A stretch of 64,000 bases of DNA from Glaciecola sp. (GTDB taxonomy: Bacteria; Pseudomonadota; Gammaproteobacteria; Enterobacterales; Alteromonadaceae). The stretch covers positions 1 through 64,000 of the forward strand of contig JAAZVZ010000006.1 in NCBI GenBank assembly GCA_018623155.1. Direction: 5' to 3'. Below the pieces are notes generated by a model. The model had not been told where the DNA came from and made no database searches. It saw only the letters and a program-made list of their open reading frames with translations. Both the position numbers and the translations under genes were made by a program. Positions 1 through 64,000 of this stretch are shown one piece after another; the first letter of the stretch is position 1; every line of letters begins with the position of its first letter.

Positions 1-498
1 AATGCCAAGACTGAATACGTTTATGACATACTGGCACGACTGGGCTTTATGTACTCGTCGAGTACGTATCCGATAGAGCACGATTTGTATGGCGTACCAC
101 ACTGGCCAAGGTTTCCCTACCGTCACCCTTCTGGCATTGTTGAGATCCCCATTCCCACCTTGCGCCAGAACCAGACCAACATAGGCATTGGTGGCGGTGG
201 GTATTTTCGTTTATTTCCTTATTGGTTTTCTAAACGTCGGATCAATGAGTTCTTAACACAAGAACAAAAGCCATATAGTTTTTATTTTCACCCTTGGGAG
301 ATTGACCCGGATCAACCTCGAGTCAAAGACGCCCCGTTAAAATCTAAACTCCGCCACTATGTGAATTTGAATGGCATGGAAGATAAGCTGAACAAATTGC
401 TTCGTGATTTTGCTTGGTCTTCCATGGCAATGGCATATGCCGATGAGCTTTCAGAGCTGGCGCCCAAAGTCCCAATGGATCTGTCGAGAACAGCATGA
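1..498 (+). CDS. XrtA-associated polysaccharide deacetylase, C-terminal part
   Basis: The reading frame is already open at base 1, so only the last 165 residues are here and the start lies outside the window. The visible part matches the C-terminal half of exosortase-A-linked NodB-type deacetylases: a YSSSTYPIEHDLYG stretch (about residues 18-31 of the fragment) and the YFHPWEIDPDQPR motif of the DUF3473 extension. The metal-binding NodB motifs would lie upstream and cannot be checked. The family is thought to remove acetyl groups from exopolysaccharide. The stop overlaps the xrtA start by ATGA at 495-498, so the two genes are translationally coupled. Confidence 0.85.
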   Translation, partial: NAKTEYVYDILARLGFMYSSSTYPIEHDLYGVPHWPRFPYRHPSGIVEIPIPTLRQNQTNIGIGGGGYFRLFPYWFSKRRINEFLTQEQKPYSFYFHPWEIDPDQPRVKDAPLKSKLRHYVNLNGMEDKLNKLLRDFAWSSMAMAYADELSELAPKVPMDLSRTA

Positions 499-2054
499 CA
501 ACAGCGACATACAGTCATCTGAAAGCGTCACAAAGGACGTTGATTTCATTGTGCTTGGTGTTATTGGGTTGGGCGTTCTTCTGCTTTGCCGGAATCAGCA
601 GCGCAGTGGGTATTTGGGGGGGGTCAGAGATCTTCCAGCACTGCTTTTTGGTGATCCCCGGCGCAATTTACTTGATATGGCAAGAGCGCTCCGTTTTGCA
701 ACAGTTACCGATACGACCAGCATGGCAAGCCTTACCTGTTGTCTGTGGGCAGTTGGTGTTGTACGTGGTGGGTGTCGCAGGCGATATTCAGCTGTTTATG
801 CACGTTGCAGCGTTTTCTCTGTTGCCGACGTTAATTTGGCTCGTCATTGGTAATCGTGCGGCATCCCACATCATATTCCCGTTAATGTTTATGCTATTTG
901 CCATTCCGATTGGCGAAGAACTGGTGCCATGGTTACAAGAAATCACCGCTGATATGGCTGTGTACTTGTTGCAACTCACCGGTGTGCCATTGTTTCGCAC
1001 AGGGCTATACATCGAAGTACCTGGCGGGAAGTTTTTGGTTGCTGAAGCCTGCTCTGGAATCAGCTTTTTTATCGCATCAGTGGTGATTGGTAACTTGTAT
1101 GCGTATATGAACTTGTTTTCTTGGCGACGCCGAGTGGGTTTTGTGATGTTATCCATTGCGTACCCCATCGTCGCCAATGCAATCAGGGTGTATGGCATTA
1201 TCTTAACTGGGTATTTGAGTGACATGGAACACGCAGTCGGGGCGGACCATCTTGTGTATGGGTGGGTGTTTTTTGCGGTGGTTATTGTGAGTTTAATATT
1301 CTTAGGTGAGCTATTTCGTTGCGGAGACAGCAAGGTGAACGACTCTGATAAGGCTCATTCTATTGCACACAGTACGTCCACTTCCCCACAATATTGGGTG
1401 GTGATCTTGGTATTAATGTTGTTAGGGGCTGCCCAATGGTGGCAAGCCCAAGTCCAGAACCGAATTGAAGCACCTTGGTCGTATTCGAGTACACCTGTTA
1501 CAGAAGTGATGAGTGTAGGGAATAATGCACAATGGAGAGCCTCTTTACCCAGCACGCCCTGGGCACCGCAGTTTCATCATGCAGCGGCTGAGCAGTTATC
1601 TACCCACCAATACCTTGACCAAGTCTATCAAAGTTACCAAGTCTCGTTTGATGGCAAACACGGTGAGTTAGTGAGTTTCCAAAATAAACTCTATCTGCAA
1701 GATCGTTGGACGTTGGTTGAGCGCAATCAATTCACGTTGAGCGACGGCAGTGAGGTATTGGCCGATCACATTAGCTCTCCACGAGGTGAACAGCAGGTGA
1801 TCTATTATGCGTACTGGTTTGACGGGCAGTGGTACAGCAGCAAAACGCAGGTCAAACTGATGCAAACGTTCGCAGCATTGTTGCATCAAGAGACGGTGAT
1901 GCGGCTGCTCGCCATCAAATTGCCAGTTGCAGATGATGCAGTGGCGCAGCAGCGTCATCAAGCCATCATTAACAATCGCTTTGCTGAGTATCTTACTCGT
2001 ACTGATGCCCTGCGCTTGTCTGGCACGGTTCGACGCTCACAGGAGGCGCAATAA
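495..2054 (+). CDS. xrtA: exosortase A fused to EpsI domain
   Basis: This is an integral inner-membrane transpeptidase-like enzyme that cleaves PEP-CTERM sorting signals during export. The first 270 or so residues carry several membrane segments and the exosortase catalytic set: Cys186 in EACSGIS, Arg231 in NAIRVYG and His252 in the following helix. After about residue 290 comes another membrane segment and a roughly 200-residue periplasmic region resembling EpsI (DUF3485). That explains the 519-residue length, against about 300 for a stand-alone exosortase. The start overlaps the deacetylase stop. The stop shares one base with the next start (TAATG), which has AGGAGG at 2041-2046. The likely substrate in this window is the protein at 24754-25812. 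Confidence 0.93.
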   Translation: MTTATYSHLKASQRTLISLCLVLLGWAFFCFAGISSAVGIWGGSEIFQHCFLVIPGAIYLIWQERSVLQQLPIRPAWQALPVVCGQLVLYVVGVAGDIQLFMHVAAFSLLPTLIWLVIGNRAASHIIFPLMFMLFAIPIGEELVPWLQEITADMAVYLLQLTGVPLFRTGLYIEVPGGKFLVAEACSGISFFIASVVIGNLYAYMNLFSWRRRVGFVMLSIAYPIVANAIRVYGIILTGYLSDMEHAVGADHLVYGWVFFAVVIVSLIFLGELFRCGDSKVNDSDKAHSIAHSTSTSPQYWVVILVLMLLGAAQWWQAQVQNRIEAPWSYSSTPVTEVMSVGNNAQWRASLPSTPWAPQFHHAAAEQLSTHQYLDQVYQSYQVSFDGKHGELVSFQNKLYLQDRWTLVERNQFTLSDGSEVLADHISSPRGEQQVIYYAYWFDGQWYSSKTQVKLMQTFAALLHQETVMRLLAIKLPVADDAVAQQRHQAIINNRFAEYLTRTDALRLSGTVRRSQEAQ

Positions 2055-3385
2055 TGGGGCAGACAAGTGAAATGAAAGGCATGAAGGTGTTGTTTGTCTG
2101 TCAACGTGTGCCATACCCTCCGAACAAAGGGGAAAAACTCAGAACCTATCATCAGATTGACTATTTGACACAACATGGGGTGGACGTTGAGGTATTAGCC
2201 TTGGCTGAATCCCAATCCGATGAGCAAGATTGTGCAGCGTTAGCACAACATGTCTCTCGAGCCAAATGTGTTAGGTTGCCTCATAAATGTCTGCGTTATC
2301 TCACTGCATTGACACAAGACCGAGCCATCAGTGAAAGGTATTTTTATTCTCACCAAATGCAAACGCTCCTCAATGAATGGGTTGCTGAGACAGAGTATGA
2401 GGCGGTGATATTGACTGCGTCGAGTTTGTATCGCTATGCCCAGAGCAGTGGATTGTTACAGCAAGGGATGTCTCAAATAGGGGGCGGTGAGACTCTGTAT
2501 CAACCAACGCGTATCTTATTTGATTTTATGGATGTGGACTCAGACAAATGGTCTCAGTACGCAGACGCTGTGTCATGGCCGATGTCTTGGGTGTACCGAA
2601 GGGAGTCAGTGAAGGTGGCTGAGCTTGAACGGCGAGCGCTCATCGGTGCAGACAAGGTGTTTTTGATTGCAGAGAAAGAGCGCGAGTTGTTTGTGTCTGT
2701 GCATGGTTCTAATCATGTAGAAATGGATCTCAAAAAAATACTCGATGAACGGGTCGATGTGTTGGGTAATGGCATTGATCAGAGGGTCTTTTTTCCAGCC
2801 AACAAAGTACGTACTAATGAAACCTCACTGACACGATTCTTATTTGTCGGCGTGATGGACTACAAGCCCAATGTGGAGGCTATGTTGTGGTTTGTCGAAT
2901 ACGTTTGGCCGTCGATTAAAATGCATTACCCCAAAGCTAGCTTGTCTATTGTGGGGATGAATCCCGTAAAGGAGATAAGAAAGCTCGATACTAGACACGA
3001 TATACAGGTCACGGGGCGTGTCGATGATGTGGTGCCTTATTTTCATCAGGCGGATGTGTTTGTGGCGCCATTTCAAATTGCGCGTGGCGTACAGAACAAG
3101 ATCTTACAAGCCATGGCATGTGGTCTGCCCGTGTTAGGTTCAAGTCTAGGGTTTGAGGGGATTGAGATGACCCATGGGCAAGAGGGGTTTGTGTGTAATG
3201 ATGTAAGTGCTTACTTATCTTCTTTGGCAGATTTGCAAAATTCTATATTGTATCAGGACGTGGTCACTCAGGCTGAGCGATTAATCGACACACGATATTC
3301 TTGGGCTGGGCAATTACAAGCCTTGGCAGAGCAGTTGTCGACTGAGCAGCGAGATGATGAGTACATCAAACAGGTGTGCGCATGA
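2054..3385 (+). CDS. XrtA/PEP-CTERM-associated glycosyltransferase (GT4 type)
   Basis: A cytoplasmic or membrane-peripheral sugar transferase of the group regularly linked to exosortase A clusters. The N-terminus has LFVCQRVPYPPNKGEKLRTY, and ILFDFMDVDSDKW lies near residue 155; both are hallmarks of this subfamily. The C-terminal Rossmann half contains the GT4-type donor-site region around FVAPFQIARGVQNKILQAMA. The first ATG has an AGGAGG 7 bases upstream and overlaps the xrtA stop. An internal Met at residue 10, nearer the conserved core, is a possible alternative start. It probably adds a sugar to the exopolysaccharide repeat unit; donor and linkage cannot be read from sequence. Confidence 0.88.
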   Translation: MGQTSEMKGMKVLFVCQRVPYPPNKGEKLRTYHQIDYLTQHGVDVEVLALAESQSDEQDCAALAQHVSRAKCVRLPHKCLRYLTALTQDRAISERYFYSHQMQTLLNEWVAETEYEAVILTASSLYRYAQSSGLLQQGMSQIGGGETLYQPTRILFDFMDVDSDKWSQYADAVSWPMSWVYRRESVKVAELERRALIGADKVFLIAEKERELFVSVHGSNHVEMDLKKILDERVDVLGNGIDQRVFFPANKVRTNETSLTRFLFVGVMDYKPNVEAMLWFVEYVWPSIKMHYPKASLSIVGMNPVKEIRKLDTRHDIQVTGRVDDVVPYFHQADVFVAPFQIARGVQNKILQAMACGLPVLGSSLGFEGIEMTHGQEGFVCNDVSAYLSSLADLQNSILYQDVVTQAERLIDTRYSWAGQLQALAEQLSTEQRDDEYIKQVCA

Positions 3386-3987
3386 AGCGGTTGTTATTTT
3401 TGATCATATCTTTCCTGCAACTGCCGATAATAGTTTTATATAGGTTGGTCAGTGTCGCGGTTGGTCAGAGTGGCCGAGACAGTGTGTTTCAAAGTTTTAT
3501 GCAATTTTTGTCTCTGGCACCAGGCAAGATAGGCAGTTATCAGCGCAATGCCTTTGCACACTGGGTGATTAAACACTGGCATTGGAACAGTTATATTGGC
3601 TTTGGGGCATTGTTCTCACATACCGATACCTCGATTGGTGAAGGTGTTTATATTGGACCTCAGTGTAACATTGGCAAATGCTCGATAGGCAAAGACACTT
3701 TGCTTGGCAGCGGGGTGCATATATTAAGCGGCAAAAAACAGCATGATTTTGCCCGCAGTGATGTGCCGATCCGTGACCAAGGGGGCGTATTTGAAAAAAT
3801 ATCCATCGGTGAGAACTGCTGGATTGGTAATGGCGCGATTGTGATGGCGTCGGTGGGCAACGGTTCAGTTGTCGCAGCGGGTGCAGTGGTAGTAAATACT
3901 GTTCCAAATGGTGTCATTGTTGGCGGGAATCCAGCAAAAGTGATTAAAACCATCAAGGAGGAAACCCATGCAATTGGTAATGAGTAA
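3382..3987 (+). CDS. hexapeptide-repeat acyltransferase (WbbJ-like)
   Basis: A left-handed beta-helix acyltransferase, probably O-acetylating the exopolysaccharide with acetyl-CoA. From about residue 75 it shows repeated hexads such as IGEGVY, IGPQCN, IGKCSI, IGENCW and IGNGAI, ending in the usual VVGGNPAKVIK tail. Its conserved His is probably in the KKQHDFA segment. An in-frame GTG at 3376 is possible, but the ATG at 3382 overlaps the upstream stop by ATGA and fits the coupling seen along this operon. The gene runs 20 bases into the next one. The exact acceptor is unknown. Confidence 0.85.
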   Translation: MKRLLFLIISFLQLPIIVLYRLVSVAVGQSGRDSVFQSFMQFLSLAPGKIGSYQRNAFAHWVIKHWHWNSYIGFGALFSHTDTSIGEGVYIGPQCNIGKCSIGKDTLLGSGVHILSGKKQHDFARSDVPIRDQGGVFEKISIGENCWIGNGAIVMASVGNGSVVAAGAVVVNTVPNGVIVGGNPAKVIKTIKEETHAIGNE

Positions 3988-5218
3988 ATTATTGCAAGGG
4001 ATGATATTTGGCATTGGCGCGCTTATAGTCATGGGTGGCGCGGGTATCGTGGGTGTGACTCAGTTCACCAACTACAATCTAAAAGACATTCTCTACAAAG
4101 TTCAAGAAAAAACCGGCACTGCCACGGTTGTAGAACCGTTTGCCGAACCTGTTTCGGTCATTAAAGATTTTGGCAAAACCCCACGTTTAACTGTTTCCCC
4201 TGATATGAAGGTGCGTTACGCCTCCAATGTGCAAGAGCTTAATCAGGCGCTGGTGGATGCAAACAAGTCTGGGAACACCGTTATTTACCTAGTAGATGGG
4301 GTATATAACATCGGAAGGACACTGAATATTAACGGTGAAAACATCACAATGATGTCAGTGTCGGGCAATCCTTATGAAACGGTGATTAAAGGTGGCGGGT
4401 TTGATAGCGGGATTGGGAATCTGATAAGGGTCAATCGTTCTGGTTTTCGCATGGATGGTATTACCTTGACGGATGCGTCTTATCATACGGTTCAGGTAGC
4501 CGGTGAGATGGATGTAGATAATGTGCATTTTAATCGGATGATTTTTCAGGATGCAAAAGAGCAGCTGTTTAAAGTGTCTCACAACTACAATAACTCTCCA
4601 GAAAAGACCAGTGACAACGGGATCGTAGAACATTCTATCTTTCAATATACCCGCGGCATAGCCTACCAATATTATACTGGGGGCATTGATGCCATTGGTG
4701 CAACCAATTGGATTGTTGAAAATAATATCTTTCGCGATATTTCGAGTCCTTCAAAGAGGATTGCTCAATATGCAGTGCACTTTTGGATTAACTCAAAAGA
4801 CAATATTGTAGCTGATAATTTATTTATTAATAATGATCGGCATATCGGTTTTGGCTTAGGCCATCAAAAGAAAAATGTCAAACTCAATCACTCTGGTGGT
4901 GCGATTAGAAATAATGTCATTTTGCACGCAAAGACAACCCCCTTTGCGGATACGGGGATTGCACTAGAACAAAGTCCAAACACCTTAATTGAAAATAATA
5001 TTATCTATTTAAGTCATAGTTATCCGAGGGCGATCGAATATCGTTTTGTTGAAACCCAGCAAGTTATCATCAAGAACAATGAAGTAAATAGAAAGATAGC
5101 TTCTAGAGACGGGGGGAATGCGAAAGTTGTTGGTAATAAACAAATAAATGAAGAAGCAATTTTTTTGATTTCGTTGAGAAAAATGGCTGAATCATTGGGT
5201 ATTCAGAGTATTTACTGA
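3968..5218 (+). CDS. membrane-anchored right-handed beta-helix protein
   Basis: One N-terminal hydrophobic segment (about residues 9-30) leads to an extracytoplasmic region rich in repeated short strands such as NNIFRDIS, DNLFINN, NNVILHA, ENNIIYL and KNNEVNR. This is the pattern of right-handed parallel beta-helix (pectate-lyase-like/CASH) folds. Such proteins include polysaccharide lyases, epimerases and binding proteins; I see no diagnostic catalytic motif, so activity is undecided. The start at 3968 is favoured by AAGGAGG ending 6 bases upstream and lies inside the preceding gene. The stop overlaps the next ATG by one base. Its position in the operon suggests it acts on the polymer in the periplasm. 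Confidence 0.75.
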   Translation: MQLVMSKLLQGMIFGIGALIVMGGAGIVGVTQFTNYNLKDILYKVQEKTGTATVVEPFAEPVSVIKDFGKTPRLTVSPDMKVRYASNVQELNQALVDANKSGNTVIYLVDGVYNIGRTLNINGENITMMSVSGNPYETVIKGGGFDSGIGNLIRVNRSGFRMDGITLTDASYHTVQVAGEMDVDNVHFNRMIFQDAKEQLFKVSHNYNNSPEKTSDNGIVEHSIFQYTRGIAYQYYTGGIDAIGATNWIVENNIFRDISSPSKRIAQYAVHFWINSKDNIVADNLFINNDRHIGFGLGHQKKNVKLNHSGGAIRNNVILHAKTTPFADTGIALEQSPNTLIENNIIYLSHSYPRAIEYRFVETQQVIIKNNEVNRKIASRDGGNAKVVGNKQINEEAIFLISLRKMAESLGIQSIY

Positions 5219-6033
5219 TGCGAGCTATTGCCATTATTCTTCTTATCCCATCGTTGATGCTTACGCTCATAAACTTATATGGCATAACTCAATCAATGGA
5301 GCAAGATAGTATTCCAAGCGAACACCTCCTATTTGGTGAGAGGGATAAAAATATTAGCTCAGATGAGTTGAAAGTTGGGATTAATAAATTAAATGAAGAA
5401 AGTGACACAGATTTTGCCAAACGATTAACTTTACTCATTGCTGATGGAATATCTCATATATATTGGGATAAATACGAACCTGAAAAGTTTCATCAGCAAA
5501 TACCTATTTGGGAAAATTGGATTTTATGGGGTATGGGTGAGTTTTCCGGTATACCTGAGTTCGAGCGGTATCATTTTACTCAAATTAATAAGTCTATCGA
5601 GCGTGGGATTGGGTTATGCGGTGATGTGAGTATGCTGCTTTCAGAAATTTTGAATGAAAATCAAATTAAAAATCAGATAATTAGCACATCTGAACATGTC
5701 ATTGTCGAATTAACAGAACAAAATCTCACTTTAGATCCTGATTTTGGCGTCTATTTTGAGAGGAGTTTTTCCACACTAAGCAATCATCCAGAGATCACTA
5801 AAAAGGTATATTTAGATGCGGGATATAGCCAAGGCCGAGCAGATCTTCTTGCAAATGCGTATGAAAGCGATGGCGTTTTGAAGTGGGATGGGGCTAAACA
5901 CTTTGTCACAAAGAAGTATTATTTCGAACGTATTTCTTACGTTCTTAAATGGATGCTACCAATCATAACTTTATTCATTGGAATTTTAATATTAAAAAAA
6001 TACGCTAAAAGTTGTACTAAGGATGGGAGGTAA
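5218..6033 (+). CDS. membrane protein with transglutaminase-like domain
   Basis: Not a named gene I recognise. The 271-residue protein has an N-terminal signal-anchor (about residues 4-22), a central extracytoplasmic domain and a C-terminal membrane helix (about 240-260) followed by a Lys-rich tail. The central domain has the transglutaminase-like triad: Cys134 in GLCGDVS, His160 in TSEHVIVE and Asp173 in LDPDFG. The spacing is as expected for transglutaminase-like thiol hydrolases. It could process a peptide or cross-link a protein at the cell surface. Codon use is AT-rich compared with genes further left, as for its right-hand neighbours. It starts on the last base of the beta-helix stop. 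Confidence 0.7.
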   Translation: MRAIAIILLIPSLMLTLINLYGITQSMEQDSIPSEHLLFGERDKNISSDELKVGINKLNEESDTDFAKRLTLLIADGISHIYWDKYEPEKFHQQIPIWENWILWGMGEFSGIPEFERYHFTQINKSIERGIGLCGDVSMLLSEILNENQIKNQIISTSEHVIVELTEQNLTLDPDFGVYFERSFSTLSNHPEITKKVYLDAGYSQGRADLLANAYESDGVLKWDGAKHFVTKKYYFERISYVLKWMLPIITLFIGILILKKYAKSCTKDGR

Positions 6034-6034
6034 T

Positions 6035-6124
6035 GTGGGAGTAGAAGGCCTAGGAAAGCTGATAATGTTTGTAGCTATTATCTACTGTATTGTTTATTAC
6101 AATAAACGCAGTGATGAGTCATGA
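6035..6124 (+). CDS. small single-span membrane peptide (29 aa)
   Basis: A GTG-initiated frame of 29 codons that most gene callers would drop. Its ribosome site GGGAGG (6025-6030) sits 4 bases before the GTG, and its stop overlaps the ligase start by ATGA at 6121-6124, the same coupling as every other junction here. The product has a hydrophobic helix, LIMFVAIIYCIVYY, then the basic/polar tail NKRSDES. The alternative ATG at 6033 stops after three codons. A role as a small partner of the polymerase/ligase or the transglutaminase-like protein is inference. Confidence 0.55.
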   Translation: MGVEGLGKLIMFVAIIYCIVYYNKRSDES

Positions 6125-7407
6125 TTTCTGACTTAATTACACTATGCTTACTGGTTTGTTTTTGTGTGTTTGGGATTACCAGACCACACGTTGCTATGTT
6201 GGGTTTAGTTTGGGTCAATACTTATAAACCAATGGAGTCATCGTATGCTTTCATGAGCGGCAAACCAGTATCAATGATGATGAGTGTGTTTTTTATATTT
6301 GTTTGCTTGATTAATTTTAAAAAAATAAGAGTTCCTAAATCCTTTTTATATCATTTTATTTCACTTGGTACGATGATTTGGCTTTCAATTTCTAATTTGG
6401 ATGCTGAATTTCCGATATTTGCATCTTGGAAGTATGAAAATGTCATAAAGTTATTGATTTTTTGCTATCTCATCCCTTTTGTGGTTATTGATAAAAAGCA
6501 ATTTGAGCAGTTTTTATGGATAGCTTTAATCTCTTTTGCAACATTTGCTTTTTTCGGGGGAATAAAGTCGTTGCTTGGCGGCGGTGGCTATGGCATGAAT
6601 CTCATTGGTATCCGTTCAACAATGTGGTCTGAAGGGAGTATTCTATCCAATCAAATGCTTAGCTTAATACCGATATTGCTTTTCCTTGGATTTAATACTC
6701 AAATTTCAAAAAGTAACAAGTTATTTAAATATTTGGCCATCGGTTATTCAGTGTGTTGTGTGCTAATTTTAATTGGGACACAGGCTCGCTCTGGGTTAGT
6801 CTGTTTGATTTTACTGATAGGGTTTGCAATCTGGTATTCTAAACAGAAAGCAAAAATATTGGGCGTCGCACTCATTCTTCCTCTTTTGTTACTACCTCTT
6901 GCTCCACCGGAATGGTTTGATCGCATGAGTACTATTCAAAGCAAGGATACTATCGCAACTGAAGCATCTGCTATGGGAAGAGTGGTGGTATGGCGATGGG
7001 CAATTGATTACTTTAAGGATAATCCATTTACAGGCGGAGGATTTTTATCCTATCGAGCTAATGCTGGAAAACTAGCGGACTATGCACGCGAAGGTGAAGT
7101 TGTAATAGACCATGTTAACCCTAAGGCCTATCATAATATTTTATTTGAAGTGACAGGGGCATCAGGTTTTGTCGGTTTAGCGTTCTTCTTGGGAATGTTG
7201 TGTTTTATTTATTTTAAGTGTCTTGAGTTTATTCAAATATATTCCGATAAGACTTATGTGCAAAATTTCAGCCGTGCAACGATAGTCTCTATGCTTGTAT
7301 ATTGCGCTGGTGGAATGTTTGTTAGTTACGCATATTATCCGTGGCTATATTATCTCTTTGCTGCAACCGTTATTGTTGAACTTATTTTCAAGGAAGAGAA
7401 AAAATGA
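6121..7407 (+). CDS. XrtA-associated O-antigen ligase/polymerase-like membrane protein
   Basis: A polytopic inner-membrane protein of about 10-12 helices with the Wzy/WaaL-like architecture. It has a large periplasmic loop after the EASAMGRVVVWRWAI region (about residues 280-345) containing conserved Arg and His residues (NPKAYHNILFEV). The N-terminus, ITRPHVAMLGLVWVNTYKP, is typical of the putative O-glycosylation ligase found with exosortase A. It would polymerise the repeat unit or transfer glycan to a sorted protein; which cannot be decided here. The start is coupled to the 29-residue ORF, and the stop overlaps the next gene by ATGA at 7404-7407. Confidence 0.85.
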   Translation: MISDLITLCLLVCFCVFGITRPHVAMLGLVWVNTYKPMESSYAFMSGKPVSMMMSVFFIFVCLINFKKIRVPKSFLYHFISLGTMIWLSISNLDAEFPIFASWKYENVIKLLIFCYLIPFVVIDKKQFEQFLWIALISFATFAFFGGIKSLLGGGGYGMNLIGIRSTMWSEGSILSNQMLSLIPILLFLGFNTQISKSNKLFKYLAIGYSVCCVLILIGTQARSGLVCLILLIGFAIWYSKQKAKILGVALILPLLLLPLAPPEWFDRMSTIQSKDTIATEASAMGRVVVWRWAIDYFKDNPFTGGGFLSYRANAGKLADYAREGEVVIDHVNPKAYHNILFEVTGASGFVGLAFFLGMLCFIYFKCLEFIQIYSDKTYVQNFSRATIVSMLVYCAGGMFVSYAYYPWLYYLFAATVIVELIFKEEKK

Positions 7408-8705
7408 AAAAAGTATTGTTTATCGCTTATCTCTATCCACCCATCGCAAACTCTGGGACACAGAGAAGTGCAAAATTTTCCAAACACCTAGCCAAGTTTG
7501 GATGGGAGCCTCATGTATTAACCGTCTCAAATCCCCCTGGTACCAACTTTGATGAATCTTTATTGAGCGAGGTCAGTAACGTTCAACACATATATCGAGT
7601 ACCGTTGCTATCAAAACAAATTGTTGAACAAAGCCGTCGCTTTTTACCTGAGACTCTCGCTAATATTTTCGAAGACAAATTTGAATGGCGTTTACGCAAT
7701 AAAAATGCATTTCCAGATGTATTTGGTGATTGGATATCGACTGCATCGCAAAAAGGTATCGAGATTTGTCAGCAAGAAGACATCGATCTGATTTATTGTT
7801 CTGGCCCGCCATGGTCTGTATTTGTTGTAGGTCAAAAAGTGAAAGCTAAAACCGGAATTCCACTCGTATTAGATTATCGAGATTTGTGGACAGAAGAGTA
7901 CGCACGTTTTGATACCGAGACTACTGACGAGATCAAGCAAAAAACAAAAACATTAGAAATGAGTATCCTGCAAAAAGCTGATCATGTTATTGCTACAACT
8001 AATTCTGCTGCAGAAATTTTAAAACAGAAGTTCAATGAATACGATATGTCAATCTCATGCATCACTAATGGGTATGACAAGGATGAATTCCATGAACATT
8101 CAGATACTGATAATGTTAAGAATAAAAAAATATTCACCTTTGCTTACACAGGTGTATGGAAAAAAGGATATTCTCCAAAAGAGTTTATTGAGTCATTTAT
8201 CAAAGTCGTTGATACAAATAATTTCAGCTCAAAGATAGATATGGCTGGTTTTGAGTCAACTATGCTGATTGATAATGGAATTCAATCTTCTCATATTAAT
8301 GTCCTTGGACATGTTAACCATAAAAGAGCCATTGAAATTATGCATCAGGCTGATTGTTTATTTTTGATGACGCCAGATAACGAATATGGGGATATATGTT
8401 TACCGGGTAAATTGTTCGAATACATTGCATCTGGAACACCTATTTTAGCCTACATACCAAAGGGTTGCGAAATTTGGAAATTTCTGGAAAGTTTTGGCGG
8501 TGCAATATGTGTTGAGCGCGGAAATAAAGCGGCATTAGAGAAGACCATAACCGATATCTTAGCGCAAGGCCCCGGCATTTTCCCAGAACTAAATAAAGCA
8601 AAACTTCGCAATATTGAGCGTCAATCGTTAACTGAGAAATTAGCAAACGTTTTTGATAATTGCGTTAGCAAAGCTAATACAAAAGCATCGTCAAGTGTCA
8701 TATAA
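7404..8705 (+). CDS. glycosyltransferase family 4
   Basis: A 433-residue GT-B fold sugar transferase. The N-terminal acceptor domain starts KVLFIAYLYPPIANSGTQRSA, with the Gly-rich loop of GT4 enzymes. The C-terminal donor domain includes FAYTGVWKKGYSPKEF and the LPGKLFEYIASGTPILAY motif, with the conserved Glu near residue 340. It is presumably soluble or membrane-peripheral, adding one sugar of the repeat unit. The DNA is AT-rich. The 3' end overlaps the upstream-most possible starts of the following flippase. Donor sugar unknown. Confidence 0.85.
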   Translation: MKKVLFIAYLYPPIANSGTQRSAKFSKHLAKFGWEPHVLTVSNPPGTNFDESLLSEVSNVQHIYRVPLLSKQIVEQSRRFLPETLANIFEDKFEWRLRNKNAFPDVFGDWISTASQKGIEICQQEDIDLIYCSGPPWSVFVVGQKVKAKTGIPLVLDYRDLWTEEYARFDTETTDEIKQKTKTLEMSILQKADHVIATTNSAAEILKQKFNEYDMSISCITNGYDKDEFHEHSDTDNVKNKKIFTFAYTGVWKKGYSPKEFIESFIKVVDTNNFSSKIDMAGFESTMLIDNGIQSSHINVLGHVNHKRAIEIMHQADCLFLMTPDNEYGDICLPGKLFEYIASGTPILAYIPKGCEIWKFLESFGGAICVERGNKAALEKTITDILAQGPGIFPELNKAKLRNIERQSLTEKLANVFDNCVSKANTKASSSVI

Positions 8706-10158
8706 ACGATTAACGTTAACGAGCATCGCGAAGCTATTTTCCAATACTATTATTGTGAAAGTAATCGGGTTGTCGAGCATGCTCATTTTGGCTCGAATCC
8801 TTACACCTGGGGACTTCGGAGTTGTCGCAATTGCAACAAGTATTCTTTATTTACTCGATATATTTAGTGAAACTGGGGCGCAGAAATACATTACCCAAAA
8901 GCAACGGGTAACTTGGGATGATATTTTTACTGCTTGGACATTTCAGTTAATACTTAAAACAACGATGACATTGTTTTTATGTGTGCTCGCTTTTGTTTTT
9001 GCGAGTGTTTTAGGAGAACCTACTGCAATAGCACTTGCCTCGTTATCTGTGGTGCTTATGCTAGATGCATTAAAGAGCCCAAAGGTTTTATTGTGTAAGC
9101 GCTGTTTGATTTACTCGCCGATCGTCAGAATGGATATCATTGCTAAATTATTCAGTACCATAATCGCAATCTCATTAGCCTTATATTTGGAATCTTATCT
9201 TGCCATCATTATCGCTGCACTGAGTTTTACTTTGATGCAACTGTGTCTTTCATACTTGATGTTGCCGATGATACCAGTTCCTACATTGAAGTGTTTGAAT
9301 TCTCAGGTTTTTTTTACCAAATATAGTTATGCACAAGGCGTAGTAGGTTACCTCAGATCAGAATTAGATATCTTGTTATCAGGTTTTTACTTTTCAAATA
9401 CTTATGTCGGGGGTTACTCGAAAACAAAAGAAATTGCGACAATGCCAGGAAGAGACTTTATTGGCCCGGTTATGGAACCATTACTAGGCTTTTTTCGTTC
9501 TGAGAGAGACCGACAAAAGGAAAGTCAGTTGTTGATGATCTTGTCGACAATGTTATTTTTATCAACGCCAGTTGGACTAATATTTTTTTTATATCATGAG
9601 GAAATTACTGTTTTACTATTAGGAAAACAGTGGCAGCCTTATTCATCAATGTTGGCAATTTTTTCAATTTTCGTAGTCCAGTTTTCGATATATAGTGTGA
9701 TTGAAGAGTACTTTATTGCGAATCACAAGATTAAAAACCTTGTGTCGTTTGAATGTATTTTTGTCTTTTTCCTGATAGGACTTTTATTTGTTGGTCAACA
9801 ATCGAATGATATTGAAATATTTGCAATGAGCCGAGCAATTTTCACACTTATTAGTATTGTCGGGCTCTTATTTCTATTACAGCATACGTTTAAAATACAT
9901 CTCAAAAACCTTCTTAGAGAATCGGGGGTGACGGCAATATCAGCTTACATAGCCTATTTACTGATGATAGAGGTTGATATGTCTTTTTTTGTTGAGTGTG
10001 TTTTATTGTTTATTACATACGCGCTTCTTATGGCTTGTTTTACATGTCTGATTAAACACTTTTTTCGAACAAAAATGACAACGTACAAATTTGTAATGGC
10101 GTTGTATGTTTTTTTGGGGAGCAAAAAAACAAACTTTACAACAGGGAAAAACATCTGA
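8695..10158 (+). CDS. MOP-family polysaccharide flippase (first of two)
   Basis: A polytopic protein of about 14 helices that would move lipid-linked repeat units across the inner membrane. The N-terminus SYKRLTLTSIAKLFSN followed by LARILTPGDFGVVAIA is diagnostic of Wzx/WzxC-type flippases. The frame is open from a TTG at 8653, but the GTG at 8695 gives the usual family N-terminus and overlaps the upstream gene by only 11 bases. No strong Shine-Dalgarno is seen for either, so the start is uncertain. The protein is about 487 residues, normal for the family. It is followed immediately by a second, only distantly similar flippase. Confidence 0.82.
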   Translation: MSYKRLTLTSIAKLFSNTIIVKVIGLSSMLILARILTPGDFGVVAIATSILYLLDIFSETGAQKYITQKQRVTWDDIFTAWTFQLILKTTMTLFLCVLAFVFASVLGEPTAIALASLSVVLMLDALKSPKVLLCKRCLIYSPIVRMDIIAKLFSTIIAISLALYLESYLAIIIAALSFTLMQLCLSYLMLPMIPVPTLKCLNSQVFFTKYSYAQGVVGYLRSELDILLSGFYFSNTYVGGYSKTKEIATMPGRDFIGPVMEPLLGFFRSERDRQKESQLLMILSTMLFLSTPVGLIFFLYHEEITVLLLGKQWQPYSSMLAIFSIFVVQFSIYSVIEEYFIANHKIKNLVSFECIFVFFLIGLLFVGQQSNDIEIFAMSRAIFTLISIVGLLFLLQHTFKIHLKNLLRESGVTAISAYIAYLLMIEVDMSFFVECVLLFITYALLMACFTCLIKHFFRTKMTTYKFVMALYVFLGSKKTNFTTGKNI

Positions 10159-10159
10159 G

Positions 10160-11638
10160 ATGAGCCAATCTACTTCAAATGCAATGACTTGGCAGATATA
10201 TGGTGGGGTGACTGTCGCGGGTATAAGATTTTTGTCTAGTATGGTTTTAGCAAGATTTCTTACGCCAAGTGATTTTGGTATCTATGGGTTGGCAATTTTA
10301 TGTTTTACTTTGGTTTCTGCGATAGGTTCTGCAGGCTTTAGTAGTGCGCTTATTCGAAAAGATAATTGTACAGAAACCGATCTTTCAACATGTTTTTGGT
10401 TAACATTTTGTACGCGATTTGTGATGTTCCTAATATTATTAGGATTTGCTTATCCAATCTCTTTATTTTTTAATGAACCAGCTGTTTTACCTATCTTATT
10501 CTTAATAAGTATCACATTCTTAATATCCGTGTTTGAGGTCATTCCAAATACCTTATTGTCTAAATCATTAAATTATAAAGTAATTAACCTGATACAGGTG
10601 TTTGCTATAGTTATTGAAAGTATTTTCATTATATGGCTTGTTGTCTATATGGAATATGATTATTGGGCGTTGGCTTACGGAATGATTCTAAATACCATTA
10701 TCGTGGCAGTATGCTTTTATTTCTCAGTCGATTGGAAACCTAGATTGAAATTTTCAAGGGAAAGTTACAACGAACAAGCACGTTTTGGCTGGAATACACT
10801 TGGATTTTCAATCATGAATTATTTCTCTACTAATCTCGATTATATTGTAGTGAGTAAAAGTCTAGGTACTTATTTTTTGGGTATATATGAATTTGCATTT
10901 CGTATCCCATTCTTGCTTTACCAACGTCTTGTGCAGCCAGTAGGACTCGTTGTGTATCCGTCTATGGCTAAAGTGAAAAGTAATAAAAACGCCGTATTTA
11001 AAATGTATATTGATACCATTTATTATTTATCATTATTCATGTTTCCGGCATTAACAGGAATGATTATCTTAGGTGATGTCATGGTTTTAACCTTGTGGGG
11101 TTCTCAATGGATGGAAGCAATAGTGCCTCTCCAGATTCTTGCATTTTGTACTATGTTGCGAGTATGGCCTCAAGCGATAGGCGCTATATTTATGGTTGAG
11201 GGGCGTCCAGATTTACCCTTTAAAATATCAATTGTAACCTTAATTTTGACATTGATATTTGTAGGGACTTTCGCGATGAAATGGGGTTTGGTCGGTGTTG
11301 CCTGGGGAATGGTGTTAGCGCTTATGCCGAGTTATTATGCTATTTTTCGTGGTTTAAAAATGATTAATAAGAGTTTTAAAGATATTTTGGTAAATCTACA
11401 CCCTGTTATTGTTAGTACTTTTTGTATGGGGGGCATTGTTTATGGTGTCAAAACAACCTTACTTAGCAGTTTCTCGAACCCCGTTATATTATTGGGGGGC
11501 GTTTTAGTTGGCGTAGTGGTATTCCCAATTATTTTCATTTTTTATTCTCGAGAACATGGCGTCAAATTATTAGATATTATATATACTAAGACAAATATTA
11601 GATTAATTTATAAAATGAGAAGTAAGTTACATTCTTAA
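10160..11638 (+). CDS. MOP-family polysaccharide flippase (second of two)
   Basis: A second WzxC-like lipid-oligosaccharide flippase of about 492 residues. It has MVLARFLTPSDFGIYGLA after an amphipathic N-terminus, and pairs of hydrophobic helices throughout. The frame is open from 10106, but the ATG at 10160 follows the previous stop by one base, has CAGGG upstream and gives the normal family N-terminus. It is the last gene of the plus-strand arm; seven bases separate it from the stop of the converging arm, with no hairpin between. The first flippase differs in sequence throughout, so this is not a recent duplication. Confidence 0.82.
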   Translation: MSQSTSNAMTWQIYGGVTVAGIRFLSSMVLARFLTPSDFGIYGLAILCFTLVSAIGSAGFSSALIRKDNCTETDLSTCFWLTFCTRFVMFLILLGFAYPISLFFNEPAVLPILFLISITFLISVFEVIPNTLLSKSLNYKVINLIQVFAIVIESIFIIWLVVYMEYDYWALAYGMILNTIIVAVCFYFSVDWKPRLKFSRESYNEQARFGWNTLGFSIMNYFSTNLDYIVVSKSLGTYFLGIYEFAFRIPFLLYQRLVQPVGLVVYPSMAKVKSNKNAVFKMYIDTIYYLSLFMFPALTGMIILGDVMVLTLWGSQWMEAIVPLQILAFCTMLRVWPQAIGAIFMVEGRPDLPFKISIVTLILTLIFVGTFAMKWGLVGVAWGMVLALMPSYYAIFRGLKMINKSFKDILVNLHPVIVSTFCMGGIVYGVKTTLLSSFSNPVILLGGVLVGVVVFPIIFIFYSREHGVKLLDIIYTKTNIRLIYKMRSKLHS

Positions 11639-11645
11639 TTTGATT

Positions 11646-12509
11646 TTAAATGTTTTGTGGGCAATAAAACATTGATGTAAACTTCAATTTAATATCCTTT
11701 TCATTTTCAATGCCTTGTTGATACATTCTTTTGAATGTTTCAGATAAAGTTTTTGTATACTTACTTGGGTAATTAATTAACGGGTAAATGCTAATTGGTG
11801 TTATCTCGATATTTTTATCAGATGTCATCTGTTGTATTTGACTCTGTATTTTTTCGACATATTCAGTTTTATCAACAGATTGTTCACTACATACTTTATC
11901 TCTAGTTCGCGCGTAGAGTGGTTCAAGTATATTTTTGCATTTGTATCTAGGTATTAACCTTGACCACAATTCATAGTCTTGGACATATCTAAAATCTTCA
12001 TTGTATAAATTTTCGTTTAACAACACGTCTTTCTTAATCATGACAGAGCCATGCACAAATGGATTGAATCTGCTTATCGAGGATTGACAATCTTCATAAG
12101 AATCTGGATATAGAAAGACTTCATTATAAATCCCTTTCTGATTTGTAATGAACATCGATGTTCCTATCATGTCTAATTCAGGATCCTGTTCAAAGGCCTG
12201 TAATTGCAATTCAAACCGATTATAAATGGAAATGTCATCAGAATCCTGCCTAGCAATATATTTTCCTTTAGCTAGCTTAATTCCTTTATTTAGTGTCTTA
12301 GTCAAACCTAGATTTTCTTGTGAAAGTGATATGATTCTTGAATCATCAAATTCATCGATGATCTGCTGAGTATTATCAGTACTTCCATCATTGATAATGA
12401 TAAGTTCAAAATCTGTAAAGGATTGACTTAGAATGCTTAATATCGCATTTTTAATGCGGCCTTCGCCGTTGTAAACGCCCATTACTACAGATATTTCTGG
12501 ATTTTTCAT
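11646..12509 (-). CDS. glycosyltransferase family 2
   Basis: A GT-A fold inverting transferase of 287 residues. It begins ISVVMGVYNGEGRIKNAI, carries IINDGSTDN at about residues 39-47 and has a DXD-type RQDSDDIS near residue 95, which binds the nucleotide-sugar metal. The C-terminal part has the usual DYELWSRL acceptor-side motif. It is the last gene of the minus-strand arm, and its start overlaps the stop of the upstream GT4 gene by ATGA. The DNA is strongly AT-rich. Confidence 0.88.
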   Translation of the reverse strand: MKNPEISVVMGVYNGEGRIKNAILSILSQSFTDFELIIINDGSTDNTQQIIDEFDDSRIISLSQENLGLTKTLNKGIKLAKGKYIARQDSDDISIYNRFELQLQAFEQDPELDMIGTSMFITNQKGIYNEVFLYPDSYEDCQSSISRFNPFVHGSVMIKKDVLLNENLYNEDFRYVQDYELWSRLIPRYKCKNILEPLYARTRDKVCSEQSVDKTEYVEKIQSQIQQMTSDKNIEITPISIYPLINYPSKYTKTLSETFKRMYQQGIENEKDIKLKFTSMFYCPQNI

Positions 12510-13672
12510 TTTATTGCTTCCATGTAAACTTTTTTGAGTGCATTAATTGATTGATCCCACGTGAATGAATTGGCAACGGTTTTTCCGATAGCATTTTTTT
12601 CTTGCCACACATCTTCGTTTTCAATTAATTGTTCTAGCTGACTGTGAATTTGATTAGGATTTTCAGCATCTGCCTCTAATGCGGCATTCTTACTTATTTC
12701 TGAAAGCACTTCTGCTTTCGATATAACAGCAGGAGTGCCGCAAGCCATCGCTTGTAAAAGAGGAAAACCGAACCCTTCTTGCCGTGATACAAACAACAAA
12801 GCTTTCGATGTTTGAAACAGTTTTATTAATTTCTCTTCGTCAATCCAATTATAGATTTTGACGAATTTTTGAAGGTTTAATTCTTCGATCAAATTATCGA
12901 TGATTGAGTTGCTATCTAATTTTTTACCCACAATAGTGAGATGGTTTTGTGATTTTTGCATTTCAGATAATTTTGCATATCCTTTTAGCATGTTTTCTGG
13001 ATTTTTCTGATAGCTTTCGCCACCCAGCATGAGAATGTTTTTTCTCTGGTTAAAATTAGAGTCTTCTATTGCAGGTGAATAATATTCAGGAATGCCATGG
13101 TAGATAACATCTACTTTTCCTTGTGTAAAAGGAAAGTTTTTAATAATTGAATATTTTGCTGAGTTAGAAATAGTTACGACGCGCTTTACCTTTCTCATTC
13201 CATAAAAGTAGTTCAGAAAAACGTAAAGCTTCTTTTTAAATGTATACAATTTTATTTTGAAATTAGCATCTTTTGGTGCGCTGTGATTTTGTTTATTAAA
13301 TTCCCATTCCATAGCATCATGTAAAGTCATTATTTGCTTGGTTGAGCTTAAAATGCAGGTTCTATTGGTTGGCATATGCAACAAATCTACTCTGTTATTT
13401 TTGAGCCATTGTGGTAATTTAAATAACTCCCAAGAATATTCGTCATCGGCTTGCAGATCGACAAATATCACATTATCGCACTTATCTATACTTTTAATTC
13501 GCTGGTCGTACTCAGCTTTTTCACAATTGTGCTCAAAATCCGTATTAATCAGAATGTAAAAAATATGTTCGGGCATAGATTTTGGAAGTAATTTACAAAC
13601 CGTTGTTACATATGTGGGCATACCTCTTTGTTGTCTTAATATGAAGCGTCCGTCGATAGCAAAATTAGCCAT
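12506..13672 (-). CDS. glycosyltransferase family 4
   Basis: A 388-residue GT-B transferase. The N-terminus FAIDGRFILRQQRGMPTYV resembles mannosyl- or rhamnosyltransferases of the WbdA/WbpZ type. The C-terminal domain has SRQEGFGFPLLQAMACGTP, the EX7E-type donor motif of GT4. Substrate unassigned. It overlaps the genes on both sides by 4-8 bases, so all three minus-strand glycosyltransferases here are translated as one unit. Confidence 0.88.
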   Translation of the reverse strand: MANFAIDGRFILRQQRGMPTYVTTVCKLLPKSMPEHIFYILINTDFEHNCEKAEYDQRIKSIDKCDNVIFVDLQADDEYSWELFKLPQWLKNNRVDLLHMPTNRTCILSSTKQIMTLHDAMEWEFNKQNHSAPKDANFKIKLYTFKKKLYVFLNYFYGMRKVKRVVTISNSAKYSIIKNFPFTQGKVDVIYHGIPEYYSPAIEDSNFNQRKNILMLGGESYQKNPENMLKGYAKLSEMQKSQNHLTIVGKKLDSNSIIDNLIEELNLQKFVKIYNWIDEEKLIKLFQTSKALLFVSRQEGFGFPLLQAMACGTPAVISKAEVLSEISKNAALEADAENPNQIHSQLEQLIENEDVWQEKNAIGKTVANSFTWDQSINALKKVYMEAIK

Positions 13673-14777
13673 TATTCATCCTTAAGTAAATTGATTCATA
13701 GTTATTCACCATTTTATCTTTGCTGAAATGGGCTTTGAAATGAGCTTTGACGTTCTTCTTAATCATATCGGTATAGTCTGTGTCTTGAATGATTTTTACT
13801 ATGGACTGCTCAAGTGCATTTACATCATTAGATGGGATGGCGATTCCAATTTCTTCGCTTGAGATCAGCTCAGCATTACCTCCAACATCTGTCACTATAC
13901 ATGGCAGACCTGCAGACATTGCTTCAAGCAATGTCATTGATGTTCCTTCACTAAAAGAGGTAAGTAAAAAAATATCGAACACAGAATAGAAATGTTGTGG
14001 AGAGGTGATATATCCAGTTAAGATGACTTTATCTTGGATTTTTAAACGCGTGACTAACGCTTCAATATTCTCTCTATTTTCACCGTCACCTACTATAACG
14101 AGTATGCAGTTTATATTTTTTTTGTTTAATGCAGCACAAGCTTCAATCATCATTTCATGATTTTTAATGGGGTCAAATCTTGCAATTGTTCCTAAAATCA
14201 CTGCGTCGTTAGGAATGCTATAGGTTTTTTTTAATGTTTGAATTTCTTCGATTGATACAACTTCTTTGCATCCATCTATACCATTGTAGAGTGTGCGTAT
14301 TTTCTTGTTTTCAATAAACTCATACTCTACTAATGCTTTTGCCGTTGCTTTTGATATTGCAGTGTAGGTACTTGTAAAAAAGTCTAATAATGGATTGATA
14401 AACTTTCTTTTTGTTGAACTGGAGTCGGGAAAGAATCTCCCGTGTTCTGTAAATATAACCTTTGTGTTTGTATATGCACTCGCAAGGGCGCCATAACACC
14501 ATGGGGTATATTGGTGGCAGTGGAGGATGTCGATATCGTGTTCTTTGATGAAATGTCTAATCTTGAATATTAGACTGACATCAAACCCATCTTTCCTTGG
14601 AATTGTATCGATCCTGTCTATAAATTCCTTTGCTTTATCAGCAAATGGCCCTAAAGGGGCTTCTATACAGAGTATTTGATGAGTTAAATCTGTTTGAAAT
14701 GTCCCTTGTACTATATTAAGAATCACTTGCTCAGTGCCACCAATTCTCATGTCGTAGGTGACGTGACATATTTTCAT
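13665..14777 (-). CDS. glycosyltransferase family 4
   Basis: A 370-residue GT-B transferase with the N-terminal CHVTYDMRIGGTEQVILN (Gly-rich acceptor loop) and the C-terminal SFSEGTSMTLLEAMSAGLP donor motif. The second Glu of EX7E is at about residue 293. It belongs to the capsular/EPS GT4 group with N-terminal GGTEQV. The start overlaps the asnB-like stop by ATGA at 14774-14777. This gene marks the right-hand end of the clearly AT-rich stretch. Confidence 0.88.
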   Translation of the reverse strand: MKICHVTYDMRIGGTEQVILNIVQGTFQTDLTHQILCIEAPLGPFADKAKEFIDRIDTIPRKDGFDVSLIFKIRHFIKEHDIDILHCHQYTPWCYGALASAYTNTKVIFTEHGRFFPDSSSTKRKFINPLLDFFTSTYTAISKATAKALVEYEFIENKKIRTLYNGIDGCKEVVSIEEIQTLKKTYSIPNDAVILGTIARFDPIKNHEMMIEACAALNKKNINCILVIVGDGENRENIEALVTRLKIQDKVILTGYITSPQHFYSVFDIFLLTSFSEGTSMTLLEAMSAGLPCIVTDVGGNAELISSEEIGIAIPSNDVNALEQSIVKIIQDTDYTDMIKKNVKAHFKAHFSKDKMVNNYESIYLRMNNG

Positions 14778-16657
14778 TTTTTTTCATCCATATAGTTATC
14801 CCACCACATCTGAAACATTAACAAGCTCCATAGTACAGCGCTATGGTCGGCTATTTCAGACTGGTGCTCATCCCAGAGAACTTCAACTGCTTGAATGTCA
14901 AAATAATCTTTAATCCCGTTATTACTTGCAAATAGATATTGTTTTGCCAAGTGATGAATATGCTCTCTGAACCATGTTGCTAGAGGCACGGAAAAGCCCA
15001 TTTTTTTGCGATAAAGAAGATAATCTGGAAGCAATGGTTTGAAGGTTTCTTTCAATATGTGCTTTTTCTCACCGTCTTTGTATTTCATCTCAATGGGGAG
15101 TGTCGCAGCGAACTCAATTACCTCTTTATCTAAAATAGGCGCTCTGACTTCGAGTGAATTAGCCATGCTCATACGATCGACTTTGACTAAGATGCCGCCT
15201 GGTAAATAGGTTTTTAGGTCGGTGTATAAAATTTTATCAAAATGATTATTACCATCGGCTTCATCGTATTTTTCTAATGTAACGCTTGCTGGATGATAGT
15301 CCCCCAATGCATTTTTAAACGCAGGTTTTGCAATCTTATTCCACGTAGCATCAGTGATTTGTGAGTTAGTTATATAGAATCCCATCGCGGGATCTTGACT
15401 TAAACTAGTTAGCAACGAATTCCCTTTTTTAAAGAACGTATGTGAGCTTTTCTGACAAAGTTTAGCCAACGTTGGAAATACATTTTCGCGAATGCCTTTT
15501 GGAAACTTCTCGCGCAAAGAGTTTTCTAACACATCCAATGTGTATTTTTCATAGCCCGCAAACACTTCATCGCCACCATCACCGGCAATCGCAACCGTTA
15601 CCGCTTGACGTGCGAGTTCACTGACAAAAAAAGTCGGCACTAAAGATGGGTCTGCAAACGGTTCATCAAAAAACTTAACGATACGCTCAAGCTCAGCTGC
15701 TATATCCTTCTCAACGATGAATTCATTATGATTACATTGGTATTGCTCTGCGACCTGTTTGGCAAATTCTGACTCATTGAATTTAGGGTCATCAAAGCCA
15801 ATAGTACAGGTATTAACAGGAGAGTCAGACAAGGTTGACATCATTGCAACAACACCGCTGGAATCAACACCGCCACTTAAAAACGCGCCTAATTTTACAT
15901 CAGCCAACATTCTAGCTTTGGTTTTATCTAATAATAGATTTGTTAGTTGGTCTTTTGCATGTTCGAGTGACACATCTGTTTTGTGTTTAAATGATACATC
16001 CCAATATTGCTCAATCTCAATTTTCCCGTCATTGATAGTCATATAATGGCCAGGGGCGAGCTTGTGCATGTGAGTAAATATCGTTTTAGGATCTGGCACA
16101 TACTGATAAGCAAAAAAATCGTAGACTGCATCGTTGCGGATTGTTCTGTCTATGTCTGGTAATGTCAAAATGGATTTGAGTTCAGAAGCAAAATAAAACG
16201 CGTCGCCTTTGTTGTAATAATACAAAGGTTTTTTACCAATCCGGTCGCGCGCGATAAACAGTGACTTAGCTTGTTTGTCCCAAATAGCGAAGGCGAACAT
16301 ACCATTGAGTTTTTCAAGACATGCCTTGCCGTAGTATTTGTAGAGCCCCAAAATCACTTCAGTGTCTGTATGAGAATGAAACTCGTAGCCAAGGTCTAAT
16401 AATTCTTTGCGTAATATAGGGAAATTATAAATTTCTCCATTAAACGTGATGACAAGATTCTCATCATCTGAAAACATCGGCTGTGTACCAGCCTCAGACA
16501 AATCAATAATACTTAGGCGACGGTGTATCATGCCGATATTGTCATCGATAAACACACCAGAGGCATCAGGGCCACGATGTAAAATTGCATCACCCATTCC
16601 AATCAGGTGCTCGCTTGAAAAATGTTGATTGTTGATAAACCCTGCAATTCCGCACAT
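14774..16657 (-). CDS. asnB: XrtA-associated glutamine amidotransferase (asparagine synthase-like)
   Basis: A cytoplasmic two-domain enzyme of 627 residues. The N-terminal class II glutaminase domain starts MCGIAGF, so Cys2 is the nucleophile after Met removal; RGPDASG and GEIYNF follow. The C-terminal ATP-pyrophosphatase domain has SGGVDSSGV near residue 260 and the GDGGDEVFAGY motif. In exosortase A clusters this family is named XrtA/PEP-CTERM system amidotransferase. It probably amidates a sugar acid or peptide component of the polymer rather than making free asparagine; this is inferred from context. Confidence 0.9.
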   Translation of the reverse strand: MCGIAGFINNQHFSSEHLIGMGDAILHRGPDASGVFIDDNIGMIHRRLSIIDLSEAGTQPMFSDDENLVITFNGEIYNFPILRKELLDLGYEFHSHTDTEVILGLYKYYGKACLEKLNGMFAFAIWDKQAKSLFIARDRIGKKPLYYYNKGDAFYFASELKSILTLPDIDRTIRNDAVYDFFAYQYVPDPKTIFTHMHKLAPGHYMTINDGKIEIEQYWDVSFKHKTDVSLEHAKDQLTNLLLDKTKARMLADVKLGAFLSGGVDSSGVVAMMSTLSDSPVNTCTIGFDDPKFNESEFAKQVAEQYQCNHNEFIVEKDIAAELERIVKFFDEPFADPSLVPTFFVSELARQAVTVAIAGDGGDEVFAGYEKYTLDVLENSLREKFPKGIRENVFPTLAKLCQKSSHTFFKKGNSLLTSLSQDPAMGFYITNSQITDATWNKIAKPAFKNALGDYHPASVTLEKYDEADGNNHFDKILYTDLKTYLPGGILVKVDRMSMANSLEVRAPILDKEVIEFAATLPIEMKYKDGEKKHILKETFKPLLPDYLLYRKKMGFSVPLATWFREHIHHLAKQYLFASNNGIKDYFDIQAVEVLWDEHQSEIADHSAVLWSLLMFQMWWDNYMDEKK

Positions 16658-16667
16658 ATTAACAATC

Positions 16668-17720
16668 CTATAAACTTATCAAACCACGCACCCGACTTCC
16701 CACCATCGTGGTCATCGTGACAGGTAGGTGTTGCCAGACTTTAACTGCGAGTTGTTTTAGCTGGTCGTCTCCAGTTTTTTCAGCTTGTTGTGTAGGTGAA
16801 GTTTCCAAGCAATCCCGCCAGTCCAACACTTGTGGCACCGCCCCCCACTGTTTTTTAAACCGATACGTACCTTCATTAAACGTCGAACGACCAAAATCAA
16901 AAACAGGTATTTGTTTGTCAGCAGCATATCCAATTAATGCTCCATACAGCATCATATTGGGTGCCAGTCTATTGTACTTTGCTAAGGTCGACGCCCAAGG
17001 GATACTGCATTGATGAGGGTGAAGTAATATGAGACCTGCGCCAATCGCCATATCTCCGTCATACACCACTCCCATGCAAAAGCGTCCCTGATAATGCTTA
17101 ACAATTGCTTCATACCAACTTTTTTTGTGAACAGGAGAGCCCAGTTCACGCATGTTTTGCGCAATGACCTGGTAGAAGTCATCGAGCAAATCATTCCCTT
17201 CAGTCAGTTTGATTGATAATCCATTTTTTTCGGCTTTGCGGATCTGGCTGCGTAGTTTTGATTTGTAAATCGCCATCTGCTCCGAAGCACTACTTTGCAA
17301 GGGCATCTTCATGGCGACTTTTTTGCCAGTTAATGCGTCGTCATCTTGATTATCATTACCAGAACAAATATCTCGATGCACGAAAGATGAGATGAAGTGT
17401 GATGCACCATACTCACAGATATTTTTTATTAATTCTTGTTTAATGGCATCAGAATCTGCCAGAACATGCCCCACATCACAGTAAGGCAGTGCACAAAATG
17501 ATGGCTTACCCCAGAATCGTGAAAACAATACCAAAGGAGCTACCCCGACGAGCCTATTATCTTCATACGCTAGGGCAATGATGGCATTGTGTTTATAGGC
17601 TTCATACACACACAATAACCAAGCGCTAAAATGATAAGCTGAACCCCCCGAATGCGATGCAACATACTCATCATAAATCGCTCGATTAAGTTGTGAAAGC
17701 GCGACAAATTCCGTTCTCAT
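16668..17720 (-). CDS. FemAB-family XrtA/PEP-CTERM-associated protein
   Basis: A 350-residue double-GNAT (FemAB-like) protein. The signature is the KSKLRSQIRKAEKNGLSIK stretch about residue 155 followed by a second acyltransferase fold ending in FDFGRSTFNEGTYRFKKQWG. Relatives transfer an aminoacyl or acyl group onto cell-surface precursors; in exosortase A loci the family is conserved but its reaction is not established. The start overlaps the deacetylase stop by ATGA in the operon direction, and asnB follows after 10 bases. Context suggests acylation or aminoacylation of the polymer after the amidotransferase step. Confidence 0.88.
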   Translation of the reverse strand: MRTEFVALSQLNRAIYDEYVASHSGGSAYHFSAWLLCVYEAYKHNAIIALAYEDNRLVGVAPLVLFSRFWGKPSFCALPYCDVGHVLADSDAIKQELIKNICEYGASHFISSFVHRDICSGNDNQDDDALTGKKVAMKMPLQSSASEQMAIYKSKLRSQIRKAEKNGLSIKLTEGNDLLDDFYQVIAQNMRELGSPVHKKSWYEAIVKHYQGRFCMGVVYDGDMAIGAGLILLHPHQCSIPWASTLAKYNRLAPNMMLYGALIGYAADKQIPVFDFGRSTFNEGTYRFKKQWGAVPQVLDWRDCLETSPTQQAEKTGDDQLKQLAVKVWQHLPVTMTTMVGSRVRGLISL

Positions 17721-18760
17721 GACACCATCCTGATATCTTGTCTCGATGCAGATAAGGGATGGATACGGCTGCTAACCTGATTTTGCATACCGAGCAAATG
17801 CGCGGCTTCAGAAATCGTTGCACAGGTCACGTTGGCTTGCTGTGATAGGTGTTCGAACACTTGAGTCACGCTATCTAAAATATGCTTGTGGGCGTCTTTG
17901 TCTAGATAAAACCCCGTTCCATTGTCTAAGAAACTCGAGCTATGCAGATACATGTGAATGACCGGACGTTCTTGACGTAAGCAATTATCGACCAAGGATT
18001 TCATATCATCTATTGAAGAGAGTTCTGGGCTGAGATAAAGCTTGCGCAACAGCTTTGAATGCCACAATAAAGCATTGGCTCGGCAATAGTGCCAGATGCC
18101 TTTTTCGGCTTTGGTTTGCAGATGTCTGCCGGTCTCATCATCCATGCGGTTAAACCCCACAGTGACAGGCAGTTCTAATAAGTGACGCTGTTGCCCAGCA
18201 AAGTTGGGCAACCCGAAGTCTGGGTAGTAGGGTACAAACGGTGCGTCATAACAGCTAAAATAATCATTGTCATACATCGGATAGACACTGGAGTCTATCC
18301 AGATGCCACGCTCGACCAGTAACTCGAAAATGGTCTCGTTAATGCCCCAGCGCCCTGTCCGAAAGGATTGCGGTGTGATACCTAATGTGTCTTGAGTTTT
18401 TTGGATTAAGGCATCTAATTTGGTCGCGACGTGTTCTCTAGGTAAATTCACCACATGCGATTCAAATTCTGTCGTTGTGCCAAAGTAGGGTGGGTTACAC
18501 CATGGGTGCAAGTGAGCGCCCACTTCACACTGTCGATGTTTAATAACTTGCTTAAATTGTTCGAGCGAGGTTGGGTTATCCAGTACAGGATAGTCCACAA
18601 AATAAGTAGGACGGATCCCCAGTTGTTCCATCTGATACTGAAACAATGGCAAATGCTTGACGTTATCCACCGCAAAATCAGACTCTGGGAAAGGCTCATC
18701 CCATTGCCATTCTTCTTCGGTATCGATACTCAGTACAAACAGTACGTCAGGCTTTGACAT
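17717..18760 (-). CDS. polysaccharide deacetylase-like (WalW/NodB) protein
   Basis: A 347-residue NodB-fold protein. LFVLSIDTEEEWQW supplies the catalytic/metal Asp of motif 1. VGAHLHPWCNPPYF provides the two metal His residues of motif 2. FRTGRWG is motif 3 (about residue 138). It shares the order of the WalW-type hydrolases found in other surface-polysaccharide loci. It is a second deacetylase, clearly different from the XrtA-type one at the left edge of the window. No signal peptide is visible, so a cytoplasmic action on precursors is possible. It overlaps the upstream glycosyltransferase by 14 bases. Confidence 0.8.
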   Translation of the reverse strand: MSKPDVLFVLSIDTEEEWQWDEPFPESDFAVDNVKHLPLFQYQMEQLGIRPTYFVDYPVLDNPTSLEQFKQVIKHRQCEVGAHLHPWCNPPYFGTTTEFESHVVNLPREHVATKLDALIQKTQDTLGITPQSFRTGRWGINETIFELLVERGIWIDSSVYPMYDNDYFSCYDAPFVPYYPDFGLPNFAGQQRHLLELPVTVGFNRMDDETGRHLQTKAEKGIWHYCRANALLWHSKLLRKLYLSPELSSIDDMKSLVDNCLRQERPVIHMYLHSSSFLDNGTGFYLDKDAHKHILDSVTQVFEHLSQQANVTCATISEAAHLLGMQNQVSSRIHPLSASRQDIRMVS

Positions 18761-19886
18761 AATCTCGACTATCCTTAGTCATCATCTCTTGAAATAAGTC
18801 ATCGTATTCATTCGCCATTCGCTGCGAAGAATAGTGTTGCTGTACATAGTTAACGGCATTTTCTGCAATGACTTGAGCGCTATTCGCATCATCCAATAAC
18901 GTTTCCCAATGGCGCTTGAGCATAGCAATATCATGCAGTGGTGCAAGTAATCCCGTCTGTTCATGATGGATCAATTGATCAATGCCGTCGATGTCATACG
19001 CTGCGACAGGGATCCCCATGGCACAGGCTTCCATTAAACATCTTGGGATCCCCTCCAAGGTCGAAGTCATTACAAACAAATCAAAGGTTTTGAGCAACGC
19101 CAACCTATCGTCGCGAAACCCCAAAAAATGAATATCGTCTCGACAATCTAGCGTTTGTGATTGGCGCTCTAACGCTTCGCGACAATCCCCATCGCCGAGC
19201 AGCACTAATTCGATATCCTCACGAGTGGCGGCTAATTCAGAAAAAATCTGCAGGATAGCGTCGATATTTTTACGCGAAATCATCTGACCAATGAACCCAA
19301 TCCGCTTTTTATTAGTTTGAGCAGGCAGTGTGGCGTCGTGTTTGACGCTGTATACTTCAGATAGATCGACACCATTTTGAATATAGCGTAACTTGGGTTG
19401 AGTCAGACCAAACTTCTCCACATCTTCATACAAAGCAGGAGACAAGGGTACGACGTGATCAGCAAAGCGCATGGCCTGACAGCCTAACCAAATAAAAGTG
19501 CGTAATTTAACGTCTGAGGCATTTTCAAAACCGTGTGGGGTGACGACGACTTTGATGCCCGCTTTTTTGGCGACAATCACGCCTAAGATATCAGACTTGT
19601 AACCATGGGTATGGATGATGTCAATGTTGTGCTCTTTGATATATTGCACCATGTGTGCGACCACTGACCAATCGAATTTACCGGTCATGGGAAACTCAGC
19701 AGTCTCGAAACCAAGTGTTTGGGCTTCACGAATGAGCTGAGTGTTGTGATTCTCTGGCTCTTGGGTCACTGCAATGATGGATTTAATGTGTGCGGGTAGG
19801 TGTTTGGTCAATGCCAAGATCCAGCGTTCCGCCCCATAAAATCCAGTAGGGCAAATAAACTGCATGACGTTTAAATTGTGTTTCAT
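18747..19886 (-). CDS. glycosyltransferase family 4
   Basis: A 379-residue GT-B transferase with the N-terminal FICPTGFYGAERWILAL acceptor loop and IIHTHGYKSDILG. The C-terminal MTSTLEGIPRCLMEACAMGIP carries the EX7E donor site. GC content is back to the level of the window's housekeeping genes, unlike the glycosyltransferases at 11.6-14.8 kb. The start overlaps the upstream GT2 stop by ATGA at 19883-19886. Donor and linkage unknown. Confidence 0.87.
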   Translation of the reverse strand: MKHNLNVMQFICPTGFYGAERWILALTKHLPAHIKSIIAVTQEPENHNTQLIREAQTLGFETAEFPMTGKFDWSVVAHMVQYIKEHNIDIIHTHGYKSDILGVIVAKKAGIKVVVTPHGFENASDVKLRTFIWLGCQAMRFADHVVPLSPALYEDVEKFGLTQPKLRYIQNGVDLSEVYSVKHDATLPAQTNKKRIGFIGQMISRKNIDAILQIFSELAATREDIELVLLGDGDCREALERQSQTLDCRDDIHFLGFRDDRLALLKTFDLFVMTSTLEGIPRCLMEACAMGIPVAAYDIDGIDQLIHHEQTGLLAPLHDIAMLKRHWETLLDDANSAQVIAENAVNYVQQHYSSQRMANEYDDLFQEMMTKDSRDYVKA

Positions 19887-20875
19887 GAGTGACTGTCCGT
19901 GTTAAATTCAATGAAAAACCCTTTTAGGGTACCAATGGCTCTTGCTGGGAAGTAACAAGTATAAAAGCGTACAAGATCGAACATAGCGACTTCGCTTATT
20001 ACTTTTCTCTTTAATCGAATTGAGTAGGCTAAAAGTAGTGCCAATGAGAGCAGTAAAGGAATTGCTGCAAGACTCAAATGTTCCATTAGTATTAAAATTA
20101 CTGTCATGATCCAGCATAGCAAGATGACTATTGGCACAAAAAAGCTTGGTAACTCTCTTAAAGGTACTTTACGACCATTTATAGATCGTAAATTTGATTG
20201 GCCTCGCCAAAATTCTTTTTTACTCATTTGAGCAAAAGATTTATCTTCACCAAGGTGGATAAAGCTTGTTTGACCACTGTGGTAAAGATATCCATGATTA
20301 GATAACTCTGAGGTGAAAAATATATCTTCGCATGTACGCAAATTTTCTGGAAACCCACCTACATCCAAAGCATCTTTTCTTCTTAATAATAAGTTACAAC
20401 CAGGTAGATACTTTACAGTAGAGTTTACTGTTGTGTTGGCAATAGCAGTTTTGATTTGTTCTACCACATTATTGGAGTCTGATGAAGATTGTCTTGCCGC
20501 TACAACAATTCGTGATGGTTTCTTCAGCTCTGCACATAGAGTAACAAGCCAACTAGGTTTTAGAAGAATATCGGCATCTATAAAAGCCACATATTCTGCA
20601 TTGGTAGATTGTAAACCCAAGTTCCTAGACTTGCTGATATTTCCATCGTCTGAACGATAATGCACGGTTAAATCTATATCCGGTATTGCATGTATTTCAT
20701 CAGACACGGAATCATTTTGCGTGACCAAATGCACTTCCACCGCAAATCCATCACGGTCTAATTGCGCGATGCTGCGTAAGGTTTGGAGCAGCATCTCTTC
20801 CCTTCCTTTGTGAGGGATGATAAATGCGACCCGTGCTTGTGTATCACTGGTGTGTTGAAAACCGGTGTCCGTCAT
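19883..20875 (-). CDS. glycosyltransferase family 2 with C-terminal membrane segments
   Basis: A 330-residue GT-A transferase: RVAFIIPHKGREEMLLQTL at the N-terminus, SKSRNLGLQSTNAEYVAFIDADI with the DXD metal motif, and a CEDIFFTSEL catalytic-base region. Two hydrophobic segments between about residues 250 and 295 anchor it in the membrane. The frame is open up to 21031 inside the upstream gene, but the ATG at 20875 lies 4 bases after that gene's stop and gives a normal family N-terminus. It probably works on lipid-linked sugar at the inner membrane face. Confidence 0.85.
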   Translation of the reverse strand: MTDTGFQHTSDTQARVAFIIPHKGREEMLLQTLRSIAQLDRDGFAVEVHLVTQNDSVSDEIHAIPDIDLTVHYRSDDGNISKSRNLGLQSTNAEYVAFIDADILLKPSWLVTLCAELKKPSRIVVAARQSSSDSNNVVEQIKTAIANTTVNSTVKYLPGCNLLLRRKDALDVGGFPENLRTCEDIFFTSELSNHGYLYHSGQTSFIHLGEDKSFAQMSKKEFWRGQSNLRSINGRKVPLRELPSFFVPIVILLCWIMTVILILMEHLSLAAIPLLLSLALLLAYSIRLKRKVISEVAMFDLVRFYTCYFPARAIGTLKGFFIEFNTDSHS

Positions 20876-20879
20876 ATGT

Positions 20880-23471
20880 TTAAATCCATTTGCGTAGCAC
20901 TTTATGACGTAGCTTGAGTTGTTTAAGTTCTTTTTGTATCGACCAAGGGTGTTTTCGTTTGAGGCGATAGGGTGAAATATCCTCTGGTGCAATATCGACA
21001 GTCGTGTCCGGTTGTGTTGCCCCACGCGCATGTTCTGAGTGCGTCGTTTTTACATATTTTGCATAGAGATACTGTGCGGATTCCCACTCCATTTGATTTT
21101 GCATGACCAACGCTTGAACGCGCGTGAAAAAACGTTCATCGCTGTTCATTAATGCTTGATGGATGTATTGCTCAATCTCTAATGCTTTGGCCAGATAATC
21201 TTGTTTATCTTGTTTTGATGAGGCTTGAATGGCTGCAAACATCAATACATCGACTTTGCGCATATCTTGCGCAGACCAGGTTTGATTGGGGTATTCCAGC
21301 TCATTTGCTCGGGTCAGGTAAGGCGATTCATGTGCACACATCCATCTGGCAAAACGCCCAACCAGCGTCAACAAGTTTGCACGCGCAGTGGCAAATTTGG
21401 GTTGGTCTGTTAGCCGCTCAATCAGTCGGGTCACTGCTTGAAGCCAGACCGTATAAAACCAATTTTCTTCGATGTTATCCAACTCCAGTTCATCAAGTGA
21501 GTCTTCCAGGGAAACGGTATGTAATGCTACCCATAGCCCATGATGTAAGTATTGTTCGCTTTGGGTCAACAGATGCATATCCAGTATGGCATTGAGGTAA
21601 TTCGCTGTTCCGCGATCCAGTGGATAGCGTCCTGTTTTGACATCTTTTAACCCAGGCACATCACGATTCTTCCATGCGAGTAATCGATAATAAAGCGTCT
21701 CATCGCCTTCATAATATAGGGTTACCCATTGATACAGGGAGGTGACGGCATCTTTGGCGTCTTCGTTACCCGTCAGCAAGTAATAGTAGGCGAGTCCTGT
21801 GGTGTAGCAATGTTGTCCACCTGGGCCACCGCCCCCTGCATGCCCATCGTATACACCGCTTTGTTGGCGAGACGAGTAGGTGCGATGCGAGGACGTTTCA
21901 GCATCGACATAGTGGTCGGTATGCCAAAATAATCCGCCATTGTATTCCGGCTTATCGGCTTGGGTATGGTAGATATCGACATTGATAACATGTTTTGCCA
22001 AATCGTTGGCTAACTCAAAATAACGCACATCCCCACTCATGACATATTGCTTCAATAAGCCAAATAACGGGTCGTATTGATTGTTATAGACGCTGATCAA
22101 AGGCGCGCTGTCAGGATCAAGATAGGCCGACTCATGATCGGCAAACAGGTCGCCATAATGACGAAATCCATATAAATCGATGTGGTCTCGCTTGGCGATA
22201 AATCCATTATGAGTGGATATGACCGATCGAGTGATTTCGTGCCATTTATTCGTCAACATAGAGGGCGCAATGCGCTCAATGGCCTGACAGGAATAGACGT
22301 ATTCAGGGCAAAGAGTACAAATGGGGTTGGGGATTTGGGCACAAGAGTGCACCTGCGTGGATTCTGCCGATATCTGTAGAGTCCGAGTCCATTTTTCCCC
22401 AGGTTGAAGTTCACAGTAGTCCGCTAATTTGCCATTCACTCCGGATAACACAAAGCCATCATCCCGTGAGATATAAGTTGATGGAAAGCGTTGCCAAAAA
22501 TCAGTTAACACATAGTGTCTATTCTGATGCCGGATATACGGCTGCACATTGCGATAAATCGAGATTTGGTCATTGATAAACGTGTATGACTCTGTCGGTG
22601 CAACTTCAGCATTGTGCATCAAATGCGCTCGACTTTGGGACTCACTGCGACCACTGCCAAGCTGTTCAATACGATGAATGTTGGTATAGTAATGCTGGTT
22701 AATACAAACCTGGACATCACTGTGTGGTGAGCGCACTTCAAAATCCAATGCGTCAATAAAGATGGCATTAACATCGCCCAGATCCCACTGCCCATTAGGG
22801 TGGTGAGCGCTATTGGGATTGTGCAACGTTAACGTCATATCCATTGCACCGGTCATAGTGTTAATGGTGACTGTTTCTTCTAAATTCAGTGATACCTCGC
22901 CAGCTTGAGCGTGGCGTAATATGCAAAGCTCGACAGCGAGTGGGGCTTGCTGTCCCAACAGTTCATTAAAAGACCACGAAACGACAGACGTTGGCTCGAT
23001 ACCCTGTTGTGTACCATGCACACGACCACTCACTTTAGTGAGGAGCATCGTTTCCCCGAGCATGATCCCCTCAGGGACCACTGTGATGGTTTGGATATCG
23101 TTCAGAACAGCACAGGGGATCGCGATATCCAGTCGGTTTGTTGAACTGTGTTGTATGGCTGATGGAATGATCTCAGTAGAGCTGTAGCGTTGCAGATATA
23201 AGCTAGATTCACTATTAGGAGCCAGCGATACCGCACAACGAACATGTACAAATCGAACAGAGTGATCAGGCCAAAGAGTTAATACACGACAATGCGTATT
23301 GAGCACTTGCCCTGCTTCATCCACCACGCAGAGCGAGTCTTGGCAGGTGAATTGTCCTTTAGGGCAGGGCACGCTGACTGACAGCAAGTGTTGGTTAATG
23401 GCTGTATTACTTGGGTTCGAGACGGTAGCAAAGGCTGTATTGACACAGCTATCCAGTTCATTTACACCCAT
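20880..23471 (-). CDS. PcRGLX/YetA-like putative polysaccharide lyase
   Basis: An 863-residue protein without a recognisable signal peptide. Residues 20-100 (VSVPCPKGQFTCQDSLCVVD ... TLWPDHSVRFVHVRC) look like the RIFT-barrel N-terminal domain of PcRGLX/YetA exo-rhamnogalacturonan-lyase-type proteins. The middle is rich in beta-strand. Residues of about 400-800 are helical with YNGGLFWHTDHYVDAE and a Gly-rich GHAGGGGPGGQHCYTTGLAYYY loop, fitting an alpha/alpha-toroid catalytic domain. I infer cleavage or trimming of a uronic-acid-containing polymer; the UDP-glucuronate epimerase at 32452 is consistent. It overlaps the upstream GNAT gene by 10 bases. Family assignment is from motif memory only. 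Confidence 0.6.
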   Translation of the reverse strand: MGVNELDSCVNTAFATVSNPSNTAINQHLLSVSVPCPKGQFTCQDSLCVVDEAGQVLNTHCRVLTLWPDHSVRFVHVRCAVSLAPNSESSLYLQRYSSTEIIPSAIQHSSTNRLDIAIPCAVLNDIQTITVVPEGIMLGETMLLTKVSGRVHGTQQGIEPTSVVSWSFNELLGQQAPLAVELCILRHAQAGEVSLNLEETVTINTMTGAMDMTLTLHNPNSAHHPNGQWDLGDVNAIFIDALDFEVRSPHSDVQVCINQHYYTNIHRIEQLGSGRSESQSRAHLMHNAEVAPTESYTFINDQISIYRNVQPYIRHQNRHYVLTDFWQRFPSTYISRDDGFVLSGVNGKLADYCELQPGEKWTRTLQISAESTQVHSCAQIPNPICTLCPEYVYSCQAIERIAPSMLTNKWHEITRSVISTHNGFIAKRDHIDLYGFRHYGDLFADHESAYLDPDSAPLISVYNNQYDPLFGLLKQYVMSGDVRYFELANDLAKHVINVDIYHTQADKPEYNGGLFWHTDHYVDAETSSHRTYSSRQQSGVYDGHAGGGGPGGQHCYTTGLAYYYLLTGNEDAKDAVTSLYQWVTLYYEGDETLYYRLLAWKNRDVPGLKDVKTGRYPLDRGTANYLNAILDMHLLTQSEQYLHHGLWVALHTVSLEDSLDELELDNIEENWFYTVWLQAVTRLIERLTDQPKFATARANLLTLVGRFARWMCAHESPYLTRANELEYPNQTWSAQDMRKVDVLMFAAIQASSKQDKQDYLAKALEIEQYIHQALMNSDERFFTRVQALVMQNQMEWESAQYLYAKYVKTTHSEHARGATQPDTTVDIAPEDISPYRLKRKHPWSIQKELKQLKLRHKVLRKWI

Positions 23472-24604
23472 GTGTGTTCTCCATGTTTCGCTTGGCCAAA
23501 CGTTCGAGCAATCTTGTTAAATGAACGGTGTAATAAGTGAAAGGCTTTGTTTTTGATGAACCTAGCGTGATAAAAGCGATACTGCTCTGTGGACAATGAC
23601 GCCTTATAAGCACACTCTCCCCCCATAAAATCATACGTGTGCACACCATGCTCTGCAAAGTGGGCCATGGCAAGCACGTGGATAACCAAACCTACACGAT
23701 ACTTGTTATCTGAGTCGCAGTAGTTGATTCCGGATAAATAAAAGTAAGCGATTCCGTTCTTGATGAAAAAATACAAATAACCCAGTTTGATTGTGTAGGT
23801 GGTAAATTCAAGGATCTGAATATCAAACTGTCCCGATGCTTCCTGGAATAAGCGTTGATGAAACTCGACGAACTTCGGATTGTCAAAGCCGCTGCCGTAT
23901 TGACTCTCTCGCCAGCGGGCACTGTGAAATTGCCCAGTGTCAGCAAACGCCTCGTTAAGTACACCGCCTTTGTGGACGCGGATACCAATATCGCCATATT
24001 GCTCTGTTATATACCGAATACTGCGATTGATTTGAGAACGTTTGTTTGCAGATAAAGTAGATAGTATTTGGTCAAGCCTGCTTTTGGACGACATTGAGTC
24101 ATTGGTTAATTGTGTACGATACCCCAAAACCGCTTCTTGCTCTATGGCAATTCCATCAAAGTGCTCAAGCGATTCAGGCGCCCATTGTTCGGGCTGAGTG
24201 AGTGATGTATTAATATCAAAGCAATCCATCCTATGGGACTCAAAACACCATTGCACCAGAGCTTGTCGGCACTGAGCAATGTGCTCGGGCAAAGCCAGAA
24301 TATCATTGTATTCTATCCATGCTTGGTCAATTTCTGGGACACCAGATTGATTCAATAATCCCATCTGATAGCTAAGCCCAATATGTTGAATAGACTGCTC
24401 GCCCACGAAACACATCCCAACAATTTCATCGTTGTAAAAAAACTGGACACATAAAGGTGAGTCTACTTCTGTCAACCAGGATGCTTGCCACGCCCAGGTT
24501 AAAAAGGGTCTGCACGGGCTCTTCTCTTGGAGAAAGAGCCAGTGTTGCTTCACTGTATCGTGTGTTGTTGCGTGGTAACGCACAGCGTTTACATAAATCG
24601 ACAT
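23462..24604 (-). CDS. GNAT/FemAB-like acyltransferase (Acetyltransf_6 type)
   Basis: A 380-residue protein of the CelD/BioF2-like GNAT group. It shows LSANKRSQINRSIRYITEQYG near residue 190, ARWRESQYGSGF, and a C-terminal HTYDFMGGECAYKASLSTEQYR, which is the usual last motif of this family. It is cytoplasmic by sequence. It is the first gene of the minus-strand arm; 150 bases separate it from the PEP-CTERM-type gene, whose terminator lies in that gap. A ribosome site AAGGGA is present about 10 bases before the ATG, rather far. Substrate unknown; probably acyl transfer to a sugar of the polymer. Confidence 0.78.
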   Translation of the reverse strand: MSIYVNAVRYHATTHDTVKQHWLFLQEKSPCRPFLTWAWQASWLTEVDSPLCVQFFYNDEIVGMCFVGEQSIQHIGLSYQMGLLNQSGVPEIDQAWIEYNDILALPEHIAQCRQALVQWCFESHRMDCFDINTSLTQPEQWAPESLEHFDGIAIEQEAVLGYRTQLTNDSMSSKSRLDQILSTLSANKRSQINRSIRYITEQYGDIGIRVHKGGVLNEAFADTGQFHSARWRESQYGSGFDNPKFVEFHQRLFQEASGQFDIQILEFTTYTIKLGYLYFFIKNGIAYFYLSGINYCDSDNKYRVGLVIHVLAMAHFAEHGVHTYDFMGGECAYKASLSTEQYRFYHARFIKNKAFHLLHRSFNKIARTFGQAKHGEHTWV

Positions 24605-24698
24605 ACCATCCCTTGTATGTGTCGGTTACAAATCTCTAAAGGCTAATTAGGTTTATCGGCTTGTGACATCAAATATAGATAATTATTTTGTAAATACC

Positions 24699-24723
24699 AA
24701 AAAAGAGAGGCTAACCTCTCTTT
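24699..24723 (-). terminator. intrinsic terminator of the PEP-CTERM-type gene
   Basis: Nine-base stem AAAGAGAGG/CCTCTCTTT with a 4-base loop; read on the minus strand it is followed by a run of six T. It lies 30 bases after the stop of the sorting-substrate gene and before the start of the minus-strand arm, so it separates the two transcripts. Confidence 0.85.
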
Positions 24724-24753
24724 GACTCTTGGGATGATTACTAATGTAATGTG

Positions 24754-25812
24754 TTACGATTTACGTCGACGTAAGCCTGCTAGTGCTAGTAAGCCAGCTC
24801 CTAGAACACCCATGGTAGCAGGTGCGTTGGCGTTGATGACAATGTCATCACTTGCTAGTGCTACAGCACGTGTGGCAACGTTATCACTGCGAGCTGTTAG
24901 TGGGTCTAGAATATTGCGTCTAAAATCATCCCACAAATAATCAGAACCACGTGTGTCGTTACCAGCATTACTTGAATTAACGATAAACTCTGAACATGCA
25001 CCGAATACACAATCCTGGTCATCTGAACCATTGCCTTCATATCTGTTGACATCGTCTACTAGATCTTGAACCGTTTCTGATGTCGTATCGAAATCAGATA
25101 ACAAAGCAATTTCAGAGCCACCGACGAAGTCTAAAGATGCACTAAAGGAAACGAGTCCATTGTTTTGCAAAATCTCAGCAAATGTGGTCCCATACATATC
25201 TGAAAAACTACCTTGGTTGTTGTTTGTTACACCACTGTTTGTAACGTATCCGTCCGAATTCTCCGCATCGGTCGTACCAGATGCCTCAATCAAATTACCG
25301 TTAAAACGAATTTGCGGACTGGTCGAAGTTGAAGGAGCTTCTATTTGATAACTTTGTAAATCAAACGATGCAGCTAACCCCGTACGTGTTCCATTTTGTT
25401 CCGTCAAGAAGACATTGAATATACCGTCTGTGAAGTTGGGTAAAACAAATCCAGAGTCAACAATTGCTTGACCCCAAACAAGATAGTTTAATTCAAGTCC
25501 ATAGGTTGTATTTACTGAGCCTGGAGCACCACCTGAAGTGAAAAAATTACCACTAATGTTGTCAGGTGTGGTAAATCCGCCAACAAAGAGTTGATAGCCA
25601 GAATCAACAATTAAATCGCCAGTGTTGTAACCAGCTTGATTATCTGTGTCTACAATATAGGATTTTGCATTAATGGCATTAGCATCAAGGTCAGTAAATG
25701 AAACGTTGTCATTCGAATCACCGGAACCAAAATCTATCTGAATAATACTCGCGTTCGCTGAGAAAGCCCCAACTGCAGCAAGCGCTAAAAGTGTTTTGCT
25801 ATAAGTTTTCAT
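24754..25812 (-). CDS. exosortase-sorted secreted protein with variant PEP-CTERM signal
   Basis: The product has an N-terminal Sec signal (MKTYSKTLLALAAVGAFSANA, cleavage near residue 22) and an acidic, Asn/Ser/Gly-rich extracellular body of about 300 residues with no enzyme motif that I recognise. Its C-terminal 24 residues (329-352) have the tripartite exosortase-signal layout: NAPAT, a hydrophobic helix, then LRRRKS. The canonical Pro-Glu-Pro is replaced by Asn-Ala-Pro. The ATG at 25812 is chosen because the signal peptide starts there and AAGGAT lies 6 bases upstream; the frame is open further, to 25896. One Cys pair (DCVFGACS) may form a disulfide. It is transcribed alone from a sigma-54 promoter. 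Confidence 0.85.
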   Translation of the reverse strand: MKTYSKTLLALAAVGAFSANASIIQIDFGSGDSNDNVSFTDLDANAINAKSYIVDTDNQAGYNTGDLIVDSGYQLFVGGFTTPDNISGNFFTSGGAPGSVNTTYGLELNYLVWGQAIVDSGFVLPNFTDGIFNVFLTEQNGTRTGLAASFDLQSYQIEAPSTSTSPQIRFNGNLIEASGTTDAENSDGYVTNSGVTNNNQGSFSDMYGTTFAEILQNNGLVSFSASLDFVGGSEIALLSDFDTTSETVQDLVDDVNRYEGNGSDDQDCVFGACSEFIVNSSNAGNDTRGSDYLWDDFRRNILDPLTARSDNVATRAVALASDDIVINANAPATMGVLGAGLLALAGLRRRKS

Positions 25813-25871
25813 ATTTCTATCCTTTTTAAAGATGTTTGTGAACGCAAATATTATTGCATACACAGATACAC

Positions 25872-25888
25872 TGCATAGCATGTGCCAA
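25872..25888 (-). promoter_or_regulatory. sigma-54 (RpoN) promoter of the PEP-CTERM-type gene
   Basis: On the minus strand the sequence is TTGGCACATGCTATGCA: -24 element TTGGCAC, -12 element ATGCA, with exactly ten bases between the invariant GG and GC. The start of transcription should fall near 25861, leaving a leader of about 50 bases before the ATG. RpoN with the PrsK/PrsR pair is known to drive PEP-CTERM genes in exosortase systems; prsK/prsR are not in this window. Confidence 0.85.
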
Positions 25889-26027
25889 ATTCGCAAGATT
25901 TTGTTTTTGTTATGATTTTTATTTATTTTTTGTTTAATAATTGAACGGTTGTAAAAAAGGCTGACAGTGATGATTAGGATAGAAAAAAGAAAAGATTTAG
26001 ACGATGCGAGTCTATATACGTATATGC

Positions 26028-26894
26028 TTAGTTACTTAAGACAACACGTTTGGCGATCTGATACTTAATACGCTGCAATAAACCATCATTGCCAAACGGG
26101 CACCAGGTTTTGACGAGTTTGTTTTTGTACGCATCAAAATGCAGACCGTGTGGTGCGCAAATAATGTCCCCACGATTAAGGAGTATTTTGAGTACATTTG
26201 TGGCATTGACACCCGCACACAATTTGACACCCATAATGACCGACGGGCCTTTTTCGGCTGCAAAATCTGCGCGTGATGGGTCGACTAAATAATCACGTTG
26301 CAATAGAGCAGGGGTCAGTCCCACCATAAATTTTAAGAGCTTTTCTTGTTTGCTGTGACATTTTGAAAAGCCAAAATATTCATCAAAATCCATCGAACCT
26401 GGCATGAAACACAGCATGGCGACGCCAAAGCCAATCGGACCGGTTGTGATGACAGGGATCCCTTTGTCCGCACATTTGCGAAACACTAATTCACGGGCTT
26501 CTATAGCAAAAAAATCCAAGCTGTCTACGTACACATCAACATCGTCTAGAAACGCATCGACATTGTCTTGATTGACGCCAATGGGGAAGGTTTTAATCTG
26601 CGCCTCTGGGTTGATTGAAAGGGTCATCTTTTCAAGCGTATCGAGCTTGGGCTGGTCAATGGAGTCCATGGTGGCACCGATTTGACGATTGAAATTATGC
26701 ACATCAAACTCATCAAAATCTGAGATATGAAACTGAGTGAGCCCTAATCGAGTCAACGTCATTAGGTGTTCCCCTCCAACACCACCCAGTCCGGCAATAG
26801 CGATTTTCTTTGTGGCAAGAAGCGCTTGTTCGGCTTCTGTGACCCAACCAATATTTCGAGAAACAGCAGATTGATAGTTAAATTGAGTGGTCAT
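26028..26894 (-). CDS. ThiF/MoeB-like (E1-like) adenylyltransferase
   Basis: A cytoplasmic Rossmann-fold enzyme that should adenylate a carboxyl group using ATP. It has GLGGVGG (35-41), the acidic nucleotide-site Asp in SDFDEFD, NRQ at 69-71 and a Lys at 83, all E1-superfamily landmarks. The two CxxC zinc motifs of MoeB/ThiF are absent, and no ubiquitin-like partner (ThiS/MoaD with a C-terminal GG) is encoded nearby. The gene lies 13 bases downstream of the exosortase-associated acyltransferase, so the pair probably works together, perhaps on an acyl amino acid or peptide. No terminator is seen after it. Confidence 0.8.
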   Translation of the reverse strand: MTTQFNYQSAVSRNIGWVTEAEQALLATKKIAIAGLGGVGGEHLMTLTRLGLTQFHISDFDEFDVHNFNRQIGATMDSIDQPKLDTLEKMTLSINPEAQIKTFPIGVNQDNVDAFLDDVDVYVDSLDFFAIEARELVFRKCADKGIPVITTGPIGFGVAMLCFMPGSMDFDEYFGFSKCHSKQEKLLKFMVGLTPALLQRDYLVDPSRADFAAEKGPSVIMGVKLCAGVNATNVLKILLNRGDIICAPHGLHFDAYKNKLVKTWCPFGNDGLLQRIKYQIAKRVVLSN

Positions 26895-26907
26895 TCTAAT
26901 ACACTCC

Positions 26908-27735
26908 TTACCCTAGAGACTGCACTTTGAGTTGATTGCGAATGAGATCAAACATGACATTAAAACTAGGAGAGAGATGCTCAAAAAACACATCATGGCT
27001 AATGTAATAAGGTGCGCGAACGCCATGGTAGTATACCGGTGGCCCGATTTGTTTGAACCTGATACCAATAAAAGCCATGCTCTTCGCCAGCCGGGGCTCC
27101 ATCATGACGTAGGTATGGGGAATGCGATGGTTATATACTTGTCCGGCAGCGGCAAGGTATAGACCGATAGCGATAAATGGAAAGCAACGCAACTCATCTT
27201 CTGAATAATCACTTTCGTTAATTACACCGGTCCCTGAACCATCAAATTTATCCGCTTGTCGACGGCGAAAATCAAACGGCACTGCGAGTCGGGAGATCTC
27301 ACACACAGAGCCTCGAGGGAAGTTACTTGGATGATATTCTAGTTCGGTAATGCTCTCTGAACAATAACGCTCAATGGGGAGCACTTCGTTGTCGTGCTTT
27401 GGCCACACAACTCGTACGGTTCCGGCAAACGATTGCGAGCCCAAATGTTGTAAGACGCAATGTAACGAATAGGCATCAAATTCATCTCGTTCTTGTTGCG
27501 TATCATTAGCCGGTTCAAATTCTTCTTCAATACAATAGACTTGGTATCGGATACCGTATACGACATTCTTAAGCTCTGGCTTTTGTGCGTCGAGCATCAA
27601 AAAATACCGAGAGAAATGTTTGGAAATCTTTCTCGCATCGTTGAATTTTAAGAATAACCCCCACAGTCGCTTTAACTTTTTGAGAAGCGAGGTCTGTTTG
27701 GGTTTATTGATTGCAATATCCACACTGATATCCAC
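26908..27735 (-). CDS. PEP-CTERM/exosortase-associated acyltransferase
   Basis: A 275-residue GNAT-fold protein related to autoinducer synthases/N-acyl amino acid synthases. Landmarks are VYGIRYQVYCIEEEFEPAND (about 62-81), DEFDAYSLHCVLQH, GTVRVVWP and EISRLAVPFDFRRRQ. This is the arrangement of the acyltransferase family that occurs with exosortase systems. It probably transfers a fatty acyl group from acyl-ACP to an amino group; the acceptor is unknown. It forms a likely operon with ydcF-like (41 bases upstream) and thiF-like (13 bases downstream). Weakly basic N-terminus; no membrane segment. Confidence 0.85.
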   Translation of the reverse strand: MDISVDIAINKPKQTSLLKKLKRLWGLFLKFNDARKISKHFSRYFLMLDAQKPELKNVVYGIRYQVYCIEEEFEPANDTQQERDEFDAYSLHCVLQHLGSQSFAGTVRVVWPKHDNEVLPIERYCSESITELEYHPSNFPRGSVCEISRLAVPFDFRRRQADKFDGSGTGVINESDYSEDELRCFPFIAIGLYLAAAGQVYNHRIPHTYVMMEPRLAKSMAFIGIRFKQIGPPVYYHGVRAPYYISHDVFFEHLSPSFNVMFDLIRNQLKVQSLG

Positions 27736-27776
27736 TGACTACGGGTCTAGTCAGAAGTGTAGACAACAATTTTGAA

Positions 27777-28568
27777 TTACGCCGAGAATTTGCGAATTTT
27801 TATTGAGATATCGTAGTAAAAATACGAAAGATACTCGTATAACCCCATATACACTCTGTGCAGTGAGTCAATGGCAGGGGCATTTACCTTTAGTTTGATC
27901 TGACCACTGGTAAGAAAATCCACCGGAAAAAGAATTTTGTTGACCAAACCAAGTTGCGACATCAGCAAATCGACTCGTCGCATGTGCGTCGCAGATGAAA
28001 CAATAATTGGATTGCCTTGTGAGAGATAAGCAAAAGCTTCTTGCAATTCGGTCTGTGTGTTAAACGGACCATCTGGGGAACTGGGCACCAGGATAATATC
28101 TTCCTTAGGTATCCCTCGTGCCATAAAGTATTGTGCAGCAAATTCGTTATAAGGCGTTTGGCTTTGTGTCAAAAACGGCCCCCCGGTCAATATGATGGGT
28201 TTTTTGATGTGTTGATACAAAAAATACGCATTACTGAGACGCTGTATGGTTGCTCGGGACCACAAGGCATGTTCGGCTAAGTCACTGTTAGCAAAATAAT
28301 ACCCAGCTAAGGGCAGTATGTGAGTCGCTTCGTGCAAACTTGGGTCAGTTAACTCAATAGACGGAGCAGTATGCTCAAGCGGTTTGAGTAACCAGCTGGA
28401 AAACGTATATTGGGAGCAGACCAACAACCATGCCACGCTCAACACTGCAAAGCGCTGTGCCAGTACGGTTCTTTTGAAGCCCATCAATACAGCTGCAAAC
28501 AGTAATCCTAACAAAAACTGATTGATGGGAGAGCACAACGCGATGATGAGACTTTTCACAGATTTCAT
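27777..28568 (-). CDS. YdcF/ElyC-like (DUF218) envelope protein
   Basis: A 263-residue protein with two N-terminal hydrophobic segments (about residues 7-30 and 38-58) followed by a DUF218 domain: ILPLAGYYFANS, ILTGGPFLTQSQTPYNEFAAQYFMARG and DIILVPSSPDGPFNTQTELQ. The family includes ElyC and SanA, which influence envelope integrity and lipid-carrier-dependent steps. It heads the minus-strand set with the acyltransferase and ThiF-like gene and is divergent from the protease at 28634, with 65 bases between. A role in undecaprenyl-phosphate supply for the polymer is inference. Confidence 0.82.
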   Translation of the reverse strand: MKSVKSLIIALCSPINQFLLGLLFAAVLMGFKRTVLAQRFAVLSVAWLLVCSQYTFSSWLLKPLEHTAPSIELTDPSLHEATHILPLAGYYFANSDLAEHALWSRATIQRLSNAYFLYQHIKKPIILTGGPFLTQSQTPYNEFAAQYFMARGIPKEDIILVPSSPDGPFNTQTELQEAFAYLSQGNPIIVSSATHMRRVDLLMSQLGLVNKILFPVDFLTSGQIKLKVNAPAIDSLHRVYMGLYEYLSYFYYDISIKIRKFSA

Positions 28569-28633
28569 TTAATTAATAAGCAAACGTACCGAAACAGTCT
28601 AGACTAATAGTCAGTTTATTCAAAGGAATGAGT

Positions 28634-29395
28634 ATGAAGAAGTTTGTCTTACTGGTCGCAGTGTTGGTTGTCACCACAATGAGTGTGAGTGCTAATGACT
28701 TAGTCCACACAATTAAAACCGTTAAGAACGGGGTAGTGGCCATAGGTCTGCATACCCCACTCGAATCGAGTGCGCCATCTATTAGAGGCACTGGGTTTGT
28801 GTTTGGCAACGGTCGATACATTGCGACCAATTATCACGTCGTCGCCCAGACGCTCGACCCAAGTATCGTACAAAATTATGTCGCGTTAGCGGGAGAAGGG
28901 CGTGCGCCGGTGATGCATAAGTTATCCATTGTTGCGATTCAGCCGGTTCACGATTTGGCGATATTGCAGTTAGAGACTCCGTTGGCACCCCTCGCGCTCA
29001 GTGAAGATGCGTTTTTACCAGAGGGGTCGATGGTGGCATTAACTGGATTTCCAATTGGTTCTGTCCTTGGTTTATATCCAGCGACGCATCAAGCCATGAT
29101 CGCAGCAATTACCCCAGATGCAATCCCCTTGCACAACACACAAGGACTCAGTCAGCGTCTCATTGATAAACTACAAGCGCCTTCTATGGTGTATCAACTG
29201 GATGGTACCGCCTATCCGGGCAACAGCGGCAGTCCTTTATATTCACCTGTTACCGGTGAAGTAGTTGGGATCATCAACAAAGTCATTGTGAGTGAAGGCA
29301 AAGAGTCGGCGATCAGCACGCCAACGGGGATCAGTTACGCCATACCCGTGAAATACCTTAGAGAACTGGCGCAAAAACACAATATTCAAGTGTGA
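28634..29395 (+). CDS. secreted trypsin-like serine protease
   Basis: A periplasmic or secreted S1-family endopeptidase of 253 residues. The signal peptide is MKKFVLLVAVLVVTTMSVSA. The catalytic triad is visible as His68 (TNYHVV), Asp107 (HDLAIL) and Ser198 (GNSGSP). No PDZ domain follows, so it is shorter than DegP/DegS. The ATG at 28634 is preferred over 28628 because AAAGGA (28622-28627) is then 6 bases upstream. Flanked on both sides by exosortase-associated genes, it may process or degrade sorted proteins; this link is inference. Some 200 non-coding bases follow. Confidence 0.85.
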   Translation: MKKFVLLVAVLVVTTMSVSANDLVHTIKTVKNGVVAIGLHTPLESSAPSIRGTGFVFGNGRYIATNYHVVAQTLDPSIVQNYVALAGEGRAPVMHKLSIVAIQPVHDLAILQLETPLAPLALSEDAFLPEGSMVALTGFPIGSVLGLYPATHQAMIAAITPDAIPLHNTQGLSQRLIDKLQAPSMVYQLDGTAYPGNSGSPLYSPVTGEVVGIINKVIVSEGKESAISTPTGISYAIPVKYLRELAQKHNIQV

Positions 29396-29516
29396 GTCTG
29401 AATGAAGACGATAAACGCAATGACCAAACAACGACTATCGGAAATACTGTCAAAATTTTTTACACTTAACTGTGTGTGCTTTAAAAATAACCATATATAT
29501 CAATAGCTTGATTTTC

Positions 29517-29532
29517 TGGTGTGAAATTTGCA
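29517..29532 (+). promoter_or_regulatory. sigma-54-like promoter of the Tat-protein/HPr-rel-A operon
   Basis: TGGTGTGAAATTTGCA has a perfect -12 TTTGCA and the GG of the -24 element with exactly ten bases between GG (518-519) and GC (530-531). The rest of the -24 element deviates (TGTG for CACG). Transcription would begin near 29543, about 60 bases before the ATG at 29602. The element TGCAGTTTT occurs here and again at 29568. It parallels the stronger site before the PEP-CTERM-type gene. Confidence 0.6.
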
Positions 29533-29601
29533 GTTTTACTAAAAAACCATAAATAAGTAGTGAACACTGCAGTTTTCTCACTGATGTGAAGGAGTGGAAT
29601 A

Positions 29602-30111
29602 ATGGAACACAAAAACGTCTCGAGGCAAGATAACCAAGCAAATGACTCGGTGTCAGCACGCAGAAAATTTTTAATTAAAACGTCTTCAGGCTTAGGGGCT
29701 GCCACAGTCATGGCTGCCTTACCCATTAAGTCAGCTTGGGCAACTGGCGTGGTAAATTCGATTGTTGCCTCTGGCAATGGCTCTGATTTTGCCAATCGTC
29801 GCACCGGCATGGATGTGAACTTTTTGAGCGTACAACAGTTGCAAAGCTTAAATTTGGATCCCAACAGTTACTTAGGATACGAGTCTGAAATCAATACAAT
29901 AAACGCTTCTACGAGCCCTATGATGCCCACGGATGCAGAAATGCGTGCAGCATTTGTGCTTAACCAACTTCTTGATGGAAGTAATGGTATCAATTATCCT
30001 GTTGTGGATCTCAGTGCTGACCCGTCCTTTACGGTGGCAGTTTTTGAAGATAAGATAGCCAATGCATCCGCCATGGACATCCAGATGGCCTATGATGCAC
30101 TCACGGCGTAA
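29602..30111 (+). CDS. Tat-signal secreted protein of the HPr-rel-A locus
   Basis: A 169-residue protein without a family I recognise. The N-terminus carries a twin-arginine signal, SARRKFLIKTSSG (about residues 18-30), followed by a hydrophobic stretch and an AWA cleavage site near residue 49. The mature part of about 120 residues is small, Asn/Ser/Asp-rich and lacks Cys. Strong AAGGAG lies 8 bases before the ATG. It is first in an operon with a PqqD-like chaperone, an HprK-related kinase and a nucleotidyltransferase, so it is the best candidate for the substrate of those enzymes. That would need a folded, cytoplasmically modified protein exported by Tat, which fits; it remains inference. 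Confidence 0.65.
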   Translation: MEHKNVSRQDNQANDSVSARRKFLIKTSSGLGAATVMAALPIKSAWATGVVNSIVASGNGSDFANRRTGMDVNFLSVQQLQSLNLDPNSYLGYESEINTINASTSPMMPTDAEMRAAFVLNQLLDGSNGINYPVVDLSADPSFTVAVFEDKIANASAMDIQMAYDALTA

Positions 30112-30147
30112 ATGCCAAACATTGAATTTGTTTAGAGGATCTCAAGG

Positions 30148-30396
30148 ATGAGTCAATTATCACGTTTTTTACAAGCAGGGGTGCATGTCCACCCTTTTTC
30201 AGACCGCAGTGGTACGGTATTGTTTAATGAAAAAACCACACAAATGCTCACAGTGTTTTTTACCCAGGACAAGCTGAATCAAGTCCTGTCAGATTATTCT
30301 CAACAAATTCCGTTGTCAGCCGATGAATTATCTATGGTCAAATCGTTAATTCGCCAAGAGTTTATTTATCAAGAACCACTGCAACAGGCGAGCTAA
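30148..30396 (+). CDS. PqqD-family peptide chaperone of the HPr-rel-A system
   Basis: An 82-residue protein with the winged-helix PqqD pattern: a beta-strand start (VHVHPFSDRSGTVLFNEKT), a helix reached by the usual T-Q-M-L step, and a C-terminal LIRQEFIYQE. PqqD-like proteins bind leader peptides of RiPP precursors and present them to modifying enzymes, normally with a radical SAM protein. No radical SAM gene is present here. It sits between the Tat protein and the HprK-related kinase, matching the PqqD member of the so-called HPr-rel-A system. Confidence 0.75.
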   Translation: MSQLSRFLQAGVHVHPFSDRSGTVLFNEKTTQMLTVFFTQDKLNQVLSDYSQQIPLSADELSMVKSLIRQEFIYQEPLQQAS

Positions 30397-30417
30397 GCAA
30401 GCTAAGAGACGCTGACA

Positions 30418-31290
30418 GTGACAGCAACTTATGATGTATTGATACCGCCGTTTAACTTTCGGGTGCAAACCGATATTGCCTTGGTGGAACAAAACCTCCA
30501 TACCCTATACGGGCAACAGGTGTTGCCTGAAGGAACTTTGCCTTTTATCGACTATCATATTGCGGTCCGCCACTCGACAGGCTTGAGACGGTGGTTTCGG
30601 CCACAAGCCTCGTTTTTTTGTGACCAACACGAACCGCTTAAGCCTTTGCATCTGAGCCAAGCGTTTGCCATGCTGGAATGGGGGATGAATTGGACCATTG
30701 CTGCACATGAACTGCAGCATGTTATTGTGCACTCTGGGATCTTAGCCAAACACAATCAAGCCATTCTCTTCCCCGCACCTCCGGGGTCGGGTAAGAGCAC
30801 AATGTCGGCGTATTTGGCGTTCAATGGTTGGCGCTTGTTATCAGATGAAATGGCCGTGATCGATCCAGAAACATTTGAAGCAATCCCTTTTGCCAGACCG
30901 ATTTGCCTTAAAAATAAGAGCATTGATTTGGCGCGGTCGTGGTTCCCTGATGCGCCGTTTTCTACTGTTGCAAAAGACACTCATAAGGGAGATGTTATTC
31001 ACTTATCCGCACCGCTTAACGAAGACGATCGCTTTGCGCCAGCGCGAATTAAAGGCATTGTGTTTCCTAAGTACAATCCAGATATCACAGACATACAGAT
31101 CACCCAACTCAACCAATCTCAAGCCATGCATGAACTTGCGGACAATGCCTTCAATTTTTCATTGATGGCACATCGAGGCTTTAAGGCATTAACGCATGTG
31201 GTGGAGCAAGCGGACAGTTATCACATTGAATATCGCGATGCCGCTGACGTCAAGGCCTTCTTAGAACAAGAGGTATTGGAATATGTCTAA
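30418..31290 (+). CDS. HprK-related kinase A
   Basis: A cytoplasmic P-loop protein of 290 residues resembling the catalytic half of HPr kinase/phosphorylase. Walker A PAPPGSGKST lies at about 119-128 and the acidic LLSDEMAVID at 140-149. The last third contains KGIVFPKYNPD. The start is a GTG, 21 bases after the PqqD-like stop with AAGAGA upstream; no better start exists. Real HprK phosphorylates a Ser of HPr; no HPr is encoded here, so the Tat protein or another partner may be the target. The 3' end overlaps the nucleotidyltransferase by 8 bases. Confidence 0.82.
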   Translation: MTATYDVLIPPFNFRVQTDIALVEQNLHTLYGQQVLPEGTLPFIDYHIAVRHSTGLRRWFRPQASFFCDQHEPLKPLHLSQAFAMLEWGMNWTIAAHELQHVIVHSGILAKHNQAILFPAPPGSGKSTMSAYLAFNGWRLLSDEMAVIDPETFEAIPFARPICLKNKSIDLARSWFPDAPFSTVAKDTHKGDVIHLSAPLNEDDRFAPARIKGIVFPKYNPDITDIQITQLNQSQAMHELADNAFNFSLMAHRGFKALTHVVEQADSYHIEYRDAADVKAFLEQEVLEYV

Positions 31291-32422
31291 GCTCGGTCAA
31301 CAAGACTTAATAAGACTCTTCGTCATGCCTCACACCGCACTGGAATATAATGAGACACAGTGGTCGAGTATCGTGCAGTTATTGCGTCATGAAAAACTCC
31401 TCGCTCGATATGGTCATCGCTTGGCCGATCATCACTTGTTAGAAGAATTGCCCTTATCTGTTCAGCATCATTTTAACAACGCGATGGATGTCACCACACG
31501 GCATATTCATCAAGTTCATCATACGGTCAAACACATCCATCGTTTGTTGGGCGAGTCTTATCAAATGATTGTCTTAAAAGGTGCGGCGTATACATTGTTG
31601 GGAGATGCCGTCAGCCGAGGGCGTATTTACAGTGATATTGATATTTGGGTGCAACAATCCGATATTGCCGGCGCTGAACAGCAACTCAAGCTGACGGGAT
31701 GGTTCAGTGATGAGATCGATGATTATGATGACCGGTATTATCGAGAATGGGCCCATGAGATCCCACCGATGTATCACGGTGGGACCGGTGCAGTCCTGGA
31801 TATGCATCATAATATTGTCCCTCCCGTGTCGGGACGTGCTGTGGATGTGAGTTTTTTTACTCAACACATAGAAGTCACCTCTTCGGGGGTGAAGGTGTTG
31901 TCGCTGCCAGCACGAACACTGCACAGCACCATTCATTTGCTGTTCAATGAAGAATGTGAATACGCGTTGCGTGATTTGACTGATTTGGTGTTGATGTTTG
32001 AACAATTCTCATTGGATGATTGGGATGGTTATCTGGCGCTTGCTGAACAAACTGGGTTTGCTAGAGAAGGTGTCATGGCCATCGCATTATGTCAAAACAT
32101 GTTGAGTCTCTCGGTACCAGAAGCCATAGCAAAACAAGCCGGACGGATACAAAAGAAAGTATCAACACGCGCATTAGTCGCTGTTTATCAACGCATTATG
32201 GCCAGCTCACATCCATTAGTGGCGAATCGCATAAGTAAAGTATGTCAAAGATTCATTTGGTTAAGAGGACATTATTTGAAAATGCCCTGGACATTATTGC
32301 TGTATCACATGATGATGAAGGCGTACCGTAGCACAGCTCAAATAGTACTAGGTAGACATATCTTTACCAAGACTGATCCTGAGTTATTGGGAACTCTTAA
32401 GACGGGACAGGATGTAAAATGA
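31283..32422 (+). CDS. nucleotidyltransferase-fold protein (NTP_transf_5-like)
   Basis: A 379-residue protein with a nucleotidyltransferase active-site pattern: VLKGAAYTLLGDAVSRGR followed by SDIDIWV at 117-123 supplies the paired acidic residues that bind metal. The rest is helical. The family is annotated as uncharacterised nucleotidyltransferase and repeatedly accompanies HprK-related kinases and PqqD-like proteins. It may transfer a nucleotide to a protein or sugar. It overlaps the kinase gene by 8 bases and is followed after 29 bases by the UDP-glucuronate epimerase. Confidence 0.75.
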   Translation: MSKLGQQDLIRLFVMPHTALEYNETQWSSIVQLLRHEKLLARYGHRLADHHLLEELPLSVQHHFNNAMDVTTRHIHQVHHTVKHIHRLLGESYQMIVLKGAAYTLLGDAVSRGRIYSDIDIWVQQSDIAGAEQQLKLTGWFSDEIDDYDDRYYREWAHEIPPMYHGGTGAVLDMHHNIVPPVSGRAVDVSFFTQHIEVTSSGVKVLSLPARTLHSTIHLLFNEECEYALRDLTDLVLMFEQFSLDDWDGYLALAEQTGFAREGVMAIALCQNMLSLSVPEAIAKQAGRIQKKVSTRALVAVYQRIMASSHPLVANRISKVCQRFIWLRGHYLKMPWTLLLYHMMMKAYRSTAQIVLGRHIFTKTDPELLGTLKTGQDVK

Positions 32423-32451
32423 CCGCACAAAATGCAAAGGGAGATGCATAG

Positions 32452-33474
32452 ATGAAAATATTAGTAACAGGCGCAGCCGGTTTTATTGGGGCTCATGTCG
32501 TGCGAGCCTTATTAGAGCGAGGCGATCAGGTTGTGGGTTTGGATAACCTGAATGACTATTATGATCCGCAACTAAAATATGACCGACTTGAGTGGATCAA
32601 CTCACATCCTAATAGTCATCTGTTTGCCTTTCACAAACTCGATGTGGCCGACCGCGATAGTCTAGAGTCACTTTTTGCCACTGAGCAATTTGAGCGAGTG
32701 ATCCACCTTGCCGCACAAGCAGGTGTGCGTTACTCAATTGACAATCCACATGCATATATTGACAGTAATATTGTTGGGTTTATGAATATTTTGGAAGGGT
32801 GTCGACATAACCAAGTACAGCATCTTGTTTATGCGTCATCCAGTTCGGTTTATGGAGCGAACGAGTCCATGCCGTTTTCGGTTTCGGATAATGTGGATCA
32901 TCCAGTTTCTTTGTATGCTGCAAGCAAAAAAGCCAATGAATTGATGGCGCATACCTATAGTCATTTGTTCGGATTACCCACTACAGGACTGCGCTTTTTT
33001 ACCGTGTATGGCCCATGGGGACGTCCTGATATGGCCCCTATAAAGTTTGCTAAAGCTATCTTGGCGGATGCGCCAATCAAGGTATATAACTATGGTAATC
33101 ATCGCCGAGACTTTACGTATATCGACGATATCGTTAACGGCGTTGTACGCACATGTGATCATATCGCTACACCTGATCCTGATTGGCAAGGAGATGCGCC
33201 AAAACCGGCTTCATCCAAAGCACCTTGGCGCGTGTACAACATTGGTGCACAAACCCCAGTGCATTTATTGAGTTTCATCGAAACGCTCGAAAACGCCATT
33301 GGCAAAACAGCCGACAAACAAATGCTACCCATGCAACCAGGCGATGTACAAGATACGTTTGCTGACGTTGAAGCGCTAGTGAACGCAGTGGATTATAGTC
33401 CAGCTGTCGGTGTCGAAGAGGGCGTGGCTCGCTTTATCCAATGGTATCGTAACTATCACAGTGATAAGGGCTAG
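32452..33474 (+). CDS. UDP-glucuronate 4-epimerase-like NAD-dependent epimerase
   Basis: A 340-residue extended short-chain dehydrogenase that should interconvert UDP-glucuronate and UDP-galacturonate. It has the NAD loop TGAAGFIG (6-13), a catalytic Ser near 131-132, and YxxxK at Tyr155-Lys159. The sequence DNLNDYYDPQLKYDRL and the RFFTVYGPWGRPDMAP motif are typical of the uronate epimerase subgroup rather than GalE. A galacturonate-type sugar fits with the putative polysaccharide lyase at 20880. AAAGGGAG lies 12 bases upstream of the ATG. The stop codon interlocks with that of the convergent patatin gene at CTAG. Confidence 0.88.
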   Translation: MKILVTGAAGFIGAHVVRALLERGDQVVGLDNLNDYYDPQLKYDRLEWINSHPNSHLFAFHKLDVADRDSLESLFATEQFERVIHLAAQAGVRYSIDNPHAYIDSNIVGFMNILEGCRHNQVQHLVYASSSSVYGANESMPFSVSDNVDHPVSLYAASKKANELMAHTYSHLFGLPTTGLRFFTVYGPWGRPDMAPIKFAKAILADAPIKVYNYGNHRRDFTYIDDIVNGVVRTCDHIATPDPDWQGDAPKPASSKAPWRVYNIGAQTPVHLLSFIETLENAIGKTADKQMLPMQPGDVQDTFADVEALVNAVDYSPAVGVEEGVARFIQWYRNYHSDKG

Positions 33475-34322
33475 CAGTCTAAAGAGTGGGTGTACGAGAC
33501 CAGTTTTCTGGGTAAATGCTCTTTGACGGTTGAGTAACCCAGTTCAAATAAACGATGTTTACTTTCTGGGGTTAAATTAAAATCCACTGAGGAAATGTCA
33601 CCCGTATCCACTACGATCGTTCGATTCCAATACTCTTGATGGACATATTCTCGAGATAACGCATCCATAAAGGTGCGCACCAACAGAGTGATGTAGGTAG
33701 GTAATTTGAATAGTCTTTTATGTGTATCTTCGCGGCTGTATTTTTTGCCCTGCAAACGAAAGCATACCGATGGTGTGCCATCTCCCTGCCAGTTTTGAAA
33801 CAGCGCATCTTCTGCCAAAATTGCACCGTCTACCAGAATATGATCTTTGTATTGTTTGAAAGAGAAGACCAAAGGGATGGACATGGAGTAGCGAACCGCT
33901 TCAGCAATGGGCATATCAGGTGTGTTACTGGCATTAAAAATAACCGGACCTCCGCCATTCACATCGGTGGCCAAGATATTCAGTAGCGTTGGACACTGTG
34001 CAAATGTCATGCCCTTGAGATAACTATTTAACCAATCTTCAAAACGATCCCCCGAGCTTAGGCCTCCTTCGGTTAACAAACGCCACCAAGAACCCTCTCG
34101 AAACTTATTAAAATCGGTATCAGCCGCTAATTGCTCCATGTCGTCTACATTGTATCCGGCGCAATACATCGCAGCGATGATGCTACCACCTGACACGCCT
34201 ACGACTTGATCAAAATGGATATCCAAGTCGTGCAATGCTTTGATGATACCGATGTGCGCGGATAGACGAGTCCCTCCTCCAGAAAAAATAGGTACGATGG
34301 AATGGTGTGTTTCAGCGCGCAT
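33471..34322 (-). CDS. patatin-like phospholipase
   Basis: A 283-residue cytoplasmic-type patatin with the oxyanion-hole loop SGGGTRLSAHIG (14-25), nucleophile Ser44 in GVSGGS and the catalytic Asp in the LVDGAIL motif (DGA) about residue 170. These enzymes hydrolyse acyl chains from phospholipids. No signal peptide. The only plausible start, the ATG at 34322, has no Shine-Dalgarno: the bases directly before it are the T-tract and stem of the glcB terminator. It may therefore be translated from a leaderless or read-through transcript. Its stop interlocks with the epimerase stop. Confidence 0.85.
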   Translation of the reverse strand: MRAETHHSIVPIFSGGGTRLSAHIGIIKALHDLDIHFDQVVGVSGGSIIAAMYCAGYNVDDMEQLAADTDFNKFREGSWWRLLTEGGLSSGDRFEDWLNSYLKGMTFAQCPTLLNILATDVNGGGPVIFNASNTPDMPIAEAVRYSMSIPLVFSFKQYKDHILVDGAILAEDALFQNWQGDGTPSVCFRLQGKKYSREDTHKRLFKLPTYITLLVRTFMDALSREYVHQEYWNRTIVVDTGDISSVDFNLTPESKHRLFELGYSTVKEHLPRKLVSYTHSLDC

Positions 34323-34361
34323 AAAAAAGCCTAAGCTAATGAAGATAATATTAGCTTAGGC
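34323..34361 (-). terminator. intrinsic terminator of glcB
   Basis: A perfect 12-base stem (34329-34340 with 34350-34361; GCCTAAGCTAAT and its complement), a 9-base loop and, on the minus strand, a run of six T at 34323-34328. It lies 50 bases after the glcB stop. The T-run directly abuts the ATG of the downstream patatin gene. Confidence 0.9.
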
Positions 34362-34410
34362 AAGGTTGGTTCGTTTTGCGAATTTGCTTATTAACTAAGC
34401 ACGAATTCGT

Positions 34411-36582
34411 TTATCCACCGTGGACTGCTTTCATCTCACGACGACGTGCATGCAATAATGGTTCAGTATAACCACTCGGTTGTACTGCGCCTAAGATAAT
34501 CAAATCACGTGCTGCTTGATAACCAATAGAATTATCTAGATCCGGACACATTGAAATATATTCTGCGTCGTTGGCGTTCTGCTCATCTACCAGTTTTGCC
34601 ATACGCGCCATGGTTTCATCCACTTGTTCTAACGATACGAGTTTATGTTCAAGCCAGTTAGCAATGTGTTGAGCGGAAATACGCAAGGTTGCACGGTCTT
34701 CCATCAAGCCAACATTATTGATGTCAGGGACTTTTGAACAGCCAACGCCTTGATGTACCCAGCGTACAACATATCCAAGGATCCCTTGAATGTTATTGTC
34801 TAGTTCACGTTGGATTTCATCTGCACTTAAGGTACGGCCCTCTTCCATTAACGGAATATCAAGGATGGTGTCAATGCCGTCAAAATTCTCGGCTTTCATT
34901 TGCTCTTGTAGTGCAAACACATTGATTTGATGATAATGCAGAGCGTGCAAAGTGGCTGCTGTGGGCGAAGGAACCCAAGCGGTATTTGCACCGGCTTGTG
35001 GGTGACCGACTTTGGCCTCCATCATATTGGCCATTTGATCAGGGATCGGCCACATACCTTTACCAATTTGCGCTTTGCCTGACATTTCACACGCAAGACC
35101 TGTGGTCACGTTGGCTTTTTCGTATGCACCAATCCAAGGACGTTGCTTGAGTTCGCCTTTTGGCGCAAAGGCACCGGCTTTCATTGAGGTGTGAATTTCA
35201 TCCCCCGTGCGGTCTAAGAAACCCGTATTGATGAATACAGTACGGAAACGCGCAGCAGCAATACAAGCTTGTAAATTTACCGAGGTACGACGCTCTTCGT
35301 CCATGATGCCGATTTTGAGCGTGTGGCGCTCGAGACCAAGTGCATCTTCAATGGCATTAAATAAATCATTCGCAAATGCGACTTCTTCAGGACCATGCAT
35401 CTTGGGTTTTACAATATAAATACTGTTTTCTTTCGAGTTTTGGAATGGTGAGTTACCACGCAGGTCATGCATACCGATTAGAGAGGTAATCATGCCATCC
35501 ATGATGCCCTCAGGGATCGGCTGGTCATTAAATAAGATGGCATCGTTTGTCATCAAGTGACCGACATTACGCACAAACATCAAGCTGCGCCCAGAAAGGG
35601 TCAAATTACCGCTATCAAACGTGGTATAAATACGGTCTGCTTGCATTTTACGAGTAATCGCCTTGCCATTTTTGTTCATTTCGATAGATAGACTACCTTG
35701 CATCAGTCCTAACCAGTTTTGATAGACCAAGGTTTTGTCTTCTGCATCAACCGCTGCAACAGAGTCTTCACAGTCCATAATGGTCGTTAGCGCAGATTCG
35801 ATCACGATGTCTTTAATACTAGCAGGATCTGCATCGGCAATAGGATGGTCGGTAGCAAACTGTAACTCAACATGTAAACCGTTATTGCGCAGTAAGATTG
35901 CACTTGGGTTGGTCAAACTGCCTTGATACCCAACCACTTGCTTCGGTTGCTGCAAGCTGGTGGTTGAGCCGTCTTTTAATGCAATTGCAAGTTGTCCTTC
36001 AGCAATGGTGTAAGCGGTCGCATCAGTATGTGAACCGGTTTCTAAAGGCGCAATTGTGTCTAAGTATTGACGCGCTTGAGCTATGACTTTTTGGCCACGA
36101 GTCGCATTATAGCCATTGGTTTTTTCTGCACCGTCGGCTTCACTGATCACATCAGTGCCATACAATGCATCATAGAGACTGCCCCAACGTGCATTGACGG
36201 CGTTCAGTGCATAACGTGCGTTATTGATCGGTACAACAAGTTGTGGACCGGCAAGCGTAGCAATTTCCGCATCGACATTGGCCGTTTCAACACGGCTTTC
36301 TGAAGGTGCGTCAACGAGGTACCCAATGTCTTGCAAAAATGCTTTGTATTGAGCGAAGTCCGCCTCGGGTTGGCCAACGTGAAAACCATCAATTTGAGCT
36401 TGAAGCTGGTCGCGTTTTTCAAGTAAGGCTTGATTGCGCGGCACAAAATCTTCAAGGATGTTTTCAAATTCAGTCCAAAAATGAGCAAAGTCCACACCGG
36501 TGTTGGCGATGGCTTGCTGTTCGATAAACTGGTCGAGTTCGGTGGCTACGGACAATTTGCCGCGGCGGATGTATTGCGTCAT
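34411..36582 (-). CDS. glcB: malate synthase G
   Basis: A cytoplasmic enzyme that condenses glyoxylate with acetyl-CoA to malate, the second step of the glyoxylate shunt. At 723 residues it has the length of the G isoform rather than the shorter A isoform. Characteristic stretches are TTIMDCEDSVAAVDAEDK, LMFVRNVGHLMTNDAI, IGIMDEERRTSVNLQACI and GLMEDRATLRISAQHIANWL. It is on the same strand as the LysR gene (117 bases upstream) and isocitrate lyase. It ends in a strong terminator. The upstream gap contains AT-rich promoter-like sequence but no element I would assign. Confidence 0.95.
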   Translation of the reverse strand: MTQYIRRGKLSVATELDQFIEQQAIANTGVDFAHFWTEFENILEDFVPRNQALLEKRDQLQAQIDGFHVGQPEADFAQYKAFLQDIGYLVDAPSESRVETANVDAEIATLAGPQLVVPINNARYALNAVNARWGSLYDALYGTDVISEADGAEKTNGYNATRGQKVIAQARQYLDTIAPLETGSHTDATAYTIAEGQLAIALKDGSTTSLQQPKQVVGYQGSLTNPSAILLRNNGLHVELQFATDHPIADADPASIKDIVIESALTTIMDCEDSVAAVDAEDKTLVYQNWLGLMQGSLSIEMNKNGKAITRKMQADRIYTTFDSGNLTLSGRSLMFVRNVGHLMTNDAILFNDQPIPEGIMDGMITSLIGMHDLRGNSPFQNSKENSIYIVKPKMHGPEEVAFANDLFNAIEDALGLERHTLKIGIMDEERRTSVNLQACIAAARFRTVFINTGFLDRTGDEIHTSMKAGAFAPKGELKQRPWIGAYEKANVTTGLACEMSGKAQIGKGMWPIPDQMANMMEAKVGHPQAGANTAWVPSPTAATLHALHYHQINVFALQEQMKAENFDGIDTILDIPLMEEGRTLSADEIQRELDNNIQGILGYVVRWVHQGVGCSKVPDINNVGLMEDRATLRISAQHIANWLEHKLVSLEQVDETMARMAKLVDEQNANDAEYISMCPDLDNSIGYQAARDLIILGAVQPSGYTEPLLHARRREMKAVHGG

Positions 36583-36699
36583 GTTCTGACTCCGGTAGTG
36601 GTACTTGCTTTACTCTTTATTATATAGCAACGCTTTATATTCTTAACATTATAACGATGATGTTAAATATTCATGGTGTGAATAAATCGAAATTCGTAT

Positions 36700-37644
36700 T
36701 TACTTATTTGCCATACTGTCGGCAACATCTGCAATTAATCGTCTCAACCACATGTGTCCAGCATCGTGATGAAGTAATGCACTCCATGCCATTTTTAACG
36801 CAATCGGCGGTATATCAAATGGTGGAGCGGTGATTTCTAATTCAGGATCATCAGCATAAATTCGAGCAGCACGAGAAGGCAAAGTGGCGATCAGGTTTTG
36901 TGTTTTTGCCAACTGAAGCGCTGCGTGATAGTGGCGAGTAAACACTCTGATATTGCGTTTTTTGCCTAATTTAGTCAATTCTGCATCTACCCAGCCAAGC
37001 TTTTGTACTTCATTTGGGTCAATACCGACGCCTATCCCAAATCCGGTCTTACTCACCCAGATGTGTTTCGCTTTTAGATAACTATCGAGATTGAACTTGC
37101 TGGCGATATCGTTATTTTTGGCAAATACACATGAAAAATTATCATACCAGATGACTTTTTGGTGGAATGACAGTGGTAAATCATCAAAGCGGTTAATGGC
37201 CATATCCACTCGACCTTGTTCGACATCGTGGAACGTCACATCAGAAGGGGTGATCAAATCCAGCGTGATATGAGGCGCTTGTTCGTTGATGGTATCAATC
37301 AGTTCGAGTAACAACGTGGATTCGGCGTAATCAGAGGTCATGATGCGGAATGTCCGAGTCGAGGTTTCTGGATCAAAATCCATTTCAGGTTGAATAGACG
37401 TTTCTAATTGACTTAATACATCTCGAATAACCGGTCTGAGTTCCAAAGCACGTTTAGTTGGCGTCATACCTTCACTGGTGCGGACTAACAATGGATCTTT
37501 AAAGAGGTCTCGTAGGCGTTTTAAACCGTTACTCATAGCCGGTTGTGTGATACTGAGCTGATTAGCTGCTTTGGTGACACTTCCCTCCCTGAGTAATACA
37601 TCTAAATAGACAAGGAGATTTAAATCAATCTTGGAAATGTTCAT
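36700..37644 (-). CDS. LysR-family transcriptional regulator
   Basis: A 314-residue DNA-binding regulator. The N-terminal winged helix-turn-helix is clear (LVYLDVLLREGSVTKAANQL, then TQPAMSNGLKRLRDLF, residues about 11-50), followed by a linker helix and the periplasmic-binding-protein-like effector domain. It lies between malate synthase and isocitrate lyase on the same strand. Control of the glyoxylate shunt is a reasonable guess; no binding site (T-N11-A) was assigned. NodD/LeuO-like proteins share the NLLVYLDVLLREGSVT start. Confidence 0.9.
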   Translation of the reverse strand: MNISKIDLNLLVYLDVLLREGSVTKAANQLSITQPAMSNGLKRLRDLFKDPLLVRTSEGMTPTKRALELRPVIRDVLSQLETSIQPEMDFDPETSTRTFRIMTSDYAESTLLLELIDTINEQAPHITLDLITPSDVTFHDVEQGRVDMAINRFDDLPLSFHQKVIWYDNFSCVFAKNNDIASKFNLDSYLKAKHIWVSKTGFGIGVGIDPNEVQKLGWVDAELTKLGKKRNIRVFTRHYHAALQLAKTQNLIATLPSRAARIYADDPELEITAPPFDIPPIALKMAWSALLHHDAGHMWLRRLIADVADSMANK

Positions 37645-37752
37645 AGTTACGCCTTCTTACTTACTTGAAATCATTATATAAAGTGCCATGCGCTTTGCGA
37701 TACGCTATTGGTCTAATGAATGAAAGGCGCTGTTAGTATTTTTAAAATCTAT

Positions 37753-37779
37753 AAAAAAAGCCCAGTAAAACTGGGCTTT
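37753..37779 (-). terminator. intrinsic terminator of aceA
   Basis: Nine-base stem AAAGCCCAG/CTGGGCTTT (757-765 with 771-779), 5-base loop, followed on the minus strand by seven T. It lies 38 bases beyond the isocitrate lyase stop and isolates aceA from the LysR gene. Confidence 0.9.
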
Positions 37780-37816
37780 GTGTAGGGTACTTTAAAGGTA
37801 CTTACAATCTAATCAA

Positions 37817-39406
37817 TTAGTCGAACTGATTCATTGTGTTGTCGTCACCAGACGCTTTAAGCGCTTGGTCACCAGAGAAGTACTCTTTGTGTGTATCACC
37901 TAGGTCAGAACCAGCCATTGCTTGGTGCTTAACACACGCTAGACCTTGACGGATTTCTTGACGCTGAACACCGCGAACGTATGCCAACATACCTTCGTCA
38001 CCGAAGTAACCTTTCGCAAGGTTGTCAGTAGACAATGCTGCAGTGTGGTAAGTCGGTAGAGTGATCAAGTGGTGGAAGATACCTGCTTCACGCGCAGCAT
38101 CTGCTTGGAAAGTACGTACTTTTTCATCTGCTTCAGCAGCGAGTTCAGAGTTATCGTATTCTGCATTCATTAGGTCTGCACGGATGTATGCTGATACATC
38201 TTTACCTGCTTCTGACCAAGCATCAAATACTTGCTGACGGAAGTTAAGCGTCCAGTTGAATGAAGGAGAGTTGTTGTATACAAGCTTCGCGTTAGGAACA
38301 GTCTTACGAATTTCGTTAACCATTTCTGCGATTTGACCAACGTGTGGCTTTTCAGTTTCGATCCAAAGCAGGTCAGCACCATTTTGTAGTGATGTTACAC
38401 AGTCAAGTACAACACGGTCAATACCAGTGTTTTCTTTGAACTTGTAAAGACCGTTAGGAAGACGAACAGGCTTAACTAATTCACCGTTTAATTTCATTAC
38501 AGTGTCGCCATTCTTAAGCTCATCAACACTGCCTACAGGTGAAGTTTCTAAGAATGCATTGTACTGTTCTGCTAAGTCACCTTCAGAGGTCGATACTGGG
38601 ATTTTCTGAGTTAGGCCAGCACCTAATGAGTCAGTACGTGCAACGATAACACCGTCATCTACGCCTAGCTCTAAGAATGCGTAACGAACTGCGTTGATTT
38701 TCGCAAGGAAATCTTCGTGTGGTACGGTAACTTTACCATCTTGGTGACCACATTGCTTCGCGTCAGATACTTGGTTTTCGATTTGGATACAGCACGCACC
38801 CGCTTCGATGAATTTCTTAGCGAGTAGGTAAGTCGCTTCTTCGTTACCAAAACCAGCGTCGATGTCAGCAATAATTGGTACAACGTGCGTTTCGAAGTTA
38901 TCGATCGCTGCTTGTGCAGCTGCAACGTCACCGCCGTTAGCGCGTGCATCGTCTAGCTCTTTGAAAAGGTTACCAAGTTCACGTGCGTCAGCTTGACGTA
39001 GGAACGTGTATAATTCTTCGATTAGGTCAGCAACAGACGTTTTTTCGTGCATAGATTGGTCAGGAAGAGGACCAAACTCTGAACGAAGTGCTGCAACCAT
39101 CCAACCAGAAAGGTAAAGATACTTTTTGTCAGTTGTTTTTTGGTGCTTCTTGATAGCGATCATTTTTTGTTGACCGATGAAGCCGTGCCAGCAACCTAGA
39201 GACTGAGTGTATTGTGCAGAATCTGCATCGTACTCAGCCATGTCTTTACGCATAACACCTGCAGTGTACTTAGCGATATCTAAACCCGTTTTAAAACGGT
39301 TTTGTAATTTCATGCGAGTCGCATATTCAGGGCTAATAGCATTCCAAGCTTGGTTTTGACCGATAAGCTCAGCAAATGCGTTTTGCGTTTCTTGATAGTT
39401 AGACAT
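37817..39406 (-). CDS. aceA: isocitrate lyase (long form)
   Basis: Splits isocitrate into glyoxylate and succinate, the entry step of the glyoxylate shunt. The protein is 529 residues, the longer isoform found in many pseudomonads and marine gammaproteobacteria. The catalytic KQCGH motif is present in SDAKQCGHQDGK, with ADIDAGFGNEEATYLL before it. The start is the ATG at 39406, giving MSNYQETQNAF and preceded by AAAGGAT 7 bases upstream; the frame runs open to 39526 but without support. High use of optimal codons suggests strong expression. A candidate Fur box lies about 100 bases upstream. Confidence 0.95.
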   Translation of the reverse strand: MSNYQETQNAFAELIGQNQAWNAISPEYATRMKLQNRFKTGLDIAKYTAGVMRKDMAEYDADSAQYTQSLGCWHGFIGQQKMIAIKKHQKTTDKKYLYLSGWMVAALRSEFGPLPDQSMHEKTSVADLIEELYTFLRQADARELGNLFKELDDARANGGDVAAAQAAIDNFETHVVPIIADIDAGFGNEEATYLLAKKFIEAGACCIQIENQVSDAKQCGHQDGKVTVPHEDFLAKINAVRYAFLELGVDDGVIVARTDSLGAGLTQKIPVSTSEGDLAEQYNAFLETSPVGSVDELKNGDTVMKLNGELVKPVRLPNGLYKFKENTGIDRVVLDCVTSLQNGADLLWIETEKPHVGQIAEMVNEIRKTVPNAKLVYNNSPSFNWTLNFRQQVFDAWSEAGKDVSAYIRADLMNAEYDNSELAAEADEKVRTFQADAAREAGIFHHLITLPTYHTAALSTDNLAKGYFGDEGMLAYVRGVQRQEIRQGLACVKHQAMAGSDLGDTHKEYFSGDQALKASGDDNTMNQFD

Positions 39407-39502
39407 AGTCTTATCCTTTCTTTCAGGTTGATTCGATTGCGATAACAAGTGATTGTTTCGCGAACACATATACATCCTAGAAGTATTTTTTTGATAAATA
39501 CA

Positions 39503-39521
39503 ATTAATGAGTTTCATTATC
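39503..39521. promoter_or_regulatory. candidate Fur box upstream of aceA
   Basis: ATTAATGAGTTTCATTATC is an imperfect palindrome (ATTAATGA and TCATTATC around a 3-base centre) matching 14 of 19 positions of the classical Fur box. It lies about 100 bases before the aceA ATG, where a promoter is expected. If real, aceA would be derepressed under iron shortage, when the glyoxylate shunt spares iron-rich enzymes. The match is by eye; AT-rich DNA yields chance matches. Confidence 0.4.
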
Positions 39522-39694
39522 ATCATTCACATAATGAATGTTAATTTGTCACAGTCTACATTTTTTATTTTGAGTTGAGTGTTAGTGGGGGGTAGAGCAA
39601 GATCATCAAAAATCCGTCCTGCAAGGTATGGTCAGTATAAATATCGTGAATGAGCCTAAGGTATTAGTTTAATATTCGAAATGCACCGATAAAA

Positions 39695-39712
39695 ATGTCA
39701 CAACGCTGTCAT
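39695..39712 (+). promoter_or_regulatory. Pho box (PhoB site) of the alkaline phosphatase
   Basis: Two 7-base half-sites, ATGTCAC and CTGTCAT, separated by AACG: the 11-base period of a PhoB box. A third, weak half-site may follow at 717-723. The -10 hexamer TATAAT is at 39734-39739, ten bases after that third position, and no -35 hexamer is needed at PhoB promoters. Supports induction by phosphate starvation. Confidence 0.75.
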
Positions 39713-39767
39713 CAATCGTTAAGGAACTTCGTATATAATGTTTTGTGCATTCATAGGAAAAATAATC

Positions 39768-41114
39768 ATGCTTAAAAAGATACTGCTCGTATCAACGAGT
39801 GTTATATTAGTTGCGTGTTCATCTACACAGTTATCCAATATCAAGCCGGCACCTGTTGCAGAACTCAATCAACCATTAAATATTATTATGGTTGTAGCTG
39901 ATGGTATGGGACCCGCATTTACTAGTGCTTATAAGTTTTATCACGATGATCCTGCCACGCCAGAAATGGAAGCAACTTGGTTTGACCGTCATCATATTGG
40001 TATGTCGACTACTTACCCAGCCCATGTGTCTGGTTTAGTAACCGACAGTGCGGCAAGTGCCACCGCCTTAGCCGCGGGTATCAAAAGCTATAATGGTGCG
40101 ATTGGCGTAGATGTGGATAAAAACCCCGTTAGAACGGTTTTACATGCAGCAAAAGCAAACGGCATGAAAACCGGTTTAGCGGTGACTTCGCAAATCGTGC
40201 ATGCGACGCCAGCTGCTTACATCGCTCACAATGAATCCCGTCGCAACTACGATGCCATTGCAGATCAATATTTTGATTTGCGGTACCAAGATGATTTCTG
40301 GGTCGATGTCATGCTCGGTGGGGGCACGGCTTATTTTGACAGAGAGGATCGCAACTTAGCGCAAGAGTTTACTGCTGCCGGATATGTCTATGCAACAGAA
40401 TATGCTGAATTAGCACAAATTCAAGTACCTTCTCGTGTGTTGGGCTTATTTGCCGAAAAAGGTTTACCTTGGGCATTAGACGACCCACAACCCAATCGTT
40501 TACGTACATTAACCGAACACGCTTTAACGCATTTGCAAAATGACGAAGGATTCTTTTTATTAGTAGAGGCCAGCCAGGTAGACTGGGCAGGACATGCTAA
40601 TGATATTGCTGGTGCAATGGCGGAAATGCAGGATTTGCATGATACCTTGTTGTTACTTGAAGAGTTTCAACGCGCTCACCCCAATACACTGGTTATCGTT
40701 ACTGCCGATCACTCTACGGGGGGACTGACCTTAGCGAAAGACGGTGAATACCGCTGGTCACCAGAATATTTACATCACATTCCTGTCTCCGTTGAATCCA
40801 TGGTGCTCACCATGCAAGAAAAAGACATGAATGGTACAGAGCGAGTGCAATATCTTGAGCAAGTATTGGCCTTCGATTTGACGATTGAACAAGAAGAGAC
40901 TGTAGTACTGATGGATTTGTCCCAAGGTTTACGTGCACTGACGGCGCAAATCAAGCCATTTATTGATGCCAAAACCAACACCGGCTGGACCACAAGTGGG
41001 CATACTGCCATCGATGTGCAAGTTTACGCCTCAGGCCCACATGCAGATAAGTTTGCGGGGCAACAAGACAATACGGACATTGCCAAAGCGATATTCGCGA
41101 TCTTGGACAAATAA
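39768..41114 (+). CDS. lipoprotein alkaline phosphatase (PhoA family)
   Basis: A phosphomonoesterase probably anchored in the outer or inner membrane: starting from the ATG at 39768 it has a lipoprotein signal with lipobox LVAC, Cys17. The alkaline phosphatase core is clear: IMVVADGMGPAF (metal Asp), TDSAASATA with the nucleophile Ser, LVEASQVDWAGHAND, TADHSTGGL and TSGHTAID, the last two providing metal His residues. The upstream ATG at 39738 overlaps the promoter -10, so the lower start is chosen. AGGA lies 9 bases upstream. It is controlled by a Pho box and ends one base before a convergent gene. Confidence 0.9.
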   Translation: MLKKILLVSTSVILVACSSTQLSNIKPAPVAELNQPLNIIMVVADGMGPAFTSAYKFYHDDPATPEMEATWFDRHHIGMSTTYPAHVSGLVTDSAASATALAAGIKSYNGAIGVDVDKNPVRTVLHAAKANGMKTGLAVTSQIVHATPAAYIAHNESRRNYDAIADQYFDLRYQDDFWVDVMLGGGTAYFDREDRNLAQEFTAAGYVYATEYAELAQIQVPSRVLGLFAEKGLPWALDDPQPNRLRTLTEHALTHLQNDEGFFLLVEASQVDWAGHANDIAGAMAEMQDLHDTLLLLEEFQRAHPNTLVIVTADHSTGGLTLAKDGEYRWSPEYLHHIPVSVESMVLTMQEKDMNGTERVQYLEQVLAFDLTIEQEETVVLMDLSQGLRALTAQIKPFIDAKTNTGWTTSGHTAIDVQVYASGPHADKFAGQQDNTDIAKAIFAILDK

Positions 41115-41115
41115 T

Positions 41116-41856
41116 TTATTGATTGAGAAACGTCTCAACGGGCTCGCCAGTGAGGCGTTTCATCTGTCCAAATATATACCAAATTGCCCCCAATAGTAGC
41201 ACCATGCTCGGTATGACAATGACCGGATAACTCAATGCTGTCATGCGACCAAGTTCTTCGGTATAAGCGGTGGTGCCAGGTTCGGAAACTAAGATCCATT
41301 TAGCGAGTCCGTAATTAAGCGCAGAAGATAAAAAGAATGAGCTGGCCACAATATAATTACTGATGTCGATTTTTTTCTCAAATAGTGCTTCGTTTTGGTT
41401 CCGAGCTAATGCTTCACCTAATTTAGGCCAGTTGATGAGGGTGTCGTTGAGCACGAGAATTTTGATCAGAGGTTTTTTCATATAACGGGTAATGAGTACG
41501 GCTAAACCAATGAGCCCGGGGATCGCGGCTTCTTTGATAGCAATATACTCTGCAGGCAACTTGAGTAAACTGATCCCGCCTGTTAACAGGACACTGACGA
41601 TTCCAAGTATTGAGAAAAAATTGACCTTTTTTTCTTTCGCTAATTCAAACAGACCATAACCTAGCGGAAAGGCCAACGCCAACGCGATACTCCACAGAGG
41701 GCCAAGGTACTCTTCTTTGCTCGCATAAGACATGATCACAACAGGAATAATGATATTAAACGCCATGTTGCCGAAGAAATTTTGATTTTGTGGTTGGGCA
41801 GGTTTGGTATTAGTCGATGCGCTCACAGCGGCCTCTGGGGGAATGAATACAAACAT
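41116..41856 (-). CDS. VC0807-like multi-pass membrane protein
   Basis: A 246-residue protein with about six hydrophobic helices. Recognisable stretches are FNIIIPVVIMSYASKEEYLGPLWSIALALAFPLGYG and NYGLAKWILVSEPGTTAYTEELGRMTALSYPV, typical of the VC0807 family, whose function is unknown. No clear ribosome site precedes the ATG, and a later Met at residue 31 is a possible start. It is the last gene of the minus-strand envelope module; 35 bases separate it from the glutathionylspermidine-synthase-like gene. Confidence 0.7.
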   Translation of the reverse strand: MFVFIPPEAAVSASTNTKPAQPQNQNFFGNMAFNIIIPVVIMSYASKEEYLGPLWSIALALAFPLGYGLFELAKEKKVNFFSILGIVSVLLTGGISLLKLPAEYIAIKEAAIPGLIGLAVLITRYMKKPLIKILVLNDTLINWPKLGEALARNQNEALFEKKIDISNYIVASSFFLSSALNYGLAKWILVSEPGTTAYTEELGRMTALSYPVIVIPSMVLLLGAIWYIFGQMKRLTGEPVETFLNQ

Positions 41857-41891
41857 CTAGTGTGGCGCAAAAAGAGATGTGATGCAATCCC

Positions 41892-43055
41892 TTAAACAAT
41901 CACATGTGGGATGAAACGCGAGAGATCCTGTGTGATCAGATTAGCATCTTCGCGAATTGAAATACCCGCCGGTAAGTCATCCACCAGCCAAGAACCAATC
42001 AGGGTGTAATGATTGGCAAACTTTGGTAACTCGGCATAGGCTTGATAGATATAACCTTCGCTGCCATAGGGTCCATCTGAGTGATGCTGCACGCGGCCAT
42101 CCTCAATGATACTAATGTTGGCGCCTTCACGAGAGAATATAGGCTTTTTGACCCACTTTCCTGTGTGTATATTTGTGGCTTCATCGGCAAAATACGCTGG
42201 GAGCAAATTAGGGTGATTGGGGAAGAGTTTCCACAGCATTGGCAATAAGGCTTTGTTCGATATAATTGCCTTATAAGTAGGCTCAAGCCAATGAACTTGT
42301 GCTGCATATAAATGCTCTGCAAACGGGTCTGCAAAAATATCTTCCCATGGATAGAGTTTGAAACAATGCTCAATCACACGATCCAGCTTATCGGTATAAA
42401 ATCCCTCTGGTGACACGCCCATATCTTCGATAAAAACAAATAGATCTTTGAGTCCGGCCTCTGCCGCGCAATCTTGTAAATATTGCACTGTGCCACGGTC
42501 TTCCACAGTATCTTTACAACATGCAAAGTGCATTTGCGCAATATTGAACGTATCACGCAAATTTGCAAAGCGGTGGACAAGCTTTTCTTGCAGCGAATTA
42601 AACTGATCCGTGTGTGGGGGCAATACGCCTGCTTGTACTTGGTCCTCTAACCATAGCCACTGCCAAAATCCAGTTTCATATAAGCTAGTCGGGGTATCGG
42701 CGTTGTTTTCAAGTAATTTGGCTGGACCTTTGCCTGTATAGGCAAGATCCATACGGCTATACAAACTAGGGGCTTGTTGCGTCCAGCTATCTCGAACTAG
42801 TTCCCACATCGGCTCTGGAATACAAAATCGCCGCAGATACTGCTCATCATGCACTACCGCATCGACAACGGCTAAGCACATCTGATGCAACTCAGCAGTG
42901 GGATCTTCTATGTCTTGTTCAATCTGTTTTAACGTAAATTGGTAATATGCCGATTCGCACCAGTAAGGCTCCCCATACATGGTATGAAAATGGAAACCAT
43001 ACTCATGAGCTTTAGCTTGCCAATTAGGTCTCTCTATACAGGTTTGACGAATCAT
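41892..43055 (-). CDS. glutathionylspermidine synthase-like ATP-grasp protein (YgiC/YjfC family)
   Basis: A 387-residue protein homologous to the C-terminal synthetase domain of Gsp: [27 protein letters not shown] (about residue 100) and [14 protein letters not shown] (about 310) are family landmarks for ATP-grasp ligation. The amidase half of E. coli Gsp is missing, as in YgiC/YjfC. It would join a carboxylate and an amine using ATP; the substrates of this subgroup are not established. It is preceded after 12 bases by the YgiB-like lipoprotein, the same pairing as ygiB-ygiC in enterobacteria. Confidence 0.85.
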
Positions 43056-43067
43056 ACAAGCGTCAAT

Positions 43068-43715
43068 CTATCCACCAAAACTGCGTGAACTACTGCGACT
43101 TGCGACCGCTTTACCAAATCCACCTCGCGACAACGTGCGACTTGCAGTGGGTTTGGCTTTAAAATCACTGCCGTATACCTTGGCTGCGCTGCGATGGGTC
43201 CCGCCAAAGCTTTTACCTGACGCATCAAACCATTGATTACGCAAGGAGGAGCGACGAGAGTATGAGGTAAATAACGGTTGCGAGTAGTAGCGTTTTTTCT
43301 TCTTTTTCTTTAAATCAATGTCCCAGTCGTCATCTTGAAAGAGCATCCGACTGAGCATAAAGCCAGCCATGAATGGCATAAAAAACGAGCCATTTTCATT
43401 AGTAACGTACTCACAACGACTGTCTCCAAACTCAAATTCGCAGTCACGTTCGTTGCTAAATCGTGGTGCAGTCCGGATAGCATCTTCAACGGCGCTCTCA
43501 TAAGCGTATTCACATTGAGTGAAAAACCCCGGATTATTGTCGGCACACTCGCTGACCGTTCGATAGATATCCGCTACTTCTGGCTCTTCCCCACAACCTG
43601 ATAAAAGCACTGCTGCTACACCTATCGCAAGGGGTTTGACGGCAAATACTTTGCGTAATCGGCTCGGCGAGAGTTGACCGCGTTTGCGTTCATTCATTGG
43701 AGTGGTCATAGGCAA
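43068..43715 (-). CDS. YgiB-like (DUF1190) lipoprotein
   Basis: A 215-residue protein with a late N-terminal hydrophobic segment ending in the lipobox LLSGC (Cys41), so probably a membrane lipoprotein. The DUF1190 region has CADNNPGFFTQCEYAYESAVEDA and FSNERDCEFEFGDSRCEYV, with four or more Cys. The C-terminus is Ser/Arg/Gly-rich low complexity (SRTLSRGGFGKAVASRSSSR). Function unknown. It is directly upstream of the Gsp-like gene and 7 bases after the DUF350 gene. Confidence 0.82.
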   Translation of the reverse strand: MPMTTPMNERKRGQLSPSRLRKVFAVKPLAIGVAAVLLSGCGEEPEVADIYRTVSECADNNPGFFTQCEYAYESAVEDAIRTAPRFSNERDCEFEFGDSRCEYVTNENGSFFMPFMAGFMLSRMLFQDDDWDIDLKKKKKKRYYSQPLFTSYSRRSSLRNQWFDASGKSFGGTHRSAAKVYGSDFKAKPTASRTLSRGGFGKAVASRSSSRSFGG

Positions 43716-43722
43716 CTCCTTC

Positions 43723-44130
43723 TTAATAACTCATACAAGCGGCATTGAGAATGCCCACGGCCACTGACACCAAACCCAACATGACGCCAGCAGAAGTTTC
43801 ATTGTTTTCGATGCGTTCACTGATCTTAGGCATAAAAGTGAGTTTGAGTATAACAAAGGCTAAAAGCTGTGCGACCAAGGCCAGCAAAGCCCAAACAACA
43901 AAATCCAAATAAGCAACGGAGTTGCTCGCGGCCCCCCCCACGGCAATAGCAAAACCGACAATGGCACCACCAAAAGCGATGGACGCCGCTGTGTTTTGTT
44001 GGTCTTTGATCAATAGCCACTCATCATGTGGCGTGACGAACGCATAGACCACTTTGAAGATGAATAGCAGCGCAATGGCTGAGCCAAAATACAAGGCAAA
44101 GTTGCCAATGTTTGATAATAATTCAGTCAT
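43723..44130 (-). CDS. DUF350 membrane protein (YjfL-like)
   Basis: A 135-residue protein with four hydrophobic helices: FALYFGSAIALLFIFKVVYAFV, then a first polar loop HDEWLLIKDQ, the conserved NTAASIAFGGAIVGFAIAVG and two more. This is the standard DUF350 layout, usually two pseudo-repeats. The family is unassigned; it commonly sits with YjfI-M/YgiB-type genes and ion channels, as here. The gene is 4 bases after the channel gene stop and 7 bases before ygiB-like. Confidence 0.85.
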   Translation of the reverse strand: MTELLSNIGNFALYFGSAIALLFIFKVVYAFVTPHDEWLLIKDQQNTAASIAFGGAIVGFAIAVGGAASNSVAYLDFVVWALLALVAQLLAFVILKLTFMPKISERIENNETSAGVMLGLVSVAVGILNAACMSY

Positions 44131-44134
44131 GAGG

Positions 44135-45190
44135 TTATCCTTTTAGAAAATCATGCCACTGCATGTCATTAATACGGCTGCGAGCGATGTAAAAAACGCG
44201 ATCGCCTGAAAAAATATGGGTATCAAAACTGGGATTCACAATGATGTGTTGTTTGTCATCTGCTTTTGCAAAGCCAATAAAAATGGCATCGTGGATATGT
44301 TTGATTTGCACAAATATATCCGCTACTTGGATTGAAGCAATGTCCTGGGGCACGATGATTGAATACTGTTCATGTCCATCTGCAACACTGAGTAGGTCGT
44401 GATGCAATAGAGACGAACCCGGATCAAACGCAGATTTAGCGAGCATTTCTACCGCAACTGAAGGGGTGCATTCGACATTGGGGCAATGTTGTTGTAATAA
44501 ACCCACCAAAGATTCATCGTTAAAATACGCCACAATATGGGCATTGGGGTTGTGTTTTGAACAAAATAACGCAGTGGTCATCGTGATGTCATCGTGTGGA
44601 TTGTCAATCAAGATCGTTTTGGCACTAGTGACGTTTGCTTTATTCATATCCTCTTCGCGGTTGAAGGAGGCCACGCGCACAAATTCGATCTCTCCTGGCA
44701 TCGGATTTTCGATATCCGCTTTTACGCAGAGTACGATTTCGCTTTTTTCTGTGCTTTGTTGTTGTTCTTTGAGTAATAACTGCAACAATTGAAGGGTGCG
44801 TTCCTCGTTCCAACCCAAGATCAAAATGTGTTGTTCGTTCATGATGCTTTTTAATCCTCTTATATCCAATTGCCATTGTCTGCTGAGCCAGGCTGCGATT
44901 CGTCCAATGACCAAGGCAAAAAGAGATAGCCCAACAGGGATCACAAATAGGCTGACGACCCATTTACCGGCATCCGTCGTAGGAGAAAAATCTCCGTATC
45001 CTACTGTCGATGCCGTCACAATCATGTAATACACAAAATCAGTGGGGGAGGTGACGCTTATCTCACCAACAGCATACAATAGCGCCCAGGTGACCACGAC
45101 ATAACCAAGCAACACCAATGCGACATTAGTGCCACTGGCGTGGTTAAAATATTTTACGAAGGCGCGTTTGACTTGTTGCCAGAAACTCAT
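44135..45190 (-). CDS. potassium channel-like protein with RCK domain
   Basis: An inner-membrane ion channel subunit of 351 residues. Two membrane helices flank the selectivity filter TVGYGD at 62-67 (a KcsA/Kch-type pore). From about residue 110 a cytoplasmic TrkA-N/RCK domain follows (HILILGWNEERTLQLLQLL), then a second ligand-binding part near the C-terminus (NPSFDTHIFSGDRVFYIA). It heads the five-gene minus-strand envelope module. K+ selectivity is expected from the GYG filter. The 315-base upstream gap contains an unexplained minus-strand terminator. Confidence 0.9.
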   Translation of the reverse strand: MSFWQQVKRAFVKYFNHASGTNVALVLLGYVVVTWALLYAVGEISVTSPTDFVYYMIVTASTVGYGDFSPTTDAGKWVVSLFVIPVGLSLFALVIGRIAAWLSRQWQLDIRGLKSIMNEQHILILGWNEERTLQLLQLLLKEQQQSTEKSEIVLCVKADIENPMPGEIEFVRVASFNREEDMNKANVTSAKTILIDNPHDDITMTTALFCSKHNPNAHIVAYFNDESLVGLLQQHCPNVECTPSVAVEMLAKSAFDPGSSLLHHDLLSVADGHEQYSIIVPQDIASIQVADIFVQIKHIHDAIFIGFAKADDKQHIIVNPSFDTHIFSGDRVFYIARSRINDMQWHDFLKG

Positions 45191-45505
45191 GTGTTTGATT
45201 AGTGTTTAATTAATGAGTACAAGTCTACGAAGTTGTAGAGCAAAAATCCACCGCAAAATGTTAGAAAAAATGGCGGCACATTGCTAAACATTATTTGCTG
45301 CAATCAAAAAAGCCCACCTCAATGAGATGGGCAGTTCGGCTTTTGGAGATCACACATTAAATCGATGTGATAAACAAAATATAGTGGATAACACAGACGG
45401 TTGACGTGCAACGTTTAATACACAGGTATACCAAATCATACTTATTGTTTTGCTTGCCTTGTCTTTTCGCCAAAGTACAATATTGGCAAATTTTTGAGGA
45501 CATGT
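45191..45505. other. intergenic region between channel gene and queA
   Basis: 315 bases without a coding gene. It contains an isolated minus-strand terminator (45306-45332), a possible plus-strand promoter for queA (TTGACG at 45401-45406, with a weak -10 near 45424-45430) and the queA ribosome site GAGGA (45496-45500). Nothing else was identified. Confidence 0.6.
45306..45332 (-). terminator. orphan intrinsic terminator between divergent genes
   Basis: Read on the minus strand: GCCCATCTC, loop ATT, GAGGTGGGC (one G-T pair), then six T. No annotated gene ends upstream of it on this strand; the nearest would begin between 45333 and 45500. It may end a small RNA or an antisense transcript running out of queA, or attenuate the channel operon. 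Confidence 0.7.
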
Positions 45506-46546
45506 ATGAAAACATCTGATTTTGGCTTTGATTTACCAGAGCATTTGATTGCAAAATATCCAACAGCAGAGCGAACCGCCTCTAGGTTACTCCATTTAGA
45601 CGGCAAATCGGGTGCGGTGACTGATTATCAATTTCCACAAATGTTGGCGCTCGTCGAAGAAGGTGATTTACTCATTTTTAACGATACACGAGTCATCCCC
45701 GCGCGCTTGCTAGGGCAAAAAAGCACTGGGGGCAAAGTGGAAGTGTTGGTAGAAAGAATGCTGGATGATCATCGAGTGCTTGCTCATGTAAAAGCCAGTA
45801 AAGCGCCAAAAGTTGGGGCTCTATTGCGCCTAGAAGATGCGCTTGAGGTGGAAATGCTGGGGCGAGAAGGGGCGTTATTTGAACTCAAGTTTTTAACCGA
45901 AATGAGTGTGCTCGAGTGTCTTGAGCAGTATGGGCACATGCCATTACCTCCCTATATTGACCGCCCAGATGAAGACTCTGACAAAGAACGTTATCAAACC
46001 GTATACAACGATAAACCGGGTGCTGTTGCAGCGCCGACTGCGGGTTTGCATTTTGATGATGAGCTGTTAGCCAAACTCAAAGCGAAAGGCGTTCAAATTG
46101 GATTTGTGACTCTACACGTGGGAGCGGGTACGTTCCAGCCGGTCAAAGTGGACAATGTTGAAGAGCACACAATGCACGCTGAGTATGCAGAGGTTTCAGA
46201 AGACATTGTTGCGCAAATCAAAGCGACCAAGGCCGCGGGGAAGAGAGTGATTGCCGTAGGCACAACGTCGATGCGCTCGGTAGAAACTGCAGCCAAAAAA
46301 GGCGATGAGACAGGTGATTTACTTGTGCCTTTTTATGACGATACTGAGATATTTATCTATCCAGGATTTCAATTCAAAGTGTTTGACGCGATGTTCACCA
46401 ATTTTCATTTGCCCGAATCGACATTGATGATGTTGATCAGTGCCTTTGCCGGCAAAGAAAATGTGATGAATGCATATCAGCACGCGATTGCTAATGAATA
46501 TCGGTTCTTTAGCTATGGTGATTCGATGTTTATCGAGCGAGCGTAG
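45506..46546 (+). CDS. queA: tRNA preQ1(34) S-adenosylmethionine ribosyltransferase-isomerase
   Basis: Transfers and rearranges the ribosyl group of SAM onto preQ1 at the wobble base of tRNA to give epoxyqueuosine. It is 346 residues, the usual size. The N-terminus [45 protein letters not shown] and [13 protein letters not shown] are all family signatures. The ATG at 45506 is chosen, with GAGGA 5 bases upstream; the TTG at 45494 has no support. Followed by tgt after 66 bases, the standard pair. Confidence 0.97.
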
Positions 46547-46609
46547 TTTGCTACAATACGCGCCAAAATTAAGCGTCATATAAGAGTGACGTACGTACAG
46601 CGAGAATAG

Positions 46610-47746
<1,137 letters not shown>

Positions 47747-47794
47747 CAATATTAAATACAAATAATAATTTTAGAGACAATAGGAAACAATATT

Positions 47795-48133
47795 ATGTCA
47801 TTATTTATAGCAAACGCTCACGCTCAAACTGCAGGTGCCCCAGCTGGCGGAAGTGGTATTGAACTTTTGATCATGTTGGCCGTTTTCGGTCTGATTTTTT
47901 ACTTCTTGTTATATCGCCCGCAAGCTAAGCGAGTCAAAGAGCATAAAGACCTTGTGGCGTCTTTATCTAAAGGTGACGAAGTCATTACTGGTGGTGGTTT
48001 AATGGGAAAAATTACCAAAGTATCAGATGAAAAAGATTTTATTGAGATTGCATTGAACGACAACAACAACGTTCTTGTGCAAAAAAACGCCGTCACTGCC
48101 GTTTTACCTAAAGGTACAATGAAGTCGCTATAA
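47795..48133 (+). CDS. yajC: preprotein translocase subunit YajC
   Basis: A small inner-membrane partner of SecDF. 112 residues with one membrane helix (IELLIMLAVFGLIFYFLLY, about 22-40), then the signature YRPQAKRVKEHKDLVASL and a soluble beta domain with GDEVITGGGLMGKI. Gene order tgt-yajC-secD-secF is the normal gammaproteobacterial one. A hairpin separates it from secD. Confidence 0.96.
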   Translation: MSLFIANAHAQTAGAPAGGSGIELLIMLAVFGLIFYFLLYRPQAKRVKEHKDLVASLSKGDEVITGGGLMGKITKVSDEKDFIEIALNDNNNVLVQKNAVTAVLPKGTMKSL

Positions 48134-48144
48134 AGTATGCGCAG

Positions 48145-48165
48145 ATGGGCACTATGGGTGCCCAT
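48145..48165 (+). other. hairpin between yajC and secD
   Basis: Eight-base stem ATGGGCAC/GTGCCCAT with a 5-base loop, directly after the yajC stop. The following bases (TCTTATATTCC) are T-rich but lack a solid T-run, so it may be a weak terminator or an RNA-stability hairpin that sets yajC against secDF levels. Confidence 0.5.
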
Positions 48166-48200
48166 TCTTATATTCCTTTGCCAAATTTTAAGGACTGGTC

Positions 48201-50045
48201 GTGTTAAATAAGACCCCCATTTGGAAATATTTCCTTGTGATCATCGTACTTGGTATGTGCGCGTTATATGCGATGCCAAATCTGTACGGTGAAGATCATG
48301 CCATTCAAATCTCAGCAAGTCGTAATGCAGTCGTTAACGAACAATTATTGACTCGTGTGGAGAGCACACTTGCTGCTGCTGAGATCGAAACCAAGCGCAG
48401 TGAGTTAGACGCTGACAAATTGCTCATTCGTTTGTTTGATGCCGATACGCAACTTGTCGCACGTGAAACCATTCAACGCGCGCTTGGTGATGACTATATT
48501 GTCGCAATGAACCTAGCACCGGACACACCTGAATGGTTGGCAAATTTGGGTGGAGCACCGATGAAGCTCGGTCTCGATTTGCGAGGCGGTGTTCACTTCT
48601 TGATGGAAGTCGATATGAACTCAGCCATTGCCAAAGCACAAGAGGATTTGGTGGGGGATTTTCGCACGTCATTGCGTGAAGAGAAGTTACGTTACCGTTC
48701 GGTTAAGCCTGTGGGGCAAAATGTCCAGGTTCAATTCCGCGACCAAGATACGCTAGACAGTGCTAAGTTCTTCTTGCGCAATCGCAACGGTGATTTGTTG
48801 TTTACTGAGCGCGATGGTCTGGTATTGGATGTTGCGTTTTCAGAAAACCGCTTGCGTTTAATTCGCGACAATGCGGTCAAACAAAATATTACCATTATCC
48901 GTGAACGTGTAAATCAACTCGGGGTTGCTGAGCCTGTCGTACAAAAACAAGGTGCAGAACGTATTGTTGTACAACTCCCAGGTATTCAAGATACGGCGAA
49001 AGCCAAAGAAATCTTAAACGCAACGGCGACTCTAGAATTTCGGATGGTGGATGAAGACAACGATGTGCGTGATGCCCTAAATGGCCGTGTACCGCCTTCA
49101 TCTATCTTATTGAATGACCGCGCAGGGCAACCTTACTTACTCAAAAAGCGCGTCATGCTGACGGGTAACCACATTGTCGATGCGAATTCAGGTGTCGATG
49201 AATACGGTGTGCCTCAGGTGAATATTTCTCTTGATTCGAAAGGGGGTAATAAGATGTCACAGGGTACCAAAGACAATATTGGTAACCCAATGGCAACCGT
49301 CTTTATTGAATACAAAACGACGGGTGAACGCGATGCGAATGGCAATCTGATCTTTGAGAAAAAAGAAGAGATTATATCCGTTGCGACGATTCAAGCTCGC
49401 TTGGGTGCTTCATTTCGAATTACCGGTTTAGACTCCCCTAAAGAGGCAAGAGACCTAGCGCTTTTACTCAGAGCTGGTGCCTTGATTGCTCCGATTTCCA
49501 TTGTTGAAGAGCGAACGGTTGGCCCAAGCCTGGGTGCTGAGAATATTCAATTAGGCATGATTGCCATTCAGTCTGGCTTGGCATTGGTATTGATATTCAT
49601 GTTGATTTACTACAAAGCATTTGGCGTAGTGGCAAACATTGCTTTGGTGACTAACCTAGTCATGATAGTAGGCATCATGTCAATGATTCCAGGTGCGACA
49701 TTGACCTTGCCTGGTATGGCAGGGATTGTCTTGACAGTTGGTATGGCAGTCGATGCGAATGTACTGATATATGAGCGAATACGCGAAGAGATCCGTGAAG
49801 GTCGTTCACCACAACAAGCGATTCATCATGGTTATGACAGTGCATTTTCAACCATCTTGGATGCAAACATCACCACTTTTATTGCAGGTTTGATTCTATT
49901 TGCAATTGGAACCGGACCCATCAAAGGATTCTCGATCACTCTAATGATCGGTATCATCACTTCAATGTTTACTGCGATAGTAGTGACCCGTGTGCTGGTC
50001 AACGCTGTATGGGGTGGCCGTCGCATTGAGAAGCTGTGGATTTAG
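48201..50045 (+). CDS. secD: protein translocase subunit SecD
   Basis: An RND-like inner-membrane protein that, with SecF, uses the proton gradient to pull proteins through SecYEG. 614 residues, normal size: one N-terminal helix (KYFLVIIVLGMCALYAMPNLYG), a large periplasmic region with MKLGLDLRGGVHFLMEVD, and five C-terminal helices including GMAVDANVLIYERIREE and the conserved ITTFIAGLILF. The start is a GTG with AAGGA 8 bases upstream. secF follows after 9 bases. Confidence 0.97.
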   Translation: MLNKTPIWKYFLVIIVLGMCALYAMPNLYGEDHAIQISASRNAVVNEQLLTRVESTLAAAEIETKRSELDADKLLIRLFDADTQLVARETIQRALGDDYIVAMNLAPDTPEWLANLGGAPMKLGLDLRGGVHFLMEVDMNSAIAKAQEDLVGDFRTSLREEKLRYRSVKPVGQNVQVQFRDQDTLDSAKFFLRNRNGDLLFTERDGLVLDVAFSENRLRLIRDNAVKQNITIIRERVNQLGVAEPVVQKQGAERIVVQLPGIQDTAKAKEILNATATLEFRMVDEDNDVRDALNGRVPPSSILLNDRAGQPYLLKKRVMLTGNHIVDANSGVDEYGVPQVNISLDSKGGNKMSQGTKDNIGNPMATVFIEYKTTGERDANGNLIFEKKEEIISVATIQARLGASFRITGLDSPKEARDLALLLRAGALIAPISIVEERTVGPSLGAENIQLGMIAIQSGLALVLIFMLIYYKAFGVVANIALVTNLVMIVGIMSMIPGATLTLPGMAGIVLTVGMAVDANVLIYERIREEIREGRSPQQAIHHGYDSAFSTILDANITTFIAGLILFAIGTGPIKGFSITLMIGIITSMFTAIVVTRVLVNAVWGGRRIEKLWI

Positions 50046-50054
50046 GAGAATAAC

Positions 50055-50996
50055 ATGCAATTATTAAAATTAAATTCCACAGTCAAATTCATGAAACTTC
50101 GCATCCCAGCGATGCTTGTTTCGGCTCTATTGATTTTGGGTTCCATCACCTCGCTTGCCATCAATCAACTCAACTGGGGGTTAGATTTTACGGGTGGTAC
50201 GTTGATTGAAGTGGGTTACCCTGAGGCGGCTAAGCTTGATGAAATACGCATCCAACTCAATGAAGCCGGTTTCCCAGATGCCGTAGTACAGAACTTTGGT
50301 AGTTCACAAGATGTGTTGATCCGTATCGCTCCTCGTGAAGGTGTGAAAGCTGCACAGATAGGTGATGAGATCATGGCGTCATTACGTGCTGATGGTGCAG
50401 ATGTGGATATGCGTCGCATCGAATTTGTTGGACCACAAGTCGGTGAAGAGCTCACTGAGCAAGGTGGTTTAGCCATGTTAACGGCTCTGATTTGTATTTT
50501 GTTGTATGTCATGATGCGTTTTGAATGGCGTTTTGCACTGGGTTCCGTTGCAGCACTTGCGCATGATGTGATCATCACTTTGGGACTGTTCTCGGTGTTA
50601 CAACTTGAGTTTGATCTCACGATTTTGGCTGCAATATTAGCAGTGATAGGTTATTCACTTAACGATACGATTGTTGTGTCTGACCGTATCCGTGAGAACT
50701 TTCGTAAGATCCGAAAAGAAGAACCTGAAGGTATCATCAATATTTCACTGACTCAGACGTTGAATCGAACCATCATCACCTCGGTGACAACCATATTGGT
50801 ATTATTGGCGTTATTCTTTAAAGGTGGCGCACTGATCCATGGTTTCTCTACAGCATTGTTATTTGGTGTGGTAATCGGGACGTATTCATCGATTTATATT
50901 TCGAGTTCAGTTGCTCTGCTATTAGGCATTTCAAAAGAAGATTTGATACCTGAACAGGTAGAAAAAGAAGGTGAGGATTTAGATCCTTTGCTGTAA
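50055..50996 (+). CDS. secF: protein translocase subunit SecF
   Basis: Partner of SecD. 313 residues, six helices: N-terminal LRIPAMLVSALLILGSITSL, a periplasmic domain after GLDFTGGTLIEVGY, then VGEELTEQGGLAMLTALI and GYSLNDTIVVSDRIRENFR, the functional motif of helix 5, and SVTTILVLLALFFKGG. AGGAGA lies 7 bases before the ATG. The operon ends in a bidirectional terminator shared with suhB. Confidence 0.97.
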   Translation: MQLLKLNSTVKFMKLRIPAMLVSALLILGSITSLAINQLNWGLDFTGGTLIEVGYPEAAKLDEIRIQLNEAGFPDAVVQNFGSSQDVLIRIAPREGVKAAQIGDEIMASLRADGADVDMRRIEFVGPQVGEELTEQGGLAMLTALICILLYVMMRFEWRFALGSVAALAHDVIITLGLFSVLQLEFDLTILAAILAVIGYSLNDTIVVSDRIRENFRKIRKEEPEGIINISLTQTLNRTIITSVTTILVLLALFFKGGALIHGFSTALLFGVVIGTYSSIYISSSVALLLGISKEDLIPEQVEKEGEDLDPLL

Positions 50997-51012
50997 TACA
51001 CAAAAGAAATAT

Positions 51013-51051
51013 AAAAAAGCGATGCTGTTGAAAGGAGCATCGCTTTTTTTT
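51013..51051. terminator. bidirectional terminator between secF and suhB
   Basis: Stem AAAAAAGCGATGCT/AGCATCGCTTTTTT (51013-51026 with 51036-51049) with a 9-base loop; T-runs form on both strands (eight T on plus, six on minus). It ends the secDF transcript and the convergent suhB transcript. Confidence 0.92.
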
Positions 51052-51073
51052 GGGGCTATCAAATTAAGTCGTA

Positions 51074-51850
51074 TTAATTTGCCAAATCTTTCAACAACTG
51101 TTGAGTGATCTTTGGGTTACCACAGACAACATCTCCTGAAATAAGCATGCTTTCTCCACCATTAAAGTCAGTGATCACACCGCCAGCTTCACGGACGATT
51201 AGCATACCCGCGGCGATATCCCATGGTTTAAGCTTTGCTTCAAAATACCCATCGTATTTGCCAGCTGCAGTGTAAGCCAAATCTAAGGCAGCCGAACCAG
51301 AGCGACGGATATCACCTGATTTGACTAAAATAGGAGTGAACTTTGACATGTAGTCAGCTATGCGAGCTTTGTCACGAAAAGGGAAAGCCGTCGCAATAAT
51401 TGCTGAGCTTAATTCACGACGTTTGCCACAACGAATTCGGAAGCCGTTTAACTGGGCACCTTGTCCTTTGGTTGCCGTAAATAAATCACCACGAATGGGG
51501 TCAAAAACAACTGCAATTTCAAGTTTACCTTTGATTTTTAAGGCAATAGATACGGCAAAGTGAGGAATGCCTTGGATAAAGTTAGTTGTACCATCGAGTG
51601 GGTCAATGATCCACTGATAATCTTCATTATCAATCGTTTCACCGGATTCTTCACCAAGGAAACTGTGGTCAGGGTAGGACTGTTGAATCTTACTGATGAT
51701 GGCAGCTTCCGCTTCCTTGTCTATTTTGGTGACAAAGTCATTAGCCCCTTTCATATCAATGTTTAAATCATCGCGGTTTTCAAAGCCACGGGTAATAATG
51801 TTGCCTGCCGTGCGCGCGGCACGAACGGCGATGTTGAGCATTGGATGCAT
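51074..51850 (-). CDS. suhB: inositol-1-monophosphatase SuhB
   Basis: Hydrolyses inositol monophosphates; in E. coli SuhB also acts in rRNA transcription antitermination. 258 residues from the ATG at 51850 (MHPMLNIAVRAARTAGNII, the usual start); the frame also offers a GTG one codon earlier. Metal-binding motifs are intact: FLGEESGE (about 64-71), WIIDPLDGTTNFIQG (about 81-95) and PWDIAAGMLIVREAGG. It is divergent from trmJ, a conserved arrangement with iscR downstream. Confidence 0.95.
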   Translation of the reverse strand: MHPMLNIAVRAARTAGNIITRGFENRDDLNIDMKGANDFVTKIDKEAEAAIISKIQQSYPDHSFLGEESGETIDNEDYQWIIDPLDGTTNFIQGIPHFAVSIALKIKGKLEIAVVFDPIRGDLFTATKGQGAQLNGFRIRCGKRRELSSAIIATAFPFRDKARIADYMSKFTPILVKSGDIRRSGSAALDLAYTAAGKYDGYFEAKLKPWDIAAGMLIVREAGGVITDFNGGESMLISGDVVCGNPKITQQLLKDLAN

Positions 51851-51968
51851 CACGGTCTCGCTTATCAGTAAGATTCAATTGTCAAAGAACTGGATTGGTA
51901 CTCATCGACCAAAACATTTATAACTTCGATATTATACACGCATGATAACACAACGCGCAAAGATAATT

Positions 51969-51996
51969 TTTGTCTTGAGTAGCCTTATGCTAGAAT
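51969..51996 (+). promoter_or_regulatory. candidate promoter of trmJ-cysE
   Basis: Extended -10 TGCTAGAAT (TGC 51988-51990, TAGAAT 51991-51996) with a weak -35 TTTGTC (51969-51974) at 16 bases. Transcription would start near 52003, about 28 bases before the trmJ ATG. Confidence 0.5.
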
Positions 51997-52030
51997 TTGC
52001 GCCTACTTTTAGCGATGACCTTAATTCGAT

Positions 52031-52738
52031 ATGCTTGAAAACATTAAGATTGTATTAGTGAATACTTCTCATACAGGAAACATAGGCTCAACTGCTCGAG
52101 CAATGAAAACCATGGGCCTAAGTCAACTGGTCTTGGTCGATCCGGTATCTGCACCCGACGGAAAATCCAGTGCTCTAGCTGCAGGTGCTGGTGATGTACT
52201 CGCCAATGCGACAACGGTTTCGAAGTTAGAAGAAGCGATCGCAGATTGCTCCTTGGTGGTGGGGACTTCTGCACGTTCGCGGACATTGCCTTGGCCGATG
52301 CTTGAGCCAAGAGAGTGTGGGATTCGTATGGTAAAAGAGGCTCACTCAGGACCGGTAGCATTAGTATTTGGCCGCGAGAATAACGGACTGACCAATGAAG
52401 AATTACAACAATGTCATTATCATGTTTGCATTCCAGCCAACCCAGAATATTCATCGCTGAATTTAGCCGCTGCAGTGCAAACCTTATGCTACGAAATTCG
52501 TATGGGGCATCTTAATCAAAACGAGTATCCTGATGTGGAACAGGAGTATCCTTTAGCTGAAGATTTAGAGCGTTTTTATGCTCATCTTGAGAGTACATTA
52601 AAGGAGACTGGATTTGTGGTTGAAAATCATCCAGGCCAAGTCATGGTAAAACTGCGTCGTTTATTTAATCGAGCACGTCCTGAGCGTCACGAATTAAATA
52701 TCTTACGTGGTATGTTGAGCTCAATCGATAAAAAATAA
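52031..52738 (+). CDS. trmJ: tRNA (cytidine/uridine-32-2'-O)-methyltransferase TrmJ
   Basis: A SPOUT-class methyltransferase that methylates ribose 32 of several tRNAs using SAM. 235 residues with the knot motifs [20 protein letters not shown] (N-terminal), [17 protein letters not shown] (about 110-126) and [17 protein letters not shown] (about 136-152). The C-terminal extension of about 75 residues is typical of TrmJ. It is 14 bases upstream of cysE and probably cotranscribed. Confidence 0.95.
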
Positions 52739-52752
52739 CTAAAGAGACTGGT

Positions 52753-53556
52753 ATGTTCCGTTCTATTAGAGAAGATATTAAAAGCGTCTATGCCCGCGAT
52801 CCAGCTGCGCGTAATGCTCTGGAAATTATTACAAATTACCCTGGATTACATGCTATCTGGTTACATCGCCTAAATCATAAGTTATGGGGCTGGGGTTGGT
52901 ATTGGTTAGCTAGAACCTTATCCAATATTGGTCGATTTATTACCGGTGTAGAAATTCATCCAGGTGCTACATTGGGACGTCGCGTGTTTATTGATCACGG
53001 TATGGGCGTCGTAATAGGGGAAACTGCCAACATTGGCAATGACGTTACTCTTTACCATGGTGTGACACTGGGCGGGACCAGTTGGAAAGCCGGTAAACGT
53101 CACCCAACCCTTGAGGATAATGTGGTAGTGGGTGCAGGGGCGAAAGTACTTGGACCGATTACGATGGGGCAAGGCGCAAAAATTGGCAGTAACTCAGTTG
53201 TGGTGAAAGACGTGCCAGCCGATGCAACCGTGGTTGGTATCCCTGGGCGAATCATTGTAGCGAAACCCAGCGTTGATGAATCTGGAGAGCGTGCCAAAAT
53301 CGCCAAGAAATATGGATTTGATGCGTACGCCGTGTCCGATGAAAACCCTGATCCCGTTGCCAATGCCATTGGCTTGTTGTTAGAACACGTTCATCAAATG
53401 GATAATAAAGTGATCGAAATGTGTCAAGCAATCCAAGATATGGGTGGCGATGTATGTACTCAAGACCTGCCGAAAGTTGACTTACAGGACTTTGTCGATT
53501 CTGGCATTGAGCCAACCTCGAACCAAGAATCAGAAGATTTTGACCCGCGTATTTAA
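52753..53556 (+). CDS. cysE: serine O-acetyltransferase
   Basis: Makes O-acetylserine from serine and acetyl-CoA for cysteine synthesis. N-terminal helical domain, then the left-handed beta-helix with [26 protein letters not shown] (catalytic Asp-His about residue 77) and [10 protein letters not shown]. The tail beyond the hexapeptide repeats is about 90 residues, as in IscR-linked CysE proteins, and at 267 residues is close to normal. Its position before the isc cluster joins cysteine supply to Fe-S assembly. Confidence 0.95.
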
Positions 53557-53574
53557 CGTTACATTTTATTAACA

Positions 53575-53624
53575 ATACTTGACTAAAATAGTAGGATAAA
53601 TACTTGACTATTTTAGTCGGAATT
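53575..53624 (+). promoter_or_regulatory. two tandem type 1 IscR boxes
   Basis: Two 25-base sites abut each other: 53575-53599 (ATACTTGACTAAAATAGTAG...) and 53600-53624 (ATACTTGACTATTTTAGTCG...). Both fit the type 1 IscR consensus (ATASYYGACTRwwwYAGTCRRSTAT); the second is the better one, the first deviates at three positions on its right side. The second overlaps the iscR -35. This predicts repression by [2Fe-2S]-IscR. Confidence 0.85.
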
Positions 53625-53631
53625 GTACAAT
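53604..53631 (+). promoter_or_regulatory. iscR promoter
   Basis: -35 TTGACT (53604-53609) and -10 TACAAT (53626-53631) with a 16-base spacer. The -35 is inside the second IscR box. Transcription would begin near 53638, about 23 bases before the iscR ATG. Confidence 0.7.
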
Positions 53632-53660
53632 TACGCCATTACATGAAATGAGGTGTGATG

Positions 53661-54128
53661 ATGAAACTAACGTCAAAAGGTCGCTATGCGGTTACTGCAA
53701 TGCTTGACGTTGCTTTACATTCTACTGACGGACCAGTACCCCTTGCGGATATTTCTCAAAGACAGGAGATTTCACTGTCTTACCTTGAACAGTTGTTTGC
53801 CAAATTACGCAAACAATCCTTGGTTGAGAGTATTCGTGGTCCTGGCGGAGGTTACCGACTAGGACGCCACCCGCAAGACATTGCGGTGGGTGAGGTGATC
53901 GCAGCCGTTAATGAGAGTATCGATGCGACAAAATGTGCCGGTAAAGCAGATTGCCATGGCGGTGAAAAGTGTTTAACACATAATTTGTGGCACGATTTGT
54001 CTGAGCGAATTAGTGAGTTCTTAGATAGCATTAGCCTTGGCGAGCTTGTTGAACGCCAAAATGCCCATCAGGCCTCAGAAAGAAACAACCAATTAAACCA
54101 AAAAATCAACGTGAATATACAGTTGTAA
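53661..54128 (+). CDS. iscR: Fe-S cluster-sensing regulator IscR
   Basis: An Rrf2-family repressor of the isc operon. 155 residues from the third of three consecutive possible starts (GTG 53655, ATG 53658, ATG 53661), the one 6 bases after GAGGT that gives [20 protein letters not shown]. The winged helix recognition part is [13 protein letters not shown] and RGPGGGYRL. The cluster ligands are Cys92, Cys98, Cys104 and His107. It is autoregulated through the two boxes just upstream. iscS follows after 11 bases. Confidence 0.97.
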
Positions 54129-54139
54129 GTGGAGCAACC

Positions 54140-55363
54140 ATGAGTGAATTACAATTACCCATTTATCTAGACTACTCATCAACAACGCCTGTTGACCCGA
54201 GAGTGGCTAAAAAAATGGCAGAATGCTTGGAAATGGAAGGTAACTTTGGTAATCCTGCCTCGCGTTCACACCGTTTTGGTTGGGTCGCAGAAGAAGCGGT
54301 CGATATTGCCCGAAATCAAATTGCGGACTTGGTTAACGCTGACCCTCGCGAGATCGTATTTACTTCAGGTGCGACTGAATCGAATAACTTGGCGATCAAG
54401 GGTGCTGCACATTTTTACCACAAAAGAGGTAAGCACGTCATTACGTTAAAAACTGAGCATAAAGCGGTTTTGGATACGTGCCGTCAATTAGAGCGTGAAG
54501 GCTTCGAAGTCACTTACTTAGAGCCAATGAGTAATGGTTTAGTCGACCTTGACGTTTTGGCCAATTCCATGCGCGACGACACGGTTTTGGTAACGATCAT
54601 GCACGTCAATAATGAAATTGGTGTCATACAAGACATCGCGGCTATTGGTGAGTTATGTCGCAGTCGCAAAGTGTTATTCCATGTCGATGCTGCGCAGTCT
54701 ACCGGCAAAGTGGAAATTGATTTACAAAACTTAAAAGTGGATTTGATGTCTTTCTCAGGTCATAAGACTTATGGTCCAAAAGGCATTGGTGCATTGTATG
54801 TTCGTCGTAAGCCTCGCGTCCGCATCGAAGCGCAGATTCACGGTGGTGGCCATGAGCGTGGTATGCGTTCCGGGACACTAGCCACCCACCAAATCGTCGG
54901 TATGGGTGAAGCATTTGCGATAGCTAAATCTGAAATGGCAGCAGAGAATGAGCGTGTGCGTGCATTGCGCGATCGTTTGTGGAATGGTATCAAAGATATT
55001 GAGGCGGTGTATCTGAACGGTGATTTAGACCAACGTGTTGTGCATAACCTCAATGTGTCGTTTGCCTACGTAGAAGGTGAATCATTGATTATGGCATTGA
55101 AAGACATGGCTGTATCTTCTGGTTCAGCATGTACCTCAGCATCACTAGAACCGTCCTATGTATTGCGTGCATTAGGTCTCAATGATGAATTAGCACATAG
55201 TTCAATTCGATTCAGCTTTGGCCGTTTTACGACAGAAGAGGAAATCGATTACGTGATTGATGTTATCCGCAACGCGATTGATAAATTACGTGAAATGTCT
55301 CCATTGTGGGACATGTACAAAGACGGCGTCGATCTTGCGTCGGTCGAGTGGGTTCACCACTAA
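54140..55363 (+). CDS. iscS: cysteine desulfurase IscS
   Basis: PLP enzyme that takes sulfur from cysteine for Fe-S clusters and tRNA thiolation. 407 residues. PLP Lys in [12 protein letters not shown] and the active-site Cys in the mobile loop [17 protein letters not shown] are both present. [12 protein letters not shown] and the N-terminal [14 protein letters not shown] are typical of group I desulfurases. It is second in the isc operon; 76 bases separate it from iscU. Confidence 0.98.
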
Positions 55364-55439
55364 GCTGATAAAATGTTGGTGAAAGCCAATAGTAAGAATT
55401 TTAATGATTTCGAAAGGTTAATAAGGTAAAGGTGTAATT

Positions 55440-55820
55440 ATGGCATACAGTGAAAAAGTCATCGACCATTATGAAAATCCACGTAATGTTGGCGGTTTCG
55501 ACAAAAACGACCCAACTGTTGCTACAGGCATGGTGGGTGCGCCCGCATGTGGTGACGTAATGAAGTTACAACTGAAAGTTGGCGAGAACGGCGTCATCGA
55601 AGATGCTAAATTTAAAACCTATGGTTGTGGTTCAGCTATTGCCTCGAGTTCTCTTGTTACTGAATGGGTAAAAGGTAAAACATTAGATGAAGCGACGACC
55701 ATCAAAAATACTGACATCGCTGAAGAACTAGCATTACCTCCAGTCAAAATTCATTGCTCTATCCTCGCTGAAGATGCGATTAAAGCAGCGGTTGCAGATT
55801 ACAAAAAGAAAAACGCTTAA
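55440..55820 (+). CDS. iscU: Fe-S cluster scaffold IscU
   Basis: Scaffold on which [2Fe-2S] clusters are built. 126 residues with the three ligand Cys in GAPACGDVMKL, KTYGCGSAIASSS and KIHCSILAEDAI, the usual Asp next to the first Cys, and the LPPVK peptide recognised by HscA directly before the last Cys. GGTAAAGG-type ribosome site upstream. Confidence 0.98.
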   Translation: MAYSEKVIDHYENPRNVGGFDKNDPTVATGMVGAPACGDVMKLQLKVGENGVIEDAKFKTYGCGSAIASSSLVTEWVKGKTLDEATTIKNTDIAEELALPPVKIHCSILAEDAIKAAVADYKKKNA

Positions 55821-55857
55821 TTTAGATTTATTAAATAAAGTGTTACAGGAGAGATAA

Positions 55858-56181
55858 GTGGCTATCACAGTAACTGACGCAGCGGCACAGCGAGCGACTG
55901 CTTTTTTACAAAACAGAGGGCATGGCCTCGGTTTACGTCTGGGTGTAAAAACCACTGGGTGCTCAGGACTGGCTTATGTCTTAGAATTTGTTGACGAGCT
56001 AAATGAAGACGATACCGTATTTGAAGATAATGGGGTTAAGGTTATCATTGATGGTAAAAGCTTAGTTTATCTAGATGGCACACAGTTGGATTTTGCTAAA
56101 GAAGGACTTAACGAAGGCTTTCAATTCAACAATCCTAATGCGAATGGTGAGTGTGGTTGCGGCGAAAGCTTTAACGTGTGA
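55858..56181 (+). CDS. iscA: A-type Fe-S carrier IscA
   Basis: A-type carrier that moves clusters to apo-proteins. 107 residues; the three conserved Cys lie in [13 protein letters not shown] and the C-terminal GECGCGESF. The start is a GTG with AGGAGAG 6 bases upstream. Located between iscU and hscB as expected. Confidence 0.97.
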
Positions 56182-56215
56182 CGACACACCTGTTAGCTTA
56201 CTCAACCTATAGACC

Positions 56216-56731
56216 ATGAATTATTTTTCACTCTTTAATCTTCCAGAAACGCTAACGCTTGATACTCACGCGTTAGCGTCTTCTTATCAGACATTACAAA
56301 AGCTCACACACCCAGACAAATTTGCTACCGCATCTGCACAAGAGCAACGCATTGCTATGCAAAAAAATGCTCAGGTAAACGATGGGTACAGTGTACTAAA
56401 ACACCCCCTATCACGCGCACAACATCTGTTGAGTTTACGTGGGTTAGTCATTGACCATGAACAACATACATTAGGTGATCCTGAGTTTTTGATGCAACAA
56501 ATGGAGTGGCGTGAAACGCTCGAGGAAATCAGCTCTGATGAAGCCGCACTGGAAGAGATGCAGACTGAGATCCAAGCTAATATCAAAGATAAACTGACAG
56601 GGCTAGCATCTTTGTTTGAAGACGAACAATCGAACAATGAAGACATTGCAAATGAAATCCGAAAACTCACCTTTATCTACAAATTCTCCGCGCAAATAGA
56701 CGCGCAATTAGACAAATTGGACGATTTTTAA
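56216..56731 (+). CDS. hscB: co-chaperone HscB
   Basis: J-domain co-chaperone that brings IscU to HscA. 171 residues; the J-domain HPD is in LTHPDKFA (about 32-34) and the C-terminal three-helix bundle that binds IscU follows ([11 protein letters not shown]). One base separates its stop from hscA, so translation is coupled. Confidence 0.96.
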
Positions 56732-56732
56732 T

Positions 56733-58592
56733 ATGGCATTATTGCAGATCGCAGAACCTGGACAGAGTGCAGCGCCTCATCAACGCAAACTTGCGGTGGG
56801 GATTGACCTTGGAACCACAAACTCTTTGGTTGCCACAGTGCGCAGCGGTCAGCCACAAACGTTACCTGATAGCGAAGGGCGTGCCCTATTGCCATCAGTG
56901 GTTCGCTATCACGGTGGTGAGAAAACAATCGGTTATCCTGCTCAAGCTGAAGCCAATCAAGATCCTGTGAATACCATCGTGTCGGTAAAACGCTTTATGG
57001 GCAAATCACAAGATGAGATCCTGGCAACTTGGCCAAATTTACCTTACCACTTTGTTCAACAAAGCCACGGTGTTGCTCTTTTAGCCGATGGTAAATCGCG
57101 TAATCCAGTTGAGATATCAGCAGATATTTTACGTCATTTACGCGATCGTGCTGAAGCATCGCTGGGCGATGAGTTAACGGGCGCCGTGATAACGGTCCCT
57201 GCGTACTTTGATGACGCACAAAGGCAAAGTACAAAAGACGCCGCTAAATTAGCGGGTTTACACGTTTTAAGATTACTGAATGAACCGACGGCTGCAGCGA
57301 TTGCCTATGGTTTAGATTCCGGACAGGAAGGCTTAATTGCGGTCTATGATTTGGGCGGTGGTACATTTGACATCAGTATTTTACGATTGCACAAAGGGGT
57401 GTTCGAAGTCCTTTCAACTGGTGGTAATGCGAGCTTGGGTGGTGATGATTTTGACCATGCTATTGTCCATCACTGGACCACTCGTTGGGGCTTATCCGAA
57501 TCATTGCAAAAAGCACATTACAGACGCTTGGTTTCCCTAGCCAAAGCGACCAAACAAGCATTAAGTGATGGACAGAGTATCACACAAACCATTGAGTTAG
57601 ATGGACAATCATTTGACGCCTCGTTAGATCGTACAGCGTTTGATGACTTAATTACCCCATTGGTTAAGCAGACGGTAAAAGCGTGTCGCAGAGCGTTAAA
57701 AGATGCAGAAGTCAGTGCAGATGAAGTACTGGCTGTGGTCATGGTAGGTGGCTCTACGCGAGTCCCTTTGGTTAGAGAACAAGTCGGAGCATTCTTTGGT
57801 CAAGAACCATTGACTTCGATTGATCCTGATCAGGTTGTTGCTCTTGGTGCAGCGAGCCAAGCAGACATCCTTGCTGGAAATAAGCCCGATAATGAGATGC
57901 TGTTATTAGACGTACTGCCGCTGTCATTGGGCATTGAAACCATGGGCGGTTTGGTTGAAAAAATCATCCCTCGCAATACCACCATACCGGTTGCAAAAGC
58001 GCAAGAATTTACCACCTTTAAGGATGGACAAACGGCGATGATGGTCCATGTACTGCAAGGTGAGCGTGAGCTGGTAGATGATTGTCGTTCACTAGCCAAA
58101 TTTACGTTAACAGGAATACCACCCATGACCGCCGGGGCAGCACATATAAGAGTGACGTTCCAAGTGGACGCAGATGGCTTACTCAATGTAACCGCGCAAG
58201 AAAAAAGCACAGGTGTGCAAGCGGAGATCCAAGTGAAACCTTCATTTGGCTTGGCAGAAGAACAAATTGCACAAATGCTCAAAGCATCTATGGCCAATGC
58301 CAAAGACGATATGCAGCAGCGCATGTTAAAAGAACAGCAAGTCGAAGCCGCTCGAGTGCTTGAGGCGCTTGAGGCAGCGCTTGATGAACATCGAGGGTTG
58401 TTGAGTGAAGAAGAGTTTGCACAATTGCGTCAAAGCATGGATACTCTTGCGCAGGTCGCACAAGAGCAAAGTACTGACGCGATCAAAGAACACATTGAAA
58501 TAGTGGATAATGCTTCTCAAGCCTTTGCCGCTCGTCGTATGGATATATCCATACAGCAGGCATTAGCCGGTAAACAAGTCCAAGACATCTAA
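56733..58592 (+). CDS. hscA: Hsp70-type chaperone HscA
   Basis: Specialised Hsp70 that helps release clusters from IscU by binding its LPPVK peptide. 619 residues, normal for HscA. ATPase motifs are [14 protein letters not shown] (about 24-37), [35 protein letters not shown] and [15 protein letters not shown]. The substrate domain starts about residue 390 with [12 protein letters not shown]. No frameshift or truncation. Confidence 0.97.
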
Positions 58593-58615
58593 AAACGAAT
58601 AAGCAGGAGACGGCC

Positions 58616-58954
58616 ATGACCCAAGTCATATTTCTACCTCATGATGAACTTTGCCCAGACGGTGCAGTGTTAGAAGCCAAAAAGGGCGAAAGTGTGCTGG
58701 ATGTTGCATTAAGTAATGGCATCGGTATCGAGCATGCTTGTGAAAAAGTCTGTGCATGTACGACTTGTCATGTGATTATTCGTGAAGGATTCGATTCACT
58801 GGCTGAATCGGATGAATTAGAAGATGACTTATTGGATAAAGCGTGGGGGCTTGAACCTGAGTCGCGTTTGGGTTGTCAGGCCATCGTTCAGGATGAAAAT
58901 TTGGTTGTGGAAATTCCAAAATACACCATTAATCACGCTGCAGAAGATCATTAA
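58616..58954 (+). CDS. fdx: ISC-type [2Fe-2S] ferredoxin
   Basis: Electron donor for cluster assembly. 112 residues; ligand Cys in EHACEKVCACTTCHV (C-x5-C-x2-C pattern) and the fourth in RLGCQAIV. Last gene of the isc operon seen here; the iscX that often follows in gammaproteobacteria is not present before ndk. AGGAGA lies upstream. Confidence 0.96.
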   Translation: MTQVIFLPHDELCPDGAVLEAKKGESVLDVALSNGIGIEHACEKVCACTTCHVIIREGFDSLAESDELEDDLLDKAWGLEPESRLGCQAIVQDENLVVEIPKYTINHAAEDH

Positions 58955-58962
58955 AGAAAATA

Positions 58963-58991
58963 TTCGAGTTTTTGTACGGGTTTGCTATAAT
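58963..58991 (+). promoter_or_regulatory. ndk promoter
   Basis: A consensus -10 TATAAT (58986-58991) extended by TGC (58983-58985 TTG/C context) and a weak -35 TTCGAG (58963-58968) at 17 bases. It sits between fdx and ndk and gives ndk its own transcription start near 58998. Confidence 0.65.
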
Positions 58992-59035
58992 CTGCGAAAA
59001 TTTTGTTAGACCAAAGAATTACAGGGGAGCCAATA

Positions 59036-59467
59036 ATGGCCTTAGAAAGAACTTTTTCAATTATTAAGCCGGATGCGGTTGCTAAAAACGTTATCGGTGC
59101 TATCTACAACCGTTTTGAAAGTGCCGGTCTAAAAATCGTTGCATCAAAGATGGTTCACTTATCACGTGAGAAGGCTGAAGGTTTTTATGCTGAGCATAAA
59201 GAACGCCCATTTTTTGGTGCGTTAGTGGATTTTATGACTTCTGGTCCAGTGATGGTTCAAGTGCTCGAAGGTGAGAACGCCGTTGTTAAAAACCGTGAAA
59301 TCATGGGTGCAACTAACCCAGCTGATGCCGCTGCAGGTACTTTGCGTTCTGATTATGCTGAGTCTATTGACGAAAATGCAGTGCACGGTTCAGATGCACC
59401 AGAATCAGCAGCTCGCGAAATTGCATATTTCTTCTCAGAAGAAGAAATCTGCCCACGCACTCGCTAA
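59036..59467 (+). CDS. ndk: nucleoside diphosphate kinase
   Basis: Balances NTP pools by phosphate transfer through a His intermediate. 143 residues from the ATG at 59036 ([15 protein letters not shown]) with AGGGGAG 8 bases upstream; the longer frame from 59003 is not supported. The phospho-His motif is [12 protein letters not shown] (His about 117), and [18 protein letters not shown] is intact. It has its own promoter and terminator. Confidence 0.98.
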
Positions 59468-59483
59468 GCACAACAACATTGAT

Positions 59484-59508
59484 AAAAGGGAGCTTAGGCT
59501 CCCTTTTT
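59484..59508 (+). terminator. intrinsic terminator of ndk
   Basis: Ten-base stem AAAAGGGAGC/GCTCCCTTTT with loop TTAG, then T. Positioned 16 bases after the ndk stop; nearly symmetrical, so it could work on both strands. Confidence 0.9.
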
Positions 59509-59563
59509 AGTTTAAAATAGCAATTAATACAGGCTGTTTGCCACCGCTACTGAGATAAACGAA

Positions 59564-60691
59564 ATGACTGATACGGTTAAGACCAACTTATTGGATTTGA
59601 ATCGCGCTGGGATGCGAGAGTTTTTGTCGAGTATTGATGAAAAACCCTTCCGAGCTGATCAAATTATGCAGTGGATTTACCATCATGGTGTCAGTGATTT
59701 TGACCAGATGTCTAATATCAACAAGGTATTGAAGGCGAAACTCAAAGCACATGCTGAAATTAAAGCGCCAGAGATTGCTTATCAACAAAATGCTTCAGAC
59801 GGTACGATAAAATTTGCTTTGACCCTAGAAGGTGGGCAAGAAGTCGAATCGGTATGGATCCCTGAAACGGACCGAGCGACTTTGTGCGTATCCTCTCAAG
59901 TTGGTTGCGCCCTAGAATGTACGTTTTGTTCGACTGCACAACAAGGTTTTAATCGCAACTTGCGCGTCAGTGAGATCATTGGGCAAGTATGGCGTGTAGC
60001 CACTACCTTAGGTTTGTCAAAAGACACTAAACAGCGCCCAATCACTAATGTTGTGATGATGGGAATGGGCGAGCCATTATTGAATGTCAAAAATGTCGTG
60101 CCAGCCATGGAACTCATGATGGACGATTATGGTTTTGGTTTATCCAAGCGTCGAGTGACCTTATCTACCTCAGGAGTTGTGCCTGCCTTAGACAAATTAG
60201 CCGACCAGATTGATGTCGCATTGGCTATTTCGTTGCATGCGCCGGACGATACCTTACGTGATGAAATTGTACCGATTAACAAAAAATACAACATAGAGAC
60301 GTTCTTGCGTTCGGTTCGTAGCTACTTACAAAAATCCAAAGCCAATCAAGGTAAGGTAACCATTGAATATGTCATGCTTTCCCATATCAATGATTCGACA
60401 GATCAAGCTCATGCTCTGAGTAAAGTACTCAAAGATACCCCGTGCAAAATTAATTTAATCCCATTCAACCCATATCCAGGCTCACCATATACTTGTTCGA
60501 GTAATTCTCGAATCGATCGATTCGCCAAAGTCCTTATGGCGGACGGTTACACAGTCATGGTGCGCAAGACACGTGGTGACGACATTGATGCAGCATGTGG
60601 TCAGCTTGTTGGCGATGTTGTAGACCGTACTAAGCGCATGTTAAAAAAACAGATGAACGGTCCTGCTATTGACGTTAGAATAGATAAATAG
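59564..60691 (+). CDS. rlmN: 23S rRNA (A2503-C2)/tRNA (A37-C2) methyltransferase RlmN
   Basis: Radical SAM methyltransferase acting on 23S rRNA A2503 and tRNA A37. 375 residues. The cluster-binding CxxxCxxC is Cys115, Cys119 and Cys122 in [15 protein letters not shown] motif GMGEPLLN follows, and the C-terminal catalytic Cys is in [10 protein letters not shown]. It starts the rlmN-pilW-rodZ-ispG-hisS series typical of gammaproteobacteria. Confidence 0.97.
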
Positions 60692-60722
60692 AAGAGTCAG
60701 ATAAAACAATCAAGGAGTTTTC

Positions 60723-61694
60723 ATGCGAGGTATATTAGTAGCGTTGGTATCCATCGCATTGATGGCCTGTGGCAGCACCTTGGAAGAAGAAGCGAATACT
60801 GTTACCGACCCGTTAGGCGCTGCGAAAACCCGGTTATCACTGGGCTTGTCGTATTTGCAGGCAGGCAATTTTTCTCAGGCTAAGTTTAATTTGGATAGGG
60901 CATTATCCTTTGCTCCTCGCTATGCTGATGCGCATTTTGGATTGGCTTATTATTATCAACAAGTAGGTGAAATAAAGCTTGCACGTGCGTCATACGATAC
61001 GGCACTTGGTCTGGCGCCAAACGATCCTGAAATCAGTAATTCTTACGGGGCATTTTTGTGTTTGCAAGGCGAATACGATGCTGCGGAACAACGTTTTCTT
61101 GCAGCAGTGAATGCTCGAGATTTTATTGCGGCTGCCGAGACATATGAAAATGCAGCAGTCTGCCAACAAAGTAAAGGCGATATTCTAGAGGCGATTTTTT
61201 ATCTTAAAAAATCTCTGAATCATCAACCTAGACGTGTCACAGTACTTGCCCTGTTGGCCGAGCTACAAGCAAGTCAGAGCCAATATGAGGATGCTAAAGC
61301 GACTCTTGAGCGATGGGAAGCGGTGACAGGCATTACTGCGGATTCGGTATTCTTGCGCTATCAAATAGCTCAAAGTCAATCTGATAGAATGTTAGCTAAG
61401 CGTTATGCGCAAACATTACGCGAGCGTTTTGCTCAGCATCCAAATGCTCAAAAGGTGAGTCTCGATGAAGCGGTTATCGATAATACGCAAGCAAGCCAAC
61501 ACCGCTCACCTGCGAATTCAAAAAATGATGTGGATACAAATGGTATAATCGTTCATGAATTGAAATCAGGCGAAACTCTGTATCGATTGTCATTAAAATA
61601 TAATGTGAGTGTCGACCAATTGATAAAATGGAATAACCTTGTCAATATTTCACGTTTATCAATCGGCCAAAAAATTATTGTAAGTCAACCTTAA
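60723..61694 (+). CDS. pilW: type IV pilus biogenesis lipoprotein PilW/PilF with C-terminal LysM
   Basis: Outer-membrane lipoprotein (lipobox LMAC, Cys16) that acts as pilotin for the PilQ secretin. Residues about 35-215 form TPR repeats (LSLGLSYLQAGNFSQAKFNLDRAL, AHFGLAYYYQQVGEIKLARASYDTAL). Unlike the roughly 250-residue Pseudomonas PilF, this one is 323 residues and ends with a LysM domain (HELKSGETLYRLSLKYNV ... LSIGQKIIV, about 277-321). LysM should bind peptidoglycan. AAGGAG is found 5 bases before the ATG. Confidence 0.9.
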   Translation: MRGILVALVSIALMACGSTLEEEANTVTDPLGAAKTRLSLGLSYLQAGNFSQAKFNLDRALSFAPRYADAHFGLAYYYQQVGEIKLARASYDTALGLAPNDPEISNSYGAFLCLQGEYDAAEQRFLAAVNARDFIAAAETYENAAVCQQSKGDILEAIFYLKKSLNHQPRRVTVLALLAELQASQSQYEDAKATLERWEAVTGITADSVFLRYQIAQSQSDRMLAKRYAQTLRERFAQHPNAQKVSLDEAVIDNTQASQHRSPANSKNDVDTNGIIVHELKSGETLYRLSLKYNVSVDQLIKWNNLVNISRLSIGQKIIVSQP

Positions 61695-61711
61695 CCAAGG
61701 ATTTATTAGGA

Positions 61712-62776
61712 ATGATTGAGCAAAATGAGCTCGAACCAGTATCGACGACAGTTGGTCAACAGTTGCACAAGGCTCGGCAACAAAAACAGTTGTCCGTATC
61801 AAAAATTGCACAACAACTTCGTTTGAAAGAGCCTATTCTCCATGCATTGGAAAACGACAATGCGTTGTCGGATATTGCTCCGACGTTTGTGAAAGGTTAC
61901 ATTCGCGCTTACGCCAAAATCCTAGAATTAGACGGTGAAAAACTCGTAGAACAGTATAATTCTGCTCACGCCGACGATGCACAGTACAACGCGCCAATGA
62001 TTTCATTTTCACGAAAAGTGGCTCGTGAAAATGTTGATTCTCGTTGGATATTAGTGACTTATGGTGTTATTGCTATATTGGTTTTTCTGATCATCACTTG
62101 GTGGTATCAGCAAACACAAACAAATACTCTGGTTGTTGTGCCTTCTAACCCAACGGTACAAGAGTCACCCGCGTCAGTAAAACTATCAGCGTCAGTAACA
62201 CCTTCAGCCACAGTAAAGCCATCAACTGAGCAAGAGCCATCGGTAATCGAAAAGCCATTAGAAGAATCGCCCGCAGTAGGGTCCTTCTCGTCAGAAGGAC
62301 CAAGTACTCTTCAATCAAATGAAATAGTAGGTGAACCAAATGCCTCTGAATTCATATTAGATGCTTCAGAGGGTGCTTCAGAAGTTGCTTCAGAGGATGC
62401 TGAACAACCACAAGTTGTTCCAGATATTGCCACCGTGATTGCCGCGCTAGAAAATGCTGATCCAGATTTGGATGAACCAATACTTGCTGATGTGAGTAAT
62501 GAACCTGAGGCTGACGTAGAAAACACCACAATTGAGATAGTGTTTACTTTTGCTGAAGACTGTTGGGTAAAGATTACCGATGCTACCGGAAACGATATTG
62601 CTTATGGTGTAAAAAAGGCTGGACGAGTCATGCCAGTTTCTGGGGTAGCCCCATTCTCAGTGGTGCTAGGAGCACCAGCTGGCGTTGTGATTAGTTATGA
62701 TGGAACACCTGTTGATTTGTCACGTTTTCCAGATAACCGCACAGCACGATTCAGTTTGCCATTGGAGGCACAGTAG
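61712..62776 (+). CDS. rodZ: cytoskeletal membrane protein RodZ
   Basis: Links MreB to the membrane and shapes the cell. 354 residues: an N-terminal helix-turn-helix domain ([22 protein letters not shown], about 11-80), one membrane helix ([21 protein letters not shown], about 111-131), a long Pro/Ser/Glu-rich periplasmic linker with repeated short units such as [14 protein letters not shown], and a C-terminal DUF4115 domain (about 270-354). It lies 17 bases after pilW and 2 before ispG. Confidence 0.95.
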
Positions 62777-62778
62777 TT

Positions 62779-63894
62779 ATGTTTAACCAATCCCCAATTA
62801 AACGTCGTCAATCTACCCGGATCAACGTTGGCTCGGTCCCTATTGGTGACGGAGCGCCTATTGCTGTTCAATCAATGACCAATACGCCAACGACTGATGT
62901 TGCAGCGACAGTTGAGCAAATCAACCGTATTGTGGCTGTGGGCGGAGAGATTGTAAGAGTCTCAGTTCCCACTATGGATGCGGCTGAAGCCTTTAAACAA
63001 ATTCGTCAACAAGTTTCAGTTCCTTTGGTCGCGGATATTCATTTTGATTATCGAATTGCGCTTAAAGTTGCTGAGTATGGTGTGGATTGTCTGCGGATTA
63101 ATCCTGGTAACATCGGTAATATGGAGCGTGTTCGTTCGGTTGTTGATTGTGCCAAAGACAAAGGGATCCCGATTCGGATTGGCGTGAATGGCGGTTCATT
63201 AGAACGCGATTTACAAGAAAAATACGGAGAGCCAACGCCAGAGGCATTAGTTGAATCAGCAATGCGACACGTTGATATTTTGGATAAGCTTAATTTTGAC
63301 CAGTTCAAAGTCTCGGTTAAAGCATCCGATGTTTTCTTAGCTGTGGGAGCGTATCGTTTATTGGCACAGCAAATTAATCAACCTTTGCATTTAGGGATAA
63401 CCGAAGCCGGAGGGCAACGAGCTGGAGCTGTGAAAAGCGCGGTTGGGCTAGGCATGTTACTTGCTGAGGGTATCGGTGATACTTTGCGCGTGTCATTAGC
63501 TGCTGACCCAGTTGAAGAAATCAAAGTGGGTTTTGATATCCTCAAATCACTGCGTATTCGCTCTCGTGGGATCAACTTTATCGCATGCCCAAGTTGTTCT
63601 CGACAAGAGTTCGATGTCATTAACACTGTCAACGCGCTCGAGCAAAGAGTAGAAGATATCTTAACTCCAATGGACGTATCAATCATTGGTTGTGTGGTTA
63701 ATGGTCCTGGTGAGGCGGAAATTTCAGATTTAGGCTTAACCGGTGCTCGCAATATGAGTGGTTTTTATGAAGATGGAAAGCGTCAACGCGAGCGCATTGC
63801 AAATAACGATTTAGTTGACGTCTTAGAACAAAAAATTCGTGCAAAAGCTTCACAACTTGACCCTACCAAGCGTATTGATGTCACTGAAGTATAG
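62779..63894 (+). CDS. ispG: 4-hydroxy-3-methylbut-2-en-1-yl diphosphate synthase
   Basis: Fe-S enzyme of the MEP isoprenoid pathway, converting MEcPP to HMBPP. 371 residues, normal for the short bacterial type. Cluster ligands are in [11 protein letters not shown] and [42 protein letters not shown] is the typical N-terminus. Starts two bases after rodZ. Ends in a strong terminator before hisS. Confidence 0.98.
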
Positions 63895-63936
63895 CAAGTT
63901 GCGAATTTACACACTTAACACTATACCTAATTACGT

Positions 63937-63966
63937 AAAGCCCATATAATATGGGCTTTATTTTTT
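63937..63966 (+). terminator. intrinsic terminator between ispG and hisS
   Basis: Nine-base stem AAAGCCCAT/ATGGGCTTT (937-945 with 951-959), 5-base loop, followed by A and six T. It is 42 bases after the ispG stop. Its AAA/TTT flanks make it fairly symmetrical. Confidence 0.88.
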
Positions 63967-63988
63967 GTTATACCATGTGAGAGACACA

Positions 63989-64000
63989 GTGGCCAAAACG
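63989..64000 (+). CDS. hisS: histidyl-tRNA synthetase, first four codons
   Basis: The window ends on GTG GCC AAA ACG (Met-Ala-Lys-Thr), preceded by GAGAGA at 63979-63984. MAKT is the usual HisS N-terminus, and hisS follows ispG in most gammaproteobacteria. Only 12 bases are visible, so the call rests mainly on synteny. Confidence 0.6.

Follow-up and report, generated by a model that had tools for sequence, protein, structure and literature searches.

In Bacillota, a trio comprising an RRE, an HprK-like kinase, and a nucleotidyltransferase (NTP transferase) is described as tailoring two kinds of RiPPs, LPPs and paeninodin-type lasso peptides (available text of PMC13381572 and PMC9266682). In the LPP system (lppA-K-B-S-D-N), LppK is reported to phosphorylate Ser3 of the core, and no phosphorylation was detected on S3A, S3T, or S3Y. 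LPP precursors are described as having 35-200 amino acids, a conserved N-terminal region, and variable C-termini, and as being encoded in capsule loci; the role of HprK/NTP-transferase RiPP modules in these loci is stated there to be unknown (available text of PMC13381572). For the lasso peptides, PsmK is reported to phosphorylate and PsmN to hexosylate a serine, and the review leaves PsmN's own activity unsettled (available text of PMC9266682). Bufferins and other MNIO-modified RiPPs are described as having precursors with an export signal and as requiring modification before export (available text of PMC12452194).

We compared these systems to a four-gene cassette in 64,000 nucleotides of a Glaciecola genome ("the window"; Table 1). 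As far as LPP is described, the cassette shares with it a discrete RRE, an HprK-like kinase, and an NTP transferase, and its Tat-signal protein resembles an LPP precursor in its conserved N-terminal part, its serine soon past the cleavage site, its variable C-terminus, and its setting in polysaccharide loci. However, LPP has an SpI-like peptidase and an MsbA-like transporter where the cassette has a Tat signal instead. The ten ORFs scanned at 23462-32422 include no SpI-like leader peptidase (the protease close to the cassette is trypsin-like), and a motif test for MsbA-like transporters found no LSGG[QEM] in window frames of over 150 codons. Also, the Tat protein differs from LPP precursors in having a folded domain of about 120 residues (as modeled for the homolog from locus L055) and in lacking [YW]xxP, the RRE-binding motif of LPP and lasso leaders. 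This motif precedes the conserved serines (see below) in 0 of 89 precursors, including the window's; 17 of 109 Tat rows were lost from this set because no start was found or the searched span lacked S-x3-S, and L018, L057, and L071 were also dropped.

The paeninodin- and pseudomycoidin-type tailoring systems (PadeK, PsmK, PsmN), as described, share the HprK-like kinase and discrete RREs with the cassette, and pseudomycoidin tailoring also shares the nucleotidyltransferase. No lasso cyclase or B2 peptidase was found among the ten neighbors scanned. We rejected a lasso-type conserved C-terminal serine because just 14 of the 89 Tat proteins end in Ser; the window protein ends in ALTA. In contrast to the cassette, the MNIO systems are described as using Sec, not Tat, and their chemistry is mostly on Cys, unlike the Ser phosphorylation proposed for the cassette. 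Our best reading is that the cassette would work like the Bacillota LPP and paeninodin-type lasso tailoring systems and would be a member of neither.

The original prediction remarked on a PqqD-fold protein with no radical SAM gene nearby. There is indeed none by the cassette: a search of window frames of over 150 codons for CxxxCxxC gave a single site, near position 59906, in a frame that we take to be RlmN. This absence is not a paradox, because Bacillota RiPPs are known to be tailored by the trio of RRE, HprK-like kinase, and NTP transferase.

A cassette of the HPr-rel-A system

Table 1. Features of the window and the evidence for each.
Feature	Position	Strand	Evidence
Exosortase, about 28 kb from the cassette	495..2054	+	PF09721 match at G000:C51:564-1313
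Trypsin-like serine protease with apparent Sec signal and H70/D109/S200; optional partner linked to exosortase/cassette loci	28628..29395	+	
Tat-signal protein, candidate substrate, 169 aa	29602..30111	+	ORF; homologous N-module 5' of the kinase in 79/80 named loci; TatC in own genome
Tat signal peptide, residues 1-47 (R20 R21; inferred cut after A47)	29602..29742	+	RR columns
S-x3-S-x3-S (Ser53/Ser57/Ser61), candidate modification site	29758..29784	+	Alignment; shuffling; held-out loci
PqqD-like / RRE-fold protein, 82 aa	30148..30396	+	hhalign; model; four RRE structures are the best structural matches
HprK-related kinase A, 290 aa	30418..31290	+	TIGR04352; alignments; H105, K126, D143, E144 kept
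NTP_transf_5 nucleotidyltransferase-fold protein, 379 aa	31283..32422	+	PF14907; alignment; D118, D120, D173 kept

The four tightly packed genes that had been proposed are present as four ORFs, all on the + strand, at 29602-32422. The first ATG is 85 nt past the previously given start (29517), and the transferase ORF overlaps the kinase ORF by 8 nt. Judging from profile scores and gene order, the cassette is a member of NCBIfam's HPr-rel-A system, which is named and functionally undescribed. The kinase scores 298.6 bits against TIGR04352 (HprK_rel_A), where the curated cut-off is 200, and gene order and spacing are conserved across the HPr-rel-A loci examined; in contrast, TIGR04353 itself does not pick up the window's PqqD-like protein, whose sequence has diverged too far. 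The HPr-rel-A family names specify no substrate. Our literature search found no paper on HPr-rel-A, on TIGR04352, TIGR04353, or HprK-related kinase A, or on exosortase together with PqqD.

The four-gene set is not due to chance, because 79 of the 80 named loci have it too. The Tat protein is encoded just 5' of the RRE-kinase pair, on the same strand, in 79/80 (as located by an HMM; a regular expression search gave 65/80, some of them doubtful). The adjacent nucleotidyltransferase homolog, also in 79/80, is a feature of the loci examined and not of the NCBIfam definition. Similarly, our class sample has the Tat protein at 26 of 27 loci, and the exception (L023) is truncated by the end of a contig. 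The original prediction was exposed to the possibility that homologous loci usually lack the Tat protein; since 79/80 have it, they do not, and the Tat protein is a constant neighbor.

For the 82-amino-acid protein, we found no match to Pfam, and no match to TIGR04353 at E = 0.1. We compared its profile to that of 25 PqqD-like ORFs chosen from other loci, all of which match TIGR04353 at E <= 0.1, and hhalign gave a probability of 82% (E = 1e-5). Its predicted structure (pLDDT 90.8) has three strands followed by helices and matches leader-bound RREs. The four best structural matches are all RREs: 6jx3_B (Z = 6.3, rmsd 3.6 over 65 residues), 5v1u_A (Z = 6.1, 3.1 over 69), 5v1v_A (Z = 6.0, 3.3 over 70), and 8t19_A (Z = 5.9, 3.3 over 67). 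Z values of this size may arise from a widespread arrangement alone, and Foldseek found nothing at E <= 0.001. Together, the profile match and the model support the PqqD/RRE fold that was originally proposed, and this predicted fold points to a peptide client.

The identities of the kinase and the nucleotidyltransferase-fold protein also held up, and the active-site residues are retained. The kinase's His, Lys, Asp, and Glu are invariant in 16 of 16 sequences. At the second acidic position, all 16 have Glu, whereas the His-Lys-Asp-Asp set described for lasso kinases has its second Asp there (available text of PMC9266682). The kinase profile aligns with HprK (HPr kinase) from L. casei around the P-loop, with the His, the Walker A Lys, and the Asp in register, but the match is low-scoring (E = 0.0018) and the kinase's operon partner in the window is not HPr. 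The transferase scores 126.6 bits against PF14907 (NTP_transf_5; cut-off 31.2), and Asp118, Asp120, and Asp173 are invariant in 11 of 11 sequences. We also considered anti-phage defense and rejected it: PADLOC gave zero matches to the four proteins at E <= 1.

A serine motif behind the Tat signal

The window's Tat protein has the twin-arginine signal ARRKFLIK and a cleavage-like site, AWA, and its genome encodes TatC (E = 1.6e-67). The two twin-arginine columns are R in 109/110 and 110/110 of the aligned Tat proteins. In related Tat proteins, the signal is followed directly by S-x3-S-x3-S, and the remainder of the protein varies. The window protein matches its relatives mainly at residues 2-68, which are the signal and the motif; the exception is a 96% identical copy. 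Identity is 0.469 in the signal-plus-motif module versus 0.280 in the rest, as computed from 72 rows that were preselected for S-x3-S.

The strict motif is present in 86 of 110 Tat proteins versus 7.5 expected from shuffling. The model that guided this alignment drew on 60 of the loci. The alignment excludes four copies (L001, L028, L032, and L112) and the decayed L118, counts one stretch twice (as L003 and L062), and includes a row fitted to the wrong upstream stretch (L057) and a doubtful frame (L071). In held-out loci of the family, the strict motif is found in 27/29 versus 2.2 expected from shuffling (L147 was dropped because the script found no RR, and the 29 rows fall into 23 groups when identity is roughly measured). 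The shorter S-x3-S carries little weight by itself (106/110 versus 57 in shuffles). The three motif columns have Ser in 102/104 (with one Thr), 105/105, and 94/100 rows. In contrast to the first two of these, where Thr is hardly ever seen, other columns of the same alignment exchange Ser and Thr, for example column 99 with 47 Ser and 37 Thr. Both the arrangement of the genes and the conserved serines are solid observations.

The motif is missing from 4 of the 26 Tat proteins in the class sample (L009, L020, L025, and L027), all from loci that keep the Tat protein, the RRE, and the kinase. Thus, the conserved serine that the original prediction suggested looking for is present in most Tat proteins but not in all. 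Four other class loci (L003, L004, L008, and L012) have altered spacing. In L018, a short Tat frame ends three residues past an intact motif.

Other residues are near-invariant as well: Trp86, Phe97, Ala140, Leu143, and Asn144 (L055 numbering; these rows were preselected for S-x3-S). Of the 92 precursor rows, 72 went into this alignment and 35 into another, and the invariance of S58 in the 72-row alignment is partly by construction because of the preselection. The L055 model places the motif in a stretch of low confidence, which is probably flexible, ahead of the confidently modeled helical domain. No PDB match to the mature domain stands out (Foldseek's best E = 1.2; VIA-align's best Z = 2.8), which does not establish the fold as new.

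We also searched genomes for motif-containing Tat proteins. Of 27 cassette genomes, 24 gave a match, and in all of these the best one is at the cassette; G134, G015, and G259 gave none. A further weak match (E = 0.002-0.006) turned up in each of G122, G067, and G237, and 21 exosortase-only genomes have no match below 7e-6. Each cassette genome with a match has one strong motif-Tat gene. Many substrates acting in trans, as for PEP-CTERM, are not supported by these results.

Association with exosortase

Exosortase is encoded in 25 of 27 cassette genomes versus 67 of 247 others, and the cassette is statistically tied to it. Within the window's family, 56 of 66 cassette-exosortase pairs on the same contig are within 70 kb. 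Homologs of the trypsin-like protease are found in 22 of 27 cassette genomes, 6 of 21 exosortase-only genomes, and 0 of 18 genomes with neither. This distribution does not support the protease as an obligate fifth gene.

Proposed mechanism and alternatives

We consider it fairly likely that this is a dedicated cassette for modifying and exporting one substrate. The RRE would bind the Tat precursor in the cytoplasm, probably at the conserved signal region, and would present the flexible stretch just past the signal to the kinase. The kinase would place one or more phosphates on the motif's serines (in the window, most likely the middle one), and the NTP_transf_5 protein would then probably decorate the phosphoserine with a nucleotidyl or hexosyl group. 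In this modified form, the protein would exit via Tat and end up in an exosortase/exopolysaccharide envelope system. We infer the binding by the RRE, the phosphorylation at the motif, the second modification, and the final location. The original prediction had proposed a similar mechanism; the constant Tat neighbor, the serine motif, the modeled RRE fold, and the retained active-site residues agree with it, but its claim that HPr is absent was incorrect. Counting against our mechanism are the four class loci whose Tat protein has no motif, the absence of [YW]xxP from the precursors, and the kinase's Glu at the second acidic position.

One HPr-domain protein is encoded elsewhere in the genome, behind genes that are presumably ptsN and rapZ, so we rejected the view of HPr as the obvious absent target. 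Because this protein is a possible target of the kinase, it weighs against the Tat protein as the substrate: the kinase, which aligns with HprK around the P-loop, might act on it, and the Tat protein might be merely a co-regulated envelope protein. We view this as quite improbable, as it leaves unexplained the adjacent RRE, the constant Tat neighbor (79/80), and a motif-Tat gene whose strong matches, across the 48 genomes searched, are only at cassettes. A less improbable alternative, which we still consider unlikely, is that the serines serve another purpose, such as folding, envelope attachment, or O-glycosylation by another system, while the cassette's target is another part of the Tat protein or a polysaccharide or lipid carrier. 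The four motif-less loci (which still have the Tat protein, RRE, and kinase), the other near-invariant residues, and the exosortase context would fit with this. But the near-exclusion of Thr from the first two motif columns, while other columns swap Ser and Thr, argues against it, and the predicted RRE fold suggests a peptide client.

The resemblance to LPP precursors raises another idea, that this is a linear polyphosphorylated RiPP of Gram-negative bacteria. Its precursor, the Tat protein, would release a short core from its N-terminus, perhaps through cleavage by the neighboring trypsin-like protease, and the rest would be a carrier. The short L018 frame and the protease's enrichment in cassette genomes are consistent with this. 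However, the C-terminal part of L055 is modeled as a confident helical domain, unlike a disposable tail, and the protease is also present in genomes that lack the cassette, while we did not detect it in 5 of the 27 cassette genomes. We give this idea the smallest chance of all.

Returning to the dedicated cassette, a more specific version is tentative: a Tat-coupled phosphoglycosylation (or nucleotidyl-phosphoserine) system, with RRE-guided (poly)phosphorylation and capping of the N-terminal serine cluster of a folded protein before export, might use the modified N-terminus to anchor this protein, one in each genome, in the exopolysaccharide layer that depends on exosortase.

For the functionally blank HPr-rel-A system, our analysis provides a likely dedicated substrate, a candidate cluster of residues, and a sequence of steps that can be tested. 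It also connects the HprK/NTP-transferase RiPP modules of Bacillota capsule loci with a gene set that tracks exosortase across proteobacterial groups. In many envelope-building bacteria, the cassette probably phosphorylates conserved N-terminal serines of one exported protein and may also add a sugar or nucleotide to them. The more specific, tentative version would make it a Gram-negative counterpart of the Bacillota LPPs and, as far as our literature search shows, the first case of an RRE guiding the modification of a Tat substrate. If the proposed mechanism is right, RRE-guided chemistry would reach beyond small peptides to folded Tat substrates.

A divergent HPr-rel-A cassette

By its kinase, its gene order and the predicted fold of its second protein, the cassette appears to be a divergent member of HPr-rel-A (NCBIfam's name for the TIGR04352 kinase with the TIGR04353 PqqD family peptide chaperone). 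All four genes are closely packed on one strand of the window. The kinase retains His105, Lys126, and Asp143, but the position of the second Asp is occupied by Glu144. The transferase retains Asp118, Asp120, and Asp173, which, judging from the fold, are probably catalytic. The Tat protein did not reach the cut-off of any family in NCBIfam, Pfam, or PADLOC.

Genes of the cassette and nearby genes in the window
Feature	Position	Strand	Evidence
Tat-signal protein	29602-30111	+	ORF
82-aa protein	30148-30396	+	ORF
Kinase, 290 aa	30418-31290	+	TIGR04352 (HprK_rel_A), 298.6 bits (cut-off 200)
Nucleotidyltransferase-fold protein, 379 aa	31283-32422	+	PF14907 (NTP_transf_5) match
Trypsin-like protease	28628-29395		Directly 5' of the cassette; three catalytic-triad residues present
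ThiF/E1-like protein (NF006077)	26028-26894		Adjoins exosortase-associated acyltransferase; homologs at 13/80 cassette loci, flanking the transferase end
Secreted-looking protein	24754-25896		Adjoins the locus; weak PEP-CTERM-like C-terminus (Pfam, 11.0 bits, below cut-off)

The 82-aa protein is recognized by neither TIGR04353 nor PqqD in Pfam. The equivalent ORFs from other loci match TIGR04353 at E <= 0.1 in 25/25 cases scanned and PqqD in Pfam in 11/25. A profile built from those ORFs reaches the RREs (PqqD-like folds) of lasso peptide systems, TbiB1 (E = 3e-4) and TfuB1 (E = 0.0075); designed helical proteins, however, obtain similar scores. When compared to a canonical PqqD-like alignment with hhalign, the window-type alignment gave a probability of 82% and E = 1e-5. 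The structural model of the 82-aa protein has the order E-E-E-H-H (mean pLDDT 90.8). Foldseek alone found nothing at E < 0.001 for this model. With VIA-align, the best four rows were all RREs: 6jx3_B (Z 6.3, rmsd 3.6 over 65), 5v1u_A (Z 6.1, rmsd 3.1 over 69), 5v1v_A (Z 6.0, rmsd 3.3 over 70), and 8t19_A (Z 5.9, rmsd 3.3 over 67); the next-ranked row had Z 4.7, and the tool cautions that Z below 8 may reflect merely a common arrangement. Taken jointly, the profile match and the model provide good support for a predicted RRE fold.

Distribution of the cassette and its association with exosortase

Kinases above the TIGR04352 cut-off were found in 27/274 genomes drawn evenly across the class and in 113/295 genomes from the window's family. 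The 80 best named relatives by kinase are, by title, mostly from beta- and gammaproteobacteria, but also include Malonomonas rubra, an Acidobacteria MAG, and a Magnetospira MAG. A Tat N-terminal match lies just 5' in 79/80 of these relatives (the match at locus L071 is in a doubtful frame, and 60 of the 80 loci were the source of the Tat HMM). A PqqD-like ORF is present in 79/80, as is a transferase homolog; L036 lacks both the Tat match and the PqqD-like ORF by these tests. In the class sample, 26/27 loci have a Tat match (E from 3e-28 to 0.021), and the other, L023, is interrupted by a contig end. Three loci with sub-threshold HprK-like genes (L029-L031) gave zero matches to the Tat HMM. These genes adjoin a PqqD-like ORF, and at L029 and L031 an NTP_transf_5-like gene lies 5' of that ORF on the same strand. 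These three loci seem to be a related but different system.

Using the Tat N-terminal module as the query (15 of its 35 rows were drawn from the class sample itself), we found matches in 24/27 cassette genomes (E <= 3.1e-16 in 19), and the best match in each of the 24 was at its own cassette. Genomes with exosortase and no cassette gave weak matches in 5/21 cases, none below 7e-6.

Exosortase was found in 25/27 cassette genomes from the class versus 67/247 others (Fisher exact test, 2e-11, ignoring relatedness), and was not detected in G052 or G057. In the family, it was found in 111/113 genomes with the cassette versus 97/182 without (again ignoring relatedness). The two lie on one contig in 66 family genomes (no more than 70 kb apart in 56; median over all 66, 43.7 kb) and on separate contigs in 44 more; in the window they are ~28 kb apart on one contig. 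Homologs of the trypsin-like protease (all counted matches 1e-44 or better) are present in 22/27 cassette genomes, 6/21 exosortase-only genomes, and 0/18 with neither, so the protease tracks the exosortase locus and the cassette jointly. This protease family also accompanies exosortase where the cassette is absent; in G249, the two matches are ~0.4 kb apart. A sister genome from the same genus (G279) has a decayed cassette, L118, with a truncated Tat start, a transferase fragment, and an intact protease ORF. A TIGR04352 profile search of this genome gave no kinase match, and exosortase is retained despite the decay.

A serine motif after the Tat signal

In an alignment of 110 Tat proteins, the stretch following the signal has the consensus C-[ST]-x-S-[GA]-x-x-S-[GA]-N-x-S. 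Serine fills the three motif columns in 102/104, 105/105, and 94/100 of the rows with a letter. Because this alignment was fitted to an HMM, we also counted the motif alignment-free: S-x3-S-x3-S occurs in 86/110 (53 residues examined in each), versus 7.5 in shuffles. Plain S-x3-S occurs in 106/110, which is weaker evidence, as shuffles already give 57. Among 30 family loci held out of every model, 29 were parsed; the strict motif was in 27/29 (2.2 expected), S-x3-S-x3to5-S in 29/29 (5.7 expected), and plain S-x3-S in 29/29 (16.3 expected). In the window, the motif is Ser53, Ser57, and Ser61, or mature positions 6, 10, and 14 if cleavage follows Ala47. In canonical members, a cysteine pair flanks the motif (column 76, 97/106; column 95, 85/97) and might form a disulfide; the window's protein lacks this pair.

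With the window's Tat protein as the query against 98 relatives, matches were found in 9 genomes, among them its own and one with a 96% identical copy. Elsewhere, apart from one weak match to 27-91, the alignments were confined to parts of residues 2-68 and covered no more than the signal and motif. Across 72 rows, the signal-plus-motif module has a mean pairwise identity of 0.469, compared with 0.280 beyond it. The model of the Tat protein from L055, a relative, has a confident helical domain from about residue 71; the signal and motif have low confidence and are therefore probably flexible.

In the class sample, the strict motif is present in 18/26 rows. Its spacing is altered at L003, L004, L008, and L012. 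At L009, L020, L025, and L027 it is absent, while the Tat protein, RRE, and kinase are all kept; these four loci argue most strongly against the motif being a universal target. At L018, a 77-codon Tat frame (778-1008) keeps the motif and stops three residues after it, and the match to the Tat N-terminal module (alignment A5) runs across stops. This frame may encode a minimal precursor, or the gene may be broken. At L018, L020, and L027, the apparent transferase gene is oriented divergently from the Tat-RRE-kinase operon. L020 and L027 also lack the motif. These loci could represent a second architecture that uses a different target site.

Relation to lasso peptide and LPP tailoring

The combination of HprK-like kinase, RRE, and NTP transferase is known from paeninodin-type lasso peptides and from linear polyphosphorylated peptides, or LPPs (PMC9266682, PMC13381572). 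PadeK, ThcoK, SyanK, and PsmK phosphorylate the C-terminal serine, some of them several times; hexoses on that serine require PsmN, and the review leaves open whether PsmN is itself the glycosyltransferase (PMC9266682). In LPPs, LppK phosphorylates Ser3 of the core but not Thr or Tyr variants, precursors are conserved in the N-terminal region and variable at the C-terminus, and the genes sit in capsule loci, with a role stated there to be unknown (PMC13381572). The cassette would work like LPP and lasso tailoring but appears to belong to neither, because four of their features are missing: the SpI-like peptidase of LPPs (none among ten neighbors of the window's cassette that were scanned), the motif of their MsbA-like transporter (not found in window frames of more than 150 codons), and, from the window's Tat protein, both the [YW]xxP leader motif of LPPs and lasso peptides and the C-terminal serine of paeninodin-type precursors. 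In the openly searchable literature, we found no mention of the HPr-rel-A system.

In the simplest reading, the RRE would guide phosphorylation of the serine cluster, the NTP_transf_5 protein would carry out a second transfer, and the modified protein would be exported via Tat. RiPP precursors can carry export signals, as in the bufferins, for which the authors report preliminary results that the recognition sequence includes the signal (PMC12452194). The Tat route would suit a protein that needs folding and modification ahead of export.
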